A stretch of DNA of 57,191 nt from a virus. Shown here piece after piece: positions 1 through 57,191 of this stretch. Position 1 is the first letter of the stretch, and the number at the start of each line of letters is the position of its first letter. A program made the position numbers and the translations under genes. Where the stretch lies: positions 1 through 57,191 of IMG/VR virus record IMGVR_UViG_3300028394_000089, one strand, 5' to 3'. A model generated the notes under the pieces. That model did not search any database. It saw only the letters and a list, made by a program, of their open reading frames with translations, and was not told the origin of the DNA.

Positions 1-1
1 T

Positions 2-490
2 AATACTCAGGGCGGATCTTTTAGAATTTTTGTTAAAAAAATCTCAAGTAATAAATATCAAATAACAGAAAATGTAACAGAATTTATTGAAAAAGAGAAT
101 GATTTTAAACTTTATTCAGATCAAACGTATAAAGATTTTGTTTTGAAACTTGAAAATTTAAAAAATAATCTAAAACAATTAGTTGATAATATTTTACATG
201 AGGGCAAAACAATTTCATGTTATGGATGTCCAGCTAAATTTGCTCTTTTTAGTAAGTTTTTTGAATTAGATAATAATATTATTAAATTTGTTGTTGATGA
301 TTCCGCTCTTAAACAAGGGCGCTTCTCACCTGGCCAAAAAATTCCGATTGTTAGCCGTGAATATTTTTACCAAAATCCAACTGATTATTGTATTATATCT
401 GTATGGAACATGGCAGATGCCATTATTAATAATAATCAAGAATATAAAGGAAAATTTATCATTCCCATGCCAGAACTAAAAATAGTATGA
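2..490 (+). CDS. C-methyltransferase, C-terminal part (runs in from the left edge)
   Basis: The reading frame is open from the first bases of the window, so the gene begins upstream; an internal TTG at 143 is not a credible start. The visible 162 codons contain a GGSFR motif near the edge and a CYGCPAKF segment further on. Both are typical of the C-terminal domain (Methyltransf_14) of SAM-dependent sugar C-methyltransferases, the same family as the complete gene at 3494-4765. The SAM-binding and zinc-binding domains would lie outside the window. The stop overlaps the next start (ATGA at 487), so it is translated with the glycan cassette that follows. Confidence 0.75.
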   Translation, partial: NTQGGSFRIFVKKISSNKYQITENVTEFIEKENDFKLYSDQTYKDFVLKLENLKNNLKQLVDNILHEGKTISCYGCPAKFALFSKFFELDNNIIKFVVDDSALKQGRFSPGQKIPIVSREYFYQNPTDYCIISVWNMADAIINNNQEYKGKFIIPMPELKIV

Positions 491-1419
491 ATATAGTTTG
501 TTATTATTTGACCTATAATAGGCCGCAAATTTTAAAAGAGTCTTTTGCTTCTAGCCTTAATAACACAGAAATAACTCCAAAAGAAATTTGGATTATAGAT
601 GATGGTTCTGAAGCTCAATTAAAATCTACTTTATTAGATTATAGTAATGAATACTCTCCCAAAGGAACTCCTATTAATTTATTAATTCATGGTAATAATT
701 ATGGAATTGGATATTCTTTTGAACGTTTATATAATTTAATTAGGCAAAATGATGATCTTGATATAGCGTGTATTTTAGAATCAGATTATATTTGGCGAAA
801 AGATTGGCTAAAAGATGTTATAGATGTTTTTGATGCTTCTCCAAATACGCTTGCTATAGCTGGCACTGATCATCCAGACATGTATGATAGATCAAAAACT
901 CATTCGACATTTCCAGATATTATGAGGGAATGTTTTGGTGAAGATTTAAAATCTCGTAACGATTTATATATACCGTTTGATTTACAAACAAATTCTGGCA
1001 AAATTCAAGTACAAGGGGTTAGTAATTCTTGTGGATGTACCATAATACATTGGAAAAGATTAAAAAAGGTAATAAAAAATCTTGAAGATAGTAAAAAAAT
1101 ACCATATAATGATTTCTGGAATAGAATGGATAGAGCGTTTAATAAAGGTATTTCTCATGATACTAGAAAAAATGCATCAGATGGATGGATGAGCAGTACA
1201 ATTTCAAAATATGGAGAAATGTATCTAGAATTAGAAAATTTAGATTTAAAAACTAATTTTCCGTTTTTAAGTATTTGCGATTATAGTATATCAGAACATA
1301 TATGTGGTGGTGGAGTAAATGGTCTAATTGTTCCAGAAGGTCGTACATTTGTACACTCACCGAAATGGGATAATAAATTTTTATTAGAAAATCCAAGAAA
1401 AAATAATTATGAACAATAA
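487..1419 (+). CDS. glycosyltransferase, GT-A fold (family 2-like)
   Basis: A 310-residue protein with the GT2 signature: an N-terminal CYYLTYNRP strand, DDGS at residues 38-41 and an ESD acidic motif at 98-100 in the place of the metal-binding DXD. It probably transfers a sugar from a nucleotide donor in the cytoplasm. It overlaps the upstream methyltransferase by 4 nt and the downstream epimerase by 11 nt, so it belongs to one tightly packed operon of sugar genes. Acceptor and donor cannot be read from the sequence. No Shine-Dalgarno is evident. Confidence 0.8.
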   Translation: MNIVCYYLTYNRPQILKESFASSLNNTEITPKEIWIIDDGSEAQLKSTLLDYSNEYSPKGTPINLLIHGNNYGIGYSFERLYNLIRQNDDLDIACILESDYIWRKDWLKDVIDVFDASPNTLAIAGTDHPDMYDRSKTHSTFPDIMRECFGEDLKSRNDLYIPFDLQTNSGKIQVQGVSNSCGCTIIHWKRLKKVIKNLEDSKKIPYNDFWNRMDRAFNKGISHDTRKNASDGWMSSTISKYGEMYLELENLDLKTNFPFLSICDYSISEHICGGGVNGLIVPEGRTFVHSPKWDNKFLLENPRKNNYEQ

Positions 1420-2779
1420 AAAACAAAAAATTGTTATTACTGGTGGTTTGGGTTATATTGGTACTAAATTGTGCGAAATTTATTCTGGTGAAACTCGATA
1501 TAAAAATATTATAGTAACTGATAATAAATTTGTTGCTGAAAGAGTCAAACAGTTACGTGATTGGGGGTTTGAATTTATCCAAACTAGTATTCTTAACGAA
1601 TCAGAACTCAAAAATATTTTAAGTGATGCTGATATTGTGCATCATTTAGCTGGAATTACAGATGTTGCTTATACTAAAACAGAATCTAATCCAGAAAAAG
1701 ATAAATCTATTATTGATACAGCGATTCAAGGAACATTAAATGTTATTAATTCTATTCCTGATACATGTAAATTGATATTTCCATCAACTCATGTTGTATA
1801 CGAAGGATTTAAAAATACAATGTTGGATATTAGTGAAGATATAGAGACCACAGCTGTTTTAACTTATTCTAAATGTAAAGTTCAAAACGAAAATGATATT
1901 AAAAATTCTAATAAAAGTTATGTTATTTTGAGATTAGGGTCTGTATATGGATATTGTGAATCAGACACAATGAGGATTAATATCATGCCGAATCTTTTTT
2001 CTAAAATGGCATCTCTAAATACTCCAATTAAAATGTTTTCAGGAGGTGTTCAGAAAAAAAGTCTTGTTGCCCTTACCGATGTAGCAAGATGTTTTAAATT
2101 CATGGCAGAATCTGATATTAAAAATGAAACATTTCATTTATCTAATGAGAACTCAAGCGTTAAAGAAGTCGCAGAAATTTGTAAAAAAATTAAACCAGAA
2201 ACGCGATTAATAAGTACAAATGACGAAGTTCCAAATTTGGGATATACTTTATCAAATAAAAAACTTTTATCAACTGGATTTAAATTTCTTTATAATTTAG
2301 AAGGATCTATTAAAGACATGATTAGTTTTTGGTCTAAAAAAACTATTAATACAAATTTAGAATATATTATCCGTGGAGAAAAAGAATTTATAGATGAACG
2401 TGGAAAAATTAGTAATTATGAACTTACAGAACCAATTAATCTTATAGGATATATTGAATCAAAAGCCCATACAACTCGAGCTAATCACTACCATCCGATT
2501 CAAGAACAAAAATGTTTATTAATTAAAGGCAAATATGTTAGCGTAGTTAAAGATTTATCAGTTTTAAACTCAGAGATCGAAATTCGTATTATTAATGAGG
2601 GAGATATAGCCGTAATTAAACCAAATGTAGCTCATACAATGGTATTTTTGGAAGATTCAATCTTTTTAAATTTAGTACGTGGAGAACGAGAACATGAAAA
2701 TTATGGCATAACACATACTATTCCATATATTTTAGTTGATAATGATTTAAGATTAAAATTAATTCAACAATATTCTTAA
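1409..2779 (+). CDS. NAD-dependent sugar epimerase/dehydratase fused to a cupin sugar isomerase-like domain
   Basis: Residues 1-305 are an extended short-chain dehydrogenase: GGLGYIG nucleotide-binding loop at 12-18, ST at 126-127 and the catalytic pair Tyr153/Lys157 (YxxxK). Residues from about 318 onward form a cupin resembling RmlC/WxcM-type isomerases, with DERG at 329-332 and HYH at 360-362 as likely active-site residues. The fusion suggests two steps on a nucleotide-linked keto-sugar by one polypeptide. At 456 residues it is longer than either enzyme alone. The substrate is not known; neighbours point to a branched deoxysugar. Confidence 0.8.
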   Translation: MNNKKQKIVITGGLGYIGTKLCEIYSGETRYKNIIVTDNKFVAERVKQLRDWGFEFIQTSILNESELKNILSDADIVHHLAGITDVAYTKTESNPEKDKSIIDTAIQGTLNVINSIPDTCKLIFPSTHVVYEGFKNTMLDISEDIETTAVLTYSKCKVQNENDIKNSNKSYVILRLGSVYGYCESDTMRINIMPNLFSKMASLNTPIKMFSGGVQKKSLVALTDVARCFKFMAESDIKNETFHLSNENSSVKEVAEICKKIKPETRLISTNDEVPNLGYTLSNKKLLSTGFKFLYNLEGSIKDMISFWSKKTINTNLEYIIRGEKEFIDERGKISNYELTEPINLIGYIESKAHTTRANHYHPIQEQKCLLIKGKYVSVVKDLSVLNSEIEIRIINEGDIAVIKPNVAHTMVFLEDSIFLNLVRGEREHENYGITHTIPYILVDNDLRLKLIQQYS

Positions 2780-2780
2780 T

Positions 2781-3497
2781 ATGCAAACAGTACATAATTA
2801 TCATTACGAAGATTTTTTTAATCTATTTAAACATTATATTAAAGAAGGAGATTGGTGTTTAGATATCGGGGCAAATAATGGAAATTCATGCGCTCAAATC
2901 TTAAAATTAATAGGAAATAATGGAAAATTAATATGTTTTGAACCAATTCCCGAATTTGTTCAAATATTAACTAATCGATTTAAAGATGATAAAAATATTG
3001 ATATTCATAAATACGCTTGTGACATAGAATATGCAAAAAAAGAATTTGATTATGGTATACATAATATAAATGGTAATGGAGGATTATGGAATGGCTATGA
3101 GCATGAACGTGGAAATAGGCCACCAATTCATATTGAAGTTGAATGTGTTAATACATCAGATTTTTTGCTTAAAAACTATTCTTTAGAAGATCTTAAAAAT
3201 AATTTAAAATTTATTAAAATTGATTGCGAAGGACATGATTATGCTGTAATTGAATCGCTTAAACCGTTAATAAATATTATTAAACCAATTATTTTTTGTG
3301 AATGGTGGTTTTTTGATAGCGCTATTAAACTATTTAATATTGCTGAAGAAATTAACTATTCAGCCTATAGATCTGATAACCCTAATATTTTAGCAAGTAA
3401 AGAGCATATTGGTAAAGAGTTAAATGTTAATATCTTAGGTACTGAAGCTCAATACCAACAACAGAGCCATGATTTAATATTGATTCCAAATTTATGA
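2781..3497 (+). CDS. FkbM family methyltransferase
   Basis: A 238-residue Rossmann methyltransferase. The SAM-binding motif reads DIGANNGN at residues 28-35, followed by FEP near 53-55, and the FkbM hallmark KIDCEGHD lies at 146-153. FkbM enzymes methylate hydroxyls, often on sugars. It starts 1 nt after the previous stop and overlaps the next gene by 4 nt, so it is part of the same transcript. The window holds a second FkbM-like protein (4770-5405), suggesting two methylation sites on the product. Confidence 0.85.
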   Translation: MQTVHNYHYEDFFNLFKHYIKEGDWCLDIGANNGNSCAQILKLIGNNGKLICFEPIPEFVQILTNRFKDDKNIDIHKYACDIEYAKKEFDYGIHNINGNGGLWNGYEHERGNRPPIHIEVECVNTSDFLLKNYSLEDLKNNLKFIKIDCEGHDYAVIESLKPLINIIKPIIFCEWWFFDSAIKLFNIAEEINYSAYRSDNPNILASKEHIGKELNVNILGTEAQYQQQSHDLILIPNL

Positions 3498-4765
3498 ATA
3501 TAAAACATCGAAAAACTTGTAGAATTTGTGCGAATCCTAATTTAAAAGAAATTATTGATTTAGGGTATCAAAATTTACAAGGGTCTTTTTTAAAAGAGGG
3601 TCGGGGAAGAACATCACTTCGAAAAATTCCGAATAAGATTGTAAGATGTGATGTTTCTAAAAATGAAAACGCTTGTGGTTTAGTTCAAACATTAAATACT
3701 ATCCCACCTAAAATTATGTATTCTAATTATTGGTATGAATCAAATATTAGTAAAACAATGTGTGACCATTTAAAATTAGTTGTTGATAAATCTTTAAATT
3801 TTATTCCATCTCCAAAAAGGGTTCTTGATATTGCAATGAATGATGGAACTTTACTTTTAAATTATAATGATGGTATTGAACTTTTTGGCGTAGATCCTTC
3901 AGATATTACAAAAAAAGCGAAAGAAAAACATCCGCAAATTAAAATTTACAATGATCTTTTTCCATGTCAAGAAATGCAGAAAGATAGTCTAGAAGGTACT
4001 TTTGATATTATTACATCTATTGCATGTTTTTATGATTTAGATGACCCTTTAGATTTTTGTTTAAATGTCGAAAGACTTTTGTCTCCTAAAGGCATATGGA
4101 TTTTTGAAATGGCCTATTTAATAGATATTCTTGAAAATCTTTGTTATGATACTTTTTGTAGTGAACATTTATCACATTATCACCTTGCCCCTATTGAATA
4201 TCTTTTAAATCAGGCTGGTCTTCGATTAGTATTCGCAGAAACAAATGATATTAATGGTGGTAGCCTTTGTTGTTATGCGGTTAAAAATAATAATTTTGAT
4301 TATGATAATGAAGAAAGATCTATGGCCTTAATGGAATTAAGATTTAAAGAGTTTGATATGGCGCTAGATGAAGATAAAATTTATGAAGATTTTAAAAATA
4401 GAGTGGTAGCGCAAAAATATGAATTAGTTAAATTTGTTAATGAAGAAGTGCTTAAAAAGAAAAAAACTTTACATTTATATGGAGCTTCAACTAAAGTAAA
4501 TACTTTATTAGGATACTGCTTTGGAGAAGATATTAATAAATATATTCAATATGCGGCAGAACGCAGTCCAGAAAAATATGGAGCTGAAACCTTAAGCGGT
4601 ATAAAAATTATTTCAGAAAGTGAAAGTCGAGCTATGAATCCAGATTATTATTTAGTTGGTCCTTGGCATTTTAAAAAGGAAATTTTACAAAGAGAAGTTG
4701 ATGCAGTTAATAGTGGAATTAAATTTATATTTCCATTACCGAAATTTTCAATAGAGGGGAAATAA
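3494..4765 (+). CDS. class I SAM-dependent sugar C-methyltransferase (Methyltransf_13/14 architecture)
   Basis: This 423-residue protein has the three-part layout of deoxysugar C-methyltransferases. There is an N-terminal zinc site (C9, C12, C52, C61), a Rossmann SAM domain with LDIAMNDGT at 111-119, and a C-terminal domain with YGAST near residue 330. These enzymes add a methyl to a ring carbon next to a keto group of a nucleotide-linked sugar. With the epimerase-cupin and the His-type DegT protein in the same cassette, it suggests a branched, deoxygenated sugar. The partial gene at the left edge is a relative. Confidence 0.85.
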   Translation: MNIKHRKTCRICANPNLKEIIDLGYQNLQGSFLKEGRGRTSLRKIPNKIVRCDVSKNENACGLVQTLNTIPPKIMYSNYWYESNISKTMCDHLKLVVDKSLNFIPSPKRVLDIAMNDGTLLLNYNDGIELFGVDPSDITKKAKEKHPQIKIYNDLFPCQEMQKDSLEGTFDIITSIACFYDLDDPLDFCLNVERLLSPKGIWIFEMAYLIDILENLCYDTFCSEHLSHYHLAPIEYLLNQAGLRLVFAETNDINGGSLCCYAVKNNNFDYDNEERSMALMELRFKEFDMALDEDKIYEDFKNRVVAQKYELVKFVNEEVLKKKKTLHLYGASTKVNTLLGYCFGEDINKYIQYAAERSPEKYGAETLSGIKIISESESRAMNPDYYLVGPWHFKKEILQREVDAVNSGIKFIFPLPKFSIEGK

Positions 4766-4769
4766 ATTT

Positions 4770-5405
4770 ATGGCATTATCTCAACAAGATTTATTTGTAA
4801 ATTTATTGCTTCCATCTAGAAATGGATTTTATGTAGACATTGGTGCTGGAAATGGTGAGGGGGAACCATGTGCATCTAATAATGCATGGTTAGAAGAAAT
4901 CGGCTGGACGGGCATTCTATTAGAAATCCGTGAAGATTATGTACAAGAAGCTAAAAGATTTAGACCTAAATCACAAGTTGTTCAAGCAGATGCCTTTAAG
5001 GTAGATTATAAAGAATTATTTTATAGATTGAATTGTCCAAAAGTAATTGATTATTTATCTATAGATGTAGATCCATTAGATTCAATCCAATCTCCATGTG
5101 TTGAAGTTTTATCGAAATTTCCTTTCGAAGATTTTGATTTCAAAATTTTAACGATTGAACATGATCTATATAATCCACACGGATTACAGCAAAAAAATAC
5201 TTTAAAATATTTTATGCAAAATAAACCGTATAAAATAATTGCAGAAAATGTTGGTCTATCTTTTGCTGGTAAAAAATATTTAGAAGATTGGTATATTAAT
5301 CCAATATATTACAATGATTTTCAAATTAAAGATATTGAAAACCTTTATTATAAAGAACAAAATCCAAATGACATAATTATGGATTTAGTTTTACATAAAA
5401 AATGA
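4770..5405 (+). CDS. FkbM-like methyltransferase
   Basis: A 211-residue protein with the SAM-binding motif VDIGAGNGEG at residues 22-31, ALLEIRE-like ribose-binding acidic residue shortly after, and a LSIDVDPLDS segment near 110 in the position of the FkbM KxDxEG motif. The family methylates sugars or other hydroxylated small molecules. A purine-rich AGAGGGGA about 12-18 nt upstream of the ATG is one of the few plausible ribosome binding sites in this cassette. It overlaps the next gene by 4 nt. Confidence 0.7.
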   Translation: MALSQQDLFVNLLLPSRNGFYVDIGAGNGEGEPCASNNAWLEEIGWTGILLEIREDYVQEAKRFRPKSQVVQADAFKVDYKELFYRLNCPKVIDYLSIDVDPLDSIQSPCVEVLSKFPFEDFDFKILTIEHDLYNPHGLQQKNTLKYFMQNKPYKIIAENVGLSFAGKKYLEDWYINPIYYNDFQIKDIENLYYKEQNPNDIIMDLVLHKK

Positions 5406-6376
5406 ATATAGCATATATTGATATGAATTTCGATGATACCATCGAAGATTATCATTATTCACCCAAAAGATATGGTGGTGGTAGAATTATTGCCTCAGCT
5501 TTATTATATAAACTAGATACATTTGATATTTATTCTAATTCTGAATCTTTTGTAAATATAGAAAAATCAAAACAAAACCAATGTTTTTCACTTGATAATG
5601 CGGCTAGACAAAAAATTAAAAATGGTGATAATATTAAAAAATATATACCGAATTATGATAAATATGATATATTTCTGCACCATTTTTCAAATGTTTTTTT
5701 AAATTTAGAAGGATGCAGAAGTCAAAAACAAGCCGTATGGTCAGTTGGTTGGAGAGAACAAATTAATCCAAATAATAAAAATATATTACTTTTTGATCAT
5801 ATAGGTCAAGAGCCTCAAATGGTTGGAAATCATAAAATTTTTAAAATTGTTATTGGTCCAAAATTTGAACAGTTTAAAAAGTATGATAAAGAAGATATAA
5901 TTTTTCAATGCTCCAGACACTTCCCCCTATATCAATCAATTGCCGTCGCCCAACTTGCTTTAAAATATAATATTAAAACTTATTTTGCTGGACCAATTGA
6001 AAACGGATATCCATTAATTGATTTTATAGATAATAAAAATACTTTTTATTTAGGGGTAATAGATTCAGAAACAAAACAGGATTTCTATAAAAGAGCTAAA
6101 TTAAATACTCAATTTCAAAATTATCCTATTTCAGCTACACTGGCTGGAAAAGAGGCTGCTAGTTATGGATGTGGAATATTAGCTTGTCCAGTGGGAGGGT
6201 GGAATCTTTTTATTAAAGAGGGGCTTAATGGATTCTTCATTAATAATGAAATAGATTTTATAAATGCTTGGGAAAAGAGGGGTGAACTTAAACAACAAAA
6301 TTGTTATAATTTGGGGTTACCTCATTCTGAGGAGAATATGATTAATTCTGTATTAAATGCTTTAAAAGCTATATGA
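5402..6376 (+). CDS. glycosyltransferase, GT-B fold-like
   Basis: A 324-residue protein whose C-terminal half reads like a GT4 donor-binding domain: a SATLAGKEAASYGCGILACP segment followed by GGWNLFIKEGLNGFF, where such enzymes have the E-x7-E region and a glycine-rich turn. The N-terminal half contains YSPKRYGGGRI, typical of the acceptor-domain glycine loop. Its start overlaps the previous stop (ATGA) and its stop overlaps the next start. The sugar it transfers cannot be told. Confidence 0.65.
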   Translation: MNIAYIDMNFDDTIEDYHYSPKRYGGGRIIASALLYKLDTFDIYSNSESFVNIEKSKQNQCFSLDNAARQKIKNGDNIKKYIPNYDKYDIFLHHFSNVFLNLEGCRSQKQAVWSVGWREQINPNNKNILLFDHIGQEPQMVGNHKIFKIVIGPKFEQFKKYDKEDIIFQCSRHFPLYQSIAVAQLALKYNIKTYFAGPIENGYPLIDFIDNKNTFYLGVIDSETKQDFYKRAKLNTQFQNYPISATLAGKEAASYGCGILACPVGGWNLFIKEGLNGFFINNEIDFINAWEKRGELKQQNCYNLGLPHSEENMINSVLNALKAI

Positions 6377-7200
6377 GTAAAGATCTAGATTTATGCGTAT
6401 TTATTAGCTCTAAAGATAGGCATGGCCGTACAAAAGATTATAAAATTACAATAACAAGTTTTTTAAAACAAGCTGGTGATAGTTTTAATAATAAATATGT
6501 TAATATTAAAGTTTTTGATGGCGACGAAAAAAATGCTTTAAATATAGAATCTTTTTTTAAAAATCTTAATTTTAAAATAAATATTATTAAAGATGAAATA
6601 GGTATTTTAAATTCTGATCGTTACGACAATAGACAAAAATTTATTAGCGGAATAACAGCAGATATATCTAATTTTTTTTTAAAGTATCAAAATGATTTAT
6701 CTAAATATGTATTTATTTTAGAAGATGATTCCCCAATTATTCTAAAAAAATATAATTTTCAATATTACGAAAATAAAAGTAAAACATTACTACAGAGCGA
6801 CGAAGATATAGAAGCAATTCATTTTTTAAGATTAAGTTGTAATGAAATTCCATGTTCACCACTTGAATGGTTTATTTATCATAAGATTGAAAATCTTAAA
6901 AATGAAGAAATTATAACTGAATATTGGTATAACTTTCAGCCTAGAATTTGTAGAACAGATACGCTAATAAATGTATGTTTACTAATAAATCAAAATTGGA
7001 ATTTTTATAAAAATTTACATACAGAAGACGCTTTTGATAAAGCCTATAAACAATATAATAAAAATATTAGATATTACGCATTTTCTCCGTATAATGCATA
7101 CTCTATCCATCTCGGATTAGATAATAATTTACATAAATTAGTTATAGAATCTGAGCCAGAAATTAATTCTAAATATAAAAGTTTAAATGAAAAAAATTAA
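6373..7200 (+). CDS. glycosyltransferase-like protein, GT-A type
   Basis: A 275-residue protein starting with a beta strand and SSKDRHGRTKDY, and carrying FILEDDSPI near residue 115. EDD in that context is the usual metal-binding acidic motif of GT-A glycosyltransferases. No long family motif beyond this is recognised. It overlaps genes on both sides (4 nt upstream, 14 nt downstream) and so is co-translated with the glycan cassette. Function is inferred from fold hints and from the neighbours. Confidence 0.5.
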   Translation: MSKDLDLCVFISSKDRHGRTKDYKITITSFLKQAGDSFNNKYVNIKVFDGDEKNALNIESFFKNLNFKINIIKDEIGILNSDRYDNRQKFISGITADISNFFLKYQNDLSKYVFILEDDSPIILKKYNFQYYENKSKTLLQSDEDIEAIHFLRLSCNEIPCSPLEWFIYHKIENLKNEEIITEYWYNFQPRICRTDTLINVCLLINQNWNFYKNLHTEDAFDKAYKQYNKNIRYYAFSPYNAYSIHLGLDNNLHKLVIESEPEINSKYKSLNEKN

Positions 7201-8209
7201 AATTTTAGGAGATCCAACTAATAAAAAATTTCAAAGCAGCGACATCATTATTTCAAATATCAATAATGCTGCTGAAAAACTCGGGATATTTTCAGAAGAT
7301 GGATATAAAATTGTTTATGATTGTATTGGTAATACCCATGGGCATAATCCACATGCAATGATTATAGTATATGAATTAATTTTCCCCCATTTTATTTTTA
7401 AAAATGTTAGCCCACTGCCTATACTTGGAGTTTCTAGAGATAATTTAAATTTTATACTTGAATCTGGATATCCATCACATTTATGTGATTATGTTAATTT
7501 GGGTGTTGATTCTAAAATATGGCCCTTTAAAGAAAAAAAGAAACAGGATAAATTTACCTTACTAGGTATTGGGGAGTCAAATTCCAGAGGTGGCTTAGAA
7601 TTTATTGTACAAAATTTTTGCGAAGAATTTCGTAATAGTAATTTTATTAAATTATATTTAAGAGATAGAACGGCTAGTGACAAATTTAAATCATGGGTAC
7701 ATGAAAAGTCTATAGAATATAATGTTGAAATAATTCATGATGATAGACACTTAGAAAATTTTAATGAAGAACGTGAAGTTTATTACAAAGCAGATGCGGC
7801 AATATGTTTAAATAAAACAAGTACATGGAATTTACGAACTATAGAATGCATGAGTACTGGCACTCCACTTATAGTTATTCCATATGCTGGCCCAAGAGAT
7901 TATACTATAAATAATTTTTCCGCATTACATGTTGATTTTGATTTATCTCCGTTTACAGAGAATGATATTATTCATGCCGAGTCAATAGGTCTTAGAAATC
8001 ATTTATTCCACCCGTCTATTCATCCCAAAATACCATACTGGACAATTCCTAAAAATCATAGTATAAAATTAAAGATGAGGGAAATAGTAGAGAATGAAAG
8101 TTTAAGATATTTTATAAGTAATTATGGATCGATTACCGCTCAAAAATTTACTTGGGAAAAATGTGCTATAAATATTTACCATACTATTAATTCGATCTTT
8201 AATAATTAA
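7187..8209 (+). CDS. glycosyltransferase, GT-B (group 1) type
   Basis: A 340-residue protein. A segment near residues 205-230 (RTIECMSTGTPLIVIPYAGP) matches the GT4 signature where a conserved Glu is followed by a small-residue turn and a hydrophobic strand. A KFTLLGIGES strand near 125 would start the C-terminal Rossmann domain. Likely transfers a sugar to a growing glycan on the cytoplasmic side. The stop is followed 1 nt later by the next gene's ATG. Confidence 0.7.
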   Translation: MKKIKILGDPTNKKFQSSDIIISNINNAAEKLGIFSEDGYKIVYDCIGNTHGHNPHAMIIVYELIFPHFIFKNVSPLPILGVSRDNLNFILESGYPSHLCDYVNLGVDSKIWPFKEKKKQDKFTLLGIGESNSRGGLEFIVQNFCEEFRNSNFIKLYLRDRTASDKFKSWVHEKSIEYNVEIIHDDRHLENFNEEREVYYKADAAICLNKTSTWNLRTIECMSTGTPLIVIPYAGPRDYTINNFSALHVDFDLSPFTENDIIHAESIGLRNHLFHPSIHPKIPYWTIPKNHSIKLKMREIVENESLRYFISNYGSITAQKFTWEKCAINIYHTINSIFNN

Positions 8210-8210
8210 T

Positions 8211-9239
8211 ATGATTCATTTGTACGAAGATGATCCAAGATTTTTATCTGATCCAACATTTATAGATAATCACGGATCATTTTCTGTAATTAATTATGGT
8301 TTAAATAATGCTTTAAAAAAATTAAATTTATATTCAGATATTGATCAAGCTGAATATATAGGATTTGCTACCAGTTTAAATTTAAATAATTATATTAATG
8401 GTAAGAAATGTTTCTATATAACAGTTTGGGAAACAATAAATAAATTAACTAATTATCATTTAGAAATTGCTAGGGGAAATAAAATTCTATTTGGAATGAG
8501 TGACCAAGTAAGTAATTTATATAGAAAAGAAGGTATCAAATGTGAGACCCTTCATTGTGGGTGTGATACGGATTTTTGGAAACAAACCCTTCCTAAAAAT
8601 AAAAAATTTACATTTGTTCATATTAATAGTAGTAATGTTAGATCTGGGTTAGATTTAACACTTCAAGCTTTTCATATGGCCTTTCAAAATAATCCAGATG
8701 TTCAATTAATAGTCAAAGATACGAATACAAATATTGATATTTTATCTTCGAGAATCAATGAAATGAAATCCGCTGGTACTAATATCAAATATATAACTAA
8801 AAGATCTACTAAAAATGAAATTCGTGATTTATATTCGAATTCACATGTCGGATTGAATTTACTAAGGATGACGTCATGGGGATTTCCATTGCATGAGATG
8901 TCTGCATGTAACTGCTTATGCTTTACTGGTGATATAGAGCCGACTAACGTCTTAATAAATAAAAATTATGGAGTTCTTTTAAAACCCAAATCAGAAGTGA
9001 ACATATCAGAAAAATTAAATGAATTGGTTAATCACTGGGGTTTATTAAACTGTTATGGTGGATTTCCATATTCAGAAGAACCTAGATTTTATGATTTTAA
9101 TGTAGAAGAATATTCTACAAAATTAAAGGAAATATACGATGATTGGAGTTTTTATGGAAAAATAGATACAAGAACACCTATAATAGATAATTGGAAATGG
9201 GAATATTCTGCAAAGAATCTAATCAAAATGTTATATTAA
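8211..9239 (+). CDS. glycosyltransferase, GT-B (group 1) type
   Basis: A 342-residue protein with typical group 1 features. There is an FHCGCD-like turn near 118 (LHCGCDTDFW), a KFTFVHINSSNVRSGLDLTLQAF stretch that begins the donor domain, and HEMSACNCLCFTGD near 230 in the place of the EAMACGxP motif. It lies 1 nt after the previous gene and 1 nt before the next. It is the fourth glycosyltransferase in a row, so the operon could assemble a short oligosaccharide. Confidence 0.75.
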   Translation: MIHLYEDDPRFLSDPTFIDNHGSFSVINYGLNNALKKLNLYSDIDQAEYIGFATSLNLNNYINGKKCFYITVWETINKLTNYHLEIARGNKILFGMSDQVSNLYRKEGIKCETLHCGCDTDFWKQTLPKNKKFTFVHINSSNVRSGLDLTLQAFHMAFQNNPDVQLIVKDTNTNIDILSSRINEMKSAGTNIKYITKRSTKNEIRDLYSNSHVGLNLLRMTSWGFPLHEMSACNCLCFTGDIEPTNVLINKNYGVLLKPKSEVNISEKLNELVNHWGLLNCYGGFPYSEEPRFYDFNVEEYSTKLKEIYDDWSFYGKIDTRTPIIDNWKWEYSAKNLIKMLY

Positions 9240-9240
9240 T

Positions 9241-10407
9241 ATGAAATGGCCATTAAATAAAAATAATTTTACTATTTTAGACAGATTAAAAATTTGTAGT
9301 TTTATACTTAATTTTAAAAATAGATGGACACAAGATATACAAGTAAAAAAATTTGAAAAGAAAATGGCTGACTATGTTGGCTGTAAATATTCAGTATTTG
9401 CAGGCAATGGCTCATTAGCTAATAATTTATTAGCGCAATATATTAAGCATAAAGTTCCCAATAAAAAAATTGTTGTATTTCCATCGATAACATGGCAAAC
9501 GTCTTGCTCTCCATGGATTAAAGCTGGTTTTGAACCACATTTTATTGATATTTCTTTAGAAGATTTTTCTATAGATAGGACAAAACTTCTTGAATATGTA
9601 AAAAAGAATAAAAATAAAATTGCTTGTATTTTTCCAACTTCATTAATTGGTTTTACTCCTAATTTTGATTTTTATAAAAACTTAGAAAAAACATACAATG
9701 TTAAAATCATGTTTGATAATTGTGAGAATACTTTAAGTTTTTATGGAGATAAAAATATTTCTTCATTTTTTACCTCTTCAACTTCTACATATTTTGGACA
9801 TCAGATTCAATCTATAGAAGGTGGATTTATTTTTACAAATTCAGAGGATGAATATAAATATTTTTTGATAAACAGAAACCATGGAATGGTAAGAAGTTTA
9901 ACTTCTTATGGTTTTGATACAAAAGAAATAGATAATCCAAAAGTAGATAATTTATTTGATTTTTATTCTTTAGGAGATAATTATCGCGGTAGCGATTTAA
10001 ATGCTTTTATTGGGCAGCTTGATTTTAATCGTATAAATTTATATACGGATTCCAGAAAAAAATTATACTCTTTATTTAAAGAAAACTTAGATAATAATAA
10101 ATATTATTTACCATCTGATCGAAACAAGTGTTCTGATGTTCCATTTTGTATTCCTATTATTATTAAAAATAAAAATAAAACAAGATTTCAAACGGCTTTA
10201 AATATTTGTAAAAAATTAGGAATTGAATATCGACCCATTGTATCTGGATTTTTAGGGTATCAAAACTGTTATAAGGATTATTTTAAATCGGATAAAGATT
10301 ACCCCGACTCAGTTTATTTACACAATTATGGATTTTATATTGGTTTATATCATGGTATAAAAGAAAAAGACTTATTAAACTTAACAAGTTTTTTAAATGA
10401 AATTTAA
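9241..10407 (+). CDS. DegT/DnrJ/EryC1/StrS-fold PLP enzyme with His in place of Lys (3-dehydratase-like)
   Basis: A 388-residue member of the sugar aminotransferase fold: GNGSLAN at residues 55-61, FPTSLIG near 131, FDNCENTLS at 158-166 and the IEGG turn at 192-195. Five residues before that turn, where aminotransferases keep the Schiff-base lysine, the sequence has His187 (FGHQIQ). In known relatives (ColD of colitose synthesis and RfbH/E1 dehydratases) His at this position converts the enzyme from an aminotransferase to a 3-dehydratase that removes the C3 hydroxyl. Dehydratase activity is therefore inferred. It overlaps the next gene by 11 nt. Confidence 0.8.
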   Translation: MKWPLNKNNFTILDRLKICSFILNFKNRWTQDIQVKKFEKKMADYVGCKYSVFAGNGSLANNLLAQYIKHKVPNKKIVVFPSITWQTSCSPWIKAGFEPHFIDISLEDFSIDRTKLLEYVKKNKNKIACIFPTSLIGFTPNFDFYKNLEKTYNVKIMFDNCENTLSFYGDKNISSFFTSSTSTYFGHQIQSIEGGFIFTNSEDEYKYFLINRNHGMVRSLTSYGFDTKEIDNPKVDNLFDFYSLGDNYRGSDLNAFIGQLDFNRINLYTDSRKKLYSLFKENLDNNKYYLPSDRNKCSDVPFCIPIIIKNKNKTRFQTALNICKKLGIEYRPIVSGFLGYQNCYKDYFKSDKDYPDSVYLHNYGFYIGLYHGIKEKDLLNLTSFLNEI

Positions 10408-10810
10408 AAATATCTTTGGAAAAGATGTTAACAAAAATATTAATAAATATTTAGTTAAATGGAATGAACCATGTAGAAGTAAAGTACAGTTTAATATTAA
10501 AAAGTTCTTTGAAACTTACTGGAAAACACATATTGTTGTAGAGGAGTTTCCTGTTTTTGGAAGTAGGATGAAATGTGATTTAATAAATTTTACAAAAAAA
10601 ATTGCAGTAGAAACACATGGCCTTCAACATGATAAATTTGTGAAACACTTCCATCGTACACGAACTGGTTTTAAAAAAAGCGTTAAAAGAGATTTACAAA
10701 AATATACTTGGCTAGAAATGAATGGTTTTCAAATTATTGAAATTTTTGAAAATGAAACAAGTCTTTTAGACTCTGATTGGATAAAAGAAAAATTTGATAT
10801 AGAAATTTAA
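10397..10810 (+). CDS. small PD-(D/E)XK-type nuclease candidate (Vsr/DUF559-like)
   Basis: A 137-residue basic protein with the layout of very-short-patch-repair-like nucleases: Asp61 (KCDL), then a strand ending in VETHGLQHD with Glu72, His74, Gln77 and His78, and a C-terminal YTWLEMNGFQIIEI strand. These fit the catalytic D...ExK/H...H pattern of that superfamily. It is the last gene of the glycan operon by overlap (11 nt) but functionally fits DNA processing. It could be a homing-type or repair nuclease. Family assignment is by motif only. Confidence 0.55.
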   Translation: MKFKNIFGKDVNKNINKYLVKWNEPCRSKVQFNIKKFFETYWKTHIVVEEFPVFGSRMKCDLINFTKKIAVETHGLQHDKFVKHFHRTRTGFKKSVKRDLQKYTWLEMNGFQIIEIFENETSLLDSDWIKEKFDIEI

Positions 10811-10811
10811 C

Positions 10812-10839
10812 TTGAATCTCAAACAAACTTGAGTATAAT
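10812..10839 (+). promoter_or_regulatory. sigma70-like promoter before dNMP kinase gene
   Basis: TTGAAT (10812-10817), 16-nt spacer, TATAAT (10834-10839). Only 6 nt separate the -10 box from the ATG at 10846, so transcription should begin at or next to the start codon. It starts the replication operon. Confidence 0.75.
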
Positions 10840-10845
10840 GAATAG

Positions 10846-11445
10846 ATGGATCCATTATACATTGGAATTTCTGGGGTTTCTAGGTCTGGAAAAGATAGTC
10901 TAGCAAGCGAAATAGAAAAAATTCTTAGAACTTATATCCGAAGTGCTTTTATTTATAAAAGTTCATTAGCCCATCCGCTTAAGGAAGATTGCGCAGCTTT
11001 TATTAAGAACTATTTAAACTTAAACGTTTTTACAGATAAAACCGAAGAGAAGTCTATTTTTCGTGAATTTCTTGTTTGGTACGGTAAAGTCAAAAGACAA
11101 CAAAGCGAAGGCAAGCACTGGACAAACCTTTTAGATCAGCGCGTTGAAAATTTTCAACCAGATATTTGTATTGTTCCAGACGTTCGTTATCAACAATATC
11201 GGGAAGATGAGGTTAGTTGGCTTAAATCAAAAAATAGAAATGTTCTTATTCACTTGCAAAGAATTGCAATTAATGGTGAAATAGTTCAACCCGCAAATAT
11301 GGACGAATCAATTAACGACTCTATTCTTCAAGATATGGCAGACTATAAAATTGTATGGCCGACGTTCGTTGAAGAGGGTAAAGATGAGTCCATGAGAGAA
11401 ATTGCTATCAAAGCATTCAATACAGTTATTAAGGAAAAAATTTAA
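10846..11445 (+). CDS. deoxynucleoside monophosphate kinase-like P-loop protein
   Basis: A 199-residue protein with a Walker A loop GVSRSGKDS at residues 10-18, characteristic of phage dNMP kinases, which phosphorylate deoxynucleoside monophosphates for DNA synthesis. A D at the end of a VPDVRY strand near residue 108 fits the family. It is the first gene behind a promoter whose -10 box ends 6 nt before the ATG, implying a leaderless message. It is followed 2 nt later by the helicase gene, as expected for a replication operon. Confidence 0.7.
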   Translation: MDPLYIGISGVSRSGKDSLASEIEKILRTYIRSAFIYKSSLAHPLKEDCAAFIKNYLNLNVFTDKTEEKSIFREFLVWYGKVKRQQSEGKHWTNLLDQRVENFQPDICIVPDVRYQQYREDEVSWLKSKNRNVLIHLQRIAINGEIVQPANMDESINDSILQDMADYKIVWPTFVEEGKDESMREIAIKAFNTVIKEKI

Positions 11446-11447
11446 TT

Positions 11448-12926
11448 ATGGCGTCAATTCGTAGCGTAGATATAGAAAAACACGTTCTAGCTGGCTTTAT
11501 CAAGCATCCAGGGGTATTCTTTGAAGTATCTCACTTCATTAATGAGGGCGACTTTAGCAATGGTCATAAAACCATCTTTAGCGTTCTAAAAGGGCAGATT
11601 ATGAAAAGTCAACCACTTGATGCGGTAATTATCGCTGAAAAGATAAAGAGCTTGGGCATTAGTTATAAACAGGATTTTAATATTTTTGATTACATAGAAA
11701 GCATTGCCTTTCTAAAGATTAGTCAAAAGTCTCTTTTGGAAGCGTGTAAGAATCTTAAAACAATTACGATTCGGCGCGAAATTGCTGAAACGGCGGGGCT
11801 AATTGCAGATTCGATGTCAAATTCTGGAGATAAATCTGCAGATGAAATTATTACTCTTGCAGATAAGATGTATAACGATAAGATTTCGGCTTACGACTTA
11901 GAATCAAATCCAGAAGACCTTTTTTCTGATATAGATAAGCTGATTGAAGAGAGGGCTAATAATCCAATTTCAGAAACAGGATTTTTAACCCCATATAAAC
12001 ATTTTAATAAAATGTATGGCGGACTAAGGCCTGGGGAGCTTTACGCTTGGGTAAGTCGTCCAAAACATGGTAAGAGCACAATTCTCAGTGATATTGCAGC
12101 TAAAGCCACTTTAATTAACCCGAATTTACAAGCTTTAATTCTTGATACTGAAATGCAAACTAGCGTTATTAAATTTCGTATTGCTAGTAGTATTACTGGT
12201 ATTCCAATGTGGTATCTAGAAACTGGTAATTTTAAAAATAATCCAGAATTGTTGGCAAGATGGAATAGTAAAAAGACAGAGTTATCCAAAGCACAGGGTA
12301 AGGTAAAGCATCTTCAAGTGGCTGGAAAACCAGTTTCTGAAATCGAATCTATTATTCAGCGCTGGTATCTTGGGCAAGTTGGTCGTGGTAATCCAGCTAT
12401 TGTGGTATATGATTATATTAAACTAACTGGAGAAATGGAAAAAAATAAACAGGAGTATCAACTTATTGGCGACAAAGTAGATCGTTTGAAAGAGTTGTCG
12501 GTTCGTCTTAATATTCCATTGCTTACTGCTTGCCAATTAAATCGCAGCGCCGAAAATGGTGCGGATGATAGCAGTGCTATTGCACAAAGTGATCGTTTAC
12601 AATGGTTTGCAGCGTATGTGGGTATTTTTCGTCGTAAAACAATTGAAGAGCGCGCAGAAGATGGCGCGCAATTCGGTAGTCATAAAATGATTGAGCTTGC
12701 GGCGCGTTATCAGGGTCAAGATGCGCATGGTCATACAGATTTAGTGCGTATTGTAGAAAATGGTCGCCCACAATATCGTAAGAATTTTATTTCTTTTAAT
12801 GTCGAAAATTTTAATGTAGAAGAGAAGGGAACGCTTCAAGATATTGTTAACCATCAAAATGGTGTGGGTATTAATATTTTTGATCGTGAAAATGGCGTAC
12901 AGCAACCAGAGGATGGATTACTATGA
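11448..12926 (+). CDS. DnaB-like replicative helicase
   Basis: A 492-residue RecA-fold helicase. Residues 1-120 resemble the DnaB N-terminal domain (EKHVLAGFIKHPGVF at the start). The RecA domain has GGLRPGELYAWVSRPKHGKST with Walker A at 203-211, Walker B VVYDYIKL near 318-325, and a LTACQLNR motif near 355 (DnaB H3/H4 region). It unwinds DNA at the fork as a hexamer. It overlaps the primase gene by 4 nt, matching their physical partnership. AAGGAAAAA 10-18 nt upstream is a possible weak ribosome binding site. Confidence 0.9.
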   Translation: MASIRSVDIEKHVLAGFIKHPGVFFEVSHFINEGDFSNGHKTIFSVLKGQIMKSQPLDAVIIAEKIKSLGISYKQDFNIFDYIESIAFLKISQKSLLEACKNLKTITIRREIAETAGLIADSMSNSGDKSADEIITLADKMYNDKISAYDLESNPEDLFSDIDKLIEERANNPISETGFLTPYKHFNKMYGGLRPGELYAWVSRPKHGKSTILSDIAAKATLINPNLQALILDTEMQTSVIKFRIASSITGIPMWYLETGNFKNNPELLARWNSKKTELSKAQGKVKHLQVAGKPVSEIESIIQRWYLGQVGRGNPAIVVYDYIKLTGEMEKNKQEYQLIGDKVDRLKELSVRLNIPLLTACQLNRSAENGADDSSAIAQSDRLQWFAAYVGIFRRKTIEERAEDGAQFGSHKMIELAARYQGQDAHGHTDLVRIVENGRPQYRKNFISFNVENFNVEEKGTLQDIVNHQNGVGINIFDRENGVQQPEDGLL

Positions 12927-13813
12927 GACTTCTAGAACTATTAAAAGATTCGGGTTGCAAACCGAGAAATTATGGAACTTATATTACTTGTGCTGCTAAG
13001 TATCGCGGTGGCGATGATCCCACGTCGATAGCAATCTATCTGACAACAAATATTGTTAAAGATTTTGTTACTGGAAAGGTGTTCTCTTTAGAGGAGTTTT
13101 TAAAAGCGACTTTCCAACTTCAAGATGTAAAACAGGTTGAAGATATTCTTAAGGATAAAGCTACATATTTTAAAGCTTTTAATGACACCGAAGATCCTTT
13201 TGCCAAAAGCGTTAAGTATTATTCTAATGATGACATAGTTGATTTAAAACGTGATGGTCTTTACTGGGGTAAAAGAGGCGTAAGCCAAGAGACTCTCGAT
13301 GTTTTTGAAGGCGGGGTATGCAAGACTGGTAAAATGTATCAGAGGTACGTTTTCCCTATTTTTAATGCTAGAAAAAAAATACAGGGATTCTCTGGTCGTG
13401 ATATAACTGGACAATCTAAAATCAAATGGAAACATATAGGGCGAAAAAATGAATGGGCGTATCCATTTATTTTTAATCATCAAATTATTAGAGAAAAAAG
13501 AGAGTTAATTCTTGTAGAAAGTATTGGTGATATGCTTTCATTATGGCAAAGCGGTATCAAAAATACTGGAGTAACATTTGGAACCGAGGCTGGTGGAGGC
13601 TTGCTTAAGGCAATAATACGTCTCGATCCAAAGCGTATCATCCTTGCGACCAACAATGATGATAACAGGGCTGGGCAGAAAGCTGCTACAAAAATACAAT
13701 CTACGCTTGTACATTTTTTTGACCCAGCTCAACTTCATATTTTTCATCCATATAAAAACGATTTTGGAGATCAAACAGTAGAAGAAAATCAGGAGTGGTA
13801 TTCAAATATATGA
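12923..13813 (+). CDS. DnaG-type DNA primase with TOPRIM domain
   Basis: A 296-residue primase. The TOPRIM domain is clear: ILVESIGDML with Glu199 and Asp203, and ATNNDDNRAGQKAA with Asp246/Asp247 and Gly251. The N-terminal 30 residues (C12, C23) look like a reduced zinc-binding domain without the full CHCC set. A C-terminal helicase-binding domain is absent, so the protein is much shorter than bacterial DnaG. The gene overlaps the helicase by 4 nt and the deaminase start by 4 nt. Confidence 0.85.
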   Translation: MRLLELLKDSGCKPRNYGTYITCAAKYRGGDDPTSIAIYLTTNIVKDFVTGKVFSLEEFLKATFQLQDVKQVEDILKDKATYFKAFNDTEDPFAKSVKYYSNDDIVDLKRDGLYWGKRGVSQETLDVFEGGVCKTGKMYQRYVFPIFNARKKIQGFSGRDITGQSKIKWKHIGRKNEWAYPFIFNHQIIREKRELILVESIGDMLSLWQSGIKNTGVTFGTEAGGGLLKAIIRLDPKRIILATNNDDNRAGQKAATKIQSTLVHFFDPAQLHIFHPYKNDFGDQTVEENQEWYSNI

Positions 13814-14232
13814 GAAGCACTTGGGAACAACACGCTATGAATTTAGCCGCTATTGCTATGCAAAGATCAGAAGATCCTTTTCAAAAGGTCGGAGCTTGCG
13901 TTCTTGGGCATAATAATGAAGTATTAGCTGTAGCTTATAACGGTCTTGCTGCTGGAGTAAACGTTACACCAGAGTTTTGGAAAGATCGTGATGCGCGAAG
14001 ACCGTATATGATACATGCCGAAAGTAATCTACTTGCTAGGATTAAAATGGGTGAAGGCAAACTTTTAGCTTGCACTCTTTTACCCTGCTCATCGTGCGCT
14101 ACAAATATTGCTGCCTATGGAATTAAAAATGTTATTTTTAAAGACATTTACAATAGAGACGTTAAATCAATTGATATTTTTAAATTTTATGGAATCTCTT
14201 GTCATCAAGTAGATCCAACATACCCATTATGA
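13810..14232 (+). CDS. deoxycytidylate (dCMP) deaminase
   Basis: Zinc-dependent deaminase of 140 residues. The zinc and catalytic residues are HAE at 69-71 and PCSSC at 92-96; FQKVGACVLG and YNG near 43 match dCMP deaminases, which make dUMP for thymidylate synthesis. The ATG at 13810 is preferred to the in-frame GTG at 13795 because it forms the ATGA overlap used throughout this operon. Its product feeds ThyX (26877-27557). Confidence 0.85.
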   Translation: MRSTWEQHAMNLAAIAMQRSEDPFQKVGACVLGHNNEVLAVAYNGLAAGVNVTPEFWKDRDARRPYMIHAESNLLARIKMGEGKLLACTLLPCSSCATNIAAYGIKNVIFKDIYNRDVKSIDIFKFYGISCHQVDPTYPL

Positions 14233-15218
14233 GTGAATTAATTAAACTTTCAGCTAGTCGTATCAAGACGCTACAATCTTGCTCTTGGACTTATTACTGC
14301 AACTACAATTTAAAGTTACCCCAGAAAAATAACTCTGGTGCGATGCGTGGAACGGTAGCTCACCTTATTTTTGAAGTTCTAGGTAACCCTAGGCATGGAC
14401 ATTATATAAAAAAAATTGTCAAAGATAGCACATGTTTAAAACAAAAAGCTATTTTTCGTTTAATAATTAAAACTGCTAATAGGGAGGGTCTTGATCTTGA
14501 CGAGATGGTAAAGCCATTAAAGAAAAATGGTCAAGAAATATCAAATCTTAAATGTATTGACGAGATGATTTTAGTCGGATTAAAATTTGATTTTATTGGA
14601 GACGCAAAACTAATAGGGACTGAATGGGAATTCGATATAACTAATAAACAACCAGCGTATAGAATCGGTGGATTCATTGACCGTATTTTTAAAGATAAAA
14701 AACAATTAGTAATCAGAGATTTTAAATCAAGTAAACTTGCTTTTAAGGGTGAAGAATTGGAAAGTAATATTCAAGCAATGATGTATTCTTTAGCTGTAAG
14801 GAAAAAATATGCTAAACAAAAAGAAGTTCTTGTTAAATTTTTATTTTTAAGATATCCCGATAATCCCGAACGTGAATGTCCGCATTTTACAGAAGAGCAG
14901 TTAATTGGATTTGAGCATTACCTTGAATATTTAAATGGTTATTTAACAAATTTTGATGAGAAAAAGGGTAAATCAAACTTTGCGGCAAACGATTTTGCAA
15001 AAAAATGGATGTGCCAAACCAAATCTGGATGGCGTTGCCCTTATTTTGATCCTATAGATTATAAAGTTTTACTGGATAAAGACGGCAAAATTATTAAATC
15101 AATATTTGCAGATAAAGAATTTAAACCGTTAGATATTAAAAAAGATTATCATATTGAAATAAGAAGGTATGAAGGTTGTCCAGCTTGGAAAAAGTCTAAT
15201 AATGACTTTGACTTTTAA
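14229..15218 (+). CDS. PD-(D/E)XK nuclease, RecB/Cas4-like
   Basis: A 329-residue protein beginning with the SASRIKTLQSCSWTYYCNY motif typical of the AddB/Cas4/PDDEXK_1 family. Catalytic elements are RGTVAHLIFE (His45), GGFIDRIF (Asp151) and VIRDFKSSK (Asp164, Lys166). Cys18 with C-terminal cysteines (MCQTKSGWRCPYF) could hold an iron-sulfur cluster as in Cas4. It likely trims DNA ends during recombination or replication. ATG 14229 overlaps the upstream TGA (ATGA); an upstream TTG start is less likely. Confidence 0.8.
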   Translation: MSELIKLSASRIKTLQSCSWTYYCNYNLKLPQKNNSGAMRGTVAHLIFEVLGNPRHGHYIKKIVKDSTCLKQKAIFRLIIKTANREGLDLDEMVKPLKKNGQEISNLKCIDEMILVGLKFDFIGDAKLIGTEWEFDITNKQPAYRIGGFIDRIFKDKKQLVIRDFKSSKLAFKGEELESNIQAMMYSLAVRKKYAKQKEVLVKFLFLRYPDNPERECPHFTEEQLIGFEHYLEYLNGYLTNFDEKKGKSNFAANDFAKKWMCQTKSGWRCPYFDPIDYKVLLDKDGKIIKSIFADKEFKPLDIKKDYHIEIRRYEGCPAWKKSNNDFDF

Positions 15219-15236
15219 GACAATATACAGTAAAGT
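15208..15236 (+). promoter_or_regulatory. promoter before replicase PHP gene
   Basis: TTGACT (15208-15213), 17-nt spacer, TAAAGT (15231-15236), 8 nt before the ATG at 15245. The weak -10 lowers confidence, but the geometry equals the other leaderless promoters here and supports ATG 15245 over TTG 15239. Confidence 0.45.
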
Positions 15237-15244
15237 GTTTGTAC

Positions 15245-15997
15245 ATGTTACCTATTTTTAGATCAAACTACTCGCTGACTTCTGTTTTGACTCTCGATAG
15301 TTATACAGATAAAGAATCTCGTGATACCAATCGTCCAGATTCGATTTTTGATATAGCTAAAGATTATGGGCTAAAAGATGTTTATATTGTTGATAACACT
15401 CTTACAAGTCTTGTTGAGGCTTATGAAAATTCAAAAAAAGCGGGTTTAAATCTAAGATATGGTTATAGAGTTAATGTTTGCATGGATATAGAAAATAAAA
15501 CTCCAGAGTCAGTTATTACAGAGAGTAAATTTATTATCTTTGCAAAAAAGAATTCTTTTGCAGATCTGGTTAAACTTCATAATATATCTACCACAGATGG
15601 AGTTTATAATGGAGCGCCGCGTTTAGATTTTAAAACTTTAAAAAAGTACTGGTCAAATAATTTGATTTTAGGTATTCCATTTTACGACTCTTATATTTAC
15701 TACAATCTTCTTTATGGTAGAGAGTGCGTTCCAGAGATGGATTTTACCGAGCCGTTTTATTTTAGTGAAAATAATGGATTACCATTCGATGGTCTTTTGA
15801 ACGATCATCTAAAATCAATAGTTGGAGATCATGAGATCGTTGAATCTAAAACTATTTATTACAGAACTTATAAAGATTTTAAAGCTTATATGACGTATCG
15901 GTGTATTTTAAATAGAACAACATTTCAAAAACCCGAATTAAGACATTTCGGCAGTCAGGAGTTTTGTATGGAGGCTTGGGAAAAATATGCAAAGTAA
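15245..15997 (+). CDS. PHP-domain subunit of a split C-family DNA polymerase
   Basis: A 250-residue protein that matches the layout of the DnaE N-terminal PHP domain. A first strand is followed by SIFDIAKDYGLKDVYIVDN, then a helix (LVEAYENSKKAGLNLRYGY) and IIFAKKNSFADLVKLHNIS with a PRLDFKTLKKY segment. The metal-binding HxH of active PHP domains is replaced (RSNYS), so it is probably structural. The gene ends 11 nt into the exonuclease gene. The start at ATG 15245 is favoured by promoter spacing; TTG 15239 is the alternative. Confidence 0.7.
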   Translation: MLPIFRSNYSLTSVLTLDSYTDKESRDTNRPDSIFDIAKDYGLKDVYIVDNTLTSLVEAYENSKKAGLNLRYGYRVNVCMDIENKTPESVITESKFIIFAKKNSFADLVKLHNISTTDGVYNGAPRLDFKTLKKYWSNNLILGIPFYDSYIYYNLLYGRECVPEMDFTEPFYFSENNGLPFDGLLNDHLKSIVGDHEIVESKTIYYRTYKDFKAYMTYRCILNRTTFQKPELRHFGSQEFCMEAWEKYAK

Positions 15998-16619
15998 TCT
16001 TCTACGTTTTAATAAAAAACAAAAATATTTAATTTTCGATTGCGAAACCGAAAGTCTAGCACTTGCATTAACTCGGCCTTGGCAATTATCTTGGTTAGTG
16101 TATGAAGATGGTAAAATTGCAAAAAATGAAGACCACCTGTTATATTGGAAAGATCTAAATATTTCGGCTGATGCGGCAAGAATTACTCATTTTGATTATA
16201 ATAATTGGAAAGAAAAAGCCAAAGATCCACTAACAATTCTTAAAAAATTTGAAGAGTATCTTTACAATCCAGAGTATTTGATTATTGGCGCTAATCTTTT
16301 TGGGTTTGATATTTATGTAATAAATTCTCTTAGAAAATATCTTGGATTAGAGTCGGATTATTCTTATATTGATAGAGTTCTTGATATACAATGCCTTCAA
16401 AAGGGGATATATTTAGGGCTTAAAGAGCTACCGTCAAAAAGAACTGCTTGGCAATATCAAATGTATCACTACGTTAAAAGGGGGGTTAAAACTTCGGTAA
16501 AACATCTTGCTGGACTTTACGATATACCTTATGACGAAAATAACGCACATGACGCAAAATATGATAACCTATTATGTTTAGAAATCTTTAAGAAGCAAAT
16601 TTTAACAATTGAAGTATGA
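15987..16619 (+). CDS. DnaQ-like 3'-5' exonuclease (proofreading)
   Basis: A 210-residue DEDD exonuclease. Exo I is FDCETES with Asp18 and Glu20, Exo II is GANLFGFDIYVI near residue 96-107, and Exo III is NNAHDAKYDN near 182-191, with His making it DEDDh type. It sits between the PHP and polymerase genes with 11-nt and 4-nt overlaps, so it most likely proofreads for that polymerase. This gene order mirrors PolC, where the exonuclease is inserted in the PHP domain of one polypeptide. Confidence 0.85.
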   Translation: MQSNLLRFNKKQKYLIFDCETESLALALTRPWQLSWLVYEDGKIAKNEDHLLYWKDLNISADAARITHFDYNNWKEKAKDPLTILKKFEEYLYNPEYLIIGANLFGFDIYVINSLRKYLGLESDYSYIDRVLDIQCLQKGIYLGLKELPSKRTAWQYQMYHYVKRGVKTSVKHLAGLYDIPYDENNAHDAKYDNLLCLEIFKKQILTIEV

Positions 16620-19144
16620 GTTTTATAGAACAGTTTAAAAATATTGAAATGAAGAATGTCAACCTCGTCAGGTTGCCTAACATTTTATTTACAAAAGAAG
16701 AAAAGGGCAAGTTTGCCGAAACCGAAGATAACGAGAAGTTCCTCCAACAGTTGGTAAATGATGGGTGGAGAAAGTTTCGTGATAAGATTCCAGAGAATAA
16801 AAAGAAGGAGTATCTTAATCGTATTAAAGAGGAATTTGATATTGTTAAAGATTTAGGGTTTATTGATTATTTTCTTCTAGTTTGGCGTGTTATTAATAAG
16901 GCACGTAGTCTGGGAGCATTTATTGATTGGGGTCGTGGTAGCGCGGCGGGTAGTCTAATTTTCTATTTGATTGGCGTTACTGGCGTTGACCCTATTGATA
17001 AGAAATTGTTTTTTACGCGGTTTATATCAAAGGCTCGGGCTAAGAAAGAGGTTATTGATGGAGTCACGTATATTCAAGGTGATTTAGCTCCAGATGTTGA
17101 TATTAATCTCGGCGGCGTTCGTGATGAAATTATTGAGTGGTTAAAAGAATGTTATCCGAATAAAGTTTGCAAGATTTCTTCTCTGTCCACATTCTCTGGT
17201 AAAATTCTTGTTAAAGATGTTTACAAGATTGTTAACGAAGCAACAGAAGAACAGGCTAGTAATTTAGCGGATACAATCGGTAAAGTATTCGGAGTTGTTG
17301 AAGACATTGAAGATTCTTATAAAAATAGTGAGAAATTCCGCGATTGGGCAGATGGGTACAAGGAGTCTTACGAAATTGCGCTTAAGCTTCGTGGGCTTAT
17401 TCGTGGTAAGTCTACCCATGCAAGTGGATATTTTCTTTCATATTATCCGTTAGATAAATTTGTTCCCATCGAAAAGAACAAAGAAGGGGAGTTGGCTATC
17501 TCATATGAGATGAATACTGCTGCAAAATTTGGTATTAAGTTGGATTTGTTGGGACTTATCAGTAATGAAATTATTAAGAATGTATTTGAACAGATTACAG
17601 AGAAGTTTGAAGATATTGATCTTGACAATAATCCAGAAGTATATGAGCATTTGCAAGATGATAAATTACTTCCTTATGGTTTATATCAGATTAGTGCGGA
17701 TTGTGCTTACCGTGTTTGTAAGAACATTAAACCAGCAAATATTAGCCAATTGAGTGACGTTAACGCTATAGCTCGACCTGGGGCGTTAGCCTATGAAAAG
17801 CATTATGTTGATTTTACGGGAGAAGCCCCGCATGAAAAATTGCGTGAAGTGTTTTTAGAGTCACGCAATCTTCCCTTATATCAAGAGCAATTAATTCAAG
17901 CCCTTGTTACAGTTGGATTTACAGCTGACGAGTCTGAATATATTAGGCGTATTATTGGTAAGAAAAAGCGTGATGAGATGCCCAAGTGGAAAGATAAAGT
18001 ATTTGAAACTTGTGAGACGAATGGATTTGGCGAGCAAGTTGCGGAAGCGATTTGGAAAGTCATGTTGGATTCTGCAGATTATTCGTTTAATAAATCGCAC
18101 AGCTTTTGCGTGGCATATCTTGGCGCATTAACTGTTTACCTAAAGTATAAATATCCTTTAGAGTTCTTTACATCATGTTTAAATGCCGTCCAAAAACTTG
18201 TAGATCCAATGGAAGAAATACGTTTAATTGAACGTGAACTACCTTATTTTAATATTAAACTCCTACCTCCGCATCTGTTGAAGTCCGAAATGGGATTTAC
18301 AGTCGAAGGTCCGAATATCCGTTTTGGATTGAGTGCAATCAAAGGTATTTCAGATAGTGCAATGGAAAAATTAGTTAAGTTTCGTGGCGAGTATGACAGT
18401 AAGATTGATTGTTTTATGGCAGCAAAACAGGCTGGTTTAAATATTGGAGTGGTATCTTCACTTATCCAAGCGGGTTCTTTGGATGATCTAAATACTAAAC
18501 GTAGTCGTCTTGTTCTTGAAGCTCAGACATTTAATATTTTAACTGATCGTGAAAAGCGTTTGGTCAAAACAGTTCATGACGAGACGGATCAAAAGGATAT
18601 TCTAACTATTTTAACAATTCTTGTTGAAAAGAGTCAAGTAAAAGCCTCGCGCTTTGAAACGATTAAAAAGAAATACAATCCGTATAAAGAAATCTATATG
18701 TTGAATAGTCGTAATGAAGATCTAACAAACTATTTTTATGAGAAGAATTGTTTGGGATTTAGTTATAGCCAGAATTTAACTAAGATTTTTAAGAATATTA
18801 ATCCTAATTTTAAAACTATTCGATACGCGTTTGAGAATTGCGAGGAGAACGATCAAGTACTTATTATTGGAGAAATTCTAGAAACTCGTCAGTCGAAATC
18901 TCGTAATGGTAATAAGTTTTTTAAAGCTGGGGTAGCCGACGATACAGGAAAGGTTTCAGTACTTCTTTTCGATGGTCAACGCGGACTATTTCAAGAGTGT
19001 AAAGACGAGAATAAGGGCAATTTTCCTGAAGAGGGGGACATCGTAATTGTTAAAGGTCGTCTTAAAGGAGATGATGCTATTTTTGCAGACAAAATAGTCA
19101 AACAGGATTGTAAGATATATAAAAATATGAGAGATTTAAAATAA
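16616..19144 (+). CDS. DNA polymerase III alpha-like catalytic subunit (C family)
   Basis: An 842-residue polymerase lacking its own PHP domain. Palm motifs are WGRGSAAGSLI at 105-115, PDVDINL at 159-165 with catalytic Asp160 and Asp162, and LDLLGL about residue 306 with the third Asp. Finger and thumb segments follow (FNKSHSFCVAYLGALTVYLK near 494). Residues about 745-830 form an OB fold (ETRQSKSRNGNKFF...). It is the fork polymerase of the phage. The TAA stop abuts the stop of the convergent structural gene with no spacer. Confidence 0.9.
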   Translation: MSFIEQFKNIEMKNVNLVRLPNILFTKEEKGKFAETEDNEKFLQQLVNDGWRKFRDKIPENKKKEYLNRIKEEFDIVKDLGFIDYFLLVWRVINKARSLGAFIDWGRGSAAGSLIFYLIGVTGVDPIDKKLFFTRFISKARAKKEVIDGVTYIQGDLAPDVDINLGGVRDEIIEWLKECYPNKVCKISSLSTFSGKILVKDVYKIVNEATEEQASNLADTIGKVFGVVEDIEDSYKNSEKFRDWADGYKESYEIALKLRGLIRGKSTHASGYFLSYYPLDKFVPIEKNKEGELAISYEMNTAAKFGIKLDLLGLISNEIIKNVFEQITEKFEDIDLDNNPEVYEHLQDDKLLPYGLYQISADCAYRVCKNIKPANISQLSDVNAIARPGALAYEKHYVDFTGEAPHEKLREVFLESRNLPLYQEQLIQALVTVGFTADESEYIRRIIGKKKRDEMPKWKDKVFETCETNGFGEQVAEAIWKVMLDSADYSFNKSHSFCVAYLGALTVYLKYKYPLEFFTSCLNAVQKLVDPMEEIRLIERELPYFNIKLLPPHLLKSEMGFTVEGPNIRFGLSAIKGISDSAMEKLVKFRGEYDSKIDCFMAAKQAGLNIGVVSSLIQAGSLDDLNTKRSRLVLEAQTFNILTDREKRLVKTVHDETDQKDILTILTILVEKSQVKASRFETIKKKYNPYKEIYMLNSRNEDLTNYFYEKNCLGFSYSQNLTKIFKNINPNFKTIRYAFENCEENDQVLIIGEILETRQSKSRNGNKFFKAGVADDTGKVSVLLFDGQRGLFQECKDENKGNFPEEGDIVIVKGRLKGDDAIFADKIVKQDCKIYKNMRDLK

Positions 19145-19897
19145 TTAGTAATTTTTTGTAATTACATAGTTACCTTGAACAAACCCGCCAGCTTCTACAC
19201 TATTTTCAGAGCTTTCTATCTTACCATTAGTAATACTAATTGTTGCTAAATTACTACTCGTACAAATAGCTCCTATATTAATTGTAGCTGATTGTGTTGT
19301 AGGGCATTGGGCAATATATTGTCCAGCATTAATACCACGTAATGTTAAACTTTGTTTTGCACTATTAAAAATTATGCCAGCATTCGTACTGCTACCTAAA
19401 ACATATAATGGTTGCCATTCAACAGTTGCGGAATAATCAAATCCAATTGCATTTGTTAAAGATATATCAGTTGCAGTTCCATGACCGATACTTTCTGTTT
19501 GGGAAGACGATCCGCCACCTATTGAAAATGCACCACCACCAGCTCCAAAAACCGTAAATGAAGCCGATCCATTAACTATAGAATTTGCCTCACCATTTAG
19601 TGTGTGACTTGTCAGATAAGCTGTATAGGTTAAACCACCAATAGTAACTTGTGTACCTTGGTAAGAGGTAGGACTTGCGATAATAGTATTAAAAATACTA
19701 CCAATCGGATCACTAGTAACAATATAGCTAATAGACATAGTTCCTTGGACTGGACCATTAGGTATGCTAGCGATAGCTTTTATATTGCCAAGGGCACGTA
19801 CGCCCTCTAATGGAACTTGAAAAGAAACACTGGCATTAGTAGCAAACAATGACGATCCACCTACACTAACTGTTACATTTTGATATGACAATGCCAT
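19145..19897 (-). CDS. virion structural protein, tail-tube-like (hypothetical)
   Basis: A 250-residue protein rich in Ser, Thr, Gly, Ile and Val, with a MALSYQNVTVSVGG start and alternating beta pattern typical of phage tail or decoration proteins. The segment GFDYSATVEWQPLYVLGSS matches in layout SFEYNVNCERTPLFVMGSR in the next gene upstream, so the two appear to be paralogues. It follows that gene by 10 nt in one minus-strand operon. Its stop abuts the polymerase stop tail to tail. No database family is claimed. Confidence 0.6.
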   Translation of the reverse strand: MALSYQNVTVSVGGSSLFATNASVSFQVPLEGVRALGNIKAIASIPNGPVQGTMSISYIVTSDPIGSIFNTIIASPTSYQGTQVTIGGLTYTAYLTSHTLNGEANSIVNGSASFTVFGAGGGAFSIGGGSSSQTESIGHGTATDISLTNAIGFDYSATVEWQPLYVLGSSTNAGIIFNSAKQSLTLRGINAGQYIAQCPTTQSATINIGAICTSSNLATISITNGKIESSENSVEAGGFVQGNYVITKNY

Positions 19898-19907
19898 AAT
19901 AATTTAA

Positions 19908-20702
19908 TTACATCAAAAAGCTTCTAAAGAGCAACTCTACGGTAGAAGAATTTTCGATACTACTATCGTAAGTATTTGATATTAATCTAGCATTCGGCAA
20001 ATAGAATGACTCGATAGTTTGTGTTTTATTACAATTTTTTAAATAAATTTGCAAATTTTGTATGTTAGGAGTACAAAGCAGGGTTTGAATATCAGATAAT
20101 TCATAGTCATCAATTTCTATTGATAATTTTAATTCGGCAGTTACTGGCTTTTTTAAAAGAACATCCGATGGATCTCTAGAACCCATTACAAACAATGGGG
20201 TTCTTTCGCAGTTTACGTTATATTCAAAAGAAGTAATACGATTTGTAGAACCCTCATTTGCGTTAATAATAATACTGCCAGCATTTGCTACATAAATATT
20301 GTCAGTATTTGTAGACGGGATAATTGATTCCTCTACACCTCCACCTATATTATTATAAACAATAAAATCTGTAGTAATATTAGCAACATCTCCAATACCG
20401 CATGAAGCAGAATATCTTGTTAAATACCCACTTTTAAAACCAAAAGAATTATTTTTATAAGATATAAAACCATTACATGATCTATTGCCAGTAAGGTATT
20501 TTAATGGATCTGCTTGTATTAAAAATCTGCTAAATGATATATTTCTAGAGCTTTCCCCCTGCGAAGTCGCAGCAAAATTACCACCTAATACATCAATATT
20601 ATCAAAAGGTATATCAAAATCACCATTAAAACTATTTACACCAGACAGTTCTTGTTGATTTATAATTAGCTTTTGATCGGCATATATATTTCTTCCGTAC
20701 AT
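19908..20702 (-). CDS. virion structural protein, paralogue of the downstream gene (hypothetical)
   Basis: A 264-residue beta-rich protein. It begins MYGRNIYADQKL and contains ERTPLFVMGSRDPSDVLL, the counterpart of EWQPLYVLGSS in 19145-19897. Both read like tail-tube or baseplate-type virion proteins with a shared fold. The gene has a GTGTAAA motif 15 nt before its ATG, the same element seen ahead of other virion-like genes in this window. It is first in a two-gene minus-strand operon and is divergent from 20764. Confidence 0.6.
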   Translation of the reverse strand: MYGRNIYADQKLIINQQELSGVNSFNGDFDIPFDNIDVLGGNFAATSQGESSRNISFSRFLIQADPLKYLTGNRSCNGFISYKNNSFGFKSGYLTRYSASCGIGDVANITTDFIVYNNIGGGVEESIIPSTNTDNIYVANAGSIIINANEGSTNRITSFEYNVNCERTPLFVMGSRDPSDVLLKKPVTAELKLSIEIDDYELSDIQTLLCTPNIQNLQIYLKNCNKTQTIESFYLPNARLISNTYDSSIENSSTVELLFRSFLM

Positions 20703-20710
20703 TACAGTGC

Positions 20711-20717
20711 TTTACAC
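20711..20717 (-). promoter_or_regulatory. candidate late-promoter motif (GTGTAAA)
   Basis: Reads TTTTTAGTGTAAAG on the minus strand, GTG beginning 15 nt before the ATG at 20702. No TTGACA-like -35 box precedes it. Similar elements precede 20764, 25597, 28648, 35356 and 45192. Confidence 0.45.
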
Positions 20718-20747
20718 TAAAAATATAGGCTAAGAATTTTATAATTA

Positions 20748-20755
20748 GTGTAATC
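20748..20755 (+). promoter_or_regulatory. candidate late-promoter motif (GTGTAATC)
   Basis: Reads AATTAGTGTAATC, GTG beginning 16 nt before the ATG at 20764. Member of the shared GTGTAAT motif set. Confidence 0.45.
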
Positions 20756-20763
20756 TTATAATT

Positions 20764-21498
20764 ATGCCCCTTCCAAAACCCAAAAAGAAAGAAAAACAAG
20801 GAGATTTTATTTCACGTTGCGCAGGTGACACAACAATGAATAAAGACTTTCCAGAAACCAAACAGCGTGTTGCAGTTTGTTATTCACAATGGCAACAAGC
20901 CAAGGCTAACGCAATGGCAAGTTTTGGCGAGGGAGATAATGAAGTTTTATTTGAATGCCCAGAGTGCGTACAAGCCGCACAAAAAACTTATGGTGGCAAA
21001 AAACGTAGCGATCTTAAAGATGGTGATTTTTTATTTCCATCAACTCGTAGTTTTCCTATTGTAAGTCCACAAGATGTTCGTGACGCTATTAGTAATTATG
21101 GACGTATGGGCGGTAAAATGACTTATGATTCTTTTATTAAGCTTCTCTATAAAAAAGCTCGTAGTAAAGGACAAGCTTTTGTAGATGCAATTCCAGAGAA
21201 AACTCGTAAAGAGCATAAATTAACAGCTTCAATGGATGAAACTTTGGATGATTATAAAAATGAATTAATTGAAATGGGTATGACTTCAATCAAAAGTATT
21301 GCCGATCATGCGCAAGAAATGGTTGATAGTTTTAATGACCCAAAAATAAAAGAAAATTTAGCAGAACCATGGCTTTTATCTCAAATTTCCCTGGCTTTAG
21401 ATTATATGATGACTATTAGTAATTATGTAATGTACGCACAAGAAGCTGATGAAGAGATGGATTTAATGGAAGAAAATCAAAATAATTTACCAGAATAA
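20764..21498 (+). CDS. phage structural/assembly protein with two small conserved phage domains
   Basis: A 244-residue protein. Residues 1-47 (PLPKPKKKEKQGDFISRC, MNKDFPETKQRVAVCYSQW) are a small domain often found on phage portal, protease or scaffold polypeptides. Residues about 70-140 (DLKDGDFLFPSTRSFPIVSP, then ISNYGRMGGKM) resemble another short phage domain. The C-terminal third is helical and acidic. It is followed 1 nt later by two more small conserved phage genes, forming a likely structural operon. Confidence 0.6.
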   Translation: MPLPKPKKKEKQGDFISRCAGDTTMNKDFPETKQRVAVCYSQWQQAKANAMASFGEGDNEVLFECPECVQAAQKTYGGKKRSDLKDGDFLFPSTRSFPIVSPQDVRDAISNYGRMGGKMTYDSFIKLLYKKARSKGQAFVDAIPEKTRKEHKLTASMDETLDDYKNELIEMGMTSIKSIADHAQEMVDSFNDPKIKENLAEPWLLSQISLALDYMMTISNYVMYAQEADEEMDLMEENQNNLPE

Positions 21499-21499
21499 T

Positions 21500-21889
21500 A
21501 TGAAAACAGAAATTAAAGCCGACGCTGCTAGTGCAGGAACATACATCGCCACCCTTTTAAATGCAGGGACTTCTTTGCATTACTTACATTTTAGAACTCG
21601 TAGCTTCTCTATTCATGAAGCTCTTGGCGATTTATACGAGAGTGTTATTGGTTTTGCAGACACACTAACCGAAGCTTATCAAGGTCGTCATCAAATTCTA
21701 CTTGATTTCCCTTCTCAGTCTGTGGCAATGCCAACAAATGAATTAGAATTTGTTTTAAAACTTCATTCTTATGTAATTAATGCAAGATACTCTTTCGCAC
21801 CAGCGGAAGAGACTGAATTGCAAAATATTATTGATGAATTGATTGGAGCTATTGATAAAGCCGCCTATAAAATTAAGTTTCTTGCCTAA
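21500..21889 (+). CDS. helical phage protein, DUF5856/ferritin-like candidate
   Basis: A 129-residue all-helical protein (KADAASAGTYIATLLNAGTS, HYLHFRTRSFSIHEALGDLY). The HxxH and E residues in helices at 29-44 recall four-helix Dps/ferritin-like folds found in large phages. The exact role is unknown. It lies 1 nt after the structural gene 20764 and 2 nt before 21892, so it is co-transcribed with them. Confidence 0.5.
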   Translation: MKTEIKADAASAGTYIATLLNAGTSLHYLHFRTRSFSIHEALGDLYESVIGFADTLTEAYQGRHQILLDFPSQSVAMPTNELEFVLKLHSYVINARYSFAPAEETELQNIIDELIGAIDKAAYKIKFLA

Positions 21890-21891
21890 TA

Positions 21892-22458
21892 ATGAGTAGC
21901 TTATTTCCAGTTCTTGAGGCTGTTGAATATAAAAATAAAGCATTATATATCAAAGTAAAAGAAGCTGCTGATAAAAAATTCGCTAAAGATAGTTACGTTA
22001 AAAATCTTTGGATTATTCGTGAATATAAAAAACGTGGTGGCGAAGTAGCTTACGAAGGTAAAAAACCTTCTAATACTTCTATACAAAAACAAGTAAAAAG
22101 TCATCAAGATATATTTACTGTATCATATTGCGCTGAATGTTCAGATAGTGAGTTTGGAACTGAAGAACTGGTTATTTGCGAAGTGGAAGCCAAAGAAGCT
22201 CATAAAAAATTAAATAAACCGTTTAGAACTCCAAAAGGCCCAAAAAAGTTTAGCGTTTACGTTAAAAATGATAAAGGTAACATTGTTAAAGTAAACTTTG
22301 GATCTCCAGATATGGCAATCAGAAGAGATGAGCCAGCTAGAAGAAAAAGTTTTCGCGCGCGCATGAGATGCGATAGTCCAGGACCAAAATGGAAAGCACG
22401 TTATTGGGCTTGTAAAACTTGGGAAGCTGGAAAGACTGTTACACAAATTGTAAGTTAA
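21892..22458 (+). CDS. phage protein with C-terminal FSVYVK...RRKSFRAR domain
   Basis: A 188-residue basic protein. The C-terminal 75 residues contain KKFSVYVKNDKGNIVKVNFG, then a RRDEPARRKSFRAR stretch and a WKARYWACKTW end. This domain is common in large tailed phages, where it is often attached to prohead protease or other capsid-assembly proteins. Cysteines in that domain may bind a metal. The N-terminal part (lysine-rich, helical) is not recognised. It ends the three-gene structural run. Confidence 0.6.
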   Translation: MSSLFPVLEAVEYKNKALYIKVKEAADKKFAKDSYVKNLWIIREYKKRGGEVAYEGKKPSNTSIQKQVKSHQDIFTVSYCAECSDSEFGTEELVICEVEAKEAHKKLNKPFRTPKGPKKFSVYVKNDKGNIVKVNFGSPDMAIRRDEPARRKSFRARMRCDSPGPKWKARYWACKTWEAGKTVTQIVS

Positions 22459-22460
22459 CC

Positions 22461-22488
22461 TTGACTAAACATAAAATCTTGTTACTAT
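22461..22488 (+). promoter_or_regulatory. sigma70-like promoter
   Basis: TTGACT (22461-22466), 16-nt spacer, TACTAT (22483-22488), 7 nt before the ATG at 22496. Predicted transcript starts at the start codon. Confidence 0.65.
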
Positions 22489-22495
22489 AGATATT

Positions 22496-22792
22496 ATGAT
22501 AGTAACATGGACGGTAAAAGGCTCGGATTGGCAACAATCCATTAAAGCAAATATTAACTCAAATCCAGGGGAAATCGCCACACAATGTGTGGAAAAATTA
22601 ATAAACACTCTTAAAGAGGAAGGAGATGAAGCTAGTTTTGGAGCAATACTCGGTATTAGCCATTCACAAATGAAAAGTGATGAAGAGCATTATTTTATGT
22701 ACGCCCCTTTAGTACTTGCTAACGCTGGCTTTTATGAAGATGCGGATGCTTTAGAAAAAGCCATAGATTTAGACTCTAGTCTCAAAGAATGA
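22496..22792 (+). CDS. hypothetical protein
   Basis: A 98-residue protein of unknown function: a short beta start (MIVTWTVKG) followed by helices and an acidic tail. It is the first gene behind its own promoter (22461-22488) and overlaps the metallopeptidase-VWA gene by 4 nt, so it may belong to the same module as that protein and the AAA+ ATPase. No motif is recognised. Confidence 0.65.
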   Translation: MIVTWTVKGSDWQQSIKANINSNPGEIATQCVEKLINTLKEEGDEASFGAILGISHSQMKSDEEHYFMYAPLVLANAGFYEDADALEKAIDLDSSLKE

Positions 22793-24024
22793 AAGAATCC
22801 TTAACCTATGATGAGTATAGAGAGATTATGGAGTCTCTTATAGAACATCATGGGATATTTTACCAATTCTGGAGGATCTGTAAACCAGTATTCTCTAATG
22901 AAGTACCGACTGCTTGTGTTGGATTTGATAAAGACGCAAATTGTATTGAATTTTTAATTAATAAAAAATTCTGGAATAAGCAATCAGAACACAATAAAAA
23001 ATTTGTAATTGCCCATGAGTGTATACATGTTATCCATTCACACGGAAAACGTGCTGGTAAAAAAATGTCGCCAGCGGCTAACCAAGCAATGGACATTGTA
23101 GTTAACGAATCACTTGTTAAATACTTTGGATTTGATCGCAAACAATTCGACCCAAAAAATCAATACTATTGGCTAAACACAAGTTTTGATAAAGAGGATA
23201 ATGTATTGCCTTGGAATAATTTTGAATATTACTATAACCTTTTGCTTAAAGATAGTACAAAAATAAAAAATAAACAATTAGTCAGTGATCATGGCGGCCT
23301 TGGAGATATTCCAGAAGAGAGCGCTCAAGAAATTATTAATCAATTAAGTGAAGAAGAAACTGAAACACTTAAAAATATAACAGAAGATGCTGAAAAAAAT
23401 AGCCGTAAAAATGAAAAACAAATCGGAAATACCAAGGGTGGGTTGATTCAAAAATTAAATAATAAAGCGGTTCCTGTAAAAAAGAAATGGGAAACAATTA
23501 TTAAACGTTTTGAAAAGAAAATGACAAAAGATGAATCTCTTGAAAATCATTGGATAATGAAAGACAGGCGCCTTTTTAATTTAAATTTTGATATATTTTT
23601 ACCTTCTGATATCGAACAAACGGTAAGAAAAACTGAAGCCAATAAAATTGCAACTTGGTTTTTTATGGATACTAGTGGATCTTGCTGGGGTCTAGCTCCA
23701 AGATTTTTCCGCGCGGCTAAAAGTTTAAATCCAGATAAATTTGACGTACAATTTTTTGCATTTGATACTGATGTTTATAAAGTTGATTTAAAAAAGAATA
23801 AACTAGCTGGCGGCGGCGGAACCAGCTTTAGATGTGTTACGGATTACGTCTATAAAAAACATGCACAAAACCCTTATGTTTGGGTAATCACTGACGGATG
23901 GGGCAATGGGGCTAGCATCCCAGAAGAGCAACGCAAAAAATGGAATTGGTTTTTAACAAGCGATGGAACTACTGCTTATATACCTAATGGTTGTAAAATT
24001 CATTCTTTAAAAGATTTTGAGTAG
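22789..24024 (+). CDS. DUF2201-like metallopeptidase-fold and VWA domain protein
   Basis: A 411-residue two-domain protein. The N-terminal domain has HECIH at 76-80 (HExxH zinc motif), a conserved N107-E108 region and helical surroundings. The C-terminal VWA-like domain has a MIDAS motif DTSGS at 294-298, GGGGTSF near 341 and ITDGWG near 365. Such proteins work with MoxR-type AAA+ ATPases, one of which follows 31 nt downstream. The pair probably remodels or activates a protein target, as chaperone-like systems do; the target is unknown. Confidence 0.8.
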   Translation: MKESLTYDEYREIMESLIEHHGIFYQFWRICKPVFSNEVPTACVGFDKDANCIEFLINKKFWNKQSEHNKKFVIAHECIHVIHSHGKRAGKKMSPAANQAMDIVVNESLVKYFGFDRKQFDPKNQYYWLNTSFDKEDNVLPWNNFEYYYNLLLKDSTKIKNKQLVSDHGGLGDIPEESAQEIINQLSEEETETLKNITEDAEKNSRKNEKQIGNTKGGLIQKLNNKAVPVKKKWETIIKRFEKKMTKDESLENHWIMKDRRLFNLNFDIFLPSDIEQTVRKTEANKIATWFFMDTSGSCWGLAPRFFRAAKSLNPDKFDVQFFAFDTDVYKVDLKKNKLAGGGGTSFRCVTDYVYKKHAQNPYVWVITDGWGNGASIPEEQRKKWNWFLTSDGTTAYIPNGCKIHSLKDFE

Positions 24025-24049
24025 ACTTTTATAAAAATCTTCTTATAAT
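24022..24049 (+). promoter_or_regulatory. sigma70-like promoter
   Basis: TAGACT (24022-24027), 16-nt spacer, TATAAT (24044-24049), 6 nt before the ATG at 24056. Overlaps the end of the upstream gene, so the AAA+ gene can be expressed on its own. Confidence 0.65.
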
Positions 24050-24055
24050 AACGAT

Positions 24056-25090
24056 ATGGCTAATGATCTAGTAATGATTAAAAATAAATTAAACCAATAT
24101 TTTAAATTGGGTAAAAATGTATTACTAGAAGGGAAACACGGAACTGGGAAGACAAGCCTTGTTACCGAAGTATTTGATAAAAATTGCAAAAATTGGCTTT
24201 ACTTCTCTGGTTCCACTCTTGACCCTTGGGTTGATTTTATTGGAGTTCCAAAAGAAGTCAAACGTGGAAATGAATATGTATTATCTTTCGTGCTACCAGA
24301 AAAAATGAGTGACGAAAGTGTAGAAGCTATTTTTATTGACGAGTACAATCGTAGTCACAAAAAAGTTCGTAATGGAACAATGGAGCTAATTCAATTTAAA
24401 AGTATTAATGGTCGTAAGTTCCCGAATCTCAAAGTAGTATGGGCAGCAATTAATCCCAGTGATGATGACGACGAACTTTACGACGTAGAAACTCTTGATG
24501 CGGCTCAAACAGACCGTTTTCAAGTACAAATTAAAGTTCCATTTATTCCCGATTACGATTATTTTGTTAAAAAATTTGGACTAGATCATACAAAATCCGC
24601 CCTTGAATGGTGGAATGGGATGCCAGATAAAGCCAAAAAAATGGTTTCACCACGCCGCTTAGACTATGCTCTTGAAATTTTTAGGGAGGGTGGGGATGTA
24701 TTTGATGTTCTTCCGCTCGAAACAAACCCTACAAAACTCTTGGCGACTCTAAAGGTGGGAAGTCTAGAGGATAAACTAAAAAGTTTATTTAAAGCCAAAA
24801 ATGCCGATAAAGCAAAAACTTTCTTCGAACAAGAAAACAACTTCCAAGCGGCGCTACCTATTATTAAAAGAAATAATGAATATTTGAAATTTTTTCTGCC
24901 CACTGTAGATAATGAAAGAATTTCTTCTTTATTCTTTAGTGACAATAAATTTCGTGAATTTATTTTAGAACATGCTCCATATTTTAAACCAGCTCTTGAA
25001 GAAATTTCTAAACTAAAGTCTTTAAACAAAAATGATTTGGGTCAAATTAATCAAGCTCTAAAACAAGTAGGAAATATTACTTATTTTTAA
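24056..25090 (+). CDS. MoxR-type AAA+ ATPase
   Basis: A 344-residue AAA+ protein. Walker A is EGKHGTGKTS at 25-34 and Walker B is AIFIDEYNR at 91-99 with Asp95/Glu96. Sensor and arginine-finger regions lie near WAAINPSD and AQTDRFQV (about 137-165), and SPRRLDYAL near 200 is a sensor-2-like motif. It pairs with the VWA/metallopeptidase protein immediately upstream. Its TAA overlaps by 4 nt the TAA of the convergent minus-strand gene (TTAA). Confidence 0.85.
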   Translation: MANDLVMIKNKLNQYFKLGKNVLLEGKHGTGKTSLVTEVFDKNCKNWLYFSGSTLDPWVDFIGVPKEVKRGNEYVLSFVLPEKMSDESVEAIFIDEYNRSHKKVRNGTMELIQFKSINGRKFPNLKVVWAAINPSDDDDELYDVETLDAAQTDRFQVQIKVPFIPDYDYFVKKFGLDHTKSALEWWNGMPDKAKKMVSPRRLDYALEIFREGGDVFDVLPLETNPTKLLATLKVGSLEDKLKSLFKAKNADKAKTFFEQENNFQAALPIIKRNNEYLKFFLPTVDNERISSLFFSDNKFREFILEHAPYFKPALEEISKLKSLNKNDLGQINQALKQVGNITYF

Positions 25091-25275
25091 CAATAAAAAA
25101 GTTCTTTAAAAAAGCTCCAGCTAGCCGCGCTAGCTACCCCCAGCTGCGCCGTAAAAGCTGCAGTATAAGTTATCTGACTGAATAAAAGTAGGACAGACAC
25201 AGCGAATAGTAATAATGAAACGACTCCTAGAGTATTTAAACAATGATTAATAGCTTGTTTCATTTTTTTACTCAT
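25087..25275 (-). CDS. small membrane protein
   Basis: A 62-residue protein with one long or two short hydrophobic segments (about residues 15-32 and 36-52) after a basic N-terminus. It lies 4 nt downstream of another small membrane protein gene (25280-25597) in a minus-strand pair. A pair of small membrane proteins in a phage could be lysis proteins (holin type), but no lysin is next to them. Tail-to-tail stop overlap with 24056-25090. Confidence 0.5.
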   Translation of the reverse strand: MSKKMKQAINHCLNTLGVVSLLLFAVSVLLLFSQITYTAAFTAQLGVASAASWSFFKELFYC

Positions 25276-25279
25276 GGTA

Positions 25280-25597
25280 TTAATTAGTTTTATTCGTTAA
25301 AACAGCTACGGCTCTTTCGATCTCTCTTAGCCTGAGCTCTATAAGTTCTAATGATTTAGTCTGAGTATTATCAATTTGATTTTTAATTTCTAATTGGCCC
25401 AAAATTAATTCAATTTTTTGGATCTGGTCTTGGCTTTTCTGAAACTCTGTACGGGTAATAAATGTATTTTGTAAGTAAAGGCTTGCCATCATAAAACCCA
25501 AAATAGCCAATTTCCAGATATTATCAAAAGATAAGAGTTCGTGGAGAGTAATTGGCTTTGGATTATTTGCAACAATTTTTTTATTAGAGGCTAACAT
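25280..25597 (-). CDS. small membrane-anchored coiled-coil protein
   Basis: A 105-residue protein from ATG 25597 (MLASNKK). A transmembrane segment at about residues 26-44 (LAILGFMMASLYL) is followed by a coiled coil rich in Gln, Glu and Leu to the C-terminus. An in-frame ATG at 25624 would add nine codons but would place the GTGTAATA promoter-like motif inside the gene, so 25597 is preferred. Possible holin, spanin or virion anchor; not decided. It is divergent from 25628. Confidence 0.5.
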   Translation of the reverse strand: MLASNKKIVANNPKPITLHELLSFDNIWKLAILGFMMASLYLQNTFITRTEFQKSQDQIQKIELILGQLEIKNQIDNTQTKSLELIELRLREIERAVAVLTNKTN

Positions 25598-25614
25598 AAT
25601 TGAGCTATATAATA

Positions 25615-25622
25615 TATTACAC
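25615..25622 (-). promoter_or_regulatory. candidate late-promoter motif (GTGTAATA)
   Basis: Minus strand GTGTGTAATATATTATATAG, 25 nt upstream of ATG 25597. Overlaps on the other strand TATAAT/TATATT boxes serving the divergent gene at 25628. Confidence 0.4.
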
Positions 25623-25627
25623 ACAAA

Positions 25628-26281
25628 ATGGCTTATTTGAATATTCCAATTCCACCTATAGAATGTTACGTTAGAGGTAATTTTTTAAGAAATCAACAGG
25701 ATTCATTCGATAAAAAATTCGAATGTTATATTTTTGGAATGAGTTCCATTCCCAATAAAACCCCGTTATTTCATTTTATGATGAGTGATGGCGGGATATG
25801 GTGGAGGATGCCATTACATGCATTTTGCTGGAAAGAAGACGCACAAGAACAGGAGTTAGACGAAATTGTTCTTTGGGATTCTTACTCCTACTATGTTTCT
25901 ATTACTCAATTTCCAATGTTAAAAAATTCTCCAGTGCAATTTATAAGTAGGCGTAAAAATAAATATAAAGGTAAGATTATTTTTACACTAGACTGGGGCC
26001 AGGAAGATAGAACTATTCCATATGTTGGATTTTCTGAACATCCTTCTCAACATAAATGTGGACATTTTATTATGATGGATAATGGCAATTACGCTATACA
26101 ACCAAATAATAGATTATTAGTTTTTGATAGTACTTTTTATACGAATAAAAAGCAGTTAATAGAAAGAAAATATAATTCACAAGAATGGTCTTCCGAAGGC
26201 AACCCTAAATGGATGACCCCAGATAGTGATAACATATCATTTGATTTTATAAATACAGAAACAAATGAAGATAATATTTGA
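25628..26281 (+). CDS. hypothetical protein
   Basis: A 217-residue protein rich in aromatic residues (GGIWWRMPLHAFCWKE, LDWGQEDRTIPYVGF). No catalytic motif is recognised. It overlaps the next gene by 17 nt, so the two are co-translated and probably act together. A TATAAT-like box lies 9-14 nt upstream, shared with the divergent minus-strand promoter. Confidence 0.6.
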   Translation: MAYLNIPIPPIECYVRGNFLRNQQDSFDKKFECYIFGMSSIPNKTPLFHFMMSDGGIWWRMPLHAFCWKEDAQEQELDEIVLWDSYSYYVSITQFPMLKNSPVQFISRRKNKYKGKIIFTLDWGQEDRTIPYVGFSEHPSQHKCGHFIMMDNGNYAIQPNNRLLVFDSTFYTNKKQLIERKYNSQEWSSEGNPKWMTPDSDNISFDFINTETNEDNI

Positions 26282-26843
26282 CCATACAAATGGGGAGTTT
26301 AATAAAAATGGAAATTCTTTACTAGAAGTTTTTGCTATAAAAGAGGACGAATCTGATGAATATATGTTTAATAATGGATGGTTACCATTTCAAAATAAAT
26401 GGTATCAAACAAGGTCTTCAAGATTAAAACTCGCCACAATATCAAAAAGAAGAAACAAAGAATTATCAAAAATTAATATATCATATTGTAAGAATGTTTT
26501 TGATATAGCTGATAAAGCAATTAATTATGAAAAATTTGATTATAATTATTTAAAAGACTATCTTAAATTAAATCATTTTAAATTTTTTTTTGATGATTGT
26601 TTTTGTGGGGTTGTTAATCTGGTTGGCAACATTCCATATTATACATTTATGATCTGGGATGAATCTCATAAAGATCATTCTTATGGCACGTTATCTTTTT
26701 ATTATCTTATAGATAAATTATATAATGAAGGGCATGAATATTTATATACATCCGAATATTATCCCATTTTTTCTTATAAAAAAACTTTACCAGGTTTCGA
26801 ATGGTGGGATGGAAAAGATTGGACTACTGAAGATAAGTCTTGA
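26265..26843 (+). CDS. putative GNAT-fold, arginyltransferase-like protein
   Basis: A 192-residue protein. The segment WLPFQNKWYQTRSSRLKLAT recalls the YxxRSSR region of protein arginyl/leucyl-transferase C-terminal domains. SYGTLSFYYLIDKLYNEGHEYLYTSEY resembles the GNAT core where the substrate tyrosine-rich strands lie. If right it would transfer an acyl or aminoacyl group to a protein or metabolite. The resemblance is by eye only, and the catalytic residues are not certain. Confidence 0.4.
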   Translation: MKIIFDHTNGEFNKNGNSLLEVFAIKEDESDEYMFNNGWLPFQNKWYQTRSSRLKLATISKRRNKELSKINISYCKNVFDIADKAINYEKFDYNYLKDYLKLNHFKFFFDDCFCGVVNLVGNIPYYTFMIWDESHKDHSYGTLSFYYLIDKLYNEGHEYLYTSEYYPIFSYKKTLPGFEWWDGKDWTTEDKS

Positions 26844-26868
26844 TTTAGAATTCAGTTAATTATATTAT
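26840..26868 (+). promoter_or_regulatory. sigma70-like promoter before thyX
   Basis: TTGATT (26840-26845), 17-nt spacer, TATTAT (26863-26868), 8 nt before the ATG at 26877. The -35 overlaps the upstream stop codon. Confidence 0.55.
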
Positions 26869-26876
26869 ATCCAACA

Positions 26877-27557
26877 ATGAGTAATACTGTTGAGTTAATT
26901 GGTTACTATGGTTCAGACGACGTTCACGCTTGTTCAGCTTGGACTTCGACAAGTAGAGAAATTACAGAAGAAAAGCGCGCGCGAATTCCAAGTTTATTAA
27001 AAATGCTCGCGGAAGCTGGGCATCACACTCCATTTGAAAAATCTTCATTACATTTTTTAGTTAACTGCGATATCGCTAGCCATATTCATTTGATAAAACA
27101 TCGCGTTGGAGTTTCCGTAAATGGAGAAAGTGCAAGATATAAAGAGATTAAAGAGGACAAATTTTATATTCCAAATGATTGGGTTGCACTAGATGAGGAA
27201 GACCCAGATGGTTGGGCTGGTAATTCTCATGAATCCATGTCTGTTTATAGTTGGGCTGGAGTACTTGAGGAGTACACCGAACAGGGAAATAAATATTATC
27301 ATCAATGTTTAAAAGATCTAACACCAATAATTGGACGTAAACGCGCAAAAGAAAGCGCAAGATATTTTAAAGGTTACAACTCACAGATTCAAGCAGACGT
27401 AATGTTTAACTGGAGATCATTCTATCATTTCCTAGAGCTTCGCAATAAAGAAGACGCTCAAAAAGAAATTCGAGAAATAGCGGTTAATATGCTAGAACTC
27501 GTAAGAAATATTGATGGTAATCCTTTTAAATATACCATTGAAGCTTTTGGATATTAA
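26877..27557 (+). CDS. thyX: flavin-dependent thymidylate synthase ThyX
   Basis: A 226-residue ThyX that converts dUMP to dTMP with FAD, methylenetetrahydrofolate and NADPH. The ThyX motif is KHRVGVSVNGESARY at 74-88; the usual first Arg of RHRxxSxxxxSxR is Lys74, a conservative change. HHTPFEKSSLHF at 49-60 and NWRSFYHFLELR near 180 are further family signatures. It is transcribed from its own promoter, with the -10 box 8 nt before the ATG. It uses dUMP from the dCMP deaminase (13810-14232). Confidence 0.92.
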   Translation: MSNTVELIGYYGSDDVHACSAWTSTSREITEEKRARIPSLLKMLAEAGHHTPFEKSSLHFLVNCDIASHIHLIKHRVGVSVNGESARYKEIKEDKFYIPNDWVALDEEDPDGWAGNSHESMSVYSWAGVLEEYTEQGNKYYHQCLKDLTPIIGRKRAKESARYFKGYNSQIQADVMFNWRSFYHFLELRNKEDAQKEIREIAVNMLELVRNIDGNPFKYTIEAFGY

Positions 27558-27599
27558 AATTAATTTTTAATTATACTCTTATATAAGATATTATATATT

Positions 27600-28085
27600 G
27601 TGGAGTTAGAACAGTTACTCAATGTAAAAGAACTAGCAGGGCTGAATTTAGAAATTATGTTCGGCGCTGTTCCTAGAAATTTAGTTGGTGATAATTCTAA
27701 AAAATTTAATAAGCGTAAAACAAAAAATTTATTTTATGTAATTTTTGGAGTTTTCTTAAAAGAATCTCATCAATATATAGTATTTTCTAGTGTTTTTAAA
27801 TCAAAACGCAATCGTCTTGATGGAAGTTTATTTGAAGAAATAATGGTTGATTCTGCAGTTTATGAAGATGAAAAGGATGTTTTAAATCATATTTATGATT
27901 TTATAAATAGTTTTTCAGACCATGACAGATTTATTAACGAAGAGATAGCTCAATTAGAAATGATGCCAGCACAAGAAGCATTTAATTACTTGGTACTATG
28001 GAATAAAGGAGTTTTTGATTACTTTAACGATCTATTGAAGACACAAAAGGTAAAAAAAAATGGATTGTTTAATCTTTTTAAGTAA
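27600..28085 (+). CDS. hypothetical protein
   Basis: A 161-residue protein starting with GTG at 27600. A TATTAT box (27589-27594) lies 5 nt before the GTG, which supports this start by the same geometry as other genes here. The fold is alpha-beta with an N-terminal helix and an acidic middle. No motif is recognised. It is followed 9 nt later by 28095. Confidence 0.6.
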   Translation: MELEQLLNVKELAGLNLEIMFGAVPRNLVGDNSKKFNKRKTKNLFYVIFGVFLKESHQYIVFSSVFKSKRNRLDGSLFEEIMVDSAVYEDEKDVLNHIYDFINSFSDHDRFINEEIAQLEMMPAQEAFNYLVLWNKGVFDYFNDLLKTQKVKKNGLFNLFK

Positions 28086-28094
28086 TATAAAGAT

Positions 28095-28310
28095 ATGTAT
28101 TGGCCGTGTATGAAAATATTTAAAGGTAGTGATACTTGGAAAAAATTACCTAAACAAATGAGGTGGAGTTTTCTTGGTGTGTGGAAATTAGAAGATTCTC
28201 AAATGCATTCTGAGCATCCCGAGTATAAACTTCAACCAAATATGAGTTATATTAATAAAAGAAAGACTGGATTTAAACCCCCAGTAAAACCCGAAGAATC
28301 AGAAGGTTAA
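28095..28310 (+). CDS. hypothetical small protein
   Basis: A 71-residue protein with a Trp-rich start (MYWPCMKIF, WKKLPKQMRWSFLGVWKLED) and a basic, proline-rich tail. No family is recognised. Its TAA shares a TTAA tetramer with the TAA of the convergent gene 28307-28648, a compact tail-to-tail junction also seen at 25087. Confidence 0.55.
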   Translation: MYWPCMKIFKGSDTWKKLPKQMRWSFLGVWKLEDSQMHSEHPEYKLQPNMSYINKRKTGFKPPVKPEESEG

Positions 28311-28648
28311 TTTTGATAAGTAATATAAGCCCAAATTTTTCCAGCACCAGTCGTTGGAGTAGCAAGTCTTACAGATGGGATTGGGGAATCTAAAAATGCT
28401 GGCGACATATAACCTGTAACACCAGTAGCCGTATAAAAAATATAATTATCATTAATTCCACCCCGTATAAACTGGGAATCATACCTACTTAAAAGAGATT
28501 CTCCTTGTAAATTAATAGTCGCAGTATTGCCACTGACATATGCTACGATTAAAGCGTTACGACTTAAGGCAGTATTAACCCAATCGCCAGTAAAAGGAAG
28601 TGATTGTCCAGTAGCTAAATAGTCAGTTTTAATTAAAAAGGAATTCAT
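28307..28648 (-). CDS. small virion-like protein (hypothetical)
   Basis: A 113-residue beta-rich protein (LFTGDWVNTALSRNALIVAY-like strands, GVTGYMSPAF, ending IWAYITYQN) with the composition of phage tail-fibre or decoration proteins. It is alone on the minus strand among plus-strand genes. A GTGTAATT motif begins 18 nt before its ATG, matching the candidate late promoter. Confidence 0.5.
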   Translation of the reverse strand: MNSFLIKTDYLATGQSLPFTGDWVNTALSRNALIVAYVSGNTATINLQGESLLSRYDSQFIRGGINDNYIFYTATGVTGYMSPAFLDSPIPSVRLATPTTGAGKIWAYITYQN

Positions 28649-28658
28649 ACTAGTCTCT

Positions 28659-28666
28659 AATTACAC
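28659..28666 (-). promoter_or_regulatory. candidate late-promoter motif (GTGTAATT)
   Basis: Minus strand TTTTATGTGTAATTAGAG, GTG beginning 18 nt before ATG 28648. Same motif set as 20711, 20748, 35342 and 45178. Confidence 0.45.
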
Positions 28667-28672
28667 ATAAAA

Positions 28673-28701
28673 TTGATAGTTTTAATTATAATAATTAATA
28701 T
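28673..28701 (+). promoter_or_regulatory. sigma70-like promoter deciding a GTG start
   Basis: TTGATA (28673-28678), 17-nt spacer, TAATAT (28696-28701), 5 nt before the GTG at 28707. The ATG two bases earlier is out of frame and closes at once (ATG TGA). Confidence 0.55.
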
Positions 28702-28706
28702 ATTAT

Positions 28707-29123
28707 GTGAAAAAAGAAAAAGCTAAAACTTTTTTAAGAGAAATATGTCGAGAATATGACGTTAAGGTTATATTTCGCAAATTAGGTAAAGACATAGATG
28801 GAGAATGCGACTCTAAGGCTAATTTTATTAATATTGATAAAAATTTAACTGCAAAAGAAATGGCTCAAGCGGTTTTTCATGAACTCGGCCACGTTTATTG
28901 TATAAGAAAAAGCATTTGGGAAAAATTTCATGAAGATCCAGAATACCCAGCTCTTAAGAGTTTTAAAGTAGAAAATTGGGTGGAATGGTGGGCTAAACGC
29001 GAATGGGATGCCCATGGAATGAGAAAAATATTTGGACAGTATCAATTTGTTTATCTAAAAAAGAATAAAAATGAATTAATAAAATGGTTTAAAAATCATT
29101 TTAACGCGCCAAGATTATCATGA
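28707..29123 (+). CDS. small metallopeptidase-like protein (HExxH)
   Basis: A 138-residue protein with HELGH at 58-62 in a helix preceded by AKEMAQAVF, as in ImmA/IrrE or SprT-like zinc peptidases. A third ligand could be Glu or Asp in WWAKREWDAHGM near residue 95-105. It may cleave a regulator or simply bind zinc; no substrate is evident. Start is GTG 28707, set by promoter spacing. It overlaps the next gene by 4 nt. Confidence 0.65.
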   Translation: MKKEKAKTFLREICREYDVKVIFRKLGKDIDGECDSKANFINIDKNLTAKEMAQAVFHELGHVYCIRKSIWEKFHEDPEYPALKSFKVENWVEWWAKREWDAHGMRKIFGQYQFVYLKKNKNELIKWFKNHFNAPRLS

Positions 29124-29389
29124 AGCATATTATTACTGAAACTTTTGGGGCTATAATGACAATTAGTTTTATGTTTTGTTATGTGCCACAAATCATAACT
29201 ATTTTTAAAAATAAATTTTCGCGCGGACTTTCCCTAGGGCTTATCCTTATGTCAATTTGCGGCTATATATCTGGAATGATATACATGTTTCTAACACAAT
29301 TTGGTATATGGTGGTTTTTAAATTATTGCGTTGGGCTTATAATGTGTGTAGTATTAGTCTACGCTTGGTTCAAATTTAGAAAAAATTAG
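29120..29389 (+). CDS. PQ-loop (semiSWEET-like) membrane protein
   Basis: An 89-residue protein with three predicted transmembrane helices (about residues 6-26, 38-58 and 64-84) and a PQ motif at Pro23-Gln24 in helix 1 (FCYVPQIITIFKN). The following segment, SRGLSLGLILMSICGYI, is typical of SWEET/PQ-loop proteins. SemiSWEETs dimerise and transport sugars. In a phage it could move a sugar or small solute across the host membrane, but transport is inferred. It overlaps the upstream peptidase gene by 4 nt. Confidence 0.75.
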   Translation: MKHIITETFGAIMTISFMFCYVPQIITIFKNKFSRGLSLGLILMSICGYISGMIYMFLTQFGIWWFLNYCVGLIMCVVLVYAWFKFRKN

Positions 29390-29407
29390 TTCTTTAACAT
29401 TTTAATT

Positions 29408-29482
29408 GGGGGTGCAGCACGAAGGTGGTGCAGTCGGTTTACATCCGAAAGGTTGAGATTTCGAAATTCTCCACCCCTACCA
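29408..29482 (+). tRNA. tRNA-Val (UAC)
   Basis: Cloverleaf with acceptor GGGGGTG/CACCCCT (G1-U72 wobble), D stem GCAC/GTGC, anticodon loop TTTACAT (anticodon UAC) and T-loop TTCGAAA, with an encoded CCA at 29480-29482. One T-stem and one anticodon-stem mismatch are present. Confidence 0.8.
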
Positions 29483-29588
29483 TTTTGGGTTAATTTTATA
29501 AATGGAGCCGACATTCTTTTTCTAGGGAACCCCCTAGGAAGAGTTAAAATTAGTCCAGAGCAGTCGCGGGTAAACTGTTCACTATTTA
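29483..29588 (+). other. spacer between tRNAs with two hairpins
   Basis: No tRNA could be fitted. Two stems are visible: CTAGGG/CCCTAG (29522-29537) and GAGCAGT/ACTGTTC (in about 29557-29580). They may be processing elements or a degenerate tRNA. Confidence 0.35.
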
Positions 29589-29664
29589 GGGGTCTGGGGC
29601 TGCTAGGCGTGGCCACCAAGCTTGCACCTTGGTTTTCAGATCGGTTCGAATCCGATAGACTCCA
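29589..29664 (+). tRNA. tRNA-Ala (UGC)
   Basis: Acceptor GGGGTCT/AGACTCC with the alanine identity pair G3-U70 (29591/29661), anticodon stem CCAAG/CTTGG with loop CTTGCAC (UGC), T stem ATCGG/CCGAT and discriminator A. The D stem is 3 bp, and the variable region is 7 nt, slightly long. CCA is not encoded. Confidence 0.85.
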
Positions 29665-29667
29665 TTT

Positions 29668-29739
29668 CCCCATGTATTCCAATGCAGAGAAAACCGCTTT
29701 AGAAGCGGCAAAGTGTAGGTTCAAATCCTACCATGGGGA
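29668..29739 (+). tRNA. tRNA-Leu (UAG anticodon), short variable arm
   Basis: Acceptor CCCCATG/CATGGGG, anticodon stem CCGC/GCGG with loop TTTAGAA (UAG), T stem GTAGG/CCTAC with TTCAAAT loop, discriminator A. The variable loop is only 5 nt, although bacterial tRNA-Leu has a long arm; the D-loop lacks the usual GG. Identity as Leu rests on the anticodon and A73. Confidence 0.65.
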
Positions 29740-29748
29740 CTTTTCTTC

Positions 29749-29776
29749 TTGATTTATAAATAAATTTGCTTATAAT
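29749..29776 (+). promoter_or_regulatory. sigma70-like promoter
   Basis: TTGATT (29749-29754), 16-nt spacer, TATAAT (29771-29776). Predicted start is about 29783, just before a 10-codon mini-ORF (29788-29820) that overlaps the start of the gene at 29810. Confidence 0.6.
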
Positions 29777-29787
29777 GAATAAAACGT

Positions 29788-29820
29788 ATGAAGCAAGTGC
29801 TCTACTACAATGAAACCTAG
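29788..29820 (+). CDS. possible 10-codon leader ORF
   Basis: ATG 29788 begins MKQVLYYNET and stops at TAG 29818-29820, overlapping the ATG at 29810 of the next gene in another frame. It is the first start codon after the promoter. It could be a leader for translational coupling or attenuation, or chance. Confidence 0.3.
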   Translation: MKQVLYYNET

Positions 29821-30016
29821 AAAAACAAGAAAGCCTAGAAAACCTAATAATCTCAGTGAAAAAGAATACATAAAACTTTTTGCTGAGGTTCTAATTTGGC
29901 TTTCAGAGCAGGAAGAGTGGACAAAGATGGTAGAAAATTTAAATAAAGATTATGTACATAAACAAATAGAAGTTGAAACACTACTTAATTTAATGTTTGA
30001 TTTAGATCCTTTTTGA
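29810..30016 (+). CDS. hypothetical small basic protein
   Basis: A 68-residue protein. The N-terminus is strongly basic with repeated KPRK units (RKTRKPRKPNN), followed by two helices with an acidic end. Basic repeats suggest nucleic-acid or protein binding. It ends 1 nt before the AAA+ ATPase gene, so the two are probably expressed together. Confidence 0.55.
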   Translation: MKPRKTRKPRKPNNLSEKEYIKLFAEVLIWLSEQEEWTKMVENLNKDYVHKQIEVETLLNLMFDLDPF

Positions 30017-30017
30017 T

Positions 30018-31163
30018 ATGAAAAAATTCTTTAAATTACCTAAAAATAAAACTCCAGAGATAACTTTGGCAGGACTTTTTAGTTCTGAATTTGTCAACCC
30101 ATTAGCTTTAATTTCCGCGCTGTATGGCGGAAGCCTTCCAAGTTATAAAAGATATCGTGAAAATTTTTATAAGGATAAAGCTATTGATTATTTGATTAGT
30201 AATGGTGCGGAAATAATTCAAACAGCCGAAGAAATTCAAATTTCAAAAAAAGTTCAAGATGATGAGGATGGTTTTGTTATCGGTGAGGATTTTATAATTC
30301 CTAATATGGATAATGAGGAGGGCTATTTATTTTTTTATAAAGATAATTTTATTCAGTTAGTCGTTAATGATACAAAAAAAGATAAAGATAAATGTAAATT
30401 ATCATTTTACTACCCAAACGATCACGAATGTATAAGCGAAGAGTTTCATAAATTTTTGGTAATAGACAATTCACCGAATATCTTTATGGTGAATCAAGAG
30501 TATGGACAATTTACATTTTCAAAATTCAATATTAATTTGCCAGATACATTTAATCTTGCTTTAAATTATGGAGATGATTTCCCAGAAATTAATGATAAAT
30601 TGATTGATGCCTTACATGATAATTACTCTGGACTTTATATGTTGCACGGACTTCCAGGAACTGGAAAAACAACTTATATACGTTATTTAGCATCTGTTTT
30701 AAAGAAGGATGTAATGTTTTTTCCGACTTCATTTGTGAACGAGATTACAAATCCAGCTATTTTAAATCTTCTTCGTAAGAAACAGGAGTGCGTTCTTATT
30801 TTAGAAGATGCCGAAAAAGCTTTAACTAAACGTACTTTATCAGATGAGCCTTCATTAGTGTCTACACTTTTAAATATGACAGATGGTATTCTTGGCGACA
30901 TTCTCAAATTAAATGTTATAGTAACTTATAATTGTGATCGGCAAGATATTGACGAAGCCCTATTAAGAAAAGGGCGTTTGAAAGCTGAATATTCTTTCCA
31001 GGGTCTCGAAAAGAAACACGCTAAAAAACTTATTGATCATTTAAATTTAGATATTGAAGCCAAAGACGGGATGACTTTAGCAGATCTTTATTATGCTAAA
31101 AGTGATGAAAAACTGATTGGGAATGTAAAGTATCTTGAGAAACCCGCTATAGGATTTAAATAA
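30018..31163 (+). CDS. AAA+ ATPase, BCS1/phage type
   Basis: A 381-residue AAA+ protein. An N-terminal domain of about 190 residues precedes Walker A GLPGTGKTT at 211-219 and Walker B VLILEDAEKAL at 259-269 (Glu263/Asp264). The sensor-1 strand (NVIVTYNCD) and an arginine-finger region (ALLRKGRLKAEYSF) follow. Similar AAA+ proteins in large phages have unassigned roles in protein remodelling. Together with the MoxR protein it makes two AAA+ remodellers in the window. Confidence 0.85.
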   Translation: MKKFFKLPKNKTPEITLAGLFSSEFVNPLALISALYGGSLPSYKRYRENFYKDKAIDYLISNGAEIIQTAEEIQISKKVQDDEDGFVIGEDFIIPNMDNEEGYLFFYKDNFIQLVVNDTKKDKDKCKLSFYYPNDHECISEEFHKFLVIDNSPNIFMVNQEYGQFTFSKFNINLPDTFNLALNYGDDFPEINDKLIDALHDNYSGLYMLHGLPGTGKTTYIRYLASVLKKDVMFFPTSFVNEITNPAILNLLRKKQECVLILEDAEKALTKRTLSDEPSLVSTLLNMTDGILGDILKLNVIVTYNCDRQDIDEALLRKGRLKAEYSFQGLEKKHAKKLIDHLNLDIEAKDGMTLADLYYAKSDEKLIGNVKYLEKPAIGFK

Positions 31164-31164
31164 T

Positions 31165-31302
31165 ATGAAAAAGAAAACCGTAATAAGCCCCAATAGAATA
31201 GTAAGAAAGAAAAAGTCAACAAAAATTGATCCACCAAAATCTTCGCTGGAAAAATGGTCTTTGTGGCTTACCTCCAAATTAAACTATCTATTTGGTAAGT
31301 AA
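31165..31302 (+). CDS. hypothetical small basic protein
   Basis: A 45-residue protein (ATG 31165), starting MKKKTVISPNR and ending YLFGK. The N-terminal 20 residues are strongly basic, and the rest is an amphipathic Trp-containing helix. It lies 1 nt after the AAA+ stop, and its TAA overlaps by one base the ATG of the phosphoesterase gene. This tight packing supports that it is a real gene. It might bind nucleic acid or membrane. Confidence 0.55.
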   Translation: MKKKTVISPNRIVRKKKSTKIDPPKSSLEKWSLWLTSKLNYLFGK

Positions 31303-31964
31303 TGATACTTGTTATTTCAGACATACATCTTGGTAGCCCAATTTGTCAAGCTGAACTAACATTAAAGGTATTAGAAGACTCCGAATACGATAAATTAATT
31401 GTTTGTGGGGATATTTTAGATTCCTATAATATCCATAGACTTTGCAAAAAGCAATGGAAAGTTTTGTCTGCTTTGAGAAAAATATCAAAAACTAAAGAAT
31501 GTATTTTTATAAAAGGTAATCACGACCAACATTTAGAAACTATTAGTGCGCTGCTAGGTTTTGATTTTAAACTTGAGCATATAGAAACTATAAATTCTAA
31601 AAAGTTTTATTTTGCTCATGGTGATAGATGGGATTATCTTATACAGTTAAAACCTTATCTTGCAGAGGTCGGAGCTGCAATTTATTACTTTCTTCAAAAG
31701 TTGGATAAAAAACAAACGTATACAAGAAAATTAAAAAAGACTATAAAAACTTGGAGATCTTCTGCCGATAAAGTCATGCAAAGAATAGCGCATCATGGAA
31801 AAGATTTAGGTTGTAATACTGTTGTATTTGGACATACTCATATGCCAGAATATAAAATGATTGATGGGATCGAGTGCGTTAATCTTGGCTCGCAATGTGA
31901 TTTACCAGTAACTTACGCAATTATAAATAGTGCTGGATATATTCAATTGCAAAGTAAAGAATAA
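31302..31964 (+). CDS. calcineurin-like phosphoesterase, LpxH-like
   Basis: A 220-residue metallophosphatase with all five motifs: SDIHLG at 6-11 (Asp7, His9), CGDILD near 36, KGNHDQ near 68, FAHGDRWD near 103-110 and FGHTHMPEY near 178. The arrangement resembles UDP-2,3-diacylglucosamine pyrophosphatase and related diphosphatases. The substrate in phage infection is not known. It overlaps the preceding mini-gene by one base. Confidence 0.8.
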   Translation: MILVISDIHLGSPICQAELTLKVLEDSEYDKLIVCGDILDSYNIHRLCKKQWKVLSALRKISKTKECIFIKGNHDQHLETISALLGFDFKLEHIETINSKKFYFAHGDRWDYLIQLKPYLAEVGAAIYYFLQKLDKKQTYTRKLKKTIKTWRSSADKVMQRIAHHGKDLGCNTVVFGHTHMPEYKMIDGIECVNLGSQCDLPVTYAIINSAGYIQLQSKE

Positions 31965-31970
31965 AAACAG

Positions 31971-31998
31971 TTGATTCGGACGCAAAATATGATATAAA
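31971..31998 (+). promoter_or_regulatory. sigma70-like promoter
   Basis: TTGATT (31971-31976), 16-nt spacer, TATAAA (31993-31998), 6 nt before the ATG at 32005. Confidence 0.65.
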
Positions 31999-32004
31999 AG
32001 AAAT

Positions 32005-32790
32005 ATGAAGACCCTTGTTATCCCAGACGTTCACCAAGATATAGAGGGTGTTTTAAAAATATTTAAGGCTGAAGACATAGATTCTTTTGATGAAATCATT
32101 TTTTTGGGCGATTGGTTCGATTCTTTTCACGAGCCGCCTAGAGTCGCTAGCTTTAAAGATACCTGCTTGTTTTTAAGGGATCTGGTTTGGAGGAATAAAA
32201 ATAGTAAAATAATTTTTCTTGTTGGAAACCATGATCTTGCTTATATTTATAATAATAAAAAAAGTGGCTATACTAGTGTTGCGCCAAGTATAACCTATTG
32301 GTGTTCAGGAGTTACTAAAAGTAAAATTAGTACTTTTCGTCAAGTCTTTTACGATAAAGGTCTTAAAGATGACTGGTTTGTAAAAAATTTCAAAATTGCA
32401 CACTGTTCACAGGGGTGGATCTTTTCTCATGCTGGAATGGTTAATAGTCAGATACCATATGGTCATACCGTAAACCAGGTAGTTGATGAAGTTATACCAG
32501 ATGTTTGGCTTAACTTTAGAAACGTTGCTTACTGTCAGAATGCATTAATTTCTGCTATAGGTATTGCTCGCGGCGGTCAAGACAATACTGGTGGACTTTT
32601 ATGGCTTGATTACTATAATGAGTTTTTTGCTTCTCCAGATATTGGAAGGCAGGTTTTTGGACACAGTTATGTTCCAGAGCCAACCGCTACAGCATTAAAC
32701 ACTGAATATGAAAGTTGGAATCTTGATACTAATCTTAAAGACTATGCTATTATTCGTGATGGCCGTTTAACAACTCGTCGAATAACATGA
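32005..32790 (+). CDS. metallophosphoesterase
   Basis: A 261-residue calcineurin-like phosphatase. Motifs are IPDVHQD at 6-12, FLGDWFDSF near 36-44, LVGNHDLAY near 75-83, FSHAGM near 147-152 and FGHSYVPEP near 219. The family includes Ser/Thr protein phosphatases and Ap4A hydrolases; which it is cannot be told. It is the first gene of an operon with the HExxH protein (4-nt overlap) and several unknown genes. Confidence 0.8.
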   Translation: MKTLVIPDVHQDIEGVLKIFKAEDIDSFDEIIFLGDWFDSFHEPPRVASFKDTCLFLRDLVWRNKNSKIIFLVGNHDLAYIYNNKKSGYTSVAPSITYWCSGVTKSKISTFRQVFYDKGLKDDWFVKNFKIAHCSQGWIFSHAGMVNSQIPYGHTVNQVVDEVIPDVWLNFRNVAYCQNALISAIGIARGGQDNTGGLLWLDYYNEFFASPDIGRQVFGHSYVPEPTATALNTEYESWNLDTNLKDYAIIRDGRLTTRRIT

Positions 32791-33371
32791 ATAAAAATAT
32801 ACAAAAATTACTTGCAGATGTATCTATGCAATGCGTAGAGCATAAAATTAACTTTCGCTTGGAATATAAAAGTCAAGTGGACGAAGAGAATATGCCTTGT
32901 AGCGGATATTTTGATGAGGATAGCCTTGTGGTCGCAACCAAAAAGAAAAAAATGGAAGATTGGATAGACGTTCTTGTACATGAGTCTTGCCATTTAGATC
33001 AATTTCTTGCTGGCTCAAAAGTTTGGACTCCAGACTCAGAAGCTTTAAATATTGTTGAAGATTGGATTCATGGTAAAAATATTAAGAACAAAAAACTTAT
33101 TAAAGGATTTAGAAATGCTCTTGAGTTGGAATTAGACTGCGAAAAAAGAAGCGTCCAAAAAATAAAAAAATATAAGCTGCCTATTGATAGTAAAAAATAT
33201 ATACAAAAAGCTAACGCCTACTTGTTTTCTTACTTATATGCTTACGTTAAAAAAGCTTGGTATCCCAAACCCTATGAAAATCCTAAAATTTATTTGAACA
33301 TGCCGAAAGAATTTTTAAGTCTTGACGAGTATTTTACTTTAAGTACCCCATATTTTAAATATTTTTCTTGA
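32787..33371 (+). CDS. putative metallopeptidase (HExxH)
   Basis: A 194-residue protein with VHESCH at 64-69 in a predicted helix and ELELDCEKRSVQKIKKY near 113-128, whose Glu or Asp could be a third zinc ligand. YLFSYLYAYVKKAWY and a C-terminal helical end follow. Similar HESCHLDQ proteins occur in large phages but have no known function. It overlaps the phosphoesterase gene by 4 nt. Confidence 0.6.
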   Translation: MNKNIQKLLADVSMQCVEHKINFRLEYKSQVDEENMPCSGYFDEDSLVVATKKKKMEDWIDVLVHESCHLDQFLAGSKVWTPDSEALNIVEDWIHGKNIKNKKLIKGFRNALELELDCEKRSVQKIKKYKLPIDSKKYIQKANAYLFSYLYAYVKKAWYPKPYENPKIYLNMPKEFLSLDEYFTLSTPYFKYFS

Positions 33372-33372
33372 T

Positions 33373-33627
33373 ATGATAACCTATACAAAAATTAAATTTC
33401 CTAAAGTTTATTATTCAAACATAAAATACTTTTCCGAACAAGTTAAAAATTTTGGAGGAAGTCCGCTTTACTATATGGAAAATTATAGGGATTTTATTTT
33501 GCAACTCTCTAATCATAAAATAAAATTAAATAAGACGTATTTAAATGATTCACTAGATATAAAAGATTTTTTACTAAATATGGACAATATAATTAAATAT
33601 TATGTAGCAGAAGGGTTTATTGAATGA
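33373..33627 (+). CDS. hypothetical protein
   Basis: An 84-residue protein starting 1 nt after the previous stop and ending in an ATGA overlap with the next small gene. It is aromatic- and Lys-rich without a recognisable motif. Position suggests co-expression with the HExxH protein. Confidence 0.5.
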   Translation: MITYTKIKFPKVYYSNIKYFSEQVKNFGGSPLYYMENYRDFILQLSNHKIKLNKTYLNDSLDIKDFLLNMDNIIKYYVAEGFIE

Positions 33628-33800
33628 TAAAAACTCGTTTTTTAACAACATTAAGGCTCGGCAAATACTCATTACAATTGTGGCGAAAGGGTAGTCATAT
33701 GAAATCTTTTCAATTCTATAACTTTAATAATCGTTATTTTAGAAAAATGAGCGTATACTTGCCTTTAGTAATAATTGAATTAAGTTATATGAAACCATGA
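33624..33800 (+). CDS. hypothetical small basic protein
   Basis: A 58-residue protein (ATG 33624) starting MIKTRFLTTLRLGKY, with basic N-terminal half and a hydrophobic C-terminal stretch (VYLPLVIIELSY). ATGA overlaps at both ends tie it to the genes before and after. The strand-by-strand translation coupling supports it; function unknown. Confidence 0.5.
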   Translation: MIKTRFLTTLRLGKYSLQLWRKGSHMKSFQFYNFNNRYFRKMSVYLPLVIIELSYMKP

Positions 33801-34159
33801 ATAACGAAATTATAGATTTATATACAGCTGTATTAAATAATTTAAAAAATTCTATTGATCCTAATTTTAGAAATGAATTATTAAAAGAACGACAAATTGA
33901 AAGTTTAGATGTAAGATGGAAACAGGCGCGCATAAATATTCAAAAATATATTGAGAATGTTAAAAATCACCATCCACAAATTGATAATGTTATATCATAT
34001 CATGGTTATTTTCTTTATGAGGATATTGCTGCTATTTTTCTAGATTTAATCTGGCAAGATTTACATAATAAATTAGAGATAAAAGACACTATTTTTTACT
34101 ATAAGACATACAAGATTCAAATTTGCAATAGAAATCTATTGACATACCATTCAAATTAG
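33797..34159 (+). CDS. hypothetical protein
   Basis: A 120-residue alpha-helical protein beginning MNNEIIDLYTAVLNNLKN. No motif is recognised. It shares an ATGA overlap with the preceding small gene and ends just before the -35 box of the next promoter is reached (34139). Confidence 0.5.
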   Translation: MNNEIIDLYTAVLNNLKNSIDPNFRNELLKERQIESLDVRWKQARINIQKYIENVKNHHPQIDNVISYHGYFLYEDIAAIFLDLIWQDLHNKLEIKDTIFYYKTYKIQICNRNLLTYHSN

Positions 34160-34167
34160 AAGATAAT
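34139..34167 (+). promoter_or_regulatory. sigma70-like promoter
   Basis: TTGACA (34139-34144), 17-nt spacer, GATAAT (34162-34167), 6 nt before the ATG at 34174. Confidence 0.65.
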
Positions 34168-34173
34168 AAGATT

Positions 34174-34467
34174 ATGGATAAATATAAAAAAGTTCAAGAA
34201 AAGCGCGACACGTTCATTCAATTTTCTGAAGAGGAAGTAGAGGAAATGGGTTGGGAACAAAATCAAAAACTTTCTGTTCAAATCACAGATGACGGCACAG
34301 TTACTCTTCAACCATATGCAAAAATGGAAATTGAAATTGGAGAATGGTCGCGTGAAATGCTAGAATATCTTGTTGGCGAATCGTGTGATCGTGACGTTTC
34401 AGTCAATGACATTATAACTGAAGTCTTAACCCAATATATTAAAGATAATGAATCCGTACAAGATTAA
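34174..34467 (+). CDS. hypothetical protein, AbrB-like N-terminus
   Basis: A 97-residue acidic protein. Residues about 12-50 (FIQFSEEEVEEMGWEQNQKL, then SVQITDDGTVTLQP) resemble a swapped-hairpin AbrB fold, and residues 55-95 are helical. An AbrB-like element could bind DNA but the protein is acidic, so an antitoxin-like or protein-binding role is equally possible. It is the first gene behind its promoter and overlaps the next gene by 20 nt. Confidence 0.55.
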   Translation: MDKYKKVQEKRDTFIQFSEEEVEEMGWEQNQKLSVQITDDGTVTLQPYAKMEIEIGEWSREMLEYLVGESCDRDVSVNDIITEVLTQYIKDNESVQD

Positions 34468-34720
34468 AAATCAAAATAGTCATACTTATAAAGTAGTATT
34501 CGAGAATCCAACTGTTGGAGATCAAACATTTCCCACTGTAAATATTGAAATTTCTTCTGAAGCAACTATTACTGATCATTTATATGCTTTTGAAAGATTT
34601 TTAGAAGGAATGGGGTACGTTCTTCCAGAAAACGCTTCTCTTGATTTTGTGGAAGAGGAAATAGAATCTAGAGACGATATTACTACAGACTCTATAGACC
34701 AAATGAATGGATTAAATTAA
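34448..34720 (+). CDS. conserved hypothetical phage protein
   Basis: A 90-residue protein with a beta-rich first half and a helix (ITDHLYAFERFLEGMGY). Similar small proteins ending in a LPENASLDFVE-like acidic tail are found in large phages; no function is known. It overlaps the preceding gene by 20 nt and precedes 34723 by 2 nt. Confidence 0.55.
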   Translation: MNPYKIKNQNSHTYKVVFENPTVGDQTFPTVNIEISSEATITDHLYAFERFLEGMGYVLPENASLDFVEEEIESRDDITTDSIDQMNGLN

Positions 34721-34722
34721 TT

Positions 34723-35313
34723 ATGGGAATGTTCGATTCAATACGTTGCGATTATCCATTACCTCTTCCATTAGAGGTCGTAGATAAACTACCAGACATT
34801 TATGAAAAAGAGTTTCAAACAAAAGACTTTGAAAATCTTTTAGACTATTATATTCTTACTGAAGAAGGTGAGATTCTTTTTCATCAGAAAAAATACGAAT
34901 GGCGCGATGACGATAGTTCCTTTCTAAAAGGGTACATGGAAGTTATTGAAGAGGAAATTATTCCACATCCTTTTCACGGGTTACTAAATTTTTATTCTTA
35001 TGAAACTGTTTACTCAGATACATCTAGATTAAGTGGTTACGATATCTCTATAGATTATATGGCTAAATTTAATAATGGTCGTTTGGATTCTATAGAAGTC
35101 CTTGAATATAAGATAGAAGACGCTACAGAAAGATTAGTAGAATTAGACAAGTTCTTTAAAAAACAACAGCTTATTCGCAATTTTTGGTATAATAAATACA
35201 TTTTTAATACTACTGCTTGGAATTGGTTTAAAAAGAAAGTTTTAATTTTACCAATCAATAAGGCTATTAAAGCACTTACAAAATTTGAGAGTTTAATTTG
35301 GAGGCATCTATAG
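34723..35313 (+). CDS. conserved phage protein of the MGMFDxIxCxYPLP type
   Basis: A 196-residue protein whose first residues (MGMFDSIRCDYPLPLP) match a widespread phage protein family of unknown function. After a beta-rich domain of about 130 residues, residues 140-196 form basic, Trp-rich helices (RNFWYNKYIFNTTAWNWFKK) that could associate with membrane. It closes the operon started at 34174. Confidence 0.65.
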   Translation: MGMFDSIRCDYPLPLPLEVVDKLPDIYEKEFQTKDFENLLDYYILTEEGEILFHQKKYEWRDDDSSFLKGYMEVIEEEIIPHPFHGLLNFYSYETVYSDTSRLSGYDISIDYMAKFNNGRLDSIEVLEYKIEDATERLVELDKFFKKQQLIRNFWYNKYIFNTTAWNWFKKKVLILPINKAIKALTKFESLIWRHL

Positions 35314-35341
35314 GCCATTAAGAGTCATAATTAATATTTAA

Positions 35342-35349
35342 GTGTATAT
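35342..35349 (+). promoter_or_regulatory. candidate late-promoter motif (GTGTATAT)
   Basis: Reads AATATTTAAGTGTATATA, GTG beginning 14 nt before the ATG at 35356. Shares TTAATATTTAA-GTGTA with the element at 45178. Confidence 0.5.
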
Positions 35350-35355
35350 ATAAAT

Positions 35356-35769
35356 ATGCCATTTACGACTACAGTCACGACTACCGCCTCTAATAATTTA
35401 GACTACACTTATAGTTACAGTAATTCAATTTCCGCATCTGCAAAATTATCAGTTAATGAGTCGATTCCATCTGGAACTACAAATAATTTTTCTAATTTTA
35501 CTTTTAACACTGGTAGTGGGGTATTTTTAGCAATGGCTTCTGATGTTAGTACTTATAATTTAAAAATAAAAACAAATAGTTCCACAACACCAATTAATTA
35601 TTTTAATATTTCTTCTACTGGTAATTTAGTTTATTTTAATTTAGGTAGCGCCACAGACTCTTCTGGTGTTTTGATAAAAAATATTAGTGGAATTTATATT
35701 GATAATACTGGGACTAGTGTTGCTTCTTTAAGGATCGATTCTTTATTCGATACGACACCTTCTATATAG
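35356..35769 (+). CDS. small virion-like protein (hypothetical)
   Basis: A 137-residue beta-rich protein dominated by Ser, Thr, Asn and Ile (MPFTTTVTTTASNNLDYTY) with glycine turns, like phage decoration or fibre proteins. It has the candidate late promoter motif 14 nt upstream and no sigma70-like promoter. It stands alone between two operons. Confidence 0.5.
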   Translation: MPFTTTVTTTASNNLDYTYSYSNSISASAKLSVNESIPSGTTNNFSNFTFNTGSGVFLAMASDVSTYNLKIKTNSSTTPINYFNISSTGNLVYFNLGSATDSSGVLIKNISGIYIDNTGTSVASLRIDSLFDTTPSI

Positions 35770-35783
35770 TAGTCAAAATTTAA

Positions 35784-35813
35784 TTGATTTTTAGGGTGGT
35801 ACGTCCATATTAT
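35784..35813 (+). promoter_or_regulatory. sigma70-like promoter
   Basis: TTGATT (35784-35789), 18-nt spacer, TATTAT (35808-35813), 5 nt before the ATG at 35819. Confidence 0.5.
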
Positions 35814-35818
35814 TCAAT

Positions 35819-36646
35819 ATGGTCATAGATATTTTAAATAAGTTTAAATCACATCCATTTATTTCGGAAAAAGCTAGTTTAGAAATATATTCAGACCCTT
35901 TTCCGCATATTGTTATCAAAAATTTATTAAAAGATAACATTTACGAATCTTTAAGTAAAGATTTTAAAAAATATATAGATGCTACACCAAAATTCGGTAA
36001 AATTGGAGACACCAATGTAACTTATAATGCAAAAATTTATTCTATAAAAGAAGACGATTGCAAAAATGGTTATGAATTTTTTGTGAGCCCCTTTTGGAAA
36101 GATTTTGTAAGCTTTTTATTCAAAATTGAATTTAATCAGCATATAGCTTATAGTCTTCATTATCACGAGCCTAATACTAGCGATGGTCATCCGCATAAAG
36201 ATTTGAGTATTTGTTCAGCTATTACGGATAACTCTAAAAAAGTAAAAATTACTGGAGACTGTATATACGCTGATGACTCTAAATACAAACAGCCACATAC
36301 TGAAAAAATAATGAGAAGCGTTGCTGGGTTATATTATTTTAATAATGATACCGATGGTAGTGACGAAATGGGTGGTGGAACTGCAATTTATAAAAATTAT
36401 GATTATGAATTAGAAAAAATAATTCAGCCAATAAATAATAGTTTTTTTATGTTTCAAATCGGCCCTAAGTCTTTTCATGGGTTTAAAAAGTCTAAATTTT
36501 ATCGTTCTGCAATGGTTCAATGGTTTCATTCAAATTTAGAATATTATATAAGAACAAATCGTGATGAATTTAAAAAGCACGGGTTATTAATAGAAAATTC
36601 TTTTGAAAGATGGATTCCTAATGAAGAGTTATGTGATTTGCCCTAA
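35819..36646 (+). CDS. 2-oxoglutarate/Fe(II)-dependent oxygenase
   Basis: A 275-residue double-stranded beta-helix protein. The iron site is HPHKD with His126 and Asp128, and a distal His in SFHGF near residue 221; Arg in KFYRSAMVQ near 230 would bind 2-oxoglutarate. AGLYYFNNDT and GGGTAIY are typical of prolyl-4-hydroxylase-like oxygenases. Substrate (protein, sugar or nucleobase) is unknown. It is first in an operon with the HTTM membrane protein. Confidence 0.75.
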   Translation: MVIDILNKFKSHPFISEKASLEIYSDPFPHIVIKNLLKDNIYESLSKDFKKYIDATPKFGKIGDTNVTYNAKIYSIKEDDCKNGYEFFVSPFWKDFVSFLFKIEFNQHIAYSLHYHEPNTSDGHPHKDLSICSAITDNSKKVKITGDCIYADDSKYKQPHTEKIMRSVAGLYYFNNDTDGSDEMGGGTAIYKNYDYELEKIIQPINNSFFMFQIGPKSFHGFKKSKFYRSAMVQWFHSNLEYYIRTNRDEFKKHGLLIENSFERWIPNEELCDLP

Positions 36647-36671
36647 ATTTTAATCATTACAAAAATAATTA

Positions 36672-37172
36672 ATGTTTTTTTATTTACAATGTATAGTTGG
36701 AATCATAATGTTTTTTATGTTAGTTTTTATGAGAGGGTCCGTTGAAAATCCAATTTATAGTATATTAAAATTAGGCAATACAAAATTAGATAAAATAGTT
36801 ACAGAATTAAGATTTTATATACCGTGGATATTATTTATGAGCATGAATAATCAATTTATGGATATTAAAATTACTTCCATTTCTAATAAAAGTACTTATA
36901 CATGGTATTTACGTAAAGATAAACGGGTGGGTAATTATAAATTTAATAATGATCTAACATCTCTAACTTTAACTTTTTATTACTTATGGTTTCAAAATTT
37001 TTTAAATAATTTTATAGAGTTAGAAATACAAAAATTTTATAAAAATAAAGATGAAATTTGTAATTTTATTAAAATTGAAAAACATTGGTTTAACTCTTTT
37101 AATGAAGAAAGTTTATCTATTCGAAATAATCCAATAAGAATAGAACAAATATCGGAATGGAAATATGATTAG
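36672..37172 (+). CDS. membrane-anchored partner of HTTM protein (hypothetical)
   Basis: A 166-residue protein with an N-terminal transmembrane segment at residues 2-20 and a segment ELRFYIPWILFMSMNNQFMD that is the only notable conserved-looking stretch. Small anchored proteins with such Trp-containing beta domains sit beside HTTM proteins in many bacteria. It overlaps the HTTM gene by 8 nt, supporting a partnership. Exact family is not certain. Confidence 0.5.
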   Translation: MFFYLQCIVGIIMFFMLVFMRGSVENPIYSILKLGNTKLDKIVTELRFYIPWILFMSMNNQFMDIKITSISNKSTYTWYLRKDKRVGNYKFNNDLTSLTLTFYYLWFQNFLNNFIELEIQKFYKNKDEICNFIKIEKHWFNSFNEESLSIRNNPIRIEQISEWKYD

Positions 37173-38025
37173 TTTTTTAGAAATTTTAAATTTTTTATTT
37201 AATTATGAAATATACTCATCTTTCGCCTGTGTTTTGAGAATTATTTCAACGGGTTATTTATTATTTTGTTTATTTTGGATTAGAAAAGACGCTTGGAATT
37301 TTTCGTCTCCAAACGGACCATTCGGAAATAATGACTATAAAAATTTTGCTAAGCAATTTAATTTCCAATTATCATTATTTAGTATTTTTAATGATAGATT
37401 TCCTGCTCAAAAATTTATTTTTATAAGTTTTTATATTTCTGGACTCTTTTCTTTAATTGGATTTTTTACAAATATATCTCTGTTTGTATTTTTAATAATG
37501 TTAATGTCAATACAAAATAGAATTTTACCTATTATTTATAGTGCGGCAGATAGTATTTCAAGAATATTAATCATATGTTTAGCTATAACTGACTGTGGAT
37601 CACAATATTCGCTTGATAATATATTAGGATTATCTTCTAATCAAAATATCATTAATGGAACTGGGATTAGGGTTTTACAAATTAGTATTTGTATGATTTA
37701 TTTTTGGTCTTCTGTTTATAAATTAAGAGATACTTACTGGTTAGATGGTGAAACTATTAAAAATGCTATTGCTACACCGATTTGGGGTACGAGATGGTGT
37801 TTAAAATTTTGGCAGAAAAATATTGTTTCTAAATCTATAACATGGTCTGTATTGATATTTGAATATTTTGCCCCAGCCCTATTCTTCATTAAAGAAACTA
37901 GAAATTTTGCTATTATATATGCAATATTGATGCATGTTTGTATTACAATATTTATGAGAATTGGATATTTTGGTCCTATAATGATAATATCTGTATTAAG
38001 TTTTTGTAACGATTTTTTTAAATGA
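37165..38025 (+). CDS. HTTM-domain membrane protein (vitamin K-dependent carboxylase-like)
   Basis: A 286-residue polytopic membrane protein with about 6-7 hydrophobic helices. The HTTM-type signature is GIRVLQISICMIYFWSSVYKLRD followed by YWLDGE, where a conserved Lys in that helix and a W-x-G turn follow. HTTM proteins are related to gamma-glutamyl carboxylase, but bacterial members have unknown chemistry. Genes on both sides overlap (8 nt and 4 nt) and encode a small anchored partner and an SDR protein. Unusual in a phage. Confidence 0.65.
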   Translation: MISFLEILNFLFNYEIYSSFACVLRIISTGYLLFCLFWIRKDAWNFSSPNGPFGNNDYKNFAKQFNFQLSLFSIFNDRFPAQKFIFISFYISGLFSLIGFFTNISLFVFLIMLMSIQNRILPIIYSAADSISRILIICLAITDCGSQYSLDNILGLSSNQNIINGTGIRVLQISICMIYFWSSVYKLRDTYWLDGETIKNAIATPIWGTRWCLKFWQKNIVSKSITWSVLIFEYFAPALFFIKETRNFAIIYAILMHVCITIFMRIGYFGPIMIISVLSFCNDFFK

Positions 38026-38603
38026 AAATATTAATATTAGGTGGAACATTATTCGTCGGAAAACATTTTGCCAAAGTTCTTAAAGATAAAGGCTATGATA
38101 TTACTTTAGCTAATCGGGGCATTTCTGGAGAAGTCAATATCAAAATAGACAGGAATAACATTGATACATGCAAAAATTTAAATAACAATTATTACGATAT
38201 TATAATAGATTTTTCATGCTATAATTTGGAGCAATTAATTAATACTCTTAATTATGTAAAATTTGATAAATATATATTTATATCGACTAGTGGTGTAGAT
38301 TTCCTACCCTTTCATAATGTCGCGCCAGAACATTACGAAATGGCTATGTATATTTTTAATAAAAAGAAATGTGAAGATTATATAGTAAAAAATATTTCTA
38401 ATCATACAATAATTCGCCCATGTTATATTGTTGGTGAAGGGGACTATACAAATCGTTTTTATAAAAATGGAAATAAGTATTATTGGAATGATGGAAAAGA
38501 ATTAACTTTTTATATTGAAGTAGGTAAGTTTAGTAGTATAATTTTTAATAGTTTTAAAAATAAAGGAGCTAATATTATTAGTCCCTGTAAAGAATTGAAT
38601 TAA
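38022..38603 (+). CDS. short NAD(P)-binding epimerase-like protein
   Basis: A 193-residue atypical SDR. The nucleotide-binding loop is GGTLFVGKHFA at residues 7-17 and a FISTSG strand near 88 corresponds to the catalytic Ser region. RPCYIVGEGDYTNRF near 128 is typical of the CSP41/isoflavone-reductase-like class. The Tyr-x3-Lys pair appears absent or shifted, and the protein is shorter than the usual 280-330 residues, so it may be a binding rather than catalytic protein. It overlaps the HTTM gene by 4 nt. Confidence 0.6.
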   Translation: MKILILGGTLFVGKHFAKVLKDKGYDITLANRGISGEVNIKIDRNNIDTCKNLNNNYYDIIIDFSCYNLEQLINTLNYVKFDKYIFISTSGVDFLPFHNVAPEHYEMAMYIFNKKKCEDYIVKNISNHTIIRPCYIVGEGDYTNRFYKNGNKYYWNDGKELTFYIEVGKFSSIIFNSFKNKGANIISPCKELN

Positions 38604-38608
38604 AAAAT

Positions 38609-39199
38609 ATGAAACGTAAAGATTGTATTGGTAAAACATTTAATCATTTAACTATTTTAGAAGTGCTTCCGAATGATAAAGTAAAATGTCAATGTACTTG
38701 TGGTACATTAAAATTATTTAATTGGCGAGATATTCGTAGGGGGAGAACCAAAGGTTGTGGTTGTCGCCGCAATACACCAGAATTAAGAGCCTTAGCAAAG
38801 GAAAGGGCAATAGATCTTCAAAAGAAGGGTATATTAAAACGTGGTTATGTTGGAAAAGATGCCAAATGTCCATTTAAATATATTTTACGTACGTTAAATA
38901 AGCCAAATAGAAAACCATGTAATTTAAAAATAGAGCATTTAAAAAAAATTTGGGAAGAAAGCGGTGGAGTTTGTTCATATACAAAAATTAAATTAATTTT
39001 ACCAATTGGATCTGCAAATCCGAATCCCGCAATTTCATATAAAATGGCATCGATAGACAGGATTGATTCTTCAAAAGGGTATGAGCTTGGAAATATTCAA
39101 TACGTTAGTCGTAATATAAATTATGCGAAAGGAATCCTTACTCATCAACAGATGTTAGATTTTATGAATCTTATTAAAGAAGTGGACGTGAGGGGCTAA
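38609..39199 (+). CDS. HNH endonuclease (homing-type)
   Basis: A 196-residue HNH nuclease. The N-terminal DNA-binding part has CQCTCG and KGCGC cysteines around a RRGRTKG turn. The HNH part has GGVCSYT and ASIDRIDSSKGYELGNIQYV ending NYAKG, the usual His/Asp-Asn layout of phage homing nucleases. It is encoded on the strand opposite the tmRNA, and its last 17 nt overlap the tmRNA 3' exon. It may be the mobility enzyme for the group I intron there, but that is inference from position. Confidence 0.8.
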   Translation: MKRKDCIGKTFNHLTILEVLPNDKVKCQCTCGTLKLFNWRDIRRGRTKGCGCRRNTPELRALAKERAIDLQKKGILKRGYVGKDAKCPFKYILRTLNKPNRKPCNLKIEHLKKIWEESGGVCSYTKIKLILPIGSANPNPAISYKMASIDRIDSSKGYELGNIQYVSRNINYAKGILTHQQMLDFMNLIKEVDVRG

Positions 39200-39893
39200 T
39201 TTAAAAACTAATTTCTTAGTATATTCATTAAAGAATATTTAAATTGTGGACTATATCTTCATCTGATTAGTTATATCAGAGCTGGACGCTAATCTGGTTA
39301 TTAAGAGGGCTTTACCTCTCCAGTAGTCTCTGAACCTTCTAAAAATGTATTTTTAGCTTGGCTGCTGATTGGCATATCATATTTTATGATTTAGCTTTCC
39401 AGCAATTCATCCAGTTTTAATCGAAGCATCACTGCTAAGTCAACCCATTGAGTTGAACCCCTGTCCATTTAATTTATATTAAAAGGTCTACATGTTTTAG
39501 TTTCTTTAGCATTTTAGCCACCATACGGTAACTTGGACTTTTAGGCTGCTTGGCGACACTAACCTTAGTTTTAAGTCTGCCTATAGATTATTATCGCAAA
39601 TCTACATACGGAGGATTTTTTTTGTTACATTGATATAGTCCACAATTCAATAACCTCTGCTATCAATTAACCCTTAGAGGATCTAGGTTAAAGGATCTTA
39701 GGCTGCTAAGAGGTACTCTTCTTCAACTTCCCCGAGGAACTCGGAGGCATTGTTGAAGATATATTCTGCTTCAGCCAAGATTGCATCAGTATTATCTTCT
39801 GCGTTTGGTTTTTAATCGATTTTTTACGAGGCCATCGATTAACCTCGACATGCGCTTTTAATTTCAACTAAATGTCGAAACCAGTACACGCCC
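39183..39893 (-). ncRNA. ssrA: transfer-messenger RNA (tmRNA) gene interrupted by a group I intron
   Basis: tmRNA rescues stalled ribosomes and tags the nascent peptide. The 5' end has GGGCGTG (39893-39887) followed by TACTGGTTTCGAC, the tmRNA 5' signature. Pseudoknot 1 is CGAGG/CCTCG with AATCGAT repeats. Resume codon GCA is at 39802-39800, nucleotide 92 (90 in E. coli). The tag ORF is 34 residues, AEDN...EYLLAA, ending TAA at 39700-39698. A 3' stretch GGACAGGGGTTCAACT is the start of the T-arm. Exon 1 is 39893-39451; a 255-nt intron (39450-39196) sits in the T-loop; exon 2 is 39195-39183 and supplies CCCCT and CACGTCC, closing T and acceptor stems. Spliced length is 456 nt plus added CCA; CCA is not encoded. 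No SmpB gene is seen in this window. Confidence 0.9.
39196..39450 (-). other. group I intron in the tmRNA T-loop
   Basis: 255-nt self-splicing-type intron. P1 pairs exon TTCAACT with the guide GGGTTGA just inside the intron, leaving a U-G wobble at the 5' splice site. Conserved core strands are AATTGCTGG (P), CCAATCAGCAGCC (Q), GTTCAGAGACTA (R) and GAAGATATAGTCC (S). A P9-type hairpin ATATTC/GAATAT follows, and the intron ends with G (39196). No ORF fits inside it. The order P-Q-R-S is unambiguous; subclass IA is suggested. Confidence 0.88.
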
Positions 39894-39914
39894 AAAATTT
39901 CAAAGAACTAACTA

Positions 39915-39943
39915 ATGATAAGCTTTATTACACTGTTTGTCAA
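39915..39943 (-). promoter_or_regulatory. tmRNA promoter
   Basis: Minus strand TTGACA (39943-39938), 17-nt spacer, TATCAT (39920-39915), 22 nt before the mature 5' end. The spacer also contains GTGTAAT (39933-39927), the candidate late motif. Confidence 0.7.
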
Positions 39944-39987
39944 TAAAAAGATTGATATTTAAATAAAAAAAATATAACATTAATATT

Positions 39988-40527
39988 ATGAAAGAACCTT
40001 TTACAATTAATTTAAAAAAATATAATGACTCGCGTGGATATTTTGTGGAAAAATTTAATAAAGAAATCTATAGGCAAGTTACTGATTCTGAAAATGAAAC
40101 TGTTTTACAAAATTGTCCGCAATGGGTGCAAGAAAATTATAGCGTCTCACAAAAAAATGTTCTGCGCGGATTACATTATCAATTAGATCAACCACAGGCA
40201 AAATTAATACATTGTATGTATGGTAAAATAATGGATGTTATTGTAGATTTAAGACTGTTTTCGCCCAATTTCGGCAAACACGAAAAATATTATTTAGATG
40301 ATAGTTCTATTTTATATGTTCCGATTGGATTCGCCCATGCTTTTGTTAGCTTGTCTGATCATACAATTGTTGAATATAAATGTTCAAATTTTTATTTACA
40401 AAAAGACTCTTACGTGTTAGCGTGGAATGATAAAAATTTAAATATAGATTGGGGAATTGATAACCCAATCCTTTCAGAACAAGATTCTAATGCTTTAAGT
40501 CTTGCAGATTGCCCCAAATTTGATTAA
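39988..40527 (+). CDS. rmlC: dTDP-4-dehydrorhamnose 3,5-epimerase (RmlC-like)
   Basis: A 179-residue cupin epimerase that inverts C3 and C5 of a nucleotide-linked 4-keto-6-deoxy sugar. Motifs are DSRGYFVE at 14-21, VLRGLHYQ near 58-65, DVIVDLR near 84 and VPIGFAHAF near 104-112. It is separated from the glycan cassette at the left of the window by 29 kb, but its function fits that pathway, since it would supply a deoxysugar. It is followed by tRNA genes and divergent from the tmRNA. Confidence 0.85.
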
Positions 40528-40538
40528 TATTTAGTATT

Positions 40539-40612
40539 GGAACTGTAGCTCAACTGGTTAGAGCGCCGCCCTGTCACGGCGGAGGTTGCGGGTTCGAGCC
40601 CCGTCAGTTCCG
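40539..40612 (+). tRNA. tRNA-Asp (GUC)
   Basis: Acceptor GGAACTG/CAGTTCC, anticodon stem CCGCC/GGCGG with loop CTGTCAC (GUC), D-arm GCTC/GAGC, discriminator G as required for Asp. CCA is not encoded. Confidence 0.93.
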
Positions 40613-40616
40613 TGAC

Positions 40617-40690
40617 AGAGATGTAGCTCAACTGGTTAGAGCACCGCTTTGATAAGGCGGGGGTTGTAGGTTCAAGTCCTACCATCTCTA
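40617..40690 (+). tRNA. tRNA-Ile (GAU)
   Basis: Acceptor AGAGATG/CATCTCT, anticodon stem CCGCT/GGCGG with loop TTGATAA (GAU), T stem GTAGG/CCTAC, discriminator A. Lies 4 nt after tRNA-Asp; D-arm nearly identical to it. Confidence 0.92.
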
Positions 40691-40730
40691 TTAATTTTTT
40701 AATTTAAAATTCAAACATATATAATACATA

Positions 40731-40871
40731 ATGGAAAATAATCAAAATACTGGCGCTGGCAAAGGTGACAAACCTCGTAATTGTTTTTCTAAAAAATATC
40801 GTGATAACTATGATTTAATTAGTTGGAAGAAAAAAAACTTTAAAAAAAATACTACTAAAAGCGTAAAATAA
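40731..40871 (+). CDS. small conserved phage protein (KGDKPRN type)
   Basis: A 46-residue protein from ATG 40731, beginning MENNQNTGAGKGDKPRNCFS followed by YRDNYDLISW. The GKGDKPR...YRDNYD pattern is widespread in short phage proteins of unknown role. Its basic tail could bind nucleic acid. A TATAAT box (40720-40725) lies 5 nt before the ATG, again fitting a leaderless start, although no clear -35 is visible. Confidence 0.7.
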   Translation: MENNQNTGAGKGDKPRNCFSKKYRDNYDLISWKKKNFKKNTTKSVK

Positions 40872-40875
40872 ATTT

Positions 40876-41694
40876 ATGTTTTCTGCGATTTTCGCCTCGA
40901 TGAATAGAGAAAAAGCATTAGAGGCTACTTTATCCTCTTGGGCAAAAATAAATAAAATTAAAGATTTAGTAATTGTAGATTGGAGTTCTTCGGAGCCTTT
41001 GATAGAAAATCAAATTATCAAAGAACAAATAAACGAATATGGGAATATTAAAATCATTCGGGTCGAAAACCAAAAATATTTTTATCGCTGTTTGGCGTGG
41101 AATCTTGCTTTCCAAAATACTGATCCAGAAAATAAAATTCTAATTAAATTGGATGCAGATCATTATAATACGAGCACTTCGCAACTTCATGGTAGAGATC
41201 ACAGTTCTTGGTTGGATAATTTATCATTAACGGCGGATAAAGAGTTGAAAAACTGTTTTTATGCGGGAAACCTTGACTTGGATTATAAACTGTATGGTTT
41301 TCTTATCGTAAACAAAAAACACTTTAAAGAAGGTTATAATGAAAATATAGATGCTATTTGGGGATTTGAAGATTCAGACCTTTACCATAGAATACAAAAA
41401 AAATATAATATAAATATAAACAAATCGATTGGCTCTAATTCTATTTTTCATATTCCTCATTCCGAAGAAATGAGAATTAAAAATCTTAAATCTCCAATCA
41501 AATATTTATGGAAAGACGAAATAAATTTAGGACCGAATTTTAATGAAAAATACCAGTTTACATATATAGGAAAAGACGGAAAAAGATTACAAACCAGAAC
41601 GCAATGTAAAAATATTAACGAGTGGACTCCTGCTAAATATAGAGTATTAGAAGACTCTCCGATTTATAAAAGGGTTGAATTGATAGAACAATGA
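40876..41694 (+). CDS. glycosyltransferase family 2-like
   Basis: A 272-residue GT-A glycosyltransferase. Motifs include a FASMNREKALEATL start, DWSSSE near 35, KLDADHY near 91-97 (DXD) and WGFEDSDLYHR near 164-174, the ED(S)DL motif typical of galactosyltransferase-like GT2 C-terminal domains. It is encoded away from the main glycan cassette, between tRNAs and a lipoprotein gene it overlaps by 4 nt. Confidence 0.8.
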   Translation: MFSAIFASMNREKALEATLSSWAKINKIKDLVIVDWSSSEPLIENQIIKEQINEYGNIKIIRVENQKYFYRCLAWNLAFQNTDPENKILIKLDADHYNTSTSQLHGRDHSSWLDNLSLTADKELKNCFYAGNLDLDYKLYGFLIVNKKHFKEGYNENIDAIWGFEDSDLYHRIQKKYNININKSIGSNSIFHIPHSEEMRIKNLKSPIKYLWKDEINLGPNFNEKYQFTYIGKDGKRLQTRTQCKNINEWTPAKYRVLEDSPIYKRVELIEQ

Positions 41695-41951
41695 AAAGGT
41701 TATTAATAATACCTTTACTACTGATAAGTAGTTGCCATCATCTTGAAAAAATACAATTAAAAGGAGAGATTACTGGAACAAGATATAGTAATCAAGAATT
41801 TACAAAAGGTAAACACGTTCTGACTGCAAGATACCCCTTATCAGAAACAATAAATATCAAAGGAACCGTGTCTCAAGAATACAAAACTGGACCACTGATA
41901 CAAACTGAAATGCCAGATTACGGAGAAACAAGTTTAGAAATTTTGTTTTAG
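41691..41951 (+). CDS. small lipoprotein
   Basis: An 86-residue protein with a signal peptide (MKRLLIIPLLLISSC) whose lipobox ISSC places the lipidated Cys at residue 15. The mature part is beta-rich (two strands around TARYPLSETINIKG) without a known domain. It would be anchored in the inner or outer membrane of a diderm host. Phage lipoproteins are often superinfection-exclusion or lysis (spanin) proteins, but nothing here decides. It overlaps the glycosyltransferase gene. Confidence 0.75.
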   Translation: MKRLLIIPLLLISSCHHLEKIQLKGEITGTRYSNQEFTKGKHVLTARYPLSETINIKGTVSQEYKTGPLIQTEMPDYGETSLEILF

Positions 41952-41977
41952 GTGTATATCATTATATAGAGTTTAAT

Positions 41978-42050
41978 TGCGGGATCGACAAGTGGTTAAG
42001 TCAGAAGTCTCATAAGCTTCCATGCATGGGTTCAAATCCCATTCCCGCTA
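41978..42050 (+). tRNA. tRNA-Met/Ile2 (CAU)
   Basis: Seven-position acceptor with a U-U mismatch at 1-72 then GCGGGA/TCCCGC, anticodon stem GAAGT/GCTTC with loop CTCATAA (CAU), T stem ATGGG/CCCAT, discriminator A. CAU could be elongator Met or, after lysidine modification, AUA-reading Ile; the anticodon stem lacks initiator GGG/CCC. A GTGTATAT motif lies at 41952-41959. Confidence 0.75.
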
Positions 42051-42058
42051 TTTTTTAT

Positions 42059-42086
42059 TTGACCTATTCGCAAAATATTATATGAT
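42059..42086 (+). promoter_or_regulatory. sigma70-like promoter
   Basis: TTGACC (42059-42064), 16-nt spacer, TATGAT (42081-42086), 6 nt before the ATG at 42093. Confidence 0.65.
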
Positions 42087-42092
42087 TAGGGT

Positions 42093-42410
42093 ATGAATAA
42101 TAGTATAAACATCAATACGAGTAAAATCCCCACAATTCACCAACTTCGGCGCGCTGGATGGAAAGTTCGCGTAATGCACGGCAGGATGGAAGACTATCCA
42201 GATTTGTATAGCGACGAAGTGGGACTACCAGTGCGTCATCTTGCAGATCGTGTAACAATGATTGAGCTAACTTCCCCAGAAGGTAAAGATGCTTATGGTG
42301 TTGCCCTTTGTAGTAAAGAGGACAATTACAATCGTAAACTCGGCAATCGTATTGCACTGGGCCGCGCATTGAAAAATCATATGGTATTTAATGAAAACAA
42401 CTCTTTTTAG
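42093..42410 (+). CDS. hypothetical protein
   Basis: A 105-residue basic protein with no recognised motif (HQLRRAGWKVRVMHGRMEDYP, then a beta region and a helix rich in Arg/Asn). It is the first gene behind its own promoter, whose spacing implies a leaderless transcript, and overlaps the secreted-protein gene by 20 nt. Confidence 0.6.
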   Translation: MNNSININTSKIPTIHQLRRAGWKVRVMHGRMEDYPDLYSDEVGLPVRHLADRVTMIELTSPEGKDAYGVALCSKEDNYNRKLGNRIALGRALKNHMVFNENNSF

Positions 42411-42612
42411 TTTACTTTCGATAATTCTTTCTTGCGCTATTACCTTTGCAGATTATACCGCATCTGGTAATGGTTATAATAGAGGGGACGCCTATATGAT
42501 GGCAATCGGTAGCGCACCGAATGGATATCAATGGACAATTATTCGTGTCAATTATAGACCACTGGGGGATGGAAGATATAATTGCGTAATAACTTGGAAA
42601 GAAAACAATTAA
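42391..42612 (+). CDS. small secreted protein
   Basis: A 73-residue protein with a signal peptide (residues 1-20, MKTTLFSLLSIILSCAITFA) predicted to be cleaved before DYTASG. The mature part is about 53 residues, beta-rich and aromatic (YQWTIIRVNYRPLGDGRYNC). It is exported, probably to the periplasm; role unknown. It overlaps the upstream gene by 20 nt. Confidence 0.7.
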   Translation: MKTTLFSLLSIILSCAITFADYTASGNGYNRGDAYMMAIGSAPNGYQWTIIRVNYRPLGDGRYNCVITWKENN

Positions 42613-42613
42613 A

Positions 42614-42684
42614 TGCCTTGTGGTGAAATGGTATCACGGTTTCCTTTGGAGAAACTTTTCTACGTTCGAGTCGTAGCGAGGCAG
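42614..42684 (+). tRNA. tRNA-Gln (UUG)
   Basis: Acceptor TGCCTTG/CGAGGCA with U1-A72 as in glutamine tRNAs, D stem GTGA/TCAC, anticodon stem GTTTC/GAAAC with loop CTTTGGA (UUG), T stem CTACG/CGTAG, discriminator G. Starts 2 nt after a stop codon. Confidence 0.9.
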
Positions 42685-42692
42685 CTTTAAAC

Positions 42693-42765
42693 ACTCCTAT
42701 AGTTCAATTGGTTAGAACGGTCTGTTTATAACGGACAAACCTTGGTTCAAATCCAAGTAGGAGTA
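42693..42765 (+). tRNA. tRNA-Ile (UAU)
   Basis: Acceptor ACTCCTA/TAGGAGT, anticodon stem GTCTG/CGGAC with loop TTTATAA (UAU), T stem CTTGG/CCAAG, discriminator A. It reads AUA, a codon likely frequent in this AT-rich genome and slow in many hosts. Confidence 0.88.
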
Positions 42766-42808
42766 CTATACTATACGTGTAATATAATACAATGACTTTA
42801 TTAAAATT

Positions 42809-43003
42809 ATGACAGCATCAGCCGAACCTAATAAAAAATCTAAAGAATATTTATCCTCAAGGGCATGGTCAGAAGAATGTATAACAAATATTAAAAAAAT
42901 ACAGGATGAATTTTTAGATCATTATTACAATGATAAAAAAGAAAACACTGCTATACTTAAACTTTTGCAACAGTTGGTAGAAAGATTAGAAAAAAATATT
43001 TGA
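42809..43003 (+). CDS. hypothetical small protein
   Basis: A 64-residue helical, highly charged protein starting MTASAEPNKKSKEYL. A 6-codon mini-ORF (ATG 42792 to TGA 42812) precedes it and overlaps its ATG, and GTGTAATA (42777-42784) lies 15 nt before the mini-ORF. The TGA stop overlaps the TTGACA of the next promoter. No motif is recognised. Confidence 0.5.
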   Translation: MTASAEPNKKSKEYLSSRAWSEECITNIKKIQDEFLDHYYNDKKENTAILKLLQQLVERLEKNI

Positions 43004-43028
43004 CATTAAGCTAAAAACAATGTAATAA
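43000..43028 (+). promoter_or_regulatory. promoter for a candidate structured RNA
   Basis: TTGACA (43000-43005), 17-nt spacer, TAATAA (43023-43028). No start codon follows at leaderless distance; a hairpin-rich region begins at 43036. Confidence 0.5.
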
Positions 43029-43035
43029 TATATAA

Positions 43036-43250
43036 GATCTGGCAGTAGTAAACCTTTCCAGATCGGGATGCGCTCTCTTTGCCTGTTAGTGTGTTGGGGG
43101 TGCTCATTCTAAGCTAGTCGAGCTAGGCTACATAAAGCTATGACGCTATGCATTATTCAATACAGGCTTTGACGTTGATAGGTCTGCGAACCTCGCGGAC
43201 GCTTCGTTAAGTAAGGGACAAGTTCTAGGCCAAAACCCTTCAAATACTAT
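43036..43250 (+). ncRNA. candidate structured non-coding RNA
   Basis: About 215 nt without an ORF of note, GC-richer than its surroundings. Visible stems are GATCTGG/CCAGATC (43036-43064), GCCTGT/ACAGGC (43081 with 43162), GTCTGCGA/TCGCGGAC and AAGGG/CCCTT (43213 with 43236). It lies behind its own TTGACA promoter in the tRNA-rich part of the window. I do not recognise it as 6S RNA, RNase P RNA or a known riboswitch. Confidence 0.5.
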
Positions 43251-43262
43251 TTAAAAAAAGAA

Positions 43263-43291
43263 TTGACATCCCTACCAATTTTACATATAAT
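43263..43291 (+). promoter_or_regulatory. sigma70-like promoter before OMP-like gene
   Basis: TTGACA (43263-43268), 17-nt spacer, TATAAT (43286-43291), a consensus promoter 8 nt before the ATG at 43300. Confidence 0.8.
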
Positions 43292-43299
43292 ATAAGACT

Positions 43300-43824
43300 A
43301 TGATGAAATATATCAAAATCGCAGTAGTCATGTTGGTAACGACTGGTTCAGTCATTGCTGGCACTGATTTTAAATCAAATAAAAACGTTATTGAAGACAC
43401 TTGTCGTTTTCGTGACACCGAACTCCAACTCGACCTTTTTGGCACGGGCGGGTTCTATCAAGAGGGTAATCCAGGATGGGGCGGTGGCGCTGCAGTCAAC
43501 GTGTTTTTTCTCAAGTATATTGGTCTTGGAGTAGAACAAAGTTTGGCGGCGCGTAATGACGCTACAGAATGGGGTACTTTTGGTAACCTGTTCTTGCGTT
43601 ATCCAATTTGCAGTTGGAACTTGTCTCCATATGTTATGGCTGGACTCGGAGCTGTTTACGGTTCTAATAATGACGCAGTACTAGCTGGCACTGTTGGTGG
43701 CGGATTAGAATACCGATTCACAGATAATATTGGTATTTTTGCTGACGCACGTTGGCTTTACAATGCCGAAGCTAGTGATAGCGGTGCAGTCTTGGCGCGC
43801 ACTGGATTGAAATTTGCTTTCTGA
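43300..43824 (+). CDS. small outer-membrane beta-barrel protein (OmpA/OmpX-like)
   Basis: A 174-residue exported protein. A signal peptide spans about residues 1-20 (MMKYIKIAVVMLVTTGSVIA, cleavage before GTDF). The mature part has alternating hydrophobic residues and ends LKFAF, the aromatic C-terminal signal recognised by the BAM complex. Eight strands are plausible. In the host outer membrane it could block superinfection or mask a receptor; that role is inferred. It has a strong promoter and a rho-independent terminator, so it is a single-gene unit. Confidence 0.75.
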   Translation: MMKYIKIAVVMLVTTGSVIAGTDFKSNKNVIEDTCRFRDTELQLDLFGTGGFYQEGNPGWGGGAAVNVFFLKYIGLGVEQSLAARNDATEWGTFGNLFLRYPICSWNLSPYVMAGLGAVYGSNNDAVLAGTVGGGLEYRFTDNIGIFADARWLYNAEASDSGAVLARTGLKFAF

Positions 43825-43846
43825 GTCAAATCCCATTCAAGAAACT

Positions 43847-43881
43847 AATAATGGGTCTAGAAATAGGCCCATTATTTTTTT
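43847..43881 (+). terminator. rho-independent terminator
   Basis: Stem AATAATGGGTCT/AGGCCCATTATT of 12 bp with loop AGAAAT (43847-43876), followed by TTTTT. It ends the OMP-like gene and lies 1 nt before tRNA-Gly. Confidence 0.85.
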
Positions 43882-43952
43882 GCGGAATTAGTTTAATGTT
43901 AAAACGAAGCTCTTCCAAAGCCTAGATAGGAGTTCGATTCTCCTATTCCGTA
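43882..43952 (+). tRNA. tRNA-Gly (UCC)
   Basis: Acceptor GCGGAAT/ATTCCGT (G1-U72), D stem GTTT/AAAC, anticodon loop CTTCCAA (UCC), T stem AGGAG/CTCCT, discriminator A. The anticodon stem has one mismatch and the D-loop has TG instead of GG. Its 3' end overlaps the end of the minus-strand gene. Confidence 0.8.
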
Positions 43953-44359
43953 CGGGATGGATATTCAGTAGAAATAATTTTAAAAGGATCTCCAAATATA
44001 TCCTTACTTTTTAGAAAAAAATCATCCCAGTATATTTGATATTTATTTATATATAAAATATTTTCTATATTTAAATAATTATTTATAGTATTTTTATCAT
44101 ATATATATTCAGTTGCTTCATAAATATCTTTGAATTCGTGTATATCAAATTGATTCATGAATTCTTGCATATCTTTATATACATATTTGATACGTATATC
44201 TGAACCCTCTGAAGACCAAATTATTCCTAATCTTTTATAGATAATATTATAAAGATTTTCATTATTATCATGATCTAAATAAATAAATTTATATTTTCGA
44301 ATCAGACCATCTGGTACAATGTTATTAAGGTAATTTTTATTAAGAAGTCGTGTTATCAT
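43943..44359 (-). CDS. hypothetical protein
   Basis: A 138-residue acidic, Tyr- and Ile-rich protein from ATG 44359 (MITRLLNKNYLN). The upstream TTG at 44413 would add 18 unlikely codons and run into the divergent gene. No motif is recognised. It is divergent from the glycosyltransferase at 44394, and its end overlaps tRNA-Gly by 10 nt. Confidence 0.5.
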   Translation of the reverse strand: MITRLLNKNYLNNIVPDGLIRKYKFIYLDHDNNENLYNIIYKRLGIIWSSEGSDIRIKYVYKDMQEFMNQFDIHEFKDIYEATEYIYDKNTINNYLNIENILYINKYQIYWDDFFLKSKDIFGDPFKIISTEYPSRTE

Positions 44360-44393
44360 TAGATTTTTTTTAAATATTACCTTAATATATAAT

Positions 44394-45176
44394 ATGAAAT
44401 TTATTTTTAGCAATTGGTCTGATGCCGTTGGACATAAAACATCTTCTTTAGAATTAGCTAAAATATCAAATTTTTTAATTCAAGCAAAGGGGTTCGAAAC
44501 AGTTTTATTTGCAGATAAGGGTAGCATCGAACATTTTAAAAGCGTTCCATACAATGAAATTCATGAAATAAAAGACTATGAAATGGAAAATATTCCGAAA
44601 AGCCTTTGGAGTATGAGTAAATTGGTATCCATGTCGAAGATGAATGAACCTTTTTTACATGTTGATTTTGATTTGTTTTTATTTAAATTTGATGAGTTAT
44701 GTTTGAAAAAAAATATTGTATGTTTACATTCAGAATCTTATTTTGATAAAAATATTAAAATACTTCAAAAAATTGTGGGTATACAACCTGAAAAAACATT
44801 AAATAGTATAGCAAGATCTTATAATTGTGGAATAATTGGTGGTCAAAATTTTGAATTTTTAAAAAAAGCCTCTAATGAAATATTAGAATATGTGCGTGAA
44901 AATAAAAGTCATATAGAGGAAGTATATTCTAACAATTTAAATAATAAAGATATAACAATACAAATTATGCCAGTTTTAGTAGAGCAAGTATGGATGTTTC
45001 AATTATTTAAGTTTTATAATGAAATATTTTATACTTATTTAGATTCTGATAGCCCGTCTACGCATAAATTTCAAAACGAGTGCTATATCAAAGGATTCAT
45101 TCATTTTCAAAAGGGTAAAAAGGTAAAAAATTGTGAATATACTATTAATCAATTTATAAATTATTTTAATATTTAA
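44394..45176 (+). CDS. glycosyltransferase-like protein
   Basis: A 260-residue protein. The segment EPFLHVDFDLFLF near residue 90-100 carries DFD, matching the DXD metal site of GT-A enzymes, and YNCGIIGGQ near 142 fits a donor-site loop. It resembles glycosyltransferase families of uncharacterised phage and bacterial proteins. It is divergent from the hypothetical gene 43943. A TAATAT box (44383-44388) lies 5 nt before the ATG. Confidence 0.55.
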   Translation: MKFIFSNWSDAVGHKTSSLELAKISNFLIQAKGFETVLFADKGSIEHFKSVPYNEIHEIKDYEMENIPKSLWSMSKLVSMSKMNEPFLHVDFDLFLFKFDELCLKKNIVCLHSESYFDKNIKILQKIVGIQPEKTLNSIARSYNCGIIGGQNFEFLKKASNEILEYVRENKSHIEEVYSNNLNNKDITIQIMPVLVEQVWMFQLFKFYNEIFYTYLDSDSPSTHKFQNECYIKGFIHFQKGKKVKNCEYTINQFINYFNI

Positions 45177-45177
45177 A

Positions 45178-45185
45178 GTGTAATA
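45178..45185 (+). promoter_or_regulatory. candidate late-promoter motif (GTGTAATA)
   Basis: Reads AATATTTAAAGTGTAATAAA, GTG beginning 14 nt before the ATG at 45192. Nearly identical to the element at 35342. Confidence 0.5.
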
Positions 45186-45191
45186 AACTAG

Positions 45192-46325
45192 ATGATCAAT
45201 ACATATCAAGAAGGGGCGGAAAAATTCCCTACTTTATTTGGTTTTAAAACTGATAATAAAATTGCCGCTAACGGTTTAAATACTATTTATGGTATTGTAA
45301 TGATAGTCGCAATGGCTTTTGCTTACCACGCTTTAAGTCTTATTCTTGTCGAGTGGAACGCATTTTTAGTATTTTTAGCAGCTATTGCCGTCGTTGGTTT
45401 ACCTTACTGTATTAAGATTATAATGTATGGGCGCAAATTATTTACTTTAAATATGGCTATACTATGTATTGCTATTAGTTTATTACCCACAATTTTTGAT
45501 TTTATTGGCTTTTATTCAGAAACAAGTATCAGACAATCCCTTGTTAATACAAAATTTGAAGTATTAGAAAAATTAAATTATTTTGATAAAGAAGCGCGAA
45601 AAGCTATAAATGAAAATATTATCGAGTTAGATAAAGACTATAATGTAAAATTGGTACAAACAGAAAAGGATTTTAATTCAAAAAAATCAAGCCTGTCACA
45701 AGAAGTGGTGGACGCACAACAAACATTTATAGATGAAACGCAGGGCGTGTCTGGGCGATCCACAAGCGGTAGAATAGGTATCGGTCCAAAGTCTAAAGAG
45801 CTTGAATCAGAAGTTAGGAAGGCCGAGGCGAGAACTGAATTAGAAAGAAAAGAACTAGAAGATAATAAACAAAAAGAAATTAGTCGTTTAACCAAAGATT
45901 ATGAAACCAGATATAAATCTTACCAAGAGGGTATAGATGCGATTAATGAACTGGTTTCTTCTAAAGATAATAAGGGTTTAATTTTCGAAGTTAATCGTGC
46001 AAAAACTTTTGATGAATTAGCTGATACGGTTGTTCGTCTTAATACTAGCGTAAACATGGTAAGCTCTAAATTAGGTGTTGAACCAGAGTACGTTAAGTTC
46101 TCTACTGAGAATGTAATTCAGTTATCTTTTGGCGCATTAACACGTTTTGAAATTACTGCGGTTATTTGTTTTGCACTAGCTCTTCTTTTAGAGATTGTTG
46201 ATACTATTATTGTTTATATGGTTCGTGGCGTTAAAAATAAAGAAGAAGAAGAAATAGAAGAAGAAAACGCTGAGGTACCAACAGTTGTTGTAGATAATGT
46301 AAAAAAGATTGTGAGCGTTAGATAA
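45192..46325 (+). CDS. polytopic membrane protein with long coiled coil (DUF4407-like layout)
   Basis: A 377-residue protein. Three hydrophobic segments (about residues 28-50, 53-75 and 82-105) precede a coiled-coil region at about 120-245 rich in Lys, Glu and Gln. A fourth helix (TAVICFALALLLEIVDTIIV) lies near 325-347, followed by an acidic tail (EEEEIEEEN). Helices flanking a long coiled coil resemble DUF4407 proteins. It has the candidate late motif 14 nt upstream, suggesting late expression, perhaps a virion- or lysis-associated role. Confidence 0.6.
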   Translation: MINTYQEGAEKFPTLFGFKTDNKIAANGLNTIYGIVMIVAMAFAYHALSLILVEWNAFLVFLAAIAVVGLPYCIKIIMYGRKLFTLNMAILCIAISLLPTIFDFIGFYSETSIRQSLVNTKFEVLEKLNYFDKEARKAINENIIELDKDYNVKLVQTEKDFNSKKSSLSQEVVDAQQTFIDETQGVSGRSTSGRIGIGPKSKELESEVRKAEARTELERKELEDNKQKEISRLTKDYETRYKSYQEGIDAINELVSSKDNKGLIFEVNRAKTFDELADTVVRLNTSVNMVSSKLGVEPEYVKFSTENVIQLSFGALTRFEITAVICFALALLLEIVDTIIVYMVRGVKNKEEEEIEEENAEVPTVVVDNVKKIVSVR

Positions 46326-46330
46326 AAGCG

Positions 46331-46358
46331 TTGATTTTATAAAAAAAAGTTGTATCAT
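46331..46358 (+). promoter_or_regulatory. sigma70-like promoter deciding a start
   Basis: TTGATT (46331-46336), 16-nt spacer, TATCAT (46353-46358), 6 nt before ATG 46365, favouring that start over an upstream TTG at 46350. Confidence 0.6.
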
Positions 46359-46364
46359 TCATTA

Positions 46365-46664
46365 ATGAGCGACAACTCAAATATTATCAACCAGTATGGA
46401 TATCCTAGAATTACTGCGCCTGATCAACAATTAATTACTTTAATTGAATCAATGGGGAGAGCAGTAAGAGACAATGAACATAATTTTCCCCAGAAAAGAT
46501 GGTTTCGCTTGTGCGAGATATATTATTCTTTGAGATATGGATTGTATGGTTACGCTTGGCAAAAAATTAACGATTTAAAGGACGATTTACGATGGAAGAT
46601 TCCATCAGATGTTTATCATGCATTAAAAGACATATGTAAGGATATGAATGTTGAAATATCATGA
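46365..46664 (+). CDS. hypothetical protein
   Basis: A 99-residue protein from ATG 46365 beginning MSDNSNIINQYGYPRI. It is helical, with a YYSLRYGLYGYAWQKINDLKD stretch. No family is recognised. Its start is supported by promoter spacing. It is followed closely by tRNA-Asn. Confidence 0.55.
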   Translation: MSDNSNIINQYGYPRITAPDQQLITLIESMGRAVRDNEHNFPQKRWFRLCEIYYSLRYGLYGYAWQKINDLKDDLRWKIPSDVYHALKDICKDMNVEIS

Positions 46665-46670
46665 TTATTA

Positions 46671-46743
46671 TGCCAAGTAGCTCAGTGGTAGTAGCGTTCG
46701 TCTGTTAAACGAAATGTCGTTGGTTCAATCCCAACCTTGGCAG
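46671..46743 (+). tRNA. tRNA-Asn (GUU)
   Basis: Acceptor TGCCAAG/CTTGGCA, anticodon stem TTCGT/ACGAA with loop CTGTTAA (GUU), T stem GTTGG/CCAAC, discriminator G, as in asparagine tRNAs. CCA not encoded. Confidence 0.92.
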
Positions 46744-46750
46744 CTTTTAT

Positions 46751-47110
46751 ATGAAAACCTGTGTATATTGTAAAATTGAAAAAGATATAGTAGAATTCCC
46801 AAGGCACTCTTTATATAAAGACAATTTAGATATGCGTTGCAGAGATTGCATCAAACAACATGTTAAAATTAGGAAAGAGCTTCATAAGAACGCGCCGCCA
46901 AAACCAGAATTTTGCGAATGTTGTGGCGAAATTCCGCGCAAGTGGTGCCTAGATCACGATCATAAAACTGATAAATTTCGTGGATGGTTGTGTGATAAAT
47001 GCAATACTGGTATTGGTAAACTGGGTGATGATTTAAAGGGTGTTATGAAAGCTGTAAAATTTTTAAAAAATGTTCCCATAGCTCAATTGGATAGAGCAAC
47101 GTTCTTCTAA
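46751..47110 (+). CDS. endonuclease VII-like (His-Me finger) nuclease
   Basis: A 119-residue nuclease with the recombination endonuclease VII layout: paired cysteines CVYCKIEK at 4-11, CRDC near 30-33, CECCG near 54-58 and the catalytic core WCLDHDHKTDKFRGWLCDKCN near 65-85. Holliday junction or branched DNA resolution is the known role; it may also act as a homing nuclease. Its last 13 residues are encoded by the first 39 nt of tRNA-Arg (NVPIAQLDRATFF is the translated tRNA), which also supplies its stop. Confidence 0.8.
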   Translation: MKTCVYCKIEKDIVEFPRHSLYKDNLDMRCRDCIKQHVKIRKELHKNAPPKPEFCECCGEIPRKWCLDHDHKTDKFRGWLCDKCNTGIGKLGDDLKGVMKAVKFLKNVPIAQLDRATFF

Positions 47111-47148
47111 AGCGTAGGTTACAGGTTCGATCCCTGTTGGGAACGCCA
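47072..47148 (+). tRNA. tRNA-Arg (UCU)
   Basis: Acceptor GTTCCCA/TGGGAAC, anticodon stem ACGTT/AGCGT with loop CTTCTAA (UCU), T stem ACAGG/CCTGT, discriminator G and an encoded CCA. Its 5' half overlaps the end of the endonuclease VII-like gene on the same strand. Confidence 0.93.
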
Positions 47149-47157
47149 TAATTTATC

Positions 47158-47186
47158 TTGATTGAATACCAAAAACAACCTATAGT
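47158..47186 (+). promoter_or_regulatory. promoter for tRNA-Leu (UAA)
   Basis: TTGATT (47158-47163), 17-nt spacer, TATAGT (47181-47186), 9 nt before the mature tRNA 5' end at 47196. Confidence 0.55.
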
Positions 47187-47195
47187 AATTTATAC

Positions 47196-47271
47196 GGCGC
47201 AGTAGTCCAATGGCAGAGACAACAGACTTAAAATCTGTCAAGTGTGGGTTCGAGTCCCACCTGCGCCACCA
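47196..47271 (+). tRNA. tRNA-Leu (UAA anticodon), short variable arm
   Basis: Acceptor GGCGCAG/CTGCGCC, anticodon stem ACAGA/TCTGT with loop CTTAAAA (UAA), T stem GTGGG/CCCAC, discriminator A and encoded CCA. The variable region is only about 5 nt, against the long arm normal for bacterial tRNA-Leu. Anticodon UAA reads UUA, very frequent in AT-rich genes. Confidence 0.75.
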
Positions 47272-47277
47272 CTTTCT

Positions 47278-47457
47278 ATGAAAACTTATTACATAATTGA
47301 AAACTTTAACAAATTAGCTAATCTTTGGGTACAGTATGATTTTATTAAATATAAGACTTTACAAATGGCTAAAAATGAGGTAGAAAGGTTTAAAGCTAAT
47401 GAAACCAAAGATAAACTTCGCGTAATCAAAACACAAATCGTATATGAAAAAAAATAA
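47278..47457 (+). CDS. hypothetical small protein
   Basis: A 59-residue protein from ATG 47278 (MKTYYIIENFNKLANLW). An upstream in-frame start at 47242 would translate the end of the tRNA and is rejected. It is basic and helical in its second half. It overlaps the next gene by 14 nt. Confidence 0.55.
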   Translation: MKTYYIIENFNKLANLWVQYDFIKYKTLQMAKNEVERFKANETKDKLRVIKTQIVYEKK

Positions 47458-47770
47458 AAAACCAGTAACACGTTTTATGGATATGCATAGTGGTGGGGAA
47501 TTAAAAACTGCCTATACGCATATTTATATAGATGGATCGCTTGAAACAGCTGTAAAAACATTTCGAGAAGCCTTTGGTATTGACCCTGATAATCAAACAT
47601 GTGATTGTTGTGGCAAAGATTATTTTTACGATGAATACGAAAATATCGAAGAGGCTACAGCTTATGAACGCGAGTGTGAATATAAAGATCAGGGGTATGA
47701 TCTTAAAACAGCTAAAATTTCAGTAGACGAATACGTTGATGAATCAAGCATTATCTGGATAACAGAATAG
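47444..47770 (+). CDS. hypothetical protein with CxCCG motif
   Basis: A 108-residue acidic protein. CDCCGKDYFYDEY near 46-58 could be a small zinc-binding turn. It overlaps the upstream gene by 14 nt and precedes a MazG-like gene by 10 nt. No family is recognised. Confidence 0.55.
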   Translation: MKKNKKPVTRFMDMHSGGELKTAYTHIYIDGSLETAVKTFREAFGIDPDNQTCDCCGKDYFYDEYENIEEATAYERECEYKDQGYDLKTAKISVDEYVDESSIIWITE

Positions 47771-47780
47771 AATAAAAATT

Positions 47781-48101
47781 ATGAACATAAATACATACCA
47801 AGAGGAAGCCGCGAAAACGGCTATTTATAAAGACAAACTCATTTACCCTATGCTTGGATTGGCGGGGGAAACTGGTGAAATGGCAAATAAAGTTAAGAAA
47901 GTTTTGCGCGATAATGGTGGTGAACTGTCTGATGAAGTAAGAAAAGATCTTATTAAAGAATTAGGTGATGTAATGTGGTATTGCGCCGCTCTTGCTAATG
48001 ATCTTAGCGTATCTCTTGGAGAAGTTTGCTTTTGTAATATCGAAAAACTCAAAAGTCGCCTAGAACGCAATCAGATTGGTGGAAGCGGAGATAATCGCTA
48101 A
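47781..48101 (+). CDS. MazG-like nucleotide pyrophosphohydrolase
   Basis: A 106-residue all-helical protein. The MazG metal site is GLAGETGEMANKVKK at 27-41 (with Glu30 and Glu33) and IKELGDVMWY at 60-69 (Glu62, Asp65). These enzymes cleave nucleoside triphosphates to monophosphates, cleaning or redirecting nucleotide pools; phage versions may lower (p)ppGpp. It is immediately followed by 48102 with no spacer. Confidence 0.85.
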   Translation: MNINTYQEEAAKTAIYKDKLIYPMLGLAGETGEMANKVKKVLRDNGGELSDEVRKDLIKELGDVMWYCAALANDLSVSLGEVCFCNIEKLKSRLERNQIGGSGDNR

Positions 48102-48323
48102 ATGAAAAAACAAAATAATCATAAATTTAATCAGGCCATATTATGGCTATTAACAATTCCAACCGAAGAATTATCAGACTCAATGGTTTTAGCGCACAAA
48201 AGGATGCAGGAAGAAGACCAAAATGAAATTTGGTTGGTTGATTATTTTGAAAACAATCTAAAAGAAGAAATCGAAGAATTTATTGAGTGGAACGATACTT
48301 TTCTACAAACCAAAGCTGTATGA
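48102..48323 (+). CDS. hypothetical small protein
   Basis: A 73-residue acidic helical protein, starting directly after the MazG stop and overlapping the GMP reductase/IMPDH-like gene by 4 nt (ATGA). No motif is recognised. The context suggests nucleotide metabolism. Confidence 0.5.
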   Translation: MKKQNNHKFNQAILWLLTIPTEELSDSMVLAHKRMQEEDQNEIWLVDYFENNLKEEIEEFIEWNDTFLQTKAV

Positions 48324-49315
48324 CTATATTGAAATCCAGTTCAATTTATTATGATGATGTAAATTTGATTGCGCAACCAACAGATATTTCGTCACGATCC
48401 GAAATTCCAGAGGAAAAATGGCGCATTATGGTAAGCCCAATGCAGTCAATCGTTGGCCCGATCTTTGCAAAAAAAGCTCTTGAACTCGGACTATCTGTTT
48501 GCTTACATCGTTTTAATTCAACTATACAGGACAGATTAAAATTAATTAATGACGTATTTATGAACATGACCGATCCAAATACTCAAATTAAAAGAGTTTG
48601 GGTTTCCGTAGGATTAAAAGATTTAGAAAATATAGAAGCTATTATACATCAAGGAGTAGAGAATATTATTATTGATGTAGCTAATGGGTATATGTCAGAC
48701 GTAATTGAATTTGCGTCACAGATCTTTCATAAATCTGAAAAACAGATTAAAAAAATAATGCTTGGGAATATTCATAGCGATACCATTCTTACGGATTATC
48801 AGAATCTTTCTATTTATTTAGGAATACCAATTTATTTTAGGTGTGGTATTGCGAGTGGGAGCGTTTGTAATACCAGCGTAATGACTGGATACAATCGCGG
48901 CCAAATTACCGAAATTAATGAATGTGCCACTTGGGTTGACTCTACTAATAGTAATTTACTTTTAGTGGCTGATGGCGGAATTGCTAATCCAGGGTGTGCA
49001 GTAAAGGCTTTTGGTGCTGGTGCTGAATATATAATTATGGGCGGTTATTTTGCACACGCTAAAGAATCGCAGCACGTTATTGATGAGATTTATAAGTTTT
49101 GGGGTGGAGCTTCAGAACTTCAACAAATCATGTCTAAAGGGGCTGCTGAACGTCATAGCGAAGGCAGGGAACAAGATATCAATAAAGACGATCTTTTAAG
49201 CCTAAATAAACTAGTTTCTGATTTATGGGGCGGTATTAGTAGCGGTGTAAGCTACAGTGGATATAAAACTCTCACAAAATTTATTGGAAATGCCGTGTTT
49301 GAAATCAAAGAATAA
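48320..49315 (+). CDS. GMP reductase/IMP dehydrogenase-like TIM-barrel enzyme
   Basis: A 331-residue enzyme. The catalytic loop is GIASGSVCNTSVMTGYNRGQ with Cys in the place of the active-site Cys of IMPDH and GMP reductase, and MGGYFAHAKES near 233 matches the family's phosphate loop. The C-terminal segment MSKGAAERHSEG corresponds to the MSxxxA.....GxxEY region. A CBS domain is absent, which points to GMP reductase-like proteins. It would interconvert IMP and GMP in the phage-infected cell. ATG 48320 (ATGA overlap) is preferred to GTG 48287. Confidence 0.75.
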   Translation: MTILKSSSIYYDDVNLIAQPTDISSRSEIPEEKWRIMVSPMQSIVGPIFAKKALELGLSVCLHRFNSTIQDRLKLINDVFMNMTDPNTQIKRVWVSVGLKDLENIEAIIHQGVENIIIDVANGYMSDVIEFASQIFHKSEKQIKKIMLGNIHSDTILTDYQNLSIYLGIPIYFRCGIASGSVCNTSVMTGYNRGQITEINECATWVDSTNSNLLLVADGGIANPGCAVKAFGAGAEYIIMGGYFAHAKESQHVIDEIYKFWGGASELQQIMSKGAAERHSEGREQDINKDDLLSLNKLVSDLWGGISSGVSYSGYKTLTKFIGNAVFEIKE

Positions 49316-49321
49316 AAATAT

Positions 49322-49408
49322 GGAAGCGTACTCAAGCGGTTTACGAGAGAAATTTACTAAATTTCCGAGGTCTAAAAGCCTCCGTGGGTTCGAATCCCAC
49401 CGCTTCCT
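49322..49408 (+). tRNA. tRNA-Ser (ACU anticodon)
   Basis: Class II tRNA: acceptor GGAAGCG/CGCTTCC, anticodon stem GAAAT/ATTTC with loop TTACTAA (ACU), a long variable arm (GAGG...CCTC) and T stem GTGGG/CCCAC. The body matches serine tRNAs. A34 instead of the usual G34 (GCU) is odd; it would read AGU. The discriminator is U, where G is usual for Ser. Confidence 0.75.
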
Positions 49409-49416
49409 TTTTTAAT

Positions 49417-49611
49417 ATGGATACGTATTATACAAAATTAACTTTTAAAGGTAGGCCTTTTAATATAGGAATAAAACCCGTTGATTACGATGGCTATGAT
49501 ATTGAAGTTCGTGTAAAGGGTCCATTATCAGGAGATGATTTTCAAGCTTTAAGACAATATCTTGATAATGAAGGTTATTTAGAGATGGCCAGAGAATTTA
49601 TTGATAATTAA
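49417..49611 (+). CDS. hypothetical small protein
   Basis: A 64-residue protein from ATG 49417 (MDTYYTKLTFKGRP); the in-frame start inside the tRNA is rejected. Short beta strands precede a helix (DDFQALRQYLDNEGYLE). Nothing is recognised. It is the first of two very small genes. Confidence 0.5.
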   Translation: MDTYYTKLTFKGRPFNIGIKPVDYDGYDIEVRVKGPLSGDDFQALRQYLDNEGYLEMAREFIDN

Positions 49612-49616
49612 AATAT

Positions 49617-49766
49617 ATGAAAATTAAAGAACTTATTGAATTGTTAGAAGAAGAGAACCCAAAAGCCAAAATACTTTTTGAGTTTGAAGGCGCGGAATTA
49701 ATTGTTAACGAATGGGATTTAGAGTCTAGTGATAATCTTGTAGTCGTAAAATTGGTAGAAAAATAG
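49617..49766 (+). CDS. hypothetical small acidic protein
   Basis: A 49-residue protein starting MKIKELIELLEEENPKAKIL, an alpha-beta small domain similar in layout to 54267-54479 (both begin with a helix containing ELxELxxxNPxAKI). Such proteins are common in phages without known function. It starts 5 nt after the previous stop. Confidence 0.6.
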   Translation: MKIKELIELLEEENPKAKILFEFEGAELIVNEWDLESSDNLVVVKLVEK

Positions 49767-49767
49767 A

Positions 49768-49796
49768 TTGACGCATCCATAAAAATTCATTAATAT
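49768..49796 (+). promoter_or_regulatory. sigma70-like promoter
   Basis: TTGACG (49768-49773), 17-nt spacer, TAATAT (49791-49796), 8 nt before the ATG at 49805. Confidence 0.65.
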
Positions 49797-49804
49797 TCAC
49801 GTAT

Positions 49805-50110
49805 ATGAAAAAACGTGGTAGAAAAGCTGGAAGCGGCAGTTTCATGCAAGTGTCGCTTGAAGAACTCAATCGTGTACTAAAACCCAACGCGCGCGTTGTT
49901 ATCTGGAGTCGTTACGGCCAGATGCTCGGCATTGAGGGTAAAAAAATTGAGGCAAACTACGATACTCTAGTGGCAGCAGTCAAGGGCGGCACTACAGAAG
50001 TTGAAATCGAAACTTTTGGCGCGCAACCTGTAGCCAAACAAGACGTTAAAAAACAGGACAATGCGGAAGAGCTTATTCCCAAGCCGTCAGTTTCTTTTGA
50101 GGTATTTTAA
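49805..50110 (+). CDS. hypothetical basic protein (possible nucleic-acid binding)
   Basis: A 101-residue protein whose N-terminus KKRGRKAGSGSFMQVSLEEL has an AT-hook-like RGRK, followed by an alpha-beta part (LKPNARVVIWSRYGQM) and a disordered Gln/Lys-rich tail. It may bind DNA. It uses more GC-rich codons than most neighbours. It starts from its own promoter and is followed 1 nt later by a membrane protein gene. Confidence 0.55.
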   Translation: MKKRGRKAGSGSFMQVSLEELNRVLKPNARVVIWSRYGQMLGIEGKKIEANYDTLVAAVKGGTTEVEIETFGAQPVAKQDVKKQDNAEELIPKPSVSFEVF

Positions 50111-50111
50111 A

Positions 50112-50312
50112 ATGAAAACTTTTATTAAGATCTTGTGGCCGTTTGCCGTTTCAATTTGTATTTTTATAATCGCCGCATTCATAATGGGTATTCCGATTGC
50201 GATGCTCTGGAATATTTTTTGCCCTAAAGTGTTTGGTTTGGTTAAAATTGACTGGGTAGATGGCACATTACTCTATCTTTTGTGCAATCTTCTTTTTAAG
50301 AAAATAGATTGA
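50112..50312 (+). CDS. small membrane protein
   Basis: A 66-residue protein from ATG 50112 (MKTFIKILWPFAVSICIFII); an earlier in-frame ATG at 50061 lies inside the previous gene and is rejected. One clear transmembrane helix at about residues 8-30 and a second hydrophobic stretch (TLLYLLCNLLF) near 53-63. Function unknown. Its stop overlaps the -35 region of the next promoter. Confidence 0.6.
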   Translation: MKTFIKILWPFAVSICIFIIAAFIMGIPIAMLWNIFCPKVFGLVKIDWVDGTLLYLLCNLLFKKID

Positions 50313-50337
50313 CACGTTTATAAAAACCTATTAGTAT
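50309..50337 (+). promoter_or_regulatory. sigma70-like promoter
   Basis: TTGACA (50309-50314), 17-nt spacer, TAGTAT (50332-50337), 6 nt before the ATG at 50344. Confidence 0.7.
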
Positions 50338-50343
50338 TCAAAT

Positions 50344-50613
50344 ATGATCACTAAAAAAGACTATACAAAAGACGGTAGGCATCCCGAAGATGTTATCTAC
50401 AAGGAAATGGAGTTTCGTAGTGAGGTAAGCAAAATGCTCTCGCAAAGATTCGAACAGCTTGTAGTTGATTTGCGTCTTACTGCTGATGGTGCGGATCATC
50501 TTATGAATTATTTTGATAATTACAATTTCCTGCATGACAATCAAGAGATTCTTGAATTTGATGAGTTTTTGTCTGAAAATTATGATATTGAATATGGAGA
50601 CATACATAAATGA
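50344..50613 (+). CDS. hypothetical protein
   Basis: An 89-residue acidic helical protein (SEVSKMLSQRFEQLVVDLRL). No motif recognised. It overlaps the coiled-coil gene downstream by 4 nt and is led by its own promoter. Confidence 0.55.
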   Translation: MITKKDYTKDGRHPEDVIYKEMEFRSEVSKMLSQRFEQLVVDLRLTADGADHLMNYFDNYNFLHDNQEILEFDEFLSENYDIEYGDIHK

Positions 50614-50990
50614 CTGACGAACTTACAATTAAAATCAAGGCAAGTTCATGGGCGCGGGTTACGCGCGAACTTGACGAGGCGTTAGAGAAACTTTCTGATT
50701 GGGAAAACTCGGCCAAACACGTCGAGTCCGACCATTCCGACGAGGTTCATTGCGGGTGTGTTCCAGTTCTGCGGAAGTTGCTCTCAGACGCGAGGAAAGA
50801 GCGCAACGAGGCGCGCGCGGAGTGTTTAGAACAGTGCCGTTTGCTCGCTATGAGTGGGGATCGTGAGGCTAAACTACTTGGAGAGCTTGAACGCGCGAAA
50901 AAATCCGTAGATCATTCTACATGGGTTCATGGCGTTTGTAATCCGCCGTCTCCTGATTGGGAGAAGTCTAGAAGTTCACAAATGTATTGA
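50610..50990 (+). CDS. hypothetical coiled-coil protein
   Basis: A 126-residue protein, helical through most of its length with heptad-like Leu/Ala/Glu spacing (RKERNEARAECLEQCRLLAM), and two Cys-His-rich turns (HCGCVPVL). Codons are clearly more GC-rich than its neighbours, suggesting separate acquisition. It resembles in layout the coiled-coil protein at 52864-53286. Function unknown. Confidence 0.5.
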   Translation: MTDELTIKIKASSWARVTRELDEALEKLSDWENSAKHVESDHSDEVHCGCVPVLRKLLSDARKERNEARAECLEQCRLLAMSGDREAKLLGELERAKKSVDHSTWVHGVCNPPSPDWEKSRSSQMY

Positions 50991-51015
50991 CATCCCCTCC
51001 TAAACAGGATAGACT
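50987..51015 (+). promoter_or_regulatory. sigma70-like promoter
   Basis: TTGACA (50987-50992, overlapping a TGA stop), 17-nt spacer, TAGACT (51010-51015), 8 nt before the ATG at 51024. Confidence 0.6.
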
Positions 51016-51023
51016 CGGGAACA

Positions 51024-51197
51024 ATGAAAAAAGAACTACCCACTAACACAATTACTGAAATTGATTTGCTCGAAGCGAGCATTGAGAAGGCTCTTGATAG
51101 CCTAGATGATACCTATCAACTAAACTGTAAAGTACTGCTTGAAGCAAAAGTTCTTATTCAAGAGTTTAAAAAGAATCAAAAGCGTAAAAAGCGTTAG
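51024..51197 (+). CDS. hypothetical small basic protein
   Basis: A 57-residue protein starting MKKELPTNTITEIDLLEASI and ending in a lysine/arginine cluster (KKNQKRKKR). Two helices with a basic tail suggest nucleic-acid or ribosome binding. Own promoter; 6 nt before the next gene. Confidence 0.6.
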   Translation: MKKELPTNTITEIDLLEASIEKALDSLDDTYQLNCKVLLEAKVLIQEFKKNQKRKKR

Positions 51198-51203
51198 TAT
51201 ATA

Positions 51204-51587
51204 ATGAAAATAAGAATTAACAATATTGGTGCAGAGAAAGCTGTATACATTGGTAAGTCTCCAGAAGATGCTGATCTGCATGTTGATATTGTAAAGTATC
51301 ATCCTAATCGATATTATGGTGAACTTGAGAACTATATCAAAGATGGTTGGAAGGATTGTGGAACATATATCAAGTGTAAATGCGGATCAATTGACAAAAA
51401 TTGCTTCGATAATCCAGAAACAAATTATGTCATAGCAACTTTAAAATACAACAAGAAGGAAAATTGCACAGAGTTGACTTCAGTTTGTGATAGGCTACTA
51501 TACATTGAGAATGAAGACAAAGAAGACTTCTGGGAGGTTTATAGGTTAGCTGATAAAGAGATGATAAAAAAAATTAGTAATGAATAA
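51204..51587 (+). CDS. hypothetical protein
   Basis: A 127-residue alpha-beta protein, with KCKCGSIDKNCF near 53-64 that could be a small metal site. It overlaps the YopX-like gene by 8 nt. No family is recognised. Confidence 0.55.
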   Translation: MKIRINNIGAEKAVYIGKSPEDADLHVDIVKYHPNRYYGELENYIKDGWKDCGTYIKCKCGSIDKNCFDNPETNYVIATLKYNKKENCTELTSVCDRLLYIENEDKEDFWEVYRLADKEMIKKISNE

Positions 51588-52050
51588 GAAGATTCCATAT
51601 GATTTAAGTTCAGAAGAAATTGATGAATTAAGAAAAAGAAAAAAAGAAATAAGTGATTTTGTTTTTGAACAATTTAAATTAAATAAAATGAATAGAAAAA
51701 TTAAATTTCGATTCTGGAGTCCTGCTGGCAAAGCATTTATAAAAGACTACAAATACAATGGTCTTGTAGATGAATTGTTTGATGAGAAAGAATATGATCT
51801 TCTTATTCCACAACAATTCACAGGACTCAAAGACAAGAATGGCGTGGAAGTTTATGAGGGCGACATTATTAATTTCTCTTGTAACTACACTATGGACCTT
51901 AGCGACCGTGACGTAATTGATTACAAAAATCAAGAAGTTTATTATGATGAGCGTCTTGCTGGATTCTATTTCGGCAAAGATGGGTTTCAAATTCTTGATA
52001 AAATTATGGAAGATACTATTGAAGTTGTTGGGCATATTTTTGAGAAATAA
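51580..52050 (+). CDS. YopX-like protein
   Basis: A 156-residue protein. From about residue 37 (MNRKIKFRFWSPAGKAF) it follows the YopX layout, with the signature QFTGLKDKNGVEVYEGDII at about 78-96 and a C-terminal VVGHIFE strand. YopX proteins are common in phages and have no settled function. The N-terminal 36 residues are helical and extra, so translation could also start at the internal ATG near residue 37. It is 1 nt before the next gene. Confidence 0.8.
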   Translation: MNKKIPYDLSSEEIDELRKRKKEISDFVFEQFKLNKMNRKIKFRFWSPAGKAFIKDYKYNGLVDELFDEKEYDLLIPQQFTGLKDKNGVEVYEGDIINFSCNYTMDLSDRDVIDYKNQEVYYDERLAGFYFGKDGFQILDKIMEDTIEVVGHIFEK

Positions 52051-52051
52051 T

Positions 52052-52342
52052 ATGAATGATAATTGGCTTAAAGACATTCATAATAGACAAATCAACAAGG
52101 GCGATAAGGTTCTGGTTTATATTCAGAAATATGTGCGCGCGCACGTTGGCGAGAATGTTTATGAAGTTGATCCATCTAAACCATATCCAGTAGCCGATGT
52201 GCCAATGGCGCGTGGGCGCGTAGAGTGGGAAAAAGATTTTAACAGTTTTGTTGTGCGTTACGATTGGACTTGTGACGCTTGGAAACATAAATCCGCATCT
52301 CAAATGGAAGGCGGTAATTATGCTTACGAAATAATAAGTTGA
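52052..52342 (+). CDS. hypothetical protein
   Basis: A 96-residue protein from ATG 52052 (MNDNWLKDIHNRQINKGDKV); an in-frame start at 51917 lies inside the YopX gene and is rejected. KGDKVLVYIQKY suggests a small beta-barrel (SH3-like). It uses some GC-rich codons. Function unknown. Confidence 0.55.
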   Translation: MNDNWLKDIHNRQINKGDKVLVYIQKYVRAHVGENVYEVDPSKPYPVADVPMARGRVEWEKDFNSFVVRYDWTCDAWKHKSASQMEGGNYAYEIIS

Positions 52343-52367
52343 CTTTTAAATCAAAAAAATATAATAT
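52339..52367 (+). promoter_or_regulatory. sigma70-like promoter
   Basis: TTGACT (52339-52344), 17-nt spacer, TAATAT (52362-52367), 16 nt before the ATG at 52384, so a short leader here. Confidence 0.6.
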
Positions 52368-52383
52368 CATTAAATAAATCAAT

Positions 52384-52605
52384 ATGAAAATTGAAATTAC
52401 AGACGATAGCCTAGATGAAATCATTTTGAATGGTCTAGAAGAACAGAGGGATTTTATGTCTTCAGATTTAAAAAAATTAAAAAAGATTAAAAATCCAAAG
52501 CGTTACGTTCAAGAGGATATTATATATAATACCAACTGTTTACAAGCTTTAAAGACGGTAATCGCGCATTATAGTCCAAGCAGCAAGGCTCTGGGAGATT
52601 ATTAA
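52384..52605 (+). CDS. hypothetical small protein
   Basis: A 73-residue helical protein with a basic middle (SSDLKKLKKIKNPKRYVQED). Similar small proteins with a helix-turn pair (LKTVIAHYSPSS) occur in many phages without known role. 1 nt before the next gene. Confidence 0.5.
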   Translation: MKIEITDDSLDEIILNGLEEQRDFMSSDLKKLKKIKNPKRYVQEDIIYNTNCLQALKTVIAHYSPSSKALGDY

Positions 52606-52606
52606 A

Positions 52607-52867
52607 ATGAAATATAAATTTGTAGAAACGCAGGGTTGTCTATATTTTGGCTTCACTATTAATGATGAAGAAATAGATGATGTGCCCAGAGAAAAACAAA
52701 AAGAAATTGTAGATTATCTTTGTGAACAGATCAAAGAAGGCTTCGCTAATGGAAGCATGTCTGTGCTAGACATTGTAAAGACATTCCAAGTACATTATAA
52801 TGGAATGGAAAAAGAATCTTGCGATCAATGTGGAGATAGAGTATATTGGGATATATGGGAGCTATGA
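52607..52867 (+). CDS. hypothetical protein with C-terminal CxxC
   Basis: An 86-residue acidic protein with CDQCGDRVYWD near 73-83, a possible small zinc site. It overlaps the next gene by 4 nt (ATGA). No family recognised. Confidence 0.5.
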   Translation: MKYKFVETQGCLYFGFTINDEEIDDVPREKQKEIVDYLCEQIKEGFANGSMSVLDIVKTFQVHYNGMEKESCDQCGDRVYWDIWEL

Positions 52868-53286
52868 AAGAAGAAATACCAGAAAGTTTTTGGGAAGCAC
52901 TTGTCGAAGTTAAAGACAAAGATATTAATGAATTAAAAACCCTTTTAAAGGTCATGGATCAAGCCAAACACGCCGCCTTGCAGCGCGAAAGTTTTGCCGT
53001 GGAAGGGCGTGATAAAGCGAGAGAACTTTTTCAAACCGCGATGGAGCTTGCCAAAAAATATAAAGACGAGCGCGATGAATGTCAAGTTGAGCAGGGTCGT
53101 GCTTTAAAAGCGTGGACTGAAGCGGTATCCGAACGCACCGCTGCACTGTTAGAGCGCGACGAATACAAAATCGGACATGATCGTTACGAAAAATTGCGCC
53201 GATTAAATTTGCAACAAATTAAAGAGTTGTATTTAAGAAATTTGCGAACTGGAGAGCATTTTGATACGCTTGTCGATAAGTTATGA
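52864..53286 (+). CDS. hypothetical coiled-coil protein
   Basis: A 140-residue protein from ATG 52864 (MKEEIPESFWEALVE); an in-frame start at 52846 is inside the previous gene. Almost all of it is predicted helix with Glu, Lys, Arg and Ala heptads. Codons are GC-richer than the surrounding genes, as in 50610-50990, which it resembles. Unknown function; ATGA overlaps at both ends. Confidence 0.5.
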   Translation: MKEEIPESFWEALVEVKDKDINELKTLLKVMDQAKHAALQRESFAVEGRDKARELFQTAMELAKKYKDERDECQVEQGRALKAWTEAVSERTAALLERDEYKIGHDRYEKLRRLNLQQIKELYLRNLRTGEHFDTLVDKL

Positions 53287-53915
53287 AAAAACAAAAAGAA
53301 ATATGGGTAGATTCTTATTATTTTCCAGAAACATATGAAGTGTCTAACTATGGAGAGGTTAGGAATAAACATTCTAAAATAAATAAAAAGCTTCAAGGGC
53401 ATTTTTCTAGAAAAGGTGGTAGTTGTAAATACTGGTTTGTAGGTTTATATAGAGCTAAAGACAAGGCGGTACAACGAATTGGAGTTCATAGATTGGTATA
53501 CTTATCATTTTCCCCCAAAACTCTTTTAAGTAAATGTATTCATCACATTAACCATATTTCAACAGATAATCGTCTTTGTAATTTATCAGCAGTTGATAGA
53601 AATTCTCATAGCTCAAAGCATATGAAATTAAATGTCAAAAAAAATAATTGGCCTTTATCAAAATATTTAGTAAAAAAAGGCGATAATGGAAAAAAGTGCC
53701 CATCTTATGAATTTGACTTGATTGCCATTGACTCTAGTAATATTATCAAACATGTCATTTCTGGAGTAAATGATTTGATTTCGCGTGGATTTTCTAGAGG
53801 AGCCTATAGAGTCGCAAATAATTATCAAAAAACACATCGCGGTTTAATTTTTAAAAAAGCGTATTCAGGACATTCTTATAAAGTCGGAGATATTTACGAA
53901 AAAAAAACGAAATAA
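53283..53915 (+). CDS. NUMOD4/HNH homing endonuclease
   Basis: A 210-residue protein. The N-terminal NUMOD4 motif is KEIWVDSYYFPETYEVSNYG followed by EVRNKHSK, and the HNH core is IHHINHISTDNRLCNLSAVDR near 93-113. Such free-standing nucleases cleave relatives lacking the gene and so spread between phage genomes. AT-rich codons contrast with the preceding coiled-coil gene, consistent with insertion. It overlaps 52864-53286 by 4 nt. Confidence 0.88.
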   Translation: MKKQKEIWVDSYYFPETYEVSNYGEVRNKHSKINKKLQGHFSRKGGSCKYWFVGLYRAKDKAVQRIGVHRLVYLSFSPKTLLSKCIHHINHISTDNRLCNLSAVDRNSHSSKHMKLNVKKNNWPLSKYLVKKGDNGKKCPSYEFDLIAIDSSNIIKHVISGVNDLISRGFSRGAYRVANNYQKTHRGLIFKKAYSGHSYKVGDIYEKKTK

Positions 53916-53919
53916 AAAT

Positions 53920-54102
53920 ATGATAACTGATAAACAAAGATTAGATTGGTTGCAAGAAGGGCATGAAGTTGTTGCTCTTGTATCCAAAGATGGTAAAGGT
54001 ACTGTATATACAACTAATTTTGTAGAGCAAGATTGGGCCGAGTTTGAAAGCGTTAGAGACGCTATTGATTTTGGAATTAATTACAATAAAAAATTGCTAT
54101 AA
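53920..54102 (+). CDS. hypothetical small protein
   Basis: A 60-residue protein, MITDKQRLDWLQEGHEVVAL, with an alternating beta pattern and a short helix. Similar small phage proteins start with TDxQRLDWL; function unknown. Confidence 0.6.
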   Translation: MITDKQRLDWLQEGHEVVALVSKDGKGTVYTTNFVEQDWAEFESVRDAIDFGINYNKKLL

Positions 54103-54105
54103 TTA

Positions 54106-54270
54106 ATGAATTACTACTCTGAAACCATATTCAATATTGTTTGGAATTTAGAGAATATTCTTAAAAAAGACCCAGATTACTCTGTTAAGAAAGATGACGT
54201 AGAAATACTTGATAGGGCATCAAAAATAATGCATAATATTGTTAAAGAATTAAAAGAAAGAAACGCATGA
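54106..54270 (+). CDS. hypothetical small protein
   Basis: A 54-residue helical, lysine-rich protein starting MNYYSETIFNIVWNLENILK. It overlaps the next gene by 4 nt (ATGA at 54267), which supports it. No motif is recognised. Confidence 0.55.
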   Translation: MNYYSETIFNIVWNLENILKKDPDYSVKKDDVEILDRASKIMHNIVKELKERNA

Positions 54271-54479
54271 CAGTTGGACAATTAATAAAAGAACTACAGC
54301 AACATAACCCTGCTAAAATAGTTTTAGTATCGGGTTATGAAGAAGGATATGATTCTCTTCAAGAAGTTCGTGAAATTAAAGTTAAATATCGACCCACGGA
54401 CAAATATTGGTGGAAAGGGGAATATTACGATTATCCTCTTGACGAATGTACAATAGATGCTATACTACTACCAAGATGA
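54267..54479 (+). CDS. conserved small phage protein
   Basis: A 70-residue protein starting MTVGQLIKELQQHNPAKIVL, a helix followed by a strand and an acidic/aromatic loop. The xxLIxELxxxxPxAxV start is very common in phage small proteins of unknown function. The stop overlaps the next ATG. Confidence 0.6.
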   Translation: MTVGQLIKELQQHNPAKIVLVSGYEEGYDSLQEVREIKVKYRPTDKYWWKGEYYDYPLDECTIDAILLPR

Positions 54480-54913
54480 AAGAAGAACTCGAAATCCAAC
54501 TAGTAAGTAAGTATCCAGACATTCTGCGCGATTATAAGGGCGACAAAATGGTAACCTGTATGGCATGGGGTATGGAATGTGGGGATGGTTGGTATGATCT
54601 TCTTGATGATCTAATGAGCAAACTAGATTTTCTTTCTAAAACGTCTGGGGTCCAAGTCGTAGCCGATCAAATTAAAGAAAAATTTGGGACTCTGAGATTT
54701 TATTATAGCACGATTGTAAATGGCGAAAAAATTAATGAGGTAATTTTTGGAATTATCGGCAATACCGTGGATGCTGCAGAAAGAAAGTCTGAAAATACTT
54801 GTGAGGTATGCGGTAAGTATGGCGAGCTACGCAATAAAAACGGATGGCTCAAAACGTGCTGCGATAAGTGCGCGGAAGAAAAAGGGTATGCTCTTGATAA
54901 GAGTACACAGTAA
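54476..54913 (+). CDS. conserved phage protein with C-terminal zinc ribbon
   Basis: A 145-residue protein from ATG 54476 (ATGA overlap). IKEKFGTLRFYYS near 62-74 is a conserved-looking strand seen in many phage proteins; the C-terminal part has two CxxC pairs (CEVCGKYG and CCDKCAEE) that could bind zinc. Function unknown. Confidence 0.65.
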   Translation: MKEELEIQLVSKYPDILRDYKGDKMVTCMAWGMECGDGWYDLLDDLMSKLDFLSKTSGVQVVADQIKEKFGTLRFYYSTIVNGEKINEVIFGIIGNTVDAAERKSENTCEVCGKYGELRNKNGWLKTCCDKCAEEKGYALDKSTQ

Positions 54914-54915
54914 TA

Positions 54916-54941
54916 TTTTAAGTTAACACACTTAAAAATTT
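54916..54941 (+). terminator. possible weak terminator
   Basis: Hairpin TTTTAAGT/ACTTAAAA (8 bp, loop TAACAC) followed by ATTTATT, after the stop at 54913. Very AT-rich, so uncertain. Confidence 0.35.
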
Positions 54942-54968
54942 ATTCTGTAATAAATTGTAAAATAGTCC

Positions 54969-54996
54969 TTGTAAACTGTAAAAATACTGGTATATT
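54969..54996 (+). promoter_or_regulatory. sigma70-like promoter before RuvB-like gene
   Basis: TTGTAA (54969-54974), 16-nt spacer, TATATT (54991-54996), 6 nt before the ATG at 55003. Confidence 0.6.
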
Positions 54997-55002
54997 GACA
55001 AT

Positions 55003-55941
55003 ATGAACTACTTCGATGAAATGATAGGCCAAGAAAAGACTAAAAACATTTTGGGCTTTTACGTTGACGCTTTTGAAAAAACTGAACTGCTGCCCAACCT
55101 GTTTATTGTTGGTCAGCGCGGACAGGGTAAAACCATGCTTGCAACACAGGTTGCCAAGAATTTGCGCTCTACAAGTTTGGGGCGCGTTAAACCCATGCTC
55201 ACAATCAACTGCTCCACGCTGAAAAACGTGCGCCAGTTTATTGAAGACATTGTGCTTCATTATGTGCGCGACCAACACATCACGCTTTTCTTTGATGAGG
55301 CGCACGAAATGCCGAGTCAAGTTCAAACCTGCCTGTTGACAATCTTAAATCCAAATAAAAACAATATGAATACCCTTCGTTTCGAAGATTATCAAATTGA
55401 ATTTGATTTCAAAAAGGTTAGCTTTATTTTTGCTACTACCGACCCTCAAAAAGTTATTAGCCCCCTCAAAGATCGTTGCAAGATGATTCACATGGAAGAG
55501 TATAAGCGTCAAGATCTTGCTAAGATTATTGAAGATAATAGTGAAGACGTTACTTATTGCCCCGAAACGCTTGAAGATATTGCAAGTGTTTGCCGTGGCA
55601 ATGCGCGTAACGCTACCCTGATGGCTAAAGATAATATTATTCAGTATGCGCGCCGTCATGGGGTGACTGACATTGATAAGGCTATTTGGGGGAAAATCAA
55701 AGATATTCTTGGAATTTTACCGCTGGGTGTCGAAAATACCGAGCTACAAATTCTAAAAGTTCTCAAGGACAAGTATATTTGTTCGCTCACAAATTTGAGT
55801 GCGGTTACTGGTCTTTCGACAAACGCAATCCGTGCAGAGTTTGAATTGTATCCGCTCAAGCACAGTCTGATGGAGGTAGCACAGGGTGGCCGTCGTTTGA
55901 CCGCTAAAGGCCGCGAGTATCTTGAGAAAATCGGAGAATAA
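55003..55941 (+). CDS. RuvB-like AAA+ ATPase (Holliday junction branch-migration type)
   Basis: A 312-residue AAA+ protein with a RuvB layout. It starts with FDEMIGQEKTKNIL, Walker A is VGQRGQGKTM at 36-45, Walker B LFFDEAHEM at 94-102, sensor 1 FIFATTDP near 145, arginine-finger region SPLKDRCK near 155-162, and a C-terminal winged helix (LTNLSAVTGLSTNAI, then GGRRLTAKGREYL). RuvB drives branch migration; here it could act in phage recombination or fork repair. No ruvA is seen. Codons are GC-richer than neighbours. Confidence 0.85.
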   Translation: MNYFDEMIGQEKTKNILGFYVDAFEKTELLPNLFIVGQRGQGKTMLATQVAKNLRSTSLGRVKPMLTINCSTLKNVRQFIEDIVLHYVRDQHITLFFDEAHEMPSQVQTCLLTILNPNKNNMNTLRFEDYQIEFDFKKVSFIFATTDPQKVISPLKDRCKMIHMEEYKRQDLAKIIEDNSEDVTYCPETLEDIASVCRGNARNATLMAKDNIIQYARRHGVTDIDKAIWGKIKDILGILPLGVENTELQILKVLKDKYICSLTNLSAVTGLSTNAIRAEFELYPLKHSLMEVAQGGRRLTAKGREYLEKIGE

Positions 55942-56012
55942 TGGATTTATTTTTGATTATTTTATCTATGTATCTCGTATGCAAGGCTTTAGAAATAAAA
56001 TCAAAACCTTGA
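55941..56012 (+). CDS. possible tiny membrane peptide
   Basis: A 23-residue ORF (ATG 55941, overlapping the RuvB stop by one base) starting MDLFLIILSMYLVCKALEIK, a single hydrophobic helix. Its TGA lies in the TTGACA of the next promoter. It may be a real micropeptide, or an accident of sequence. Confidence 0.35.
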   Translation: MDLFLIILSMYLVCKALEIKSKP

Positions 56013-56037
56013 CAAACTATCAAAATACATATATACT
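56009..56037 (+). promoter_or_regulatory. sigma70-like promoter before AT-hook gene
   Basis: TTGACA (56009-56014), 17-nt spacer, TATACT (56032-56037), 6 nt before the ATG at 56044. Confidence 0.75.
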
Positions 56038-56043
56038 TTATAA

Positions 56044-56568
56044 ATGATGAAAACTGAAAATAATACAAAGCTGGTTCCAATCAATAACCTTCAACACGGG
56101 GATAAATTTCAAATACCTTCTGTTAAGGACACGATGCGCGACTTGACCTTTATTTCTTCTACGGATACGAGTACGCTTATCGAGGGTCAGAAGCGCGACA
56201 CTATTAATGACAACTGGAAAGGTTTCCGATTCCACGTTTCTAATGGAGTAATGGTTCAACTTGTTGACAAGTTTGAAGAAAATTTTATGGAAAACACAAA
56301 CACCGCGACTGCTACGGCAGCGCAAAATACAGGAGAGGCTTCCGCGCCCAAGCGCAGGGGTCGCCCCTCCAAGGCAAAGCTCGCCTTCAATCAACTCAAG
56401 GGGGTTGCTGGTGAGTTCACGGTTAGGGACGTTGTCGAGAGCAACGACATCAAGGAGTACGAGGTTCACAATTTGATCCGCAGCGCGGTTCAGAGTGGGA
56501 AGGTTCGTGTGGTCAAGGAGCTTGTTGGTGGGCGCGGTAAGCCACGCAAGGTCTACAAGCTGGCCTAA
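56044..56568 (+). CDS. AT-hook and winged-helix-like DNA-binding protein
   Basis: A 174-residue basic protein. Residues about 101-110 (PKRRGRPSKA) are a clear AT-hook (RGRP core) that would bind AT-rich minor groove. Residues 112-174 look like a winged helix (ARDVVESNDIKEYEVHNLI...VRVVKEL). The N-terminal 70 residues form a small beta domain. Codons are much more GC-rich than most of the window. It is a candidate nucleoid-like or transcription-regulating protein. Strong promoter; leaderless geometry. Confidence 0.65.
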   Translation: MMKTENNTKLVPINNLQHGDKFQIPSVKDTMRDLTFISSTDTSTLIEGQKRDTINDNWKGFRFHVSNGVMVQLVDKFEENFMENTNTATATAAQNTGEASAPKRRGRPSKAKLAFNQLKGVAGEFTVRDVVESNDIKEYEVHNLIRSAVQSGKVRVVKELVGGRGKPRKVYKLA

Positions 56569-56585
56569 GTGTAATCAAGATTAAT

Positions 56586-56657
56586 TCCAGTCAAGCATAG
56601 ATGGCGATGCACGGGTTTTGTAAACCTGAGAGTAGGATTCGAACTCCTAGACTGGAT
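56586..56657 (+). tRNA. tRNA-Thr (UGU)
   Basis: Acceptor TCCAGTC/GACTGGA, D stem GCAT/ATGC, anticodon stem CGGGT/ACCTG with loop TTTGTAA (UGU), T stem TAGGA/TCCTA, discriminator U. CCA not encoded. A GTGTAATC motif lies at 56569-56576. Confidence 0.85.
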
Positions 56658-56675
56658 TAACTCTATATATAAATT

Positions 56676-56960
56676 ATGATTAGTAAGCACGTTAACGAGA
56701 TCCTAGAAGTTTGTAGGGAAAACTATCGTACCATTAAATGCGTAGAAGCTCTACATGATTCGTACAAGAAATTCGAAATTGAATCGAGTAACCTTTATCC
56801 TGATTTGGAATCCAAAGATGTTTTTGTTCTAAATAACAATAAAGTTTTTACTAGCGATGATCTAGAGTTTGCAGCGATTAATATTATTAATGGTAATGTA
56901 GTAGTATTTCTGGGCAATTACCGTTTCTACTTTAACGAAGAGACATTTAAATTTAATTAA
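56676..56960 (+). CDS. hypothetical protein
   Basis: A 94-residue protein: a helical first half (SKHVNEILEVCRENYRTIKCV) and beta strands in the second (VVVFLGNYRFYFNEE). No motif recognised. It lies alone between two tRNA genes. Confidence 0.5.
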   Translation: MISKHVNEILEVCRENYRTIKCVEALHDSYKKFEIESSNLYPDLESKDVFVLNNNKVFTSDDLEFAAINIINGNVVVFLGNYRFYFNEETFKFN

Positions 56961-56966
56961 TTAAAA

Positions 56967-57043
<77 letters not shown>

Positions 57044-57050
57044 CTTAATA

Positions 57051-57191
57051 ATGAAATGGGCAGAGTCATACGCGCAGGGAGATAGTGCAGAGAAGAGGTT
57101 TGCCACCACGTTGTATAAATGTATTTTTGCAACTACCCATGAAAATATCCATGAGCATTGGGATGTTCGTGATGAGGAGTTCAAGTATGAC
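57051..57191 (+). CDS. hypothetical protein, 5' part (runs off the right edge)
   Basis: Open frame of 47 codons from ATG 57051 (MKWAESYAQGDSAEKRFATT) to the window end, 7 nt after tRNA-Pro. Helical start; too little to assign a function. Confidence 0.55.
   Translation, partial: MKWAESYAQGDSAEKRFATTLYKCIFATTHENIHEHWDVRDEEFKYD

Follow-up and report, generated by a model that had tools for sequence, protein, structure and literature searches.

The PHP domain has been described as strictly conserved in bacterial replicases, with a role that is not fully understood (PMC3666897). Loss of its metal ligands accompanies a separate exonuclease, with PHP then serving as a structural element, and the integrity of the domain modulates both the stability and the activity of the polymerase (PMC3666897). 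In E. coli Pol III, a fragment comprising residues 1 to 270 is well behaved in isolation and retains full exonuclease binding (PMC3642679). PolC is organized differently, with its exonuclease inserted within PHP and its OB fold N-terminal to PHP (PMC3919608). Among viruses, the group 2.2 jumbo phages encode their Pol III alpha core in two genes that lie far apart (Iyer et al. 2021, PMC7824862), and a survey that covered marine jumbo phages found PF07733 in half of one cluster, in passages that do not discuss the layout of the genes (PMC9123017). Divided phage Pol III enzymes are therefore already known, and none of the precedents that we found in the open-licence literature is cut at the PHP boundary. 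Our search of open-licence papers found no description of a stand-alone PHP gene in a phage replicase, and within that literature a replicase with PHP in a gene to itself is new.

The window, by which we mean the whole stretch of DNA that was analyzed, comprises a single linear IMG/VR virus record, 57,191 bases in length. It carries three overlapping plus-strand genes in different frames within positions 15239 to 19144, which we call PHP, EXO, and POL. Directly upstream are genes for a helicase, a primase, a dCMP deaminase, and a PDDEXK nuclease, and we therefore regard the locus as a replication module. Its features are as follows (conservation refers to the non-redundant set of 87 members described below).

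11448..12926, + strand: upstream gene for a DnaB-type helicase (PF03796, 7e-21)
12923..13813, + strand: gene for a Toprim DNA primase (phrog_47, 5e-25)
14199..15218, + strand: PDDEXK exonuclease gene, immediately upstream (PF12705, 2.5e-18)
15245..15997, + strand: PHP gene, 250 aa; separate, complete, uninterrupted DnaE-type PHP domain with its metal site lost
15677..15691, + strand: PFYDS motif of PHP, nearly invariant in the clade, in the region of a DnaE Cys/His metal ligand
15987..15997, + strand: PHP/EXO overlap, 11 nt
15987..16619, + strand: EXO gene, 210 aa; DEDDh exonuclease, DnaQ/epsilon-like
16616..16619, + strand: EXO/POL overlap, 4 nt, ATGA
16616..19144, + strand: POL gene, 842 aa; DnaE-type palm, thumb, fingers, (HhH)2, and OB fold
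17093..17101, + strand: catalytic Asp160 and Asp162 of POL, conserved in 87/87
17543..17545, + strand: catalytic Asp310 of POL, conserved in 87/87

The open reading frame called for PHP (15239-15997) begins at TTG, but the alignment with relatives starts only at the third codon, which makes the ATG at 15245 the probable start. The ATGA overlap between EXO and POL is compatible with translational coupling.

To place the locus among its relatives, we scanned viral contigs eight times and genome contigs once for related loci and removed duplicates by POL DNA, which left 277 distinct loci. Clustering at 85% POL identity gave a non-redundant set of 87 members, among which pairwise POL identity falls as low as 35%.

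The PHP protein matches the Pfam PHP family (PF02811) at 1.5e-7, above the cut-off, and its predicted structure (AF2) has a pLDDT of 86. The best fold match of this model is to residues 7 to 259 of Taq DnaE (Z 21.8, rmsd 2.6 over 229 aa), with which it is colinear and free of any insert. The protein also ends close to the residue-270 boundary of the E. coli Pol III fragment. When we looked for the HHDHEH[C/H]DH metal motif of active PHP domains, we found other residues at the aligned positions, and none of the ligands is conserved across the 87 non-redundant sequences. The PFYDS motif is nearly fixed in the same set (P145, F146, and Y147 in 87/87; D148 and S149 in 86/87), and the gene is under purifying selection, with dN/dS of 0.05 to 0.12. 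Judged from its residues, PHP is probably catalytically dead.

The EXO protein matches phrog_192, "DNA polymerase exonuclease subunit," at 1.4e-15, and all of its DEDDh residues (D18, E20, D108, H188, and D193) are present in 87/87 non-redundant members. Its predicted structure (AF2, pLDDT 91) scores highest against a DnaQ domain (8h18, Z 19.4) and E. coli epsilon (Z 19.3), followed by the PolC exonuclease (Z 18.2), and the NCBIfam models give 22.0 bits for epsilon versus 19.8 for the PolC exonuclease. EXO is a separate protein of the DnaQ/epsilon-like kind, with the PolC exonuclease scoring close behind. The C-terminal tail by which E. coli epsilon binds PHP and the clamp was sought in EXO and is absent; the chain stops at 210 aa, after a last helix at 190-204.

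POL matches PF07733 (2.3e-49), PF17657 (7e-22), PF14579 (3e-17), and the OB-fold family PF01336 (3e-6). PF14579 covers residues 546-631 and PF01336 residues 748-819, which places the OB fold C-terminal to (HhH)2. The match to the DnaE model PRK05673 (381.6 bits) covers model positions 288-1049 of 1146, and we recognized no DnaE C-terminal (tau-binding) domain in POL beyond the point at which it stops. The DnaE C-terminal domain is poorly conserved. A search of POL for the clamp-binding motif QxxLF found no conserved Q..[LMI][FLY] site, the best column reaching 19/87. Some relatives carry split inteins in POL; a group I intron, considered as the cause of the second POL split in some of them, was rejected on the lack of any Rfam match. 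These results bear out most of the sequence-only reading from which we started, which had described three overlapping genes for a degenerate PHP, a DEDDh exonuclease, and a C-family catalytic core with a C-terminal OB fold: the open reading frames and domain matches agree with this description, the PHP metal ligands are absent at the aligned positions, the five catalytic residues of EXO sit in an RNase H-like fold of the DnaQ kind, and PF07733 and PF01336 identify the core and its OB fold.

That reading had also taken the locus to be a PolC laid out as separate proteins, and here our results differ. If the three genes derived from a PolC that had come apart into PHP, exonuclease, and polymerase, this would account for the gene order PHP-EXO-POL and would sit comfortably with the near-equal scores of EXO. 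Neither of the other two proteins follows it. PHP is contiguous and nearer to DnaE (Z 21.8) than to PolC (Z 18.4), the latter match being spread over PolC residues 340-784 because PHP encloses the exonuclease in that enzyme. The best PDB matches of the POL profile are 3.6e-116 for DnaE versus 7e-10 for PolC, that is, about 1e-116 against only about 1e-9, and no PolC model stands among the model matches listed for POL, where DnaE PRK05673 appears at 382 bits. Two hallmarks of PolC also fail here, since no exonuclease lies within PHP and the OB fold is C-terminal rather than N-terminal. Fold and profile scores thus rule out a PolC origin for PHP and POL, the EXO scores being close, and for the trio as a whole we consider such an origin very unlikely. 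A better reading is that of a DnaE divided between PHP and palm, its two halves flanking an epsilon-like gene.

The split itself is a stable property of the group. Both PHP and EXO are in view beside POL in 268 of the 277 distinct loci, and in 267 of these 268 the three are separate open reading frames in the order PHP-EXO-POL. As a control, most bacterial DnaE proteins retrieved with the same profile extend upstream by about 300 residues within one open reading frame, so the method does detect a fused PHP. A tree built from 58 polymerases contains 37 split enzymes, all of them to one side of a branch that has full SH-aLRT support. The spacing between the genes varies: overlaps of 1 to 46 nt are common, 128 of the 267 split loci have at least one gap of 100 nt or longer, and the larger gaps that we examined hold genes for LAGLIDADG endonucleases, SET-domain proteins, IMP dehydrogenase, and others. 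The phage enzyme is therefore a divided polymerase of the DnaE type and not a canonical DnaE.

This pattern weighs on two explanations that would do away with the split. Sequencing or assembly frameshifts could have broken up a single gene, as overlapping open reading frames might suggest, and nothing beyond the overlaps speaks for this. We found no joining frameshift at the locus, and the same division recurs in 267 distinct loci from independent assemblies, with POL identity down to 35%, which excludes chance or sequencing error; we give this explanation a negligible weight. Alternatively, the three genes could yield one polypeptide by programmed frameshifting or protein trans-splicing, an idea that draws on the overlaps in different frames and on the split inteins of some relatives. 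Spacing and relative frame vary freely, though, and foreign genes occupy some junctions, making programmed frameshifting or read-through very unlikely. The PHP ends and POL starts align straight to DnaE, and with no intein sequence at the PHP/EXO/POL junctions the split must work without trans-splicing. We regard a single product as highly improbable, even more so than a PolC origin.

How the pieces belong together is illustrated by one natural fusion. A 173-kb contig (L479) encodes EXO followed by a single 1147-aa open reading frame with PHP and POL, and it is the only case in which PHP forms the N-terminal part of the same chain as POL. At the joint, the PHP end motif EFCLESW runs directly into the POL start FEKQF...GVRLP. 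The PHP ends and POL starts of the split members align contiguously with this fusion and with bacterial DnaE, part of the linker being missing, and from this we infer that PHP and POL are the parts of a single DnaE chain, divided in the PHP-palm linker. The fusion supports the view that the PHP and POL pieces belong together, on the evidence of one long-branch contig. In a later tree it falls among the split polymerases; a comparison of an ancestral fusion with a re-fusion gave an AU p of 0.095, L479 being on a long branch. Upstream in the same contig there is also a nuclease-like gene similar in sequence to the PDDEXK exonuclease gene of the window.

We next considered what other replication proteins these phages encode. 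Across the window and 20 contigs of up to 203 kb, there is one PF07733 match per record and no second C-family polymerase, and the window record holds no separate full DnaE homologue elsewhere. Six large related contigs, which are fragments, yielded no A- or B-family polymerase, PF00136 included. A DnaN clamp was not found in 14 contigs. A T4-type clamp model had no match either, and it had none in its control genomes. The group comprises at least 277 distinct loci on contigs of up to 203 kb, and given this size and the negative result for A- and B-family polymerases in the six contigs searched, the trio may be the main replicase of an abundant group of uncultivated phages. C-family polymerases are not the rarity in phages that had been supposed at the outset, since POL matches 1317 of 50,697 phage records by tblastn, a count that includes some bacterial contigs labelled "Bacteriophage sp." The same search found no match for EXO and three weak matches for PHP, indicating that the collection holds no close isolate of this clade.

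Taken together, we propose, at a probability of roughly 0.77, that PHP, EXO, and POL are the phage's own replicative core, a DnaE-type alpha with a separate PHP gene and an epsilon-like EXO between. Most likely the three proteins form an alpha-epsilon-like core in which PHP is a separate scaffold subunit, as suggested by homology, synteny, co-inheritance, and the PHP-POL fusion. In such a core, POL would carry out synthesis with its conserved catalytic Asp triad, and EXO, with its complete DEDDh site, would proofread. POL would bind PHP across the old linker boundary, with PHP docking on the POL palm. As a folded scaffold, PHP would keep EXO close to the DNA, the part that PHP plays within alpha in E. 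coli. The behavior of the E. coli 1-270 fragment (PMC3642679) and the association of metal-ligand loss with a separate exonuclease (PMC3666897) make this assembly plausible. The tail through which epsilon binds PHP in E. coli is missing from EXO, so any PHP-EXO contact must differ. A gene fission in the linker between PHP and palm presumably produced the split. Translation of the three genes is probably coupled, and their products probably assemble at roughly 1:1:1; since insertions often part the genes, tight coupling cannot be required.

A rival account holds that PHP and EXO are independent proteins, for example in repair or regulation, that merely adjoin a PHP-less polymerase. The separate open reading frames and the frequent inserts between them would suit it, as would the indirect nature of the case for assembly. 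Against it, the order is kept in 267 of 268 loci, PHP is most like a polymerase PHP and has a dead metal site, and PHP is fused to POL in L479. The genes also evolve in a correlated way, with distance correlations of 0.81 for both PHP-POL and EXO-POL against a maximum of 0.19 in 2000 shuffles, to which the shared descent of genes in one genome contributes. We consider independent proteins unlikely and keep to the three-subunit core. In this respect the earlier reading stands, since the fusion and the conserved order indicate that the three are probably subunits of one enzyme, and it is the PolC layout that falls away. More speculatively, PHP could be an obligate but dissociable third subunit, an exchangeable or regulated scaffold whose separation has functional consequences and is not neutral; we hold this to be doubtful, if less so than independent proteins. 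A separate, dead PHP could be added or left out to measure its effect on the stability, proofreading, and processivity of the polymerase. Such a measurement is difficult with a protein that undergoes cooperative unfolding, and the fused relative offers a matched control.

Among phages, the group 2.2 jumbo phages resemble the window phage in having a catalytic subunit divided between genes. They differ in having the split within the core, in lacking other Pol III domains, and in encoding a B-family polymerase; relative to that split minimal Pol III, the window phage has an intact POL core and a PHP, and its group has no PF00136 (6 contigs). The DnaE alpha is likewise in two genes in Bacillus phage G (gp329/gp339) and Cellulophaga phage phi19:2 (gp44/gp45). 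In both, PHP stays joined to part of the polymerase: the cut in phi19:2 lies inside the catalytic core, and that in phage G seems to as well, since a PHP domain by itself would not account for the 765 aa of gp329. Pbunavirus (Pseudomonas phage F8) and Wifcevirus (EC150) have a DnaE with a small gene directly upstream that matches EXO weakly; in F8 this gene is annotated as a 3'-5' exonuclease. Both differ from the window phage in that PHP is fused to POL, giving the order EXO then PHP-POL, and the gene order of L479, with the exonuclease directly upstream of PHP-POL, resembles these cultivated genomes.

Among bacteria, Gram-positive PolC has the same three parts, but in a single chain with the exonuclease inside PHP and the OB fold N-terminal. 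Bacteroidetes DnaE1 is, like the window phage enzyme, of the DnaE type with a dedicated DnaQ domain, but there the exonuclease is linker-fused to the PHP N-terminus in one chain (PMC3919608). The DnaE1-type alpha of E. coli and Thermus shares the order PHP, palm, thumb, fingers, (HhH)2, and OB, and has a separate DEDDh proofreader as here, and a degenerate PHP is common to E. coli and the phage. Relative to these enzymes, the phage set has no detected DnaE C-terminal domain, epsilon tail, or canonical clamp motif, and it differs above all in its layout, with PHP in its own gene and the exonuclease gene between the halves.

The catalytically dead PHP protein, the probable scaffold of the replicase, carries a PFYDS motif (window 15677-15691) that is nearly invariant in this clade and lies in the part of the domain where a metal ligand used to be. 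This motif could serve as a surface through which PHP binds the EXO exonuclease or the POL polymerase. Beyond the replicase genes, the window holds the following features:

19145-20702, minus strand, two neighbouring genes with similar-looking products, directly after POL
29408-57043, 14 tRNA genes, scattered across the right half

Two entries titled "Bacteriophage sp." (L248, MT836213; L249, MT835632) have bacterial-looking housekeeping genes adjoining a DnaE with an intact-looking PHP, and both look like bacterial contigs. L250-L259 are viral contigs of this clade that were binned in metagenome-assembled genomes labelled Flavobacteriaceae, Saprospiraceae, Halobacteriovorax and others; this binning is possibly contamination, or possibly a clue to the host.

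In a number of relatives, the junctions of the replicase genes contain inserted genes of several kinds. The PHP-EXO junction is repeatedly filled by SET-domain and IMP dehydrogenase/GMP reductase genes (L055, L064, L065, L128, L144 and others), and an IMPDH-family gene is also present in the window, away from that junction, at 48287-49315. LAGLIDADG-like endonuclease genes, assigned by Pfam match in L004 and by eye in L011, L108 and L223, are inserted at the junctions between the replicase genes of these four loci. In Bacillus phage G (L330, 239245-250008), a homing endonuclease gene lies between gp329 and gp339, the two genes that make up its DnaE.

POL itself is further divided in L177, L199, L206, L211, L259, L334/L415, L435 and L477, where the break falls at the fingers motif NYSFNK|C...SN|SHS and is flanked by what look like split inteins. 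In part of the loci that were read in detail, a nuclease gene, either GIY-YIG-like or of the DUF559/NUMOD3 (Vsr-like) type, separates the POL halves. A layout in which a gene is broken and accompanied by split inteins is known from the literature as a "fractured gene" arrangement, and the loci of this clade with a divided POL are similar to it.

Follow-up and report, generated by a model that had tools for sequence, protein, structure and literature searches.

The viral DNA analysed here, a 57-kb fragment (57,191 nucleotides, the window in what follows), carries phage replication genes and 14 tRNA genes. On its minus strand lies a tmRNA gene that is interrupted in the T-loop by a group I intron, and an endonuclease gene converges on it from the plus strand. 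The features of the locus, with their positions in the window, are as follows:

38022..38603, plus strand: NAD-epimerase-like gene, which serves as the "empty site" marker
38609..39199, plus strand: free-standing HNH/endonuclease VII-type gene with PHROG matches, convergent with the tmRNA
39183..39195, minus strand: tmRNA 3′ exon, CCCCT-CACGTCC-A, 13 nt (T stem, acceptor, discriminator), with the CCA not encoded
39196..39450, minus strand: group I intron without an ORF, 255 nt, at T-loop position 8
39451..39893, minus strand: tmRNA 5′ exon, 443 nt, placed by an 84-bit RF00023 match and by boundaries from intron-free relatives
39698..39802, minus strand: tag frame, with GCA resume codon (39802), 34 amino acids (AEDNTDAILAEAEYIFNNASEFLGEVEEEYLLAA) and stop TAA
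39898..39907, minus strand: boxA-like leader TTCTTTGAAA, between the promoter and the tmRNA 5′ end, directly before the gene
39915..39943, minus strand: sigma-70-like promoter TTGACA-N17-TATCAT (11/12), opposing the direction of the neighbouring genes

The Rfam tmRNA model (RF00023) matches 39885-39449(-) with 84 bits (cut-off 47, E 3.7e-31), and the Intron_gpI model (RF00028) matches 39460-39226(-) with 81.5 bits (cut-off 50, E 3.3e-19). The original prediction had placed a minus-strand phage tmRNA at 39893-39183, its T-loop broken by a 255-nt group I intron, and had proposed a search with these two covariance models as the check; both score far over their cut-offs. The phage tmRNA, the intron, the coordinates and the splice sites of that prediction all stand; its statement on the rarity of bacterial cases needs correcting, and its idea of splicing-coupled rescue found no support, as discussed below. 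It did not mention the conserved long tag, the tmRNA's own promoter and boxA-like leader, or the adjoining HNH gene. The 5′ exon holds the acceptor 5′ strand, the D arm, the pseudoknots, the tag frame and the 5′ half of the T arm, ending at T-loop nucleotide 7. ARAGORN detected neither the window tmRNA gene nor its form spliced in silico.

When 39450-39196 is removed, the T arm closes as AGGGG-TTCAACT-CCCCT, and the 13-nt 3′ exon completes both the T stem (AGGGG/CCCCT) and the acceptor (GGGCGTG/CACGTCC), as had been proposed; the acceptor keeps the G3.U70 pair and is of the alanine type. The rejoined sequence is read without a break in an intron-free relative (L036, AGGGGTTCAACTCCCCTCA), which supports the splice boundaries independently. 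Two further intron-free relatives (L064/L065) read AGGAGTTCAACTCTCCTCACGTCCACCA and share the window's acceptor stem, and the window 3′ exon is identical to the one that follows the intron in the second intron-bearing contig (L066). Neither intron-bearing copy has lost the G3.U70 pair, the acceptor or the T stem. Over the family (33 members with canonical arms) the acceptor and T-stem pairs covary, with acceptors GGGGGTG/CACCTCC, GGGGGCG/CGCCTCC, GGGGATG/CATCTCC and GGGCGTG/CACGTCC and T stems AGGGG/CCCCT, AGGAG/CTCCT and AGAGG/CCTCT. The intron-bearing phage tmRNA is real, and chance is excluded as its source.

The intron comprises P1 with a U.G pair, the P3-P8 core, P7.1/P7.2 and a terminal G (ending ...AAATTAG). 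Exon UCAACU pairs with intron GGUUGA in P1, giving the U.G at the 5′ splice site that the original prediction had read there. Insertion is after T-loop nucleotide 7, which is internucleotide position 8 by the numbering of PMC11915505. The 3′ hairpin of the intron is ACTAA-GAAA-TTAGT in the window and GCTGA-GAAA-TCAGC in the other intron-bearing contig (G003), amounting to two compensatory changes. The intron very likely splices itself out. No conserved riboswitch or extra domain was seen in its 255 nt. In looking for a bacterial source of the same intron, 43 matches to the splice-site/P1 signature were obtained from 84,980 species genomes, all of them chance matches with no group I core. Among 395 Bacteroidia genomes one group I intron in a tmRNA was found, at T-loop position 3 (L195, G022).

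The promoter ends 22 bases from the tmRNA start. The whole window contains 6 promoter-like sites scoring at least 11/12, 2 of them on the minus strand, and TTGACA likewise precedes the tmRNA in L027, L032, L033 and L042. The motif TCTTT[GA]A occurs at similar spacing in 69 of 79 related tmRNAs, and we infer that the leader TTCTTTGAAA is a boxA, as in rRNA and tRNA leaders.

The tag ends in LLAA before its TAA, a hydrophobic Ala-Ala end. Related phage tmRNAs were first found in IMG/VR with a pattern from the first pseudoknot, and a search with the tag alignment then gave 89 viral contigs with a long-tag tmRNA, 80 of which were kept. The family covers loci L072-L151 and L023-L052. Tags in this family are mostly 32-35 amino acids long, and 45 in two members. 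The same search found no long-tag tmRNA in the cellular genomes of 84,980 species, an absence that is not absolute given the short patterns, and the tmRNA exon had no match in INPHARED. Across the 19-codon tag core of 53 unique sequences pS is 0.586 and pN 0.108. Of 1378 pairwise comparisons, which are not independent of one another, 1372 have pS above pN, and the effect is large. The other reading frames of the region give no such contrast, which argues that the tag is translated and selected as protein. By this measure of substitution, the tag is under strong protein-level purifying selection. The window and 12 related contigs, fragments among them, yielded no SmpB gene, and the SmpB used is therefore presumed to be the host's.

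Several long-tag tmRNAs (L074, L077, L101, L105, L107, L109 and L148) have a T loop without TTCRANY (e.g. GGACTCGGCTATCGTAGGCCGACACC) while the stem and acceptor are kept. A scan of 20 loci with tmRNAs lacking a canonical T arm found no intron in them; their T loops are degenerate. Truncated phage tmRNAs with a 5′ half only and no 3′ half occur in L026 (about 945-1160), L043 and L053, where the tag ends AEPSFALAA and is followed by a hairpin and T-run.

The HNH gene beside the tmRNA matches four endonuclease families in PHROG (including phrog_3322 at 2e-14, phrog_374 at 2.7e-12 and phrog_1035, endonuclease VII, at 8e-10). Its protein has no Pfam match above cut-off and no PDB sequence match, and its AlphaFold model is poor (mean pLDDT 45). 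The ORF crosses the 3′ exon (13 nt) and ends within the final bases of the intron; the same is seen in L066, in another frame. An orthologue with 84% amino acid identity is present in G003, where it also adjoins the tmRNA 3′ exon. A close homologue is thus found in 1 of 18 related contigs and is absent at this similarity from the other 17, all of them intron-free, so that the HNH gene accompanies the intron in 2/2 intron-bearing contigs. The only further full-length homologues are in L135 and L140 (52-56%), right behind intron-free long-tag tmRNAs, so the enzyme can persist there without the intron. Counting the three in IMG/VR and the one in the window, all four full-length members found lie beside a long-tag tmRNA. 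In the intron-free L064/L065 the epimerase orthologue directly abuts the tmRNA, whereas the HNH gene separates the two in the window; a query search returned no relatives of the window epimerase. Other endonuclease genes are found directly after or near intron-free tmRNAs, of the GIY-YIG type in L125 and another of HNH type in L047. Endonuclease genes seem to use the 3′ flank of the tmRNA as a landing site.

Among all family members found, the intron occurs only in the window and in G003 (L033/L066, a 166.5-kb contig). The intron is 94% identical in the two contigs, the HNH gene 83-84% and the tmRNA 5′ exon 76%, with other shared genes at about 65-72%. The exon tree separates the window and G003 into different groups (support 100/100), and a single clade was rejected (AU test). 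As the two exons do not group together and the intron is so much more alike than the exon and neighbouring genes, the intron must have moved laterally. The exons are mosaic: their ends are alike among the window and G001-G004 and the middle, with its helices, differs. Some of the contrast between exon and intron may therefore stem from exchange of the tmRNA middle. Even with this mosaicism, the similarity of the intron greatly exceeds that of the surrounding genes. With exon mosaicism as a caveat, these identities indicate that intron and endonuclease are younger than the genomes carrying them.

As regards the host, both the HNH gene and the intron core are similar to their counterparts in crAss-like and Flavobacterium phages, at most a hint of a host among the Bacteroidota. 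Positions 1-11000 of the window hold sugar-nucleotide, methyltransferase and glycosyltransferase genes, with a GC content of about 27% compared with about 33% elsewhere. The window also contains a NUMOD4-HNH gene (53283-53915), a second HNH gene (phrog_1314, 22789-24024) and an IMP-dehydrogenase-like gene (48287-49315).

An ORF-less intron thus adjoins a free-standing endonuclease gene, and intron-free relatives are without the pair. The best explanation, and one we consider likely, is that the phage tmRNA works and carries a mobile group I intron, with the adjacent HNH enzyme as that intron's partner in collaborative homing. The tmRNA would be transcribed from its own minus-strand promoter, and the ORF-less intron would excise itself, joining T-loop nucleotide 7 to the T stem and leaving a 456-nt body to which CCA would be added afterwards. 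Together with host SmpB, the spliced tmRNA would be charged with alanine and, during infection, would put its 34-amino-acid tag ending in LLAA on stalled proteins. The intron would be a passenger. The HNH enzyme would act on co-infecting relatives whose tmRNA gene has no intron, cutting that gene at the T-arm site or close to it, repair would copy intron and endonuclease into the cut relative, and the intron would shield the donor's own site from the enzyme. Collaborative homing of the two elements is likely on the gene arrangement described, with the adjoining endonuclease gene probably helping the intron to spread. The series of tmRNA alone, tmRNA with HNH, and tmRNA with HNH and intron is the expected product of such homing.

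Three other accounts need to be weighed. An unlikely one, though the strongest of them, is that the HNH gene is unrelated to the intron, being one of the many free-standing endonuclease genes near tRNA and tmRNA genes; the intron itself would either be mobile or have come by descent and been passed between phages through general recombination. The unrelated endonuclease genes beside intron-free family tmRNAs (GIY-YIG in L125, HNH in L047) fit this account, as do the same HNH gene without an intron in L135 and L140 and the mosaic exons. However, the HNH gene is present in both intron-bearing contigs, no full-length member of its family was found away from a tmRNA (4/4), and the gene interlocks physically with the intron end and the 3′ exon of 13 nt, all of which favour a partnership of the two.

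The intron could also be a regulatory switch whose splicing ties the supply of tmRNA to the state of the infected cell. Maturation of the tmRNA needs splicing, so the splicing rate would set the dose, and the original prediction had likewise suggested that the intron couples ribosome rescue to splicing. We found nothing in favour of such a coupling, and this account seems improbable: about 90 related phage tmRNAs have the same kind of tag and no intron, no riboswitch or extra domain was seen, and mobility accounts for the presence of the intron. Recent lateral movement, an adjoining endonuclease gene and empty sites in relatives are instead the pattern of a mobile passenger. Hardest of all to credit is a decayed gene, in which splicing has been lost and the tmRNA is unused. 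ARAGORN does reject even the spliced form, and the middle helices diverge, yet the tag frame is intact and selected across the family, the acceptor, T stem and G3.U70 pair are preserved in both intron-bearing copies, and the changes in the intron 3′ hairpin are compensatory. Collaborative homing remains our preferred explanation. A broader proposal is more tentative, and we put it forward as somewhat doubtful: that these genes form a phage-only tmRNA lineage, whose exceptionally long, protein-conserved tag has a role beyond marking proteins for degradation, and whose gene serves as a homing target. An HNH enzyme dedicated to tmRNA would then work together with a T-loop group I intron, in what would be the first collaborative-homing pair in a tmRNA.

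These findings extend T-loop tmRNA introns from bacteria to phages, and a phage copy offers a donor route for such introns into bacterial tmRNAs. The natural series from tmRNA to tmRNA with HNH to tmRNA with HNH and intron can be used for studying how mobile introns form. Intron forms escape surveys of phage tmRNAs based on ARAGORN, and the existence of a large family of phage tmRNAs with a selected long tag makes the purpose of phage trans-translation testable.

A second phage case is probable, unrelated to the first, in the 735-kb phage LR756501, where a divergent, unannotated tmRNA with a T-arm group I intron appears to lie at L006:2596-3210. The intron match (96.1 bits) follows a weak tmRNA match of 21.1 bits, which is below cut-off (E 2e-5). 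By eye, we see a boxA-like leader, an acceptor GGGCTCG/CGGGTCC whose third pair is G.U, a candidate tag frame of 27 amino acids (AEDMMSIPTSLTGKVATESFVEDLVLA), and CAGGG...CCCTG flanking the intron. A nuclease gene lies downstream (3303-4076), and SmpB is encoded elsewhere in that genome.

The original prediction had spoken of T-loop introns in a few bacterial tmRNAs, a number that proves far too low: the main text of PMC11915505 gives 883 unique group I introns in bacterial tmRNA genes, at T-loop subsites 2, 3, 7 and 8. According to the same text, site 7 is the main one and spans 21 phyla, position 8 is rarer and reported only from Saprospiraceae, the mean length is 293 bp, and 36 of the 883 contain an intronic homing endonuclease gene, those tested being LAGLIDADG. 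Judged by that description, the window intron shares with them the T-loop group I type, the U.G 5′ splice site, the terminal G, the lack of an ORF and a length near the mean, but it is in a phage, at position 8, and has an HNH-type endonuclease gene outside the intron. The Bacteroidia intron in L195 is of the same type with P7.1/P7.2 and has a similar core, but it is inserted at position 3 of a cellular, short-tag tmRNA, with no close identity outside the core.

Phage tmRNAs as such are known, with 79 unique ones in PMC11915505, whose main text is silent on an intron form among them, and with tmRNAs in 402 of 18,146 genomes (PMC9004378) and in huge phages, where they were called by ARAGORN (PMC7162821). 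The window gene resembles these in its tag frame and in belonging to a large tRNA-rich phage; it differs in the intron and in a conserved tag of 32-45 amino acids in its family, compared with a commonest length of 10. The closest parallel for the homing arrangement is cyanophage S-PM2, in which F-CphI, an enzyme with an endonuclease VII motif, cuts intron-free psbA and the intron blocks self-cleavage (PMC6083498; PMC3984707). As there, an ORF-less phage group I intron lies beside a free-standing endonuclease VII-type gene, and intron-free relatives have neither intron nor endonuclease. In the window the interrupted gene is a tmRNA and not a protein gene.
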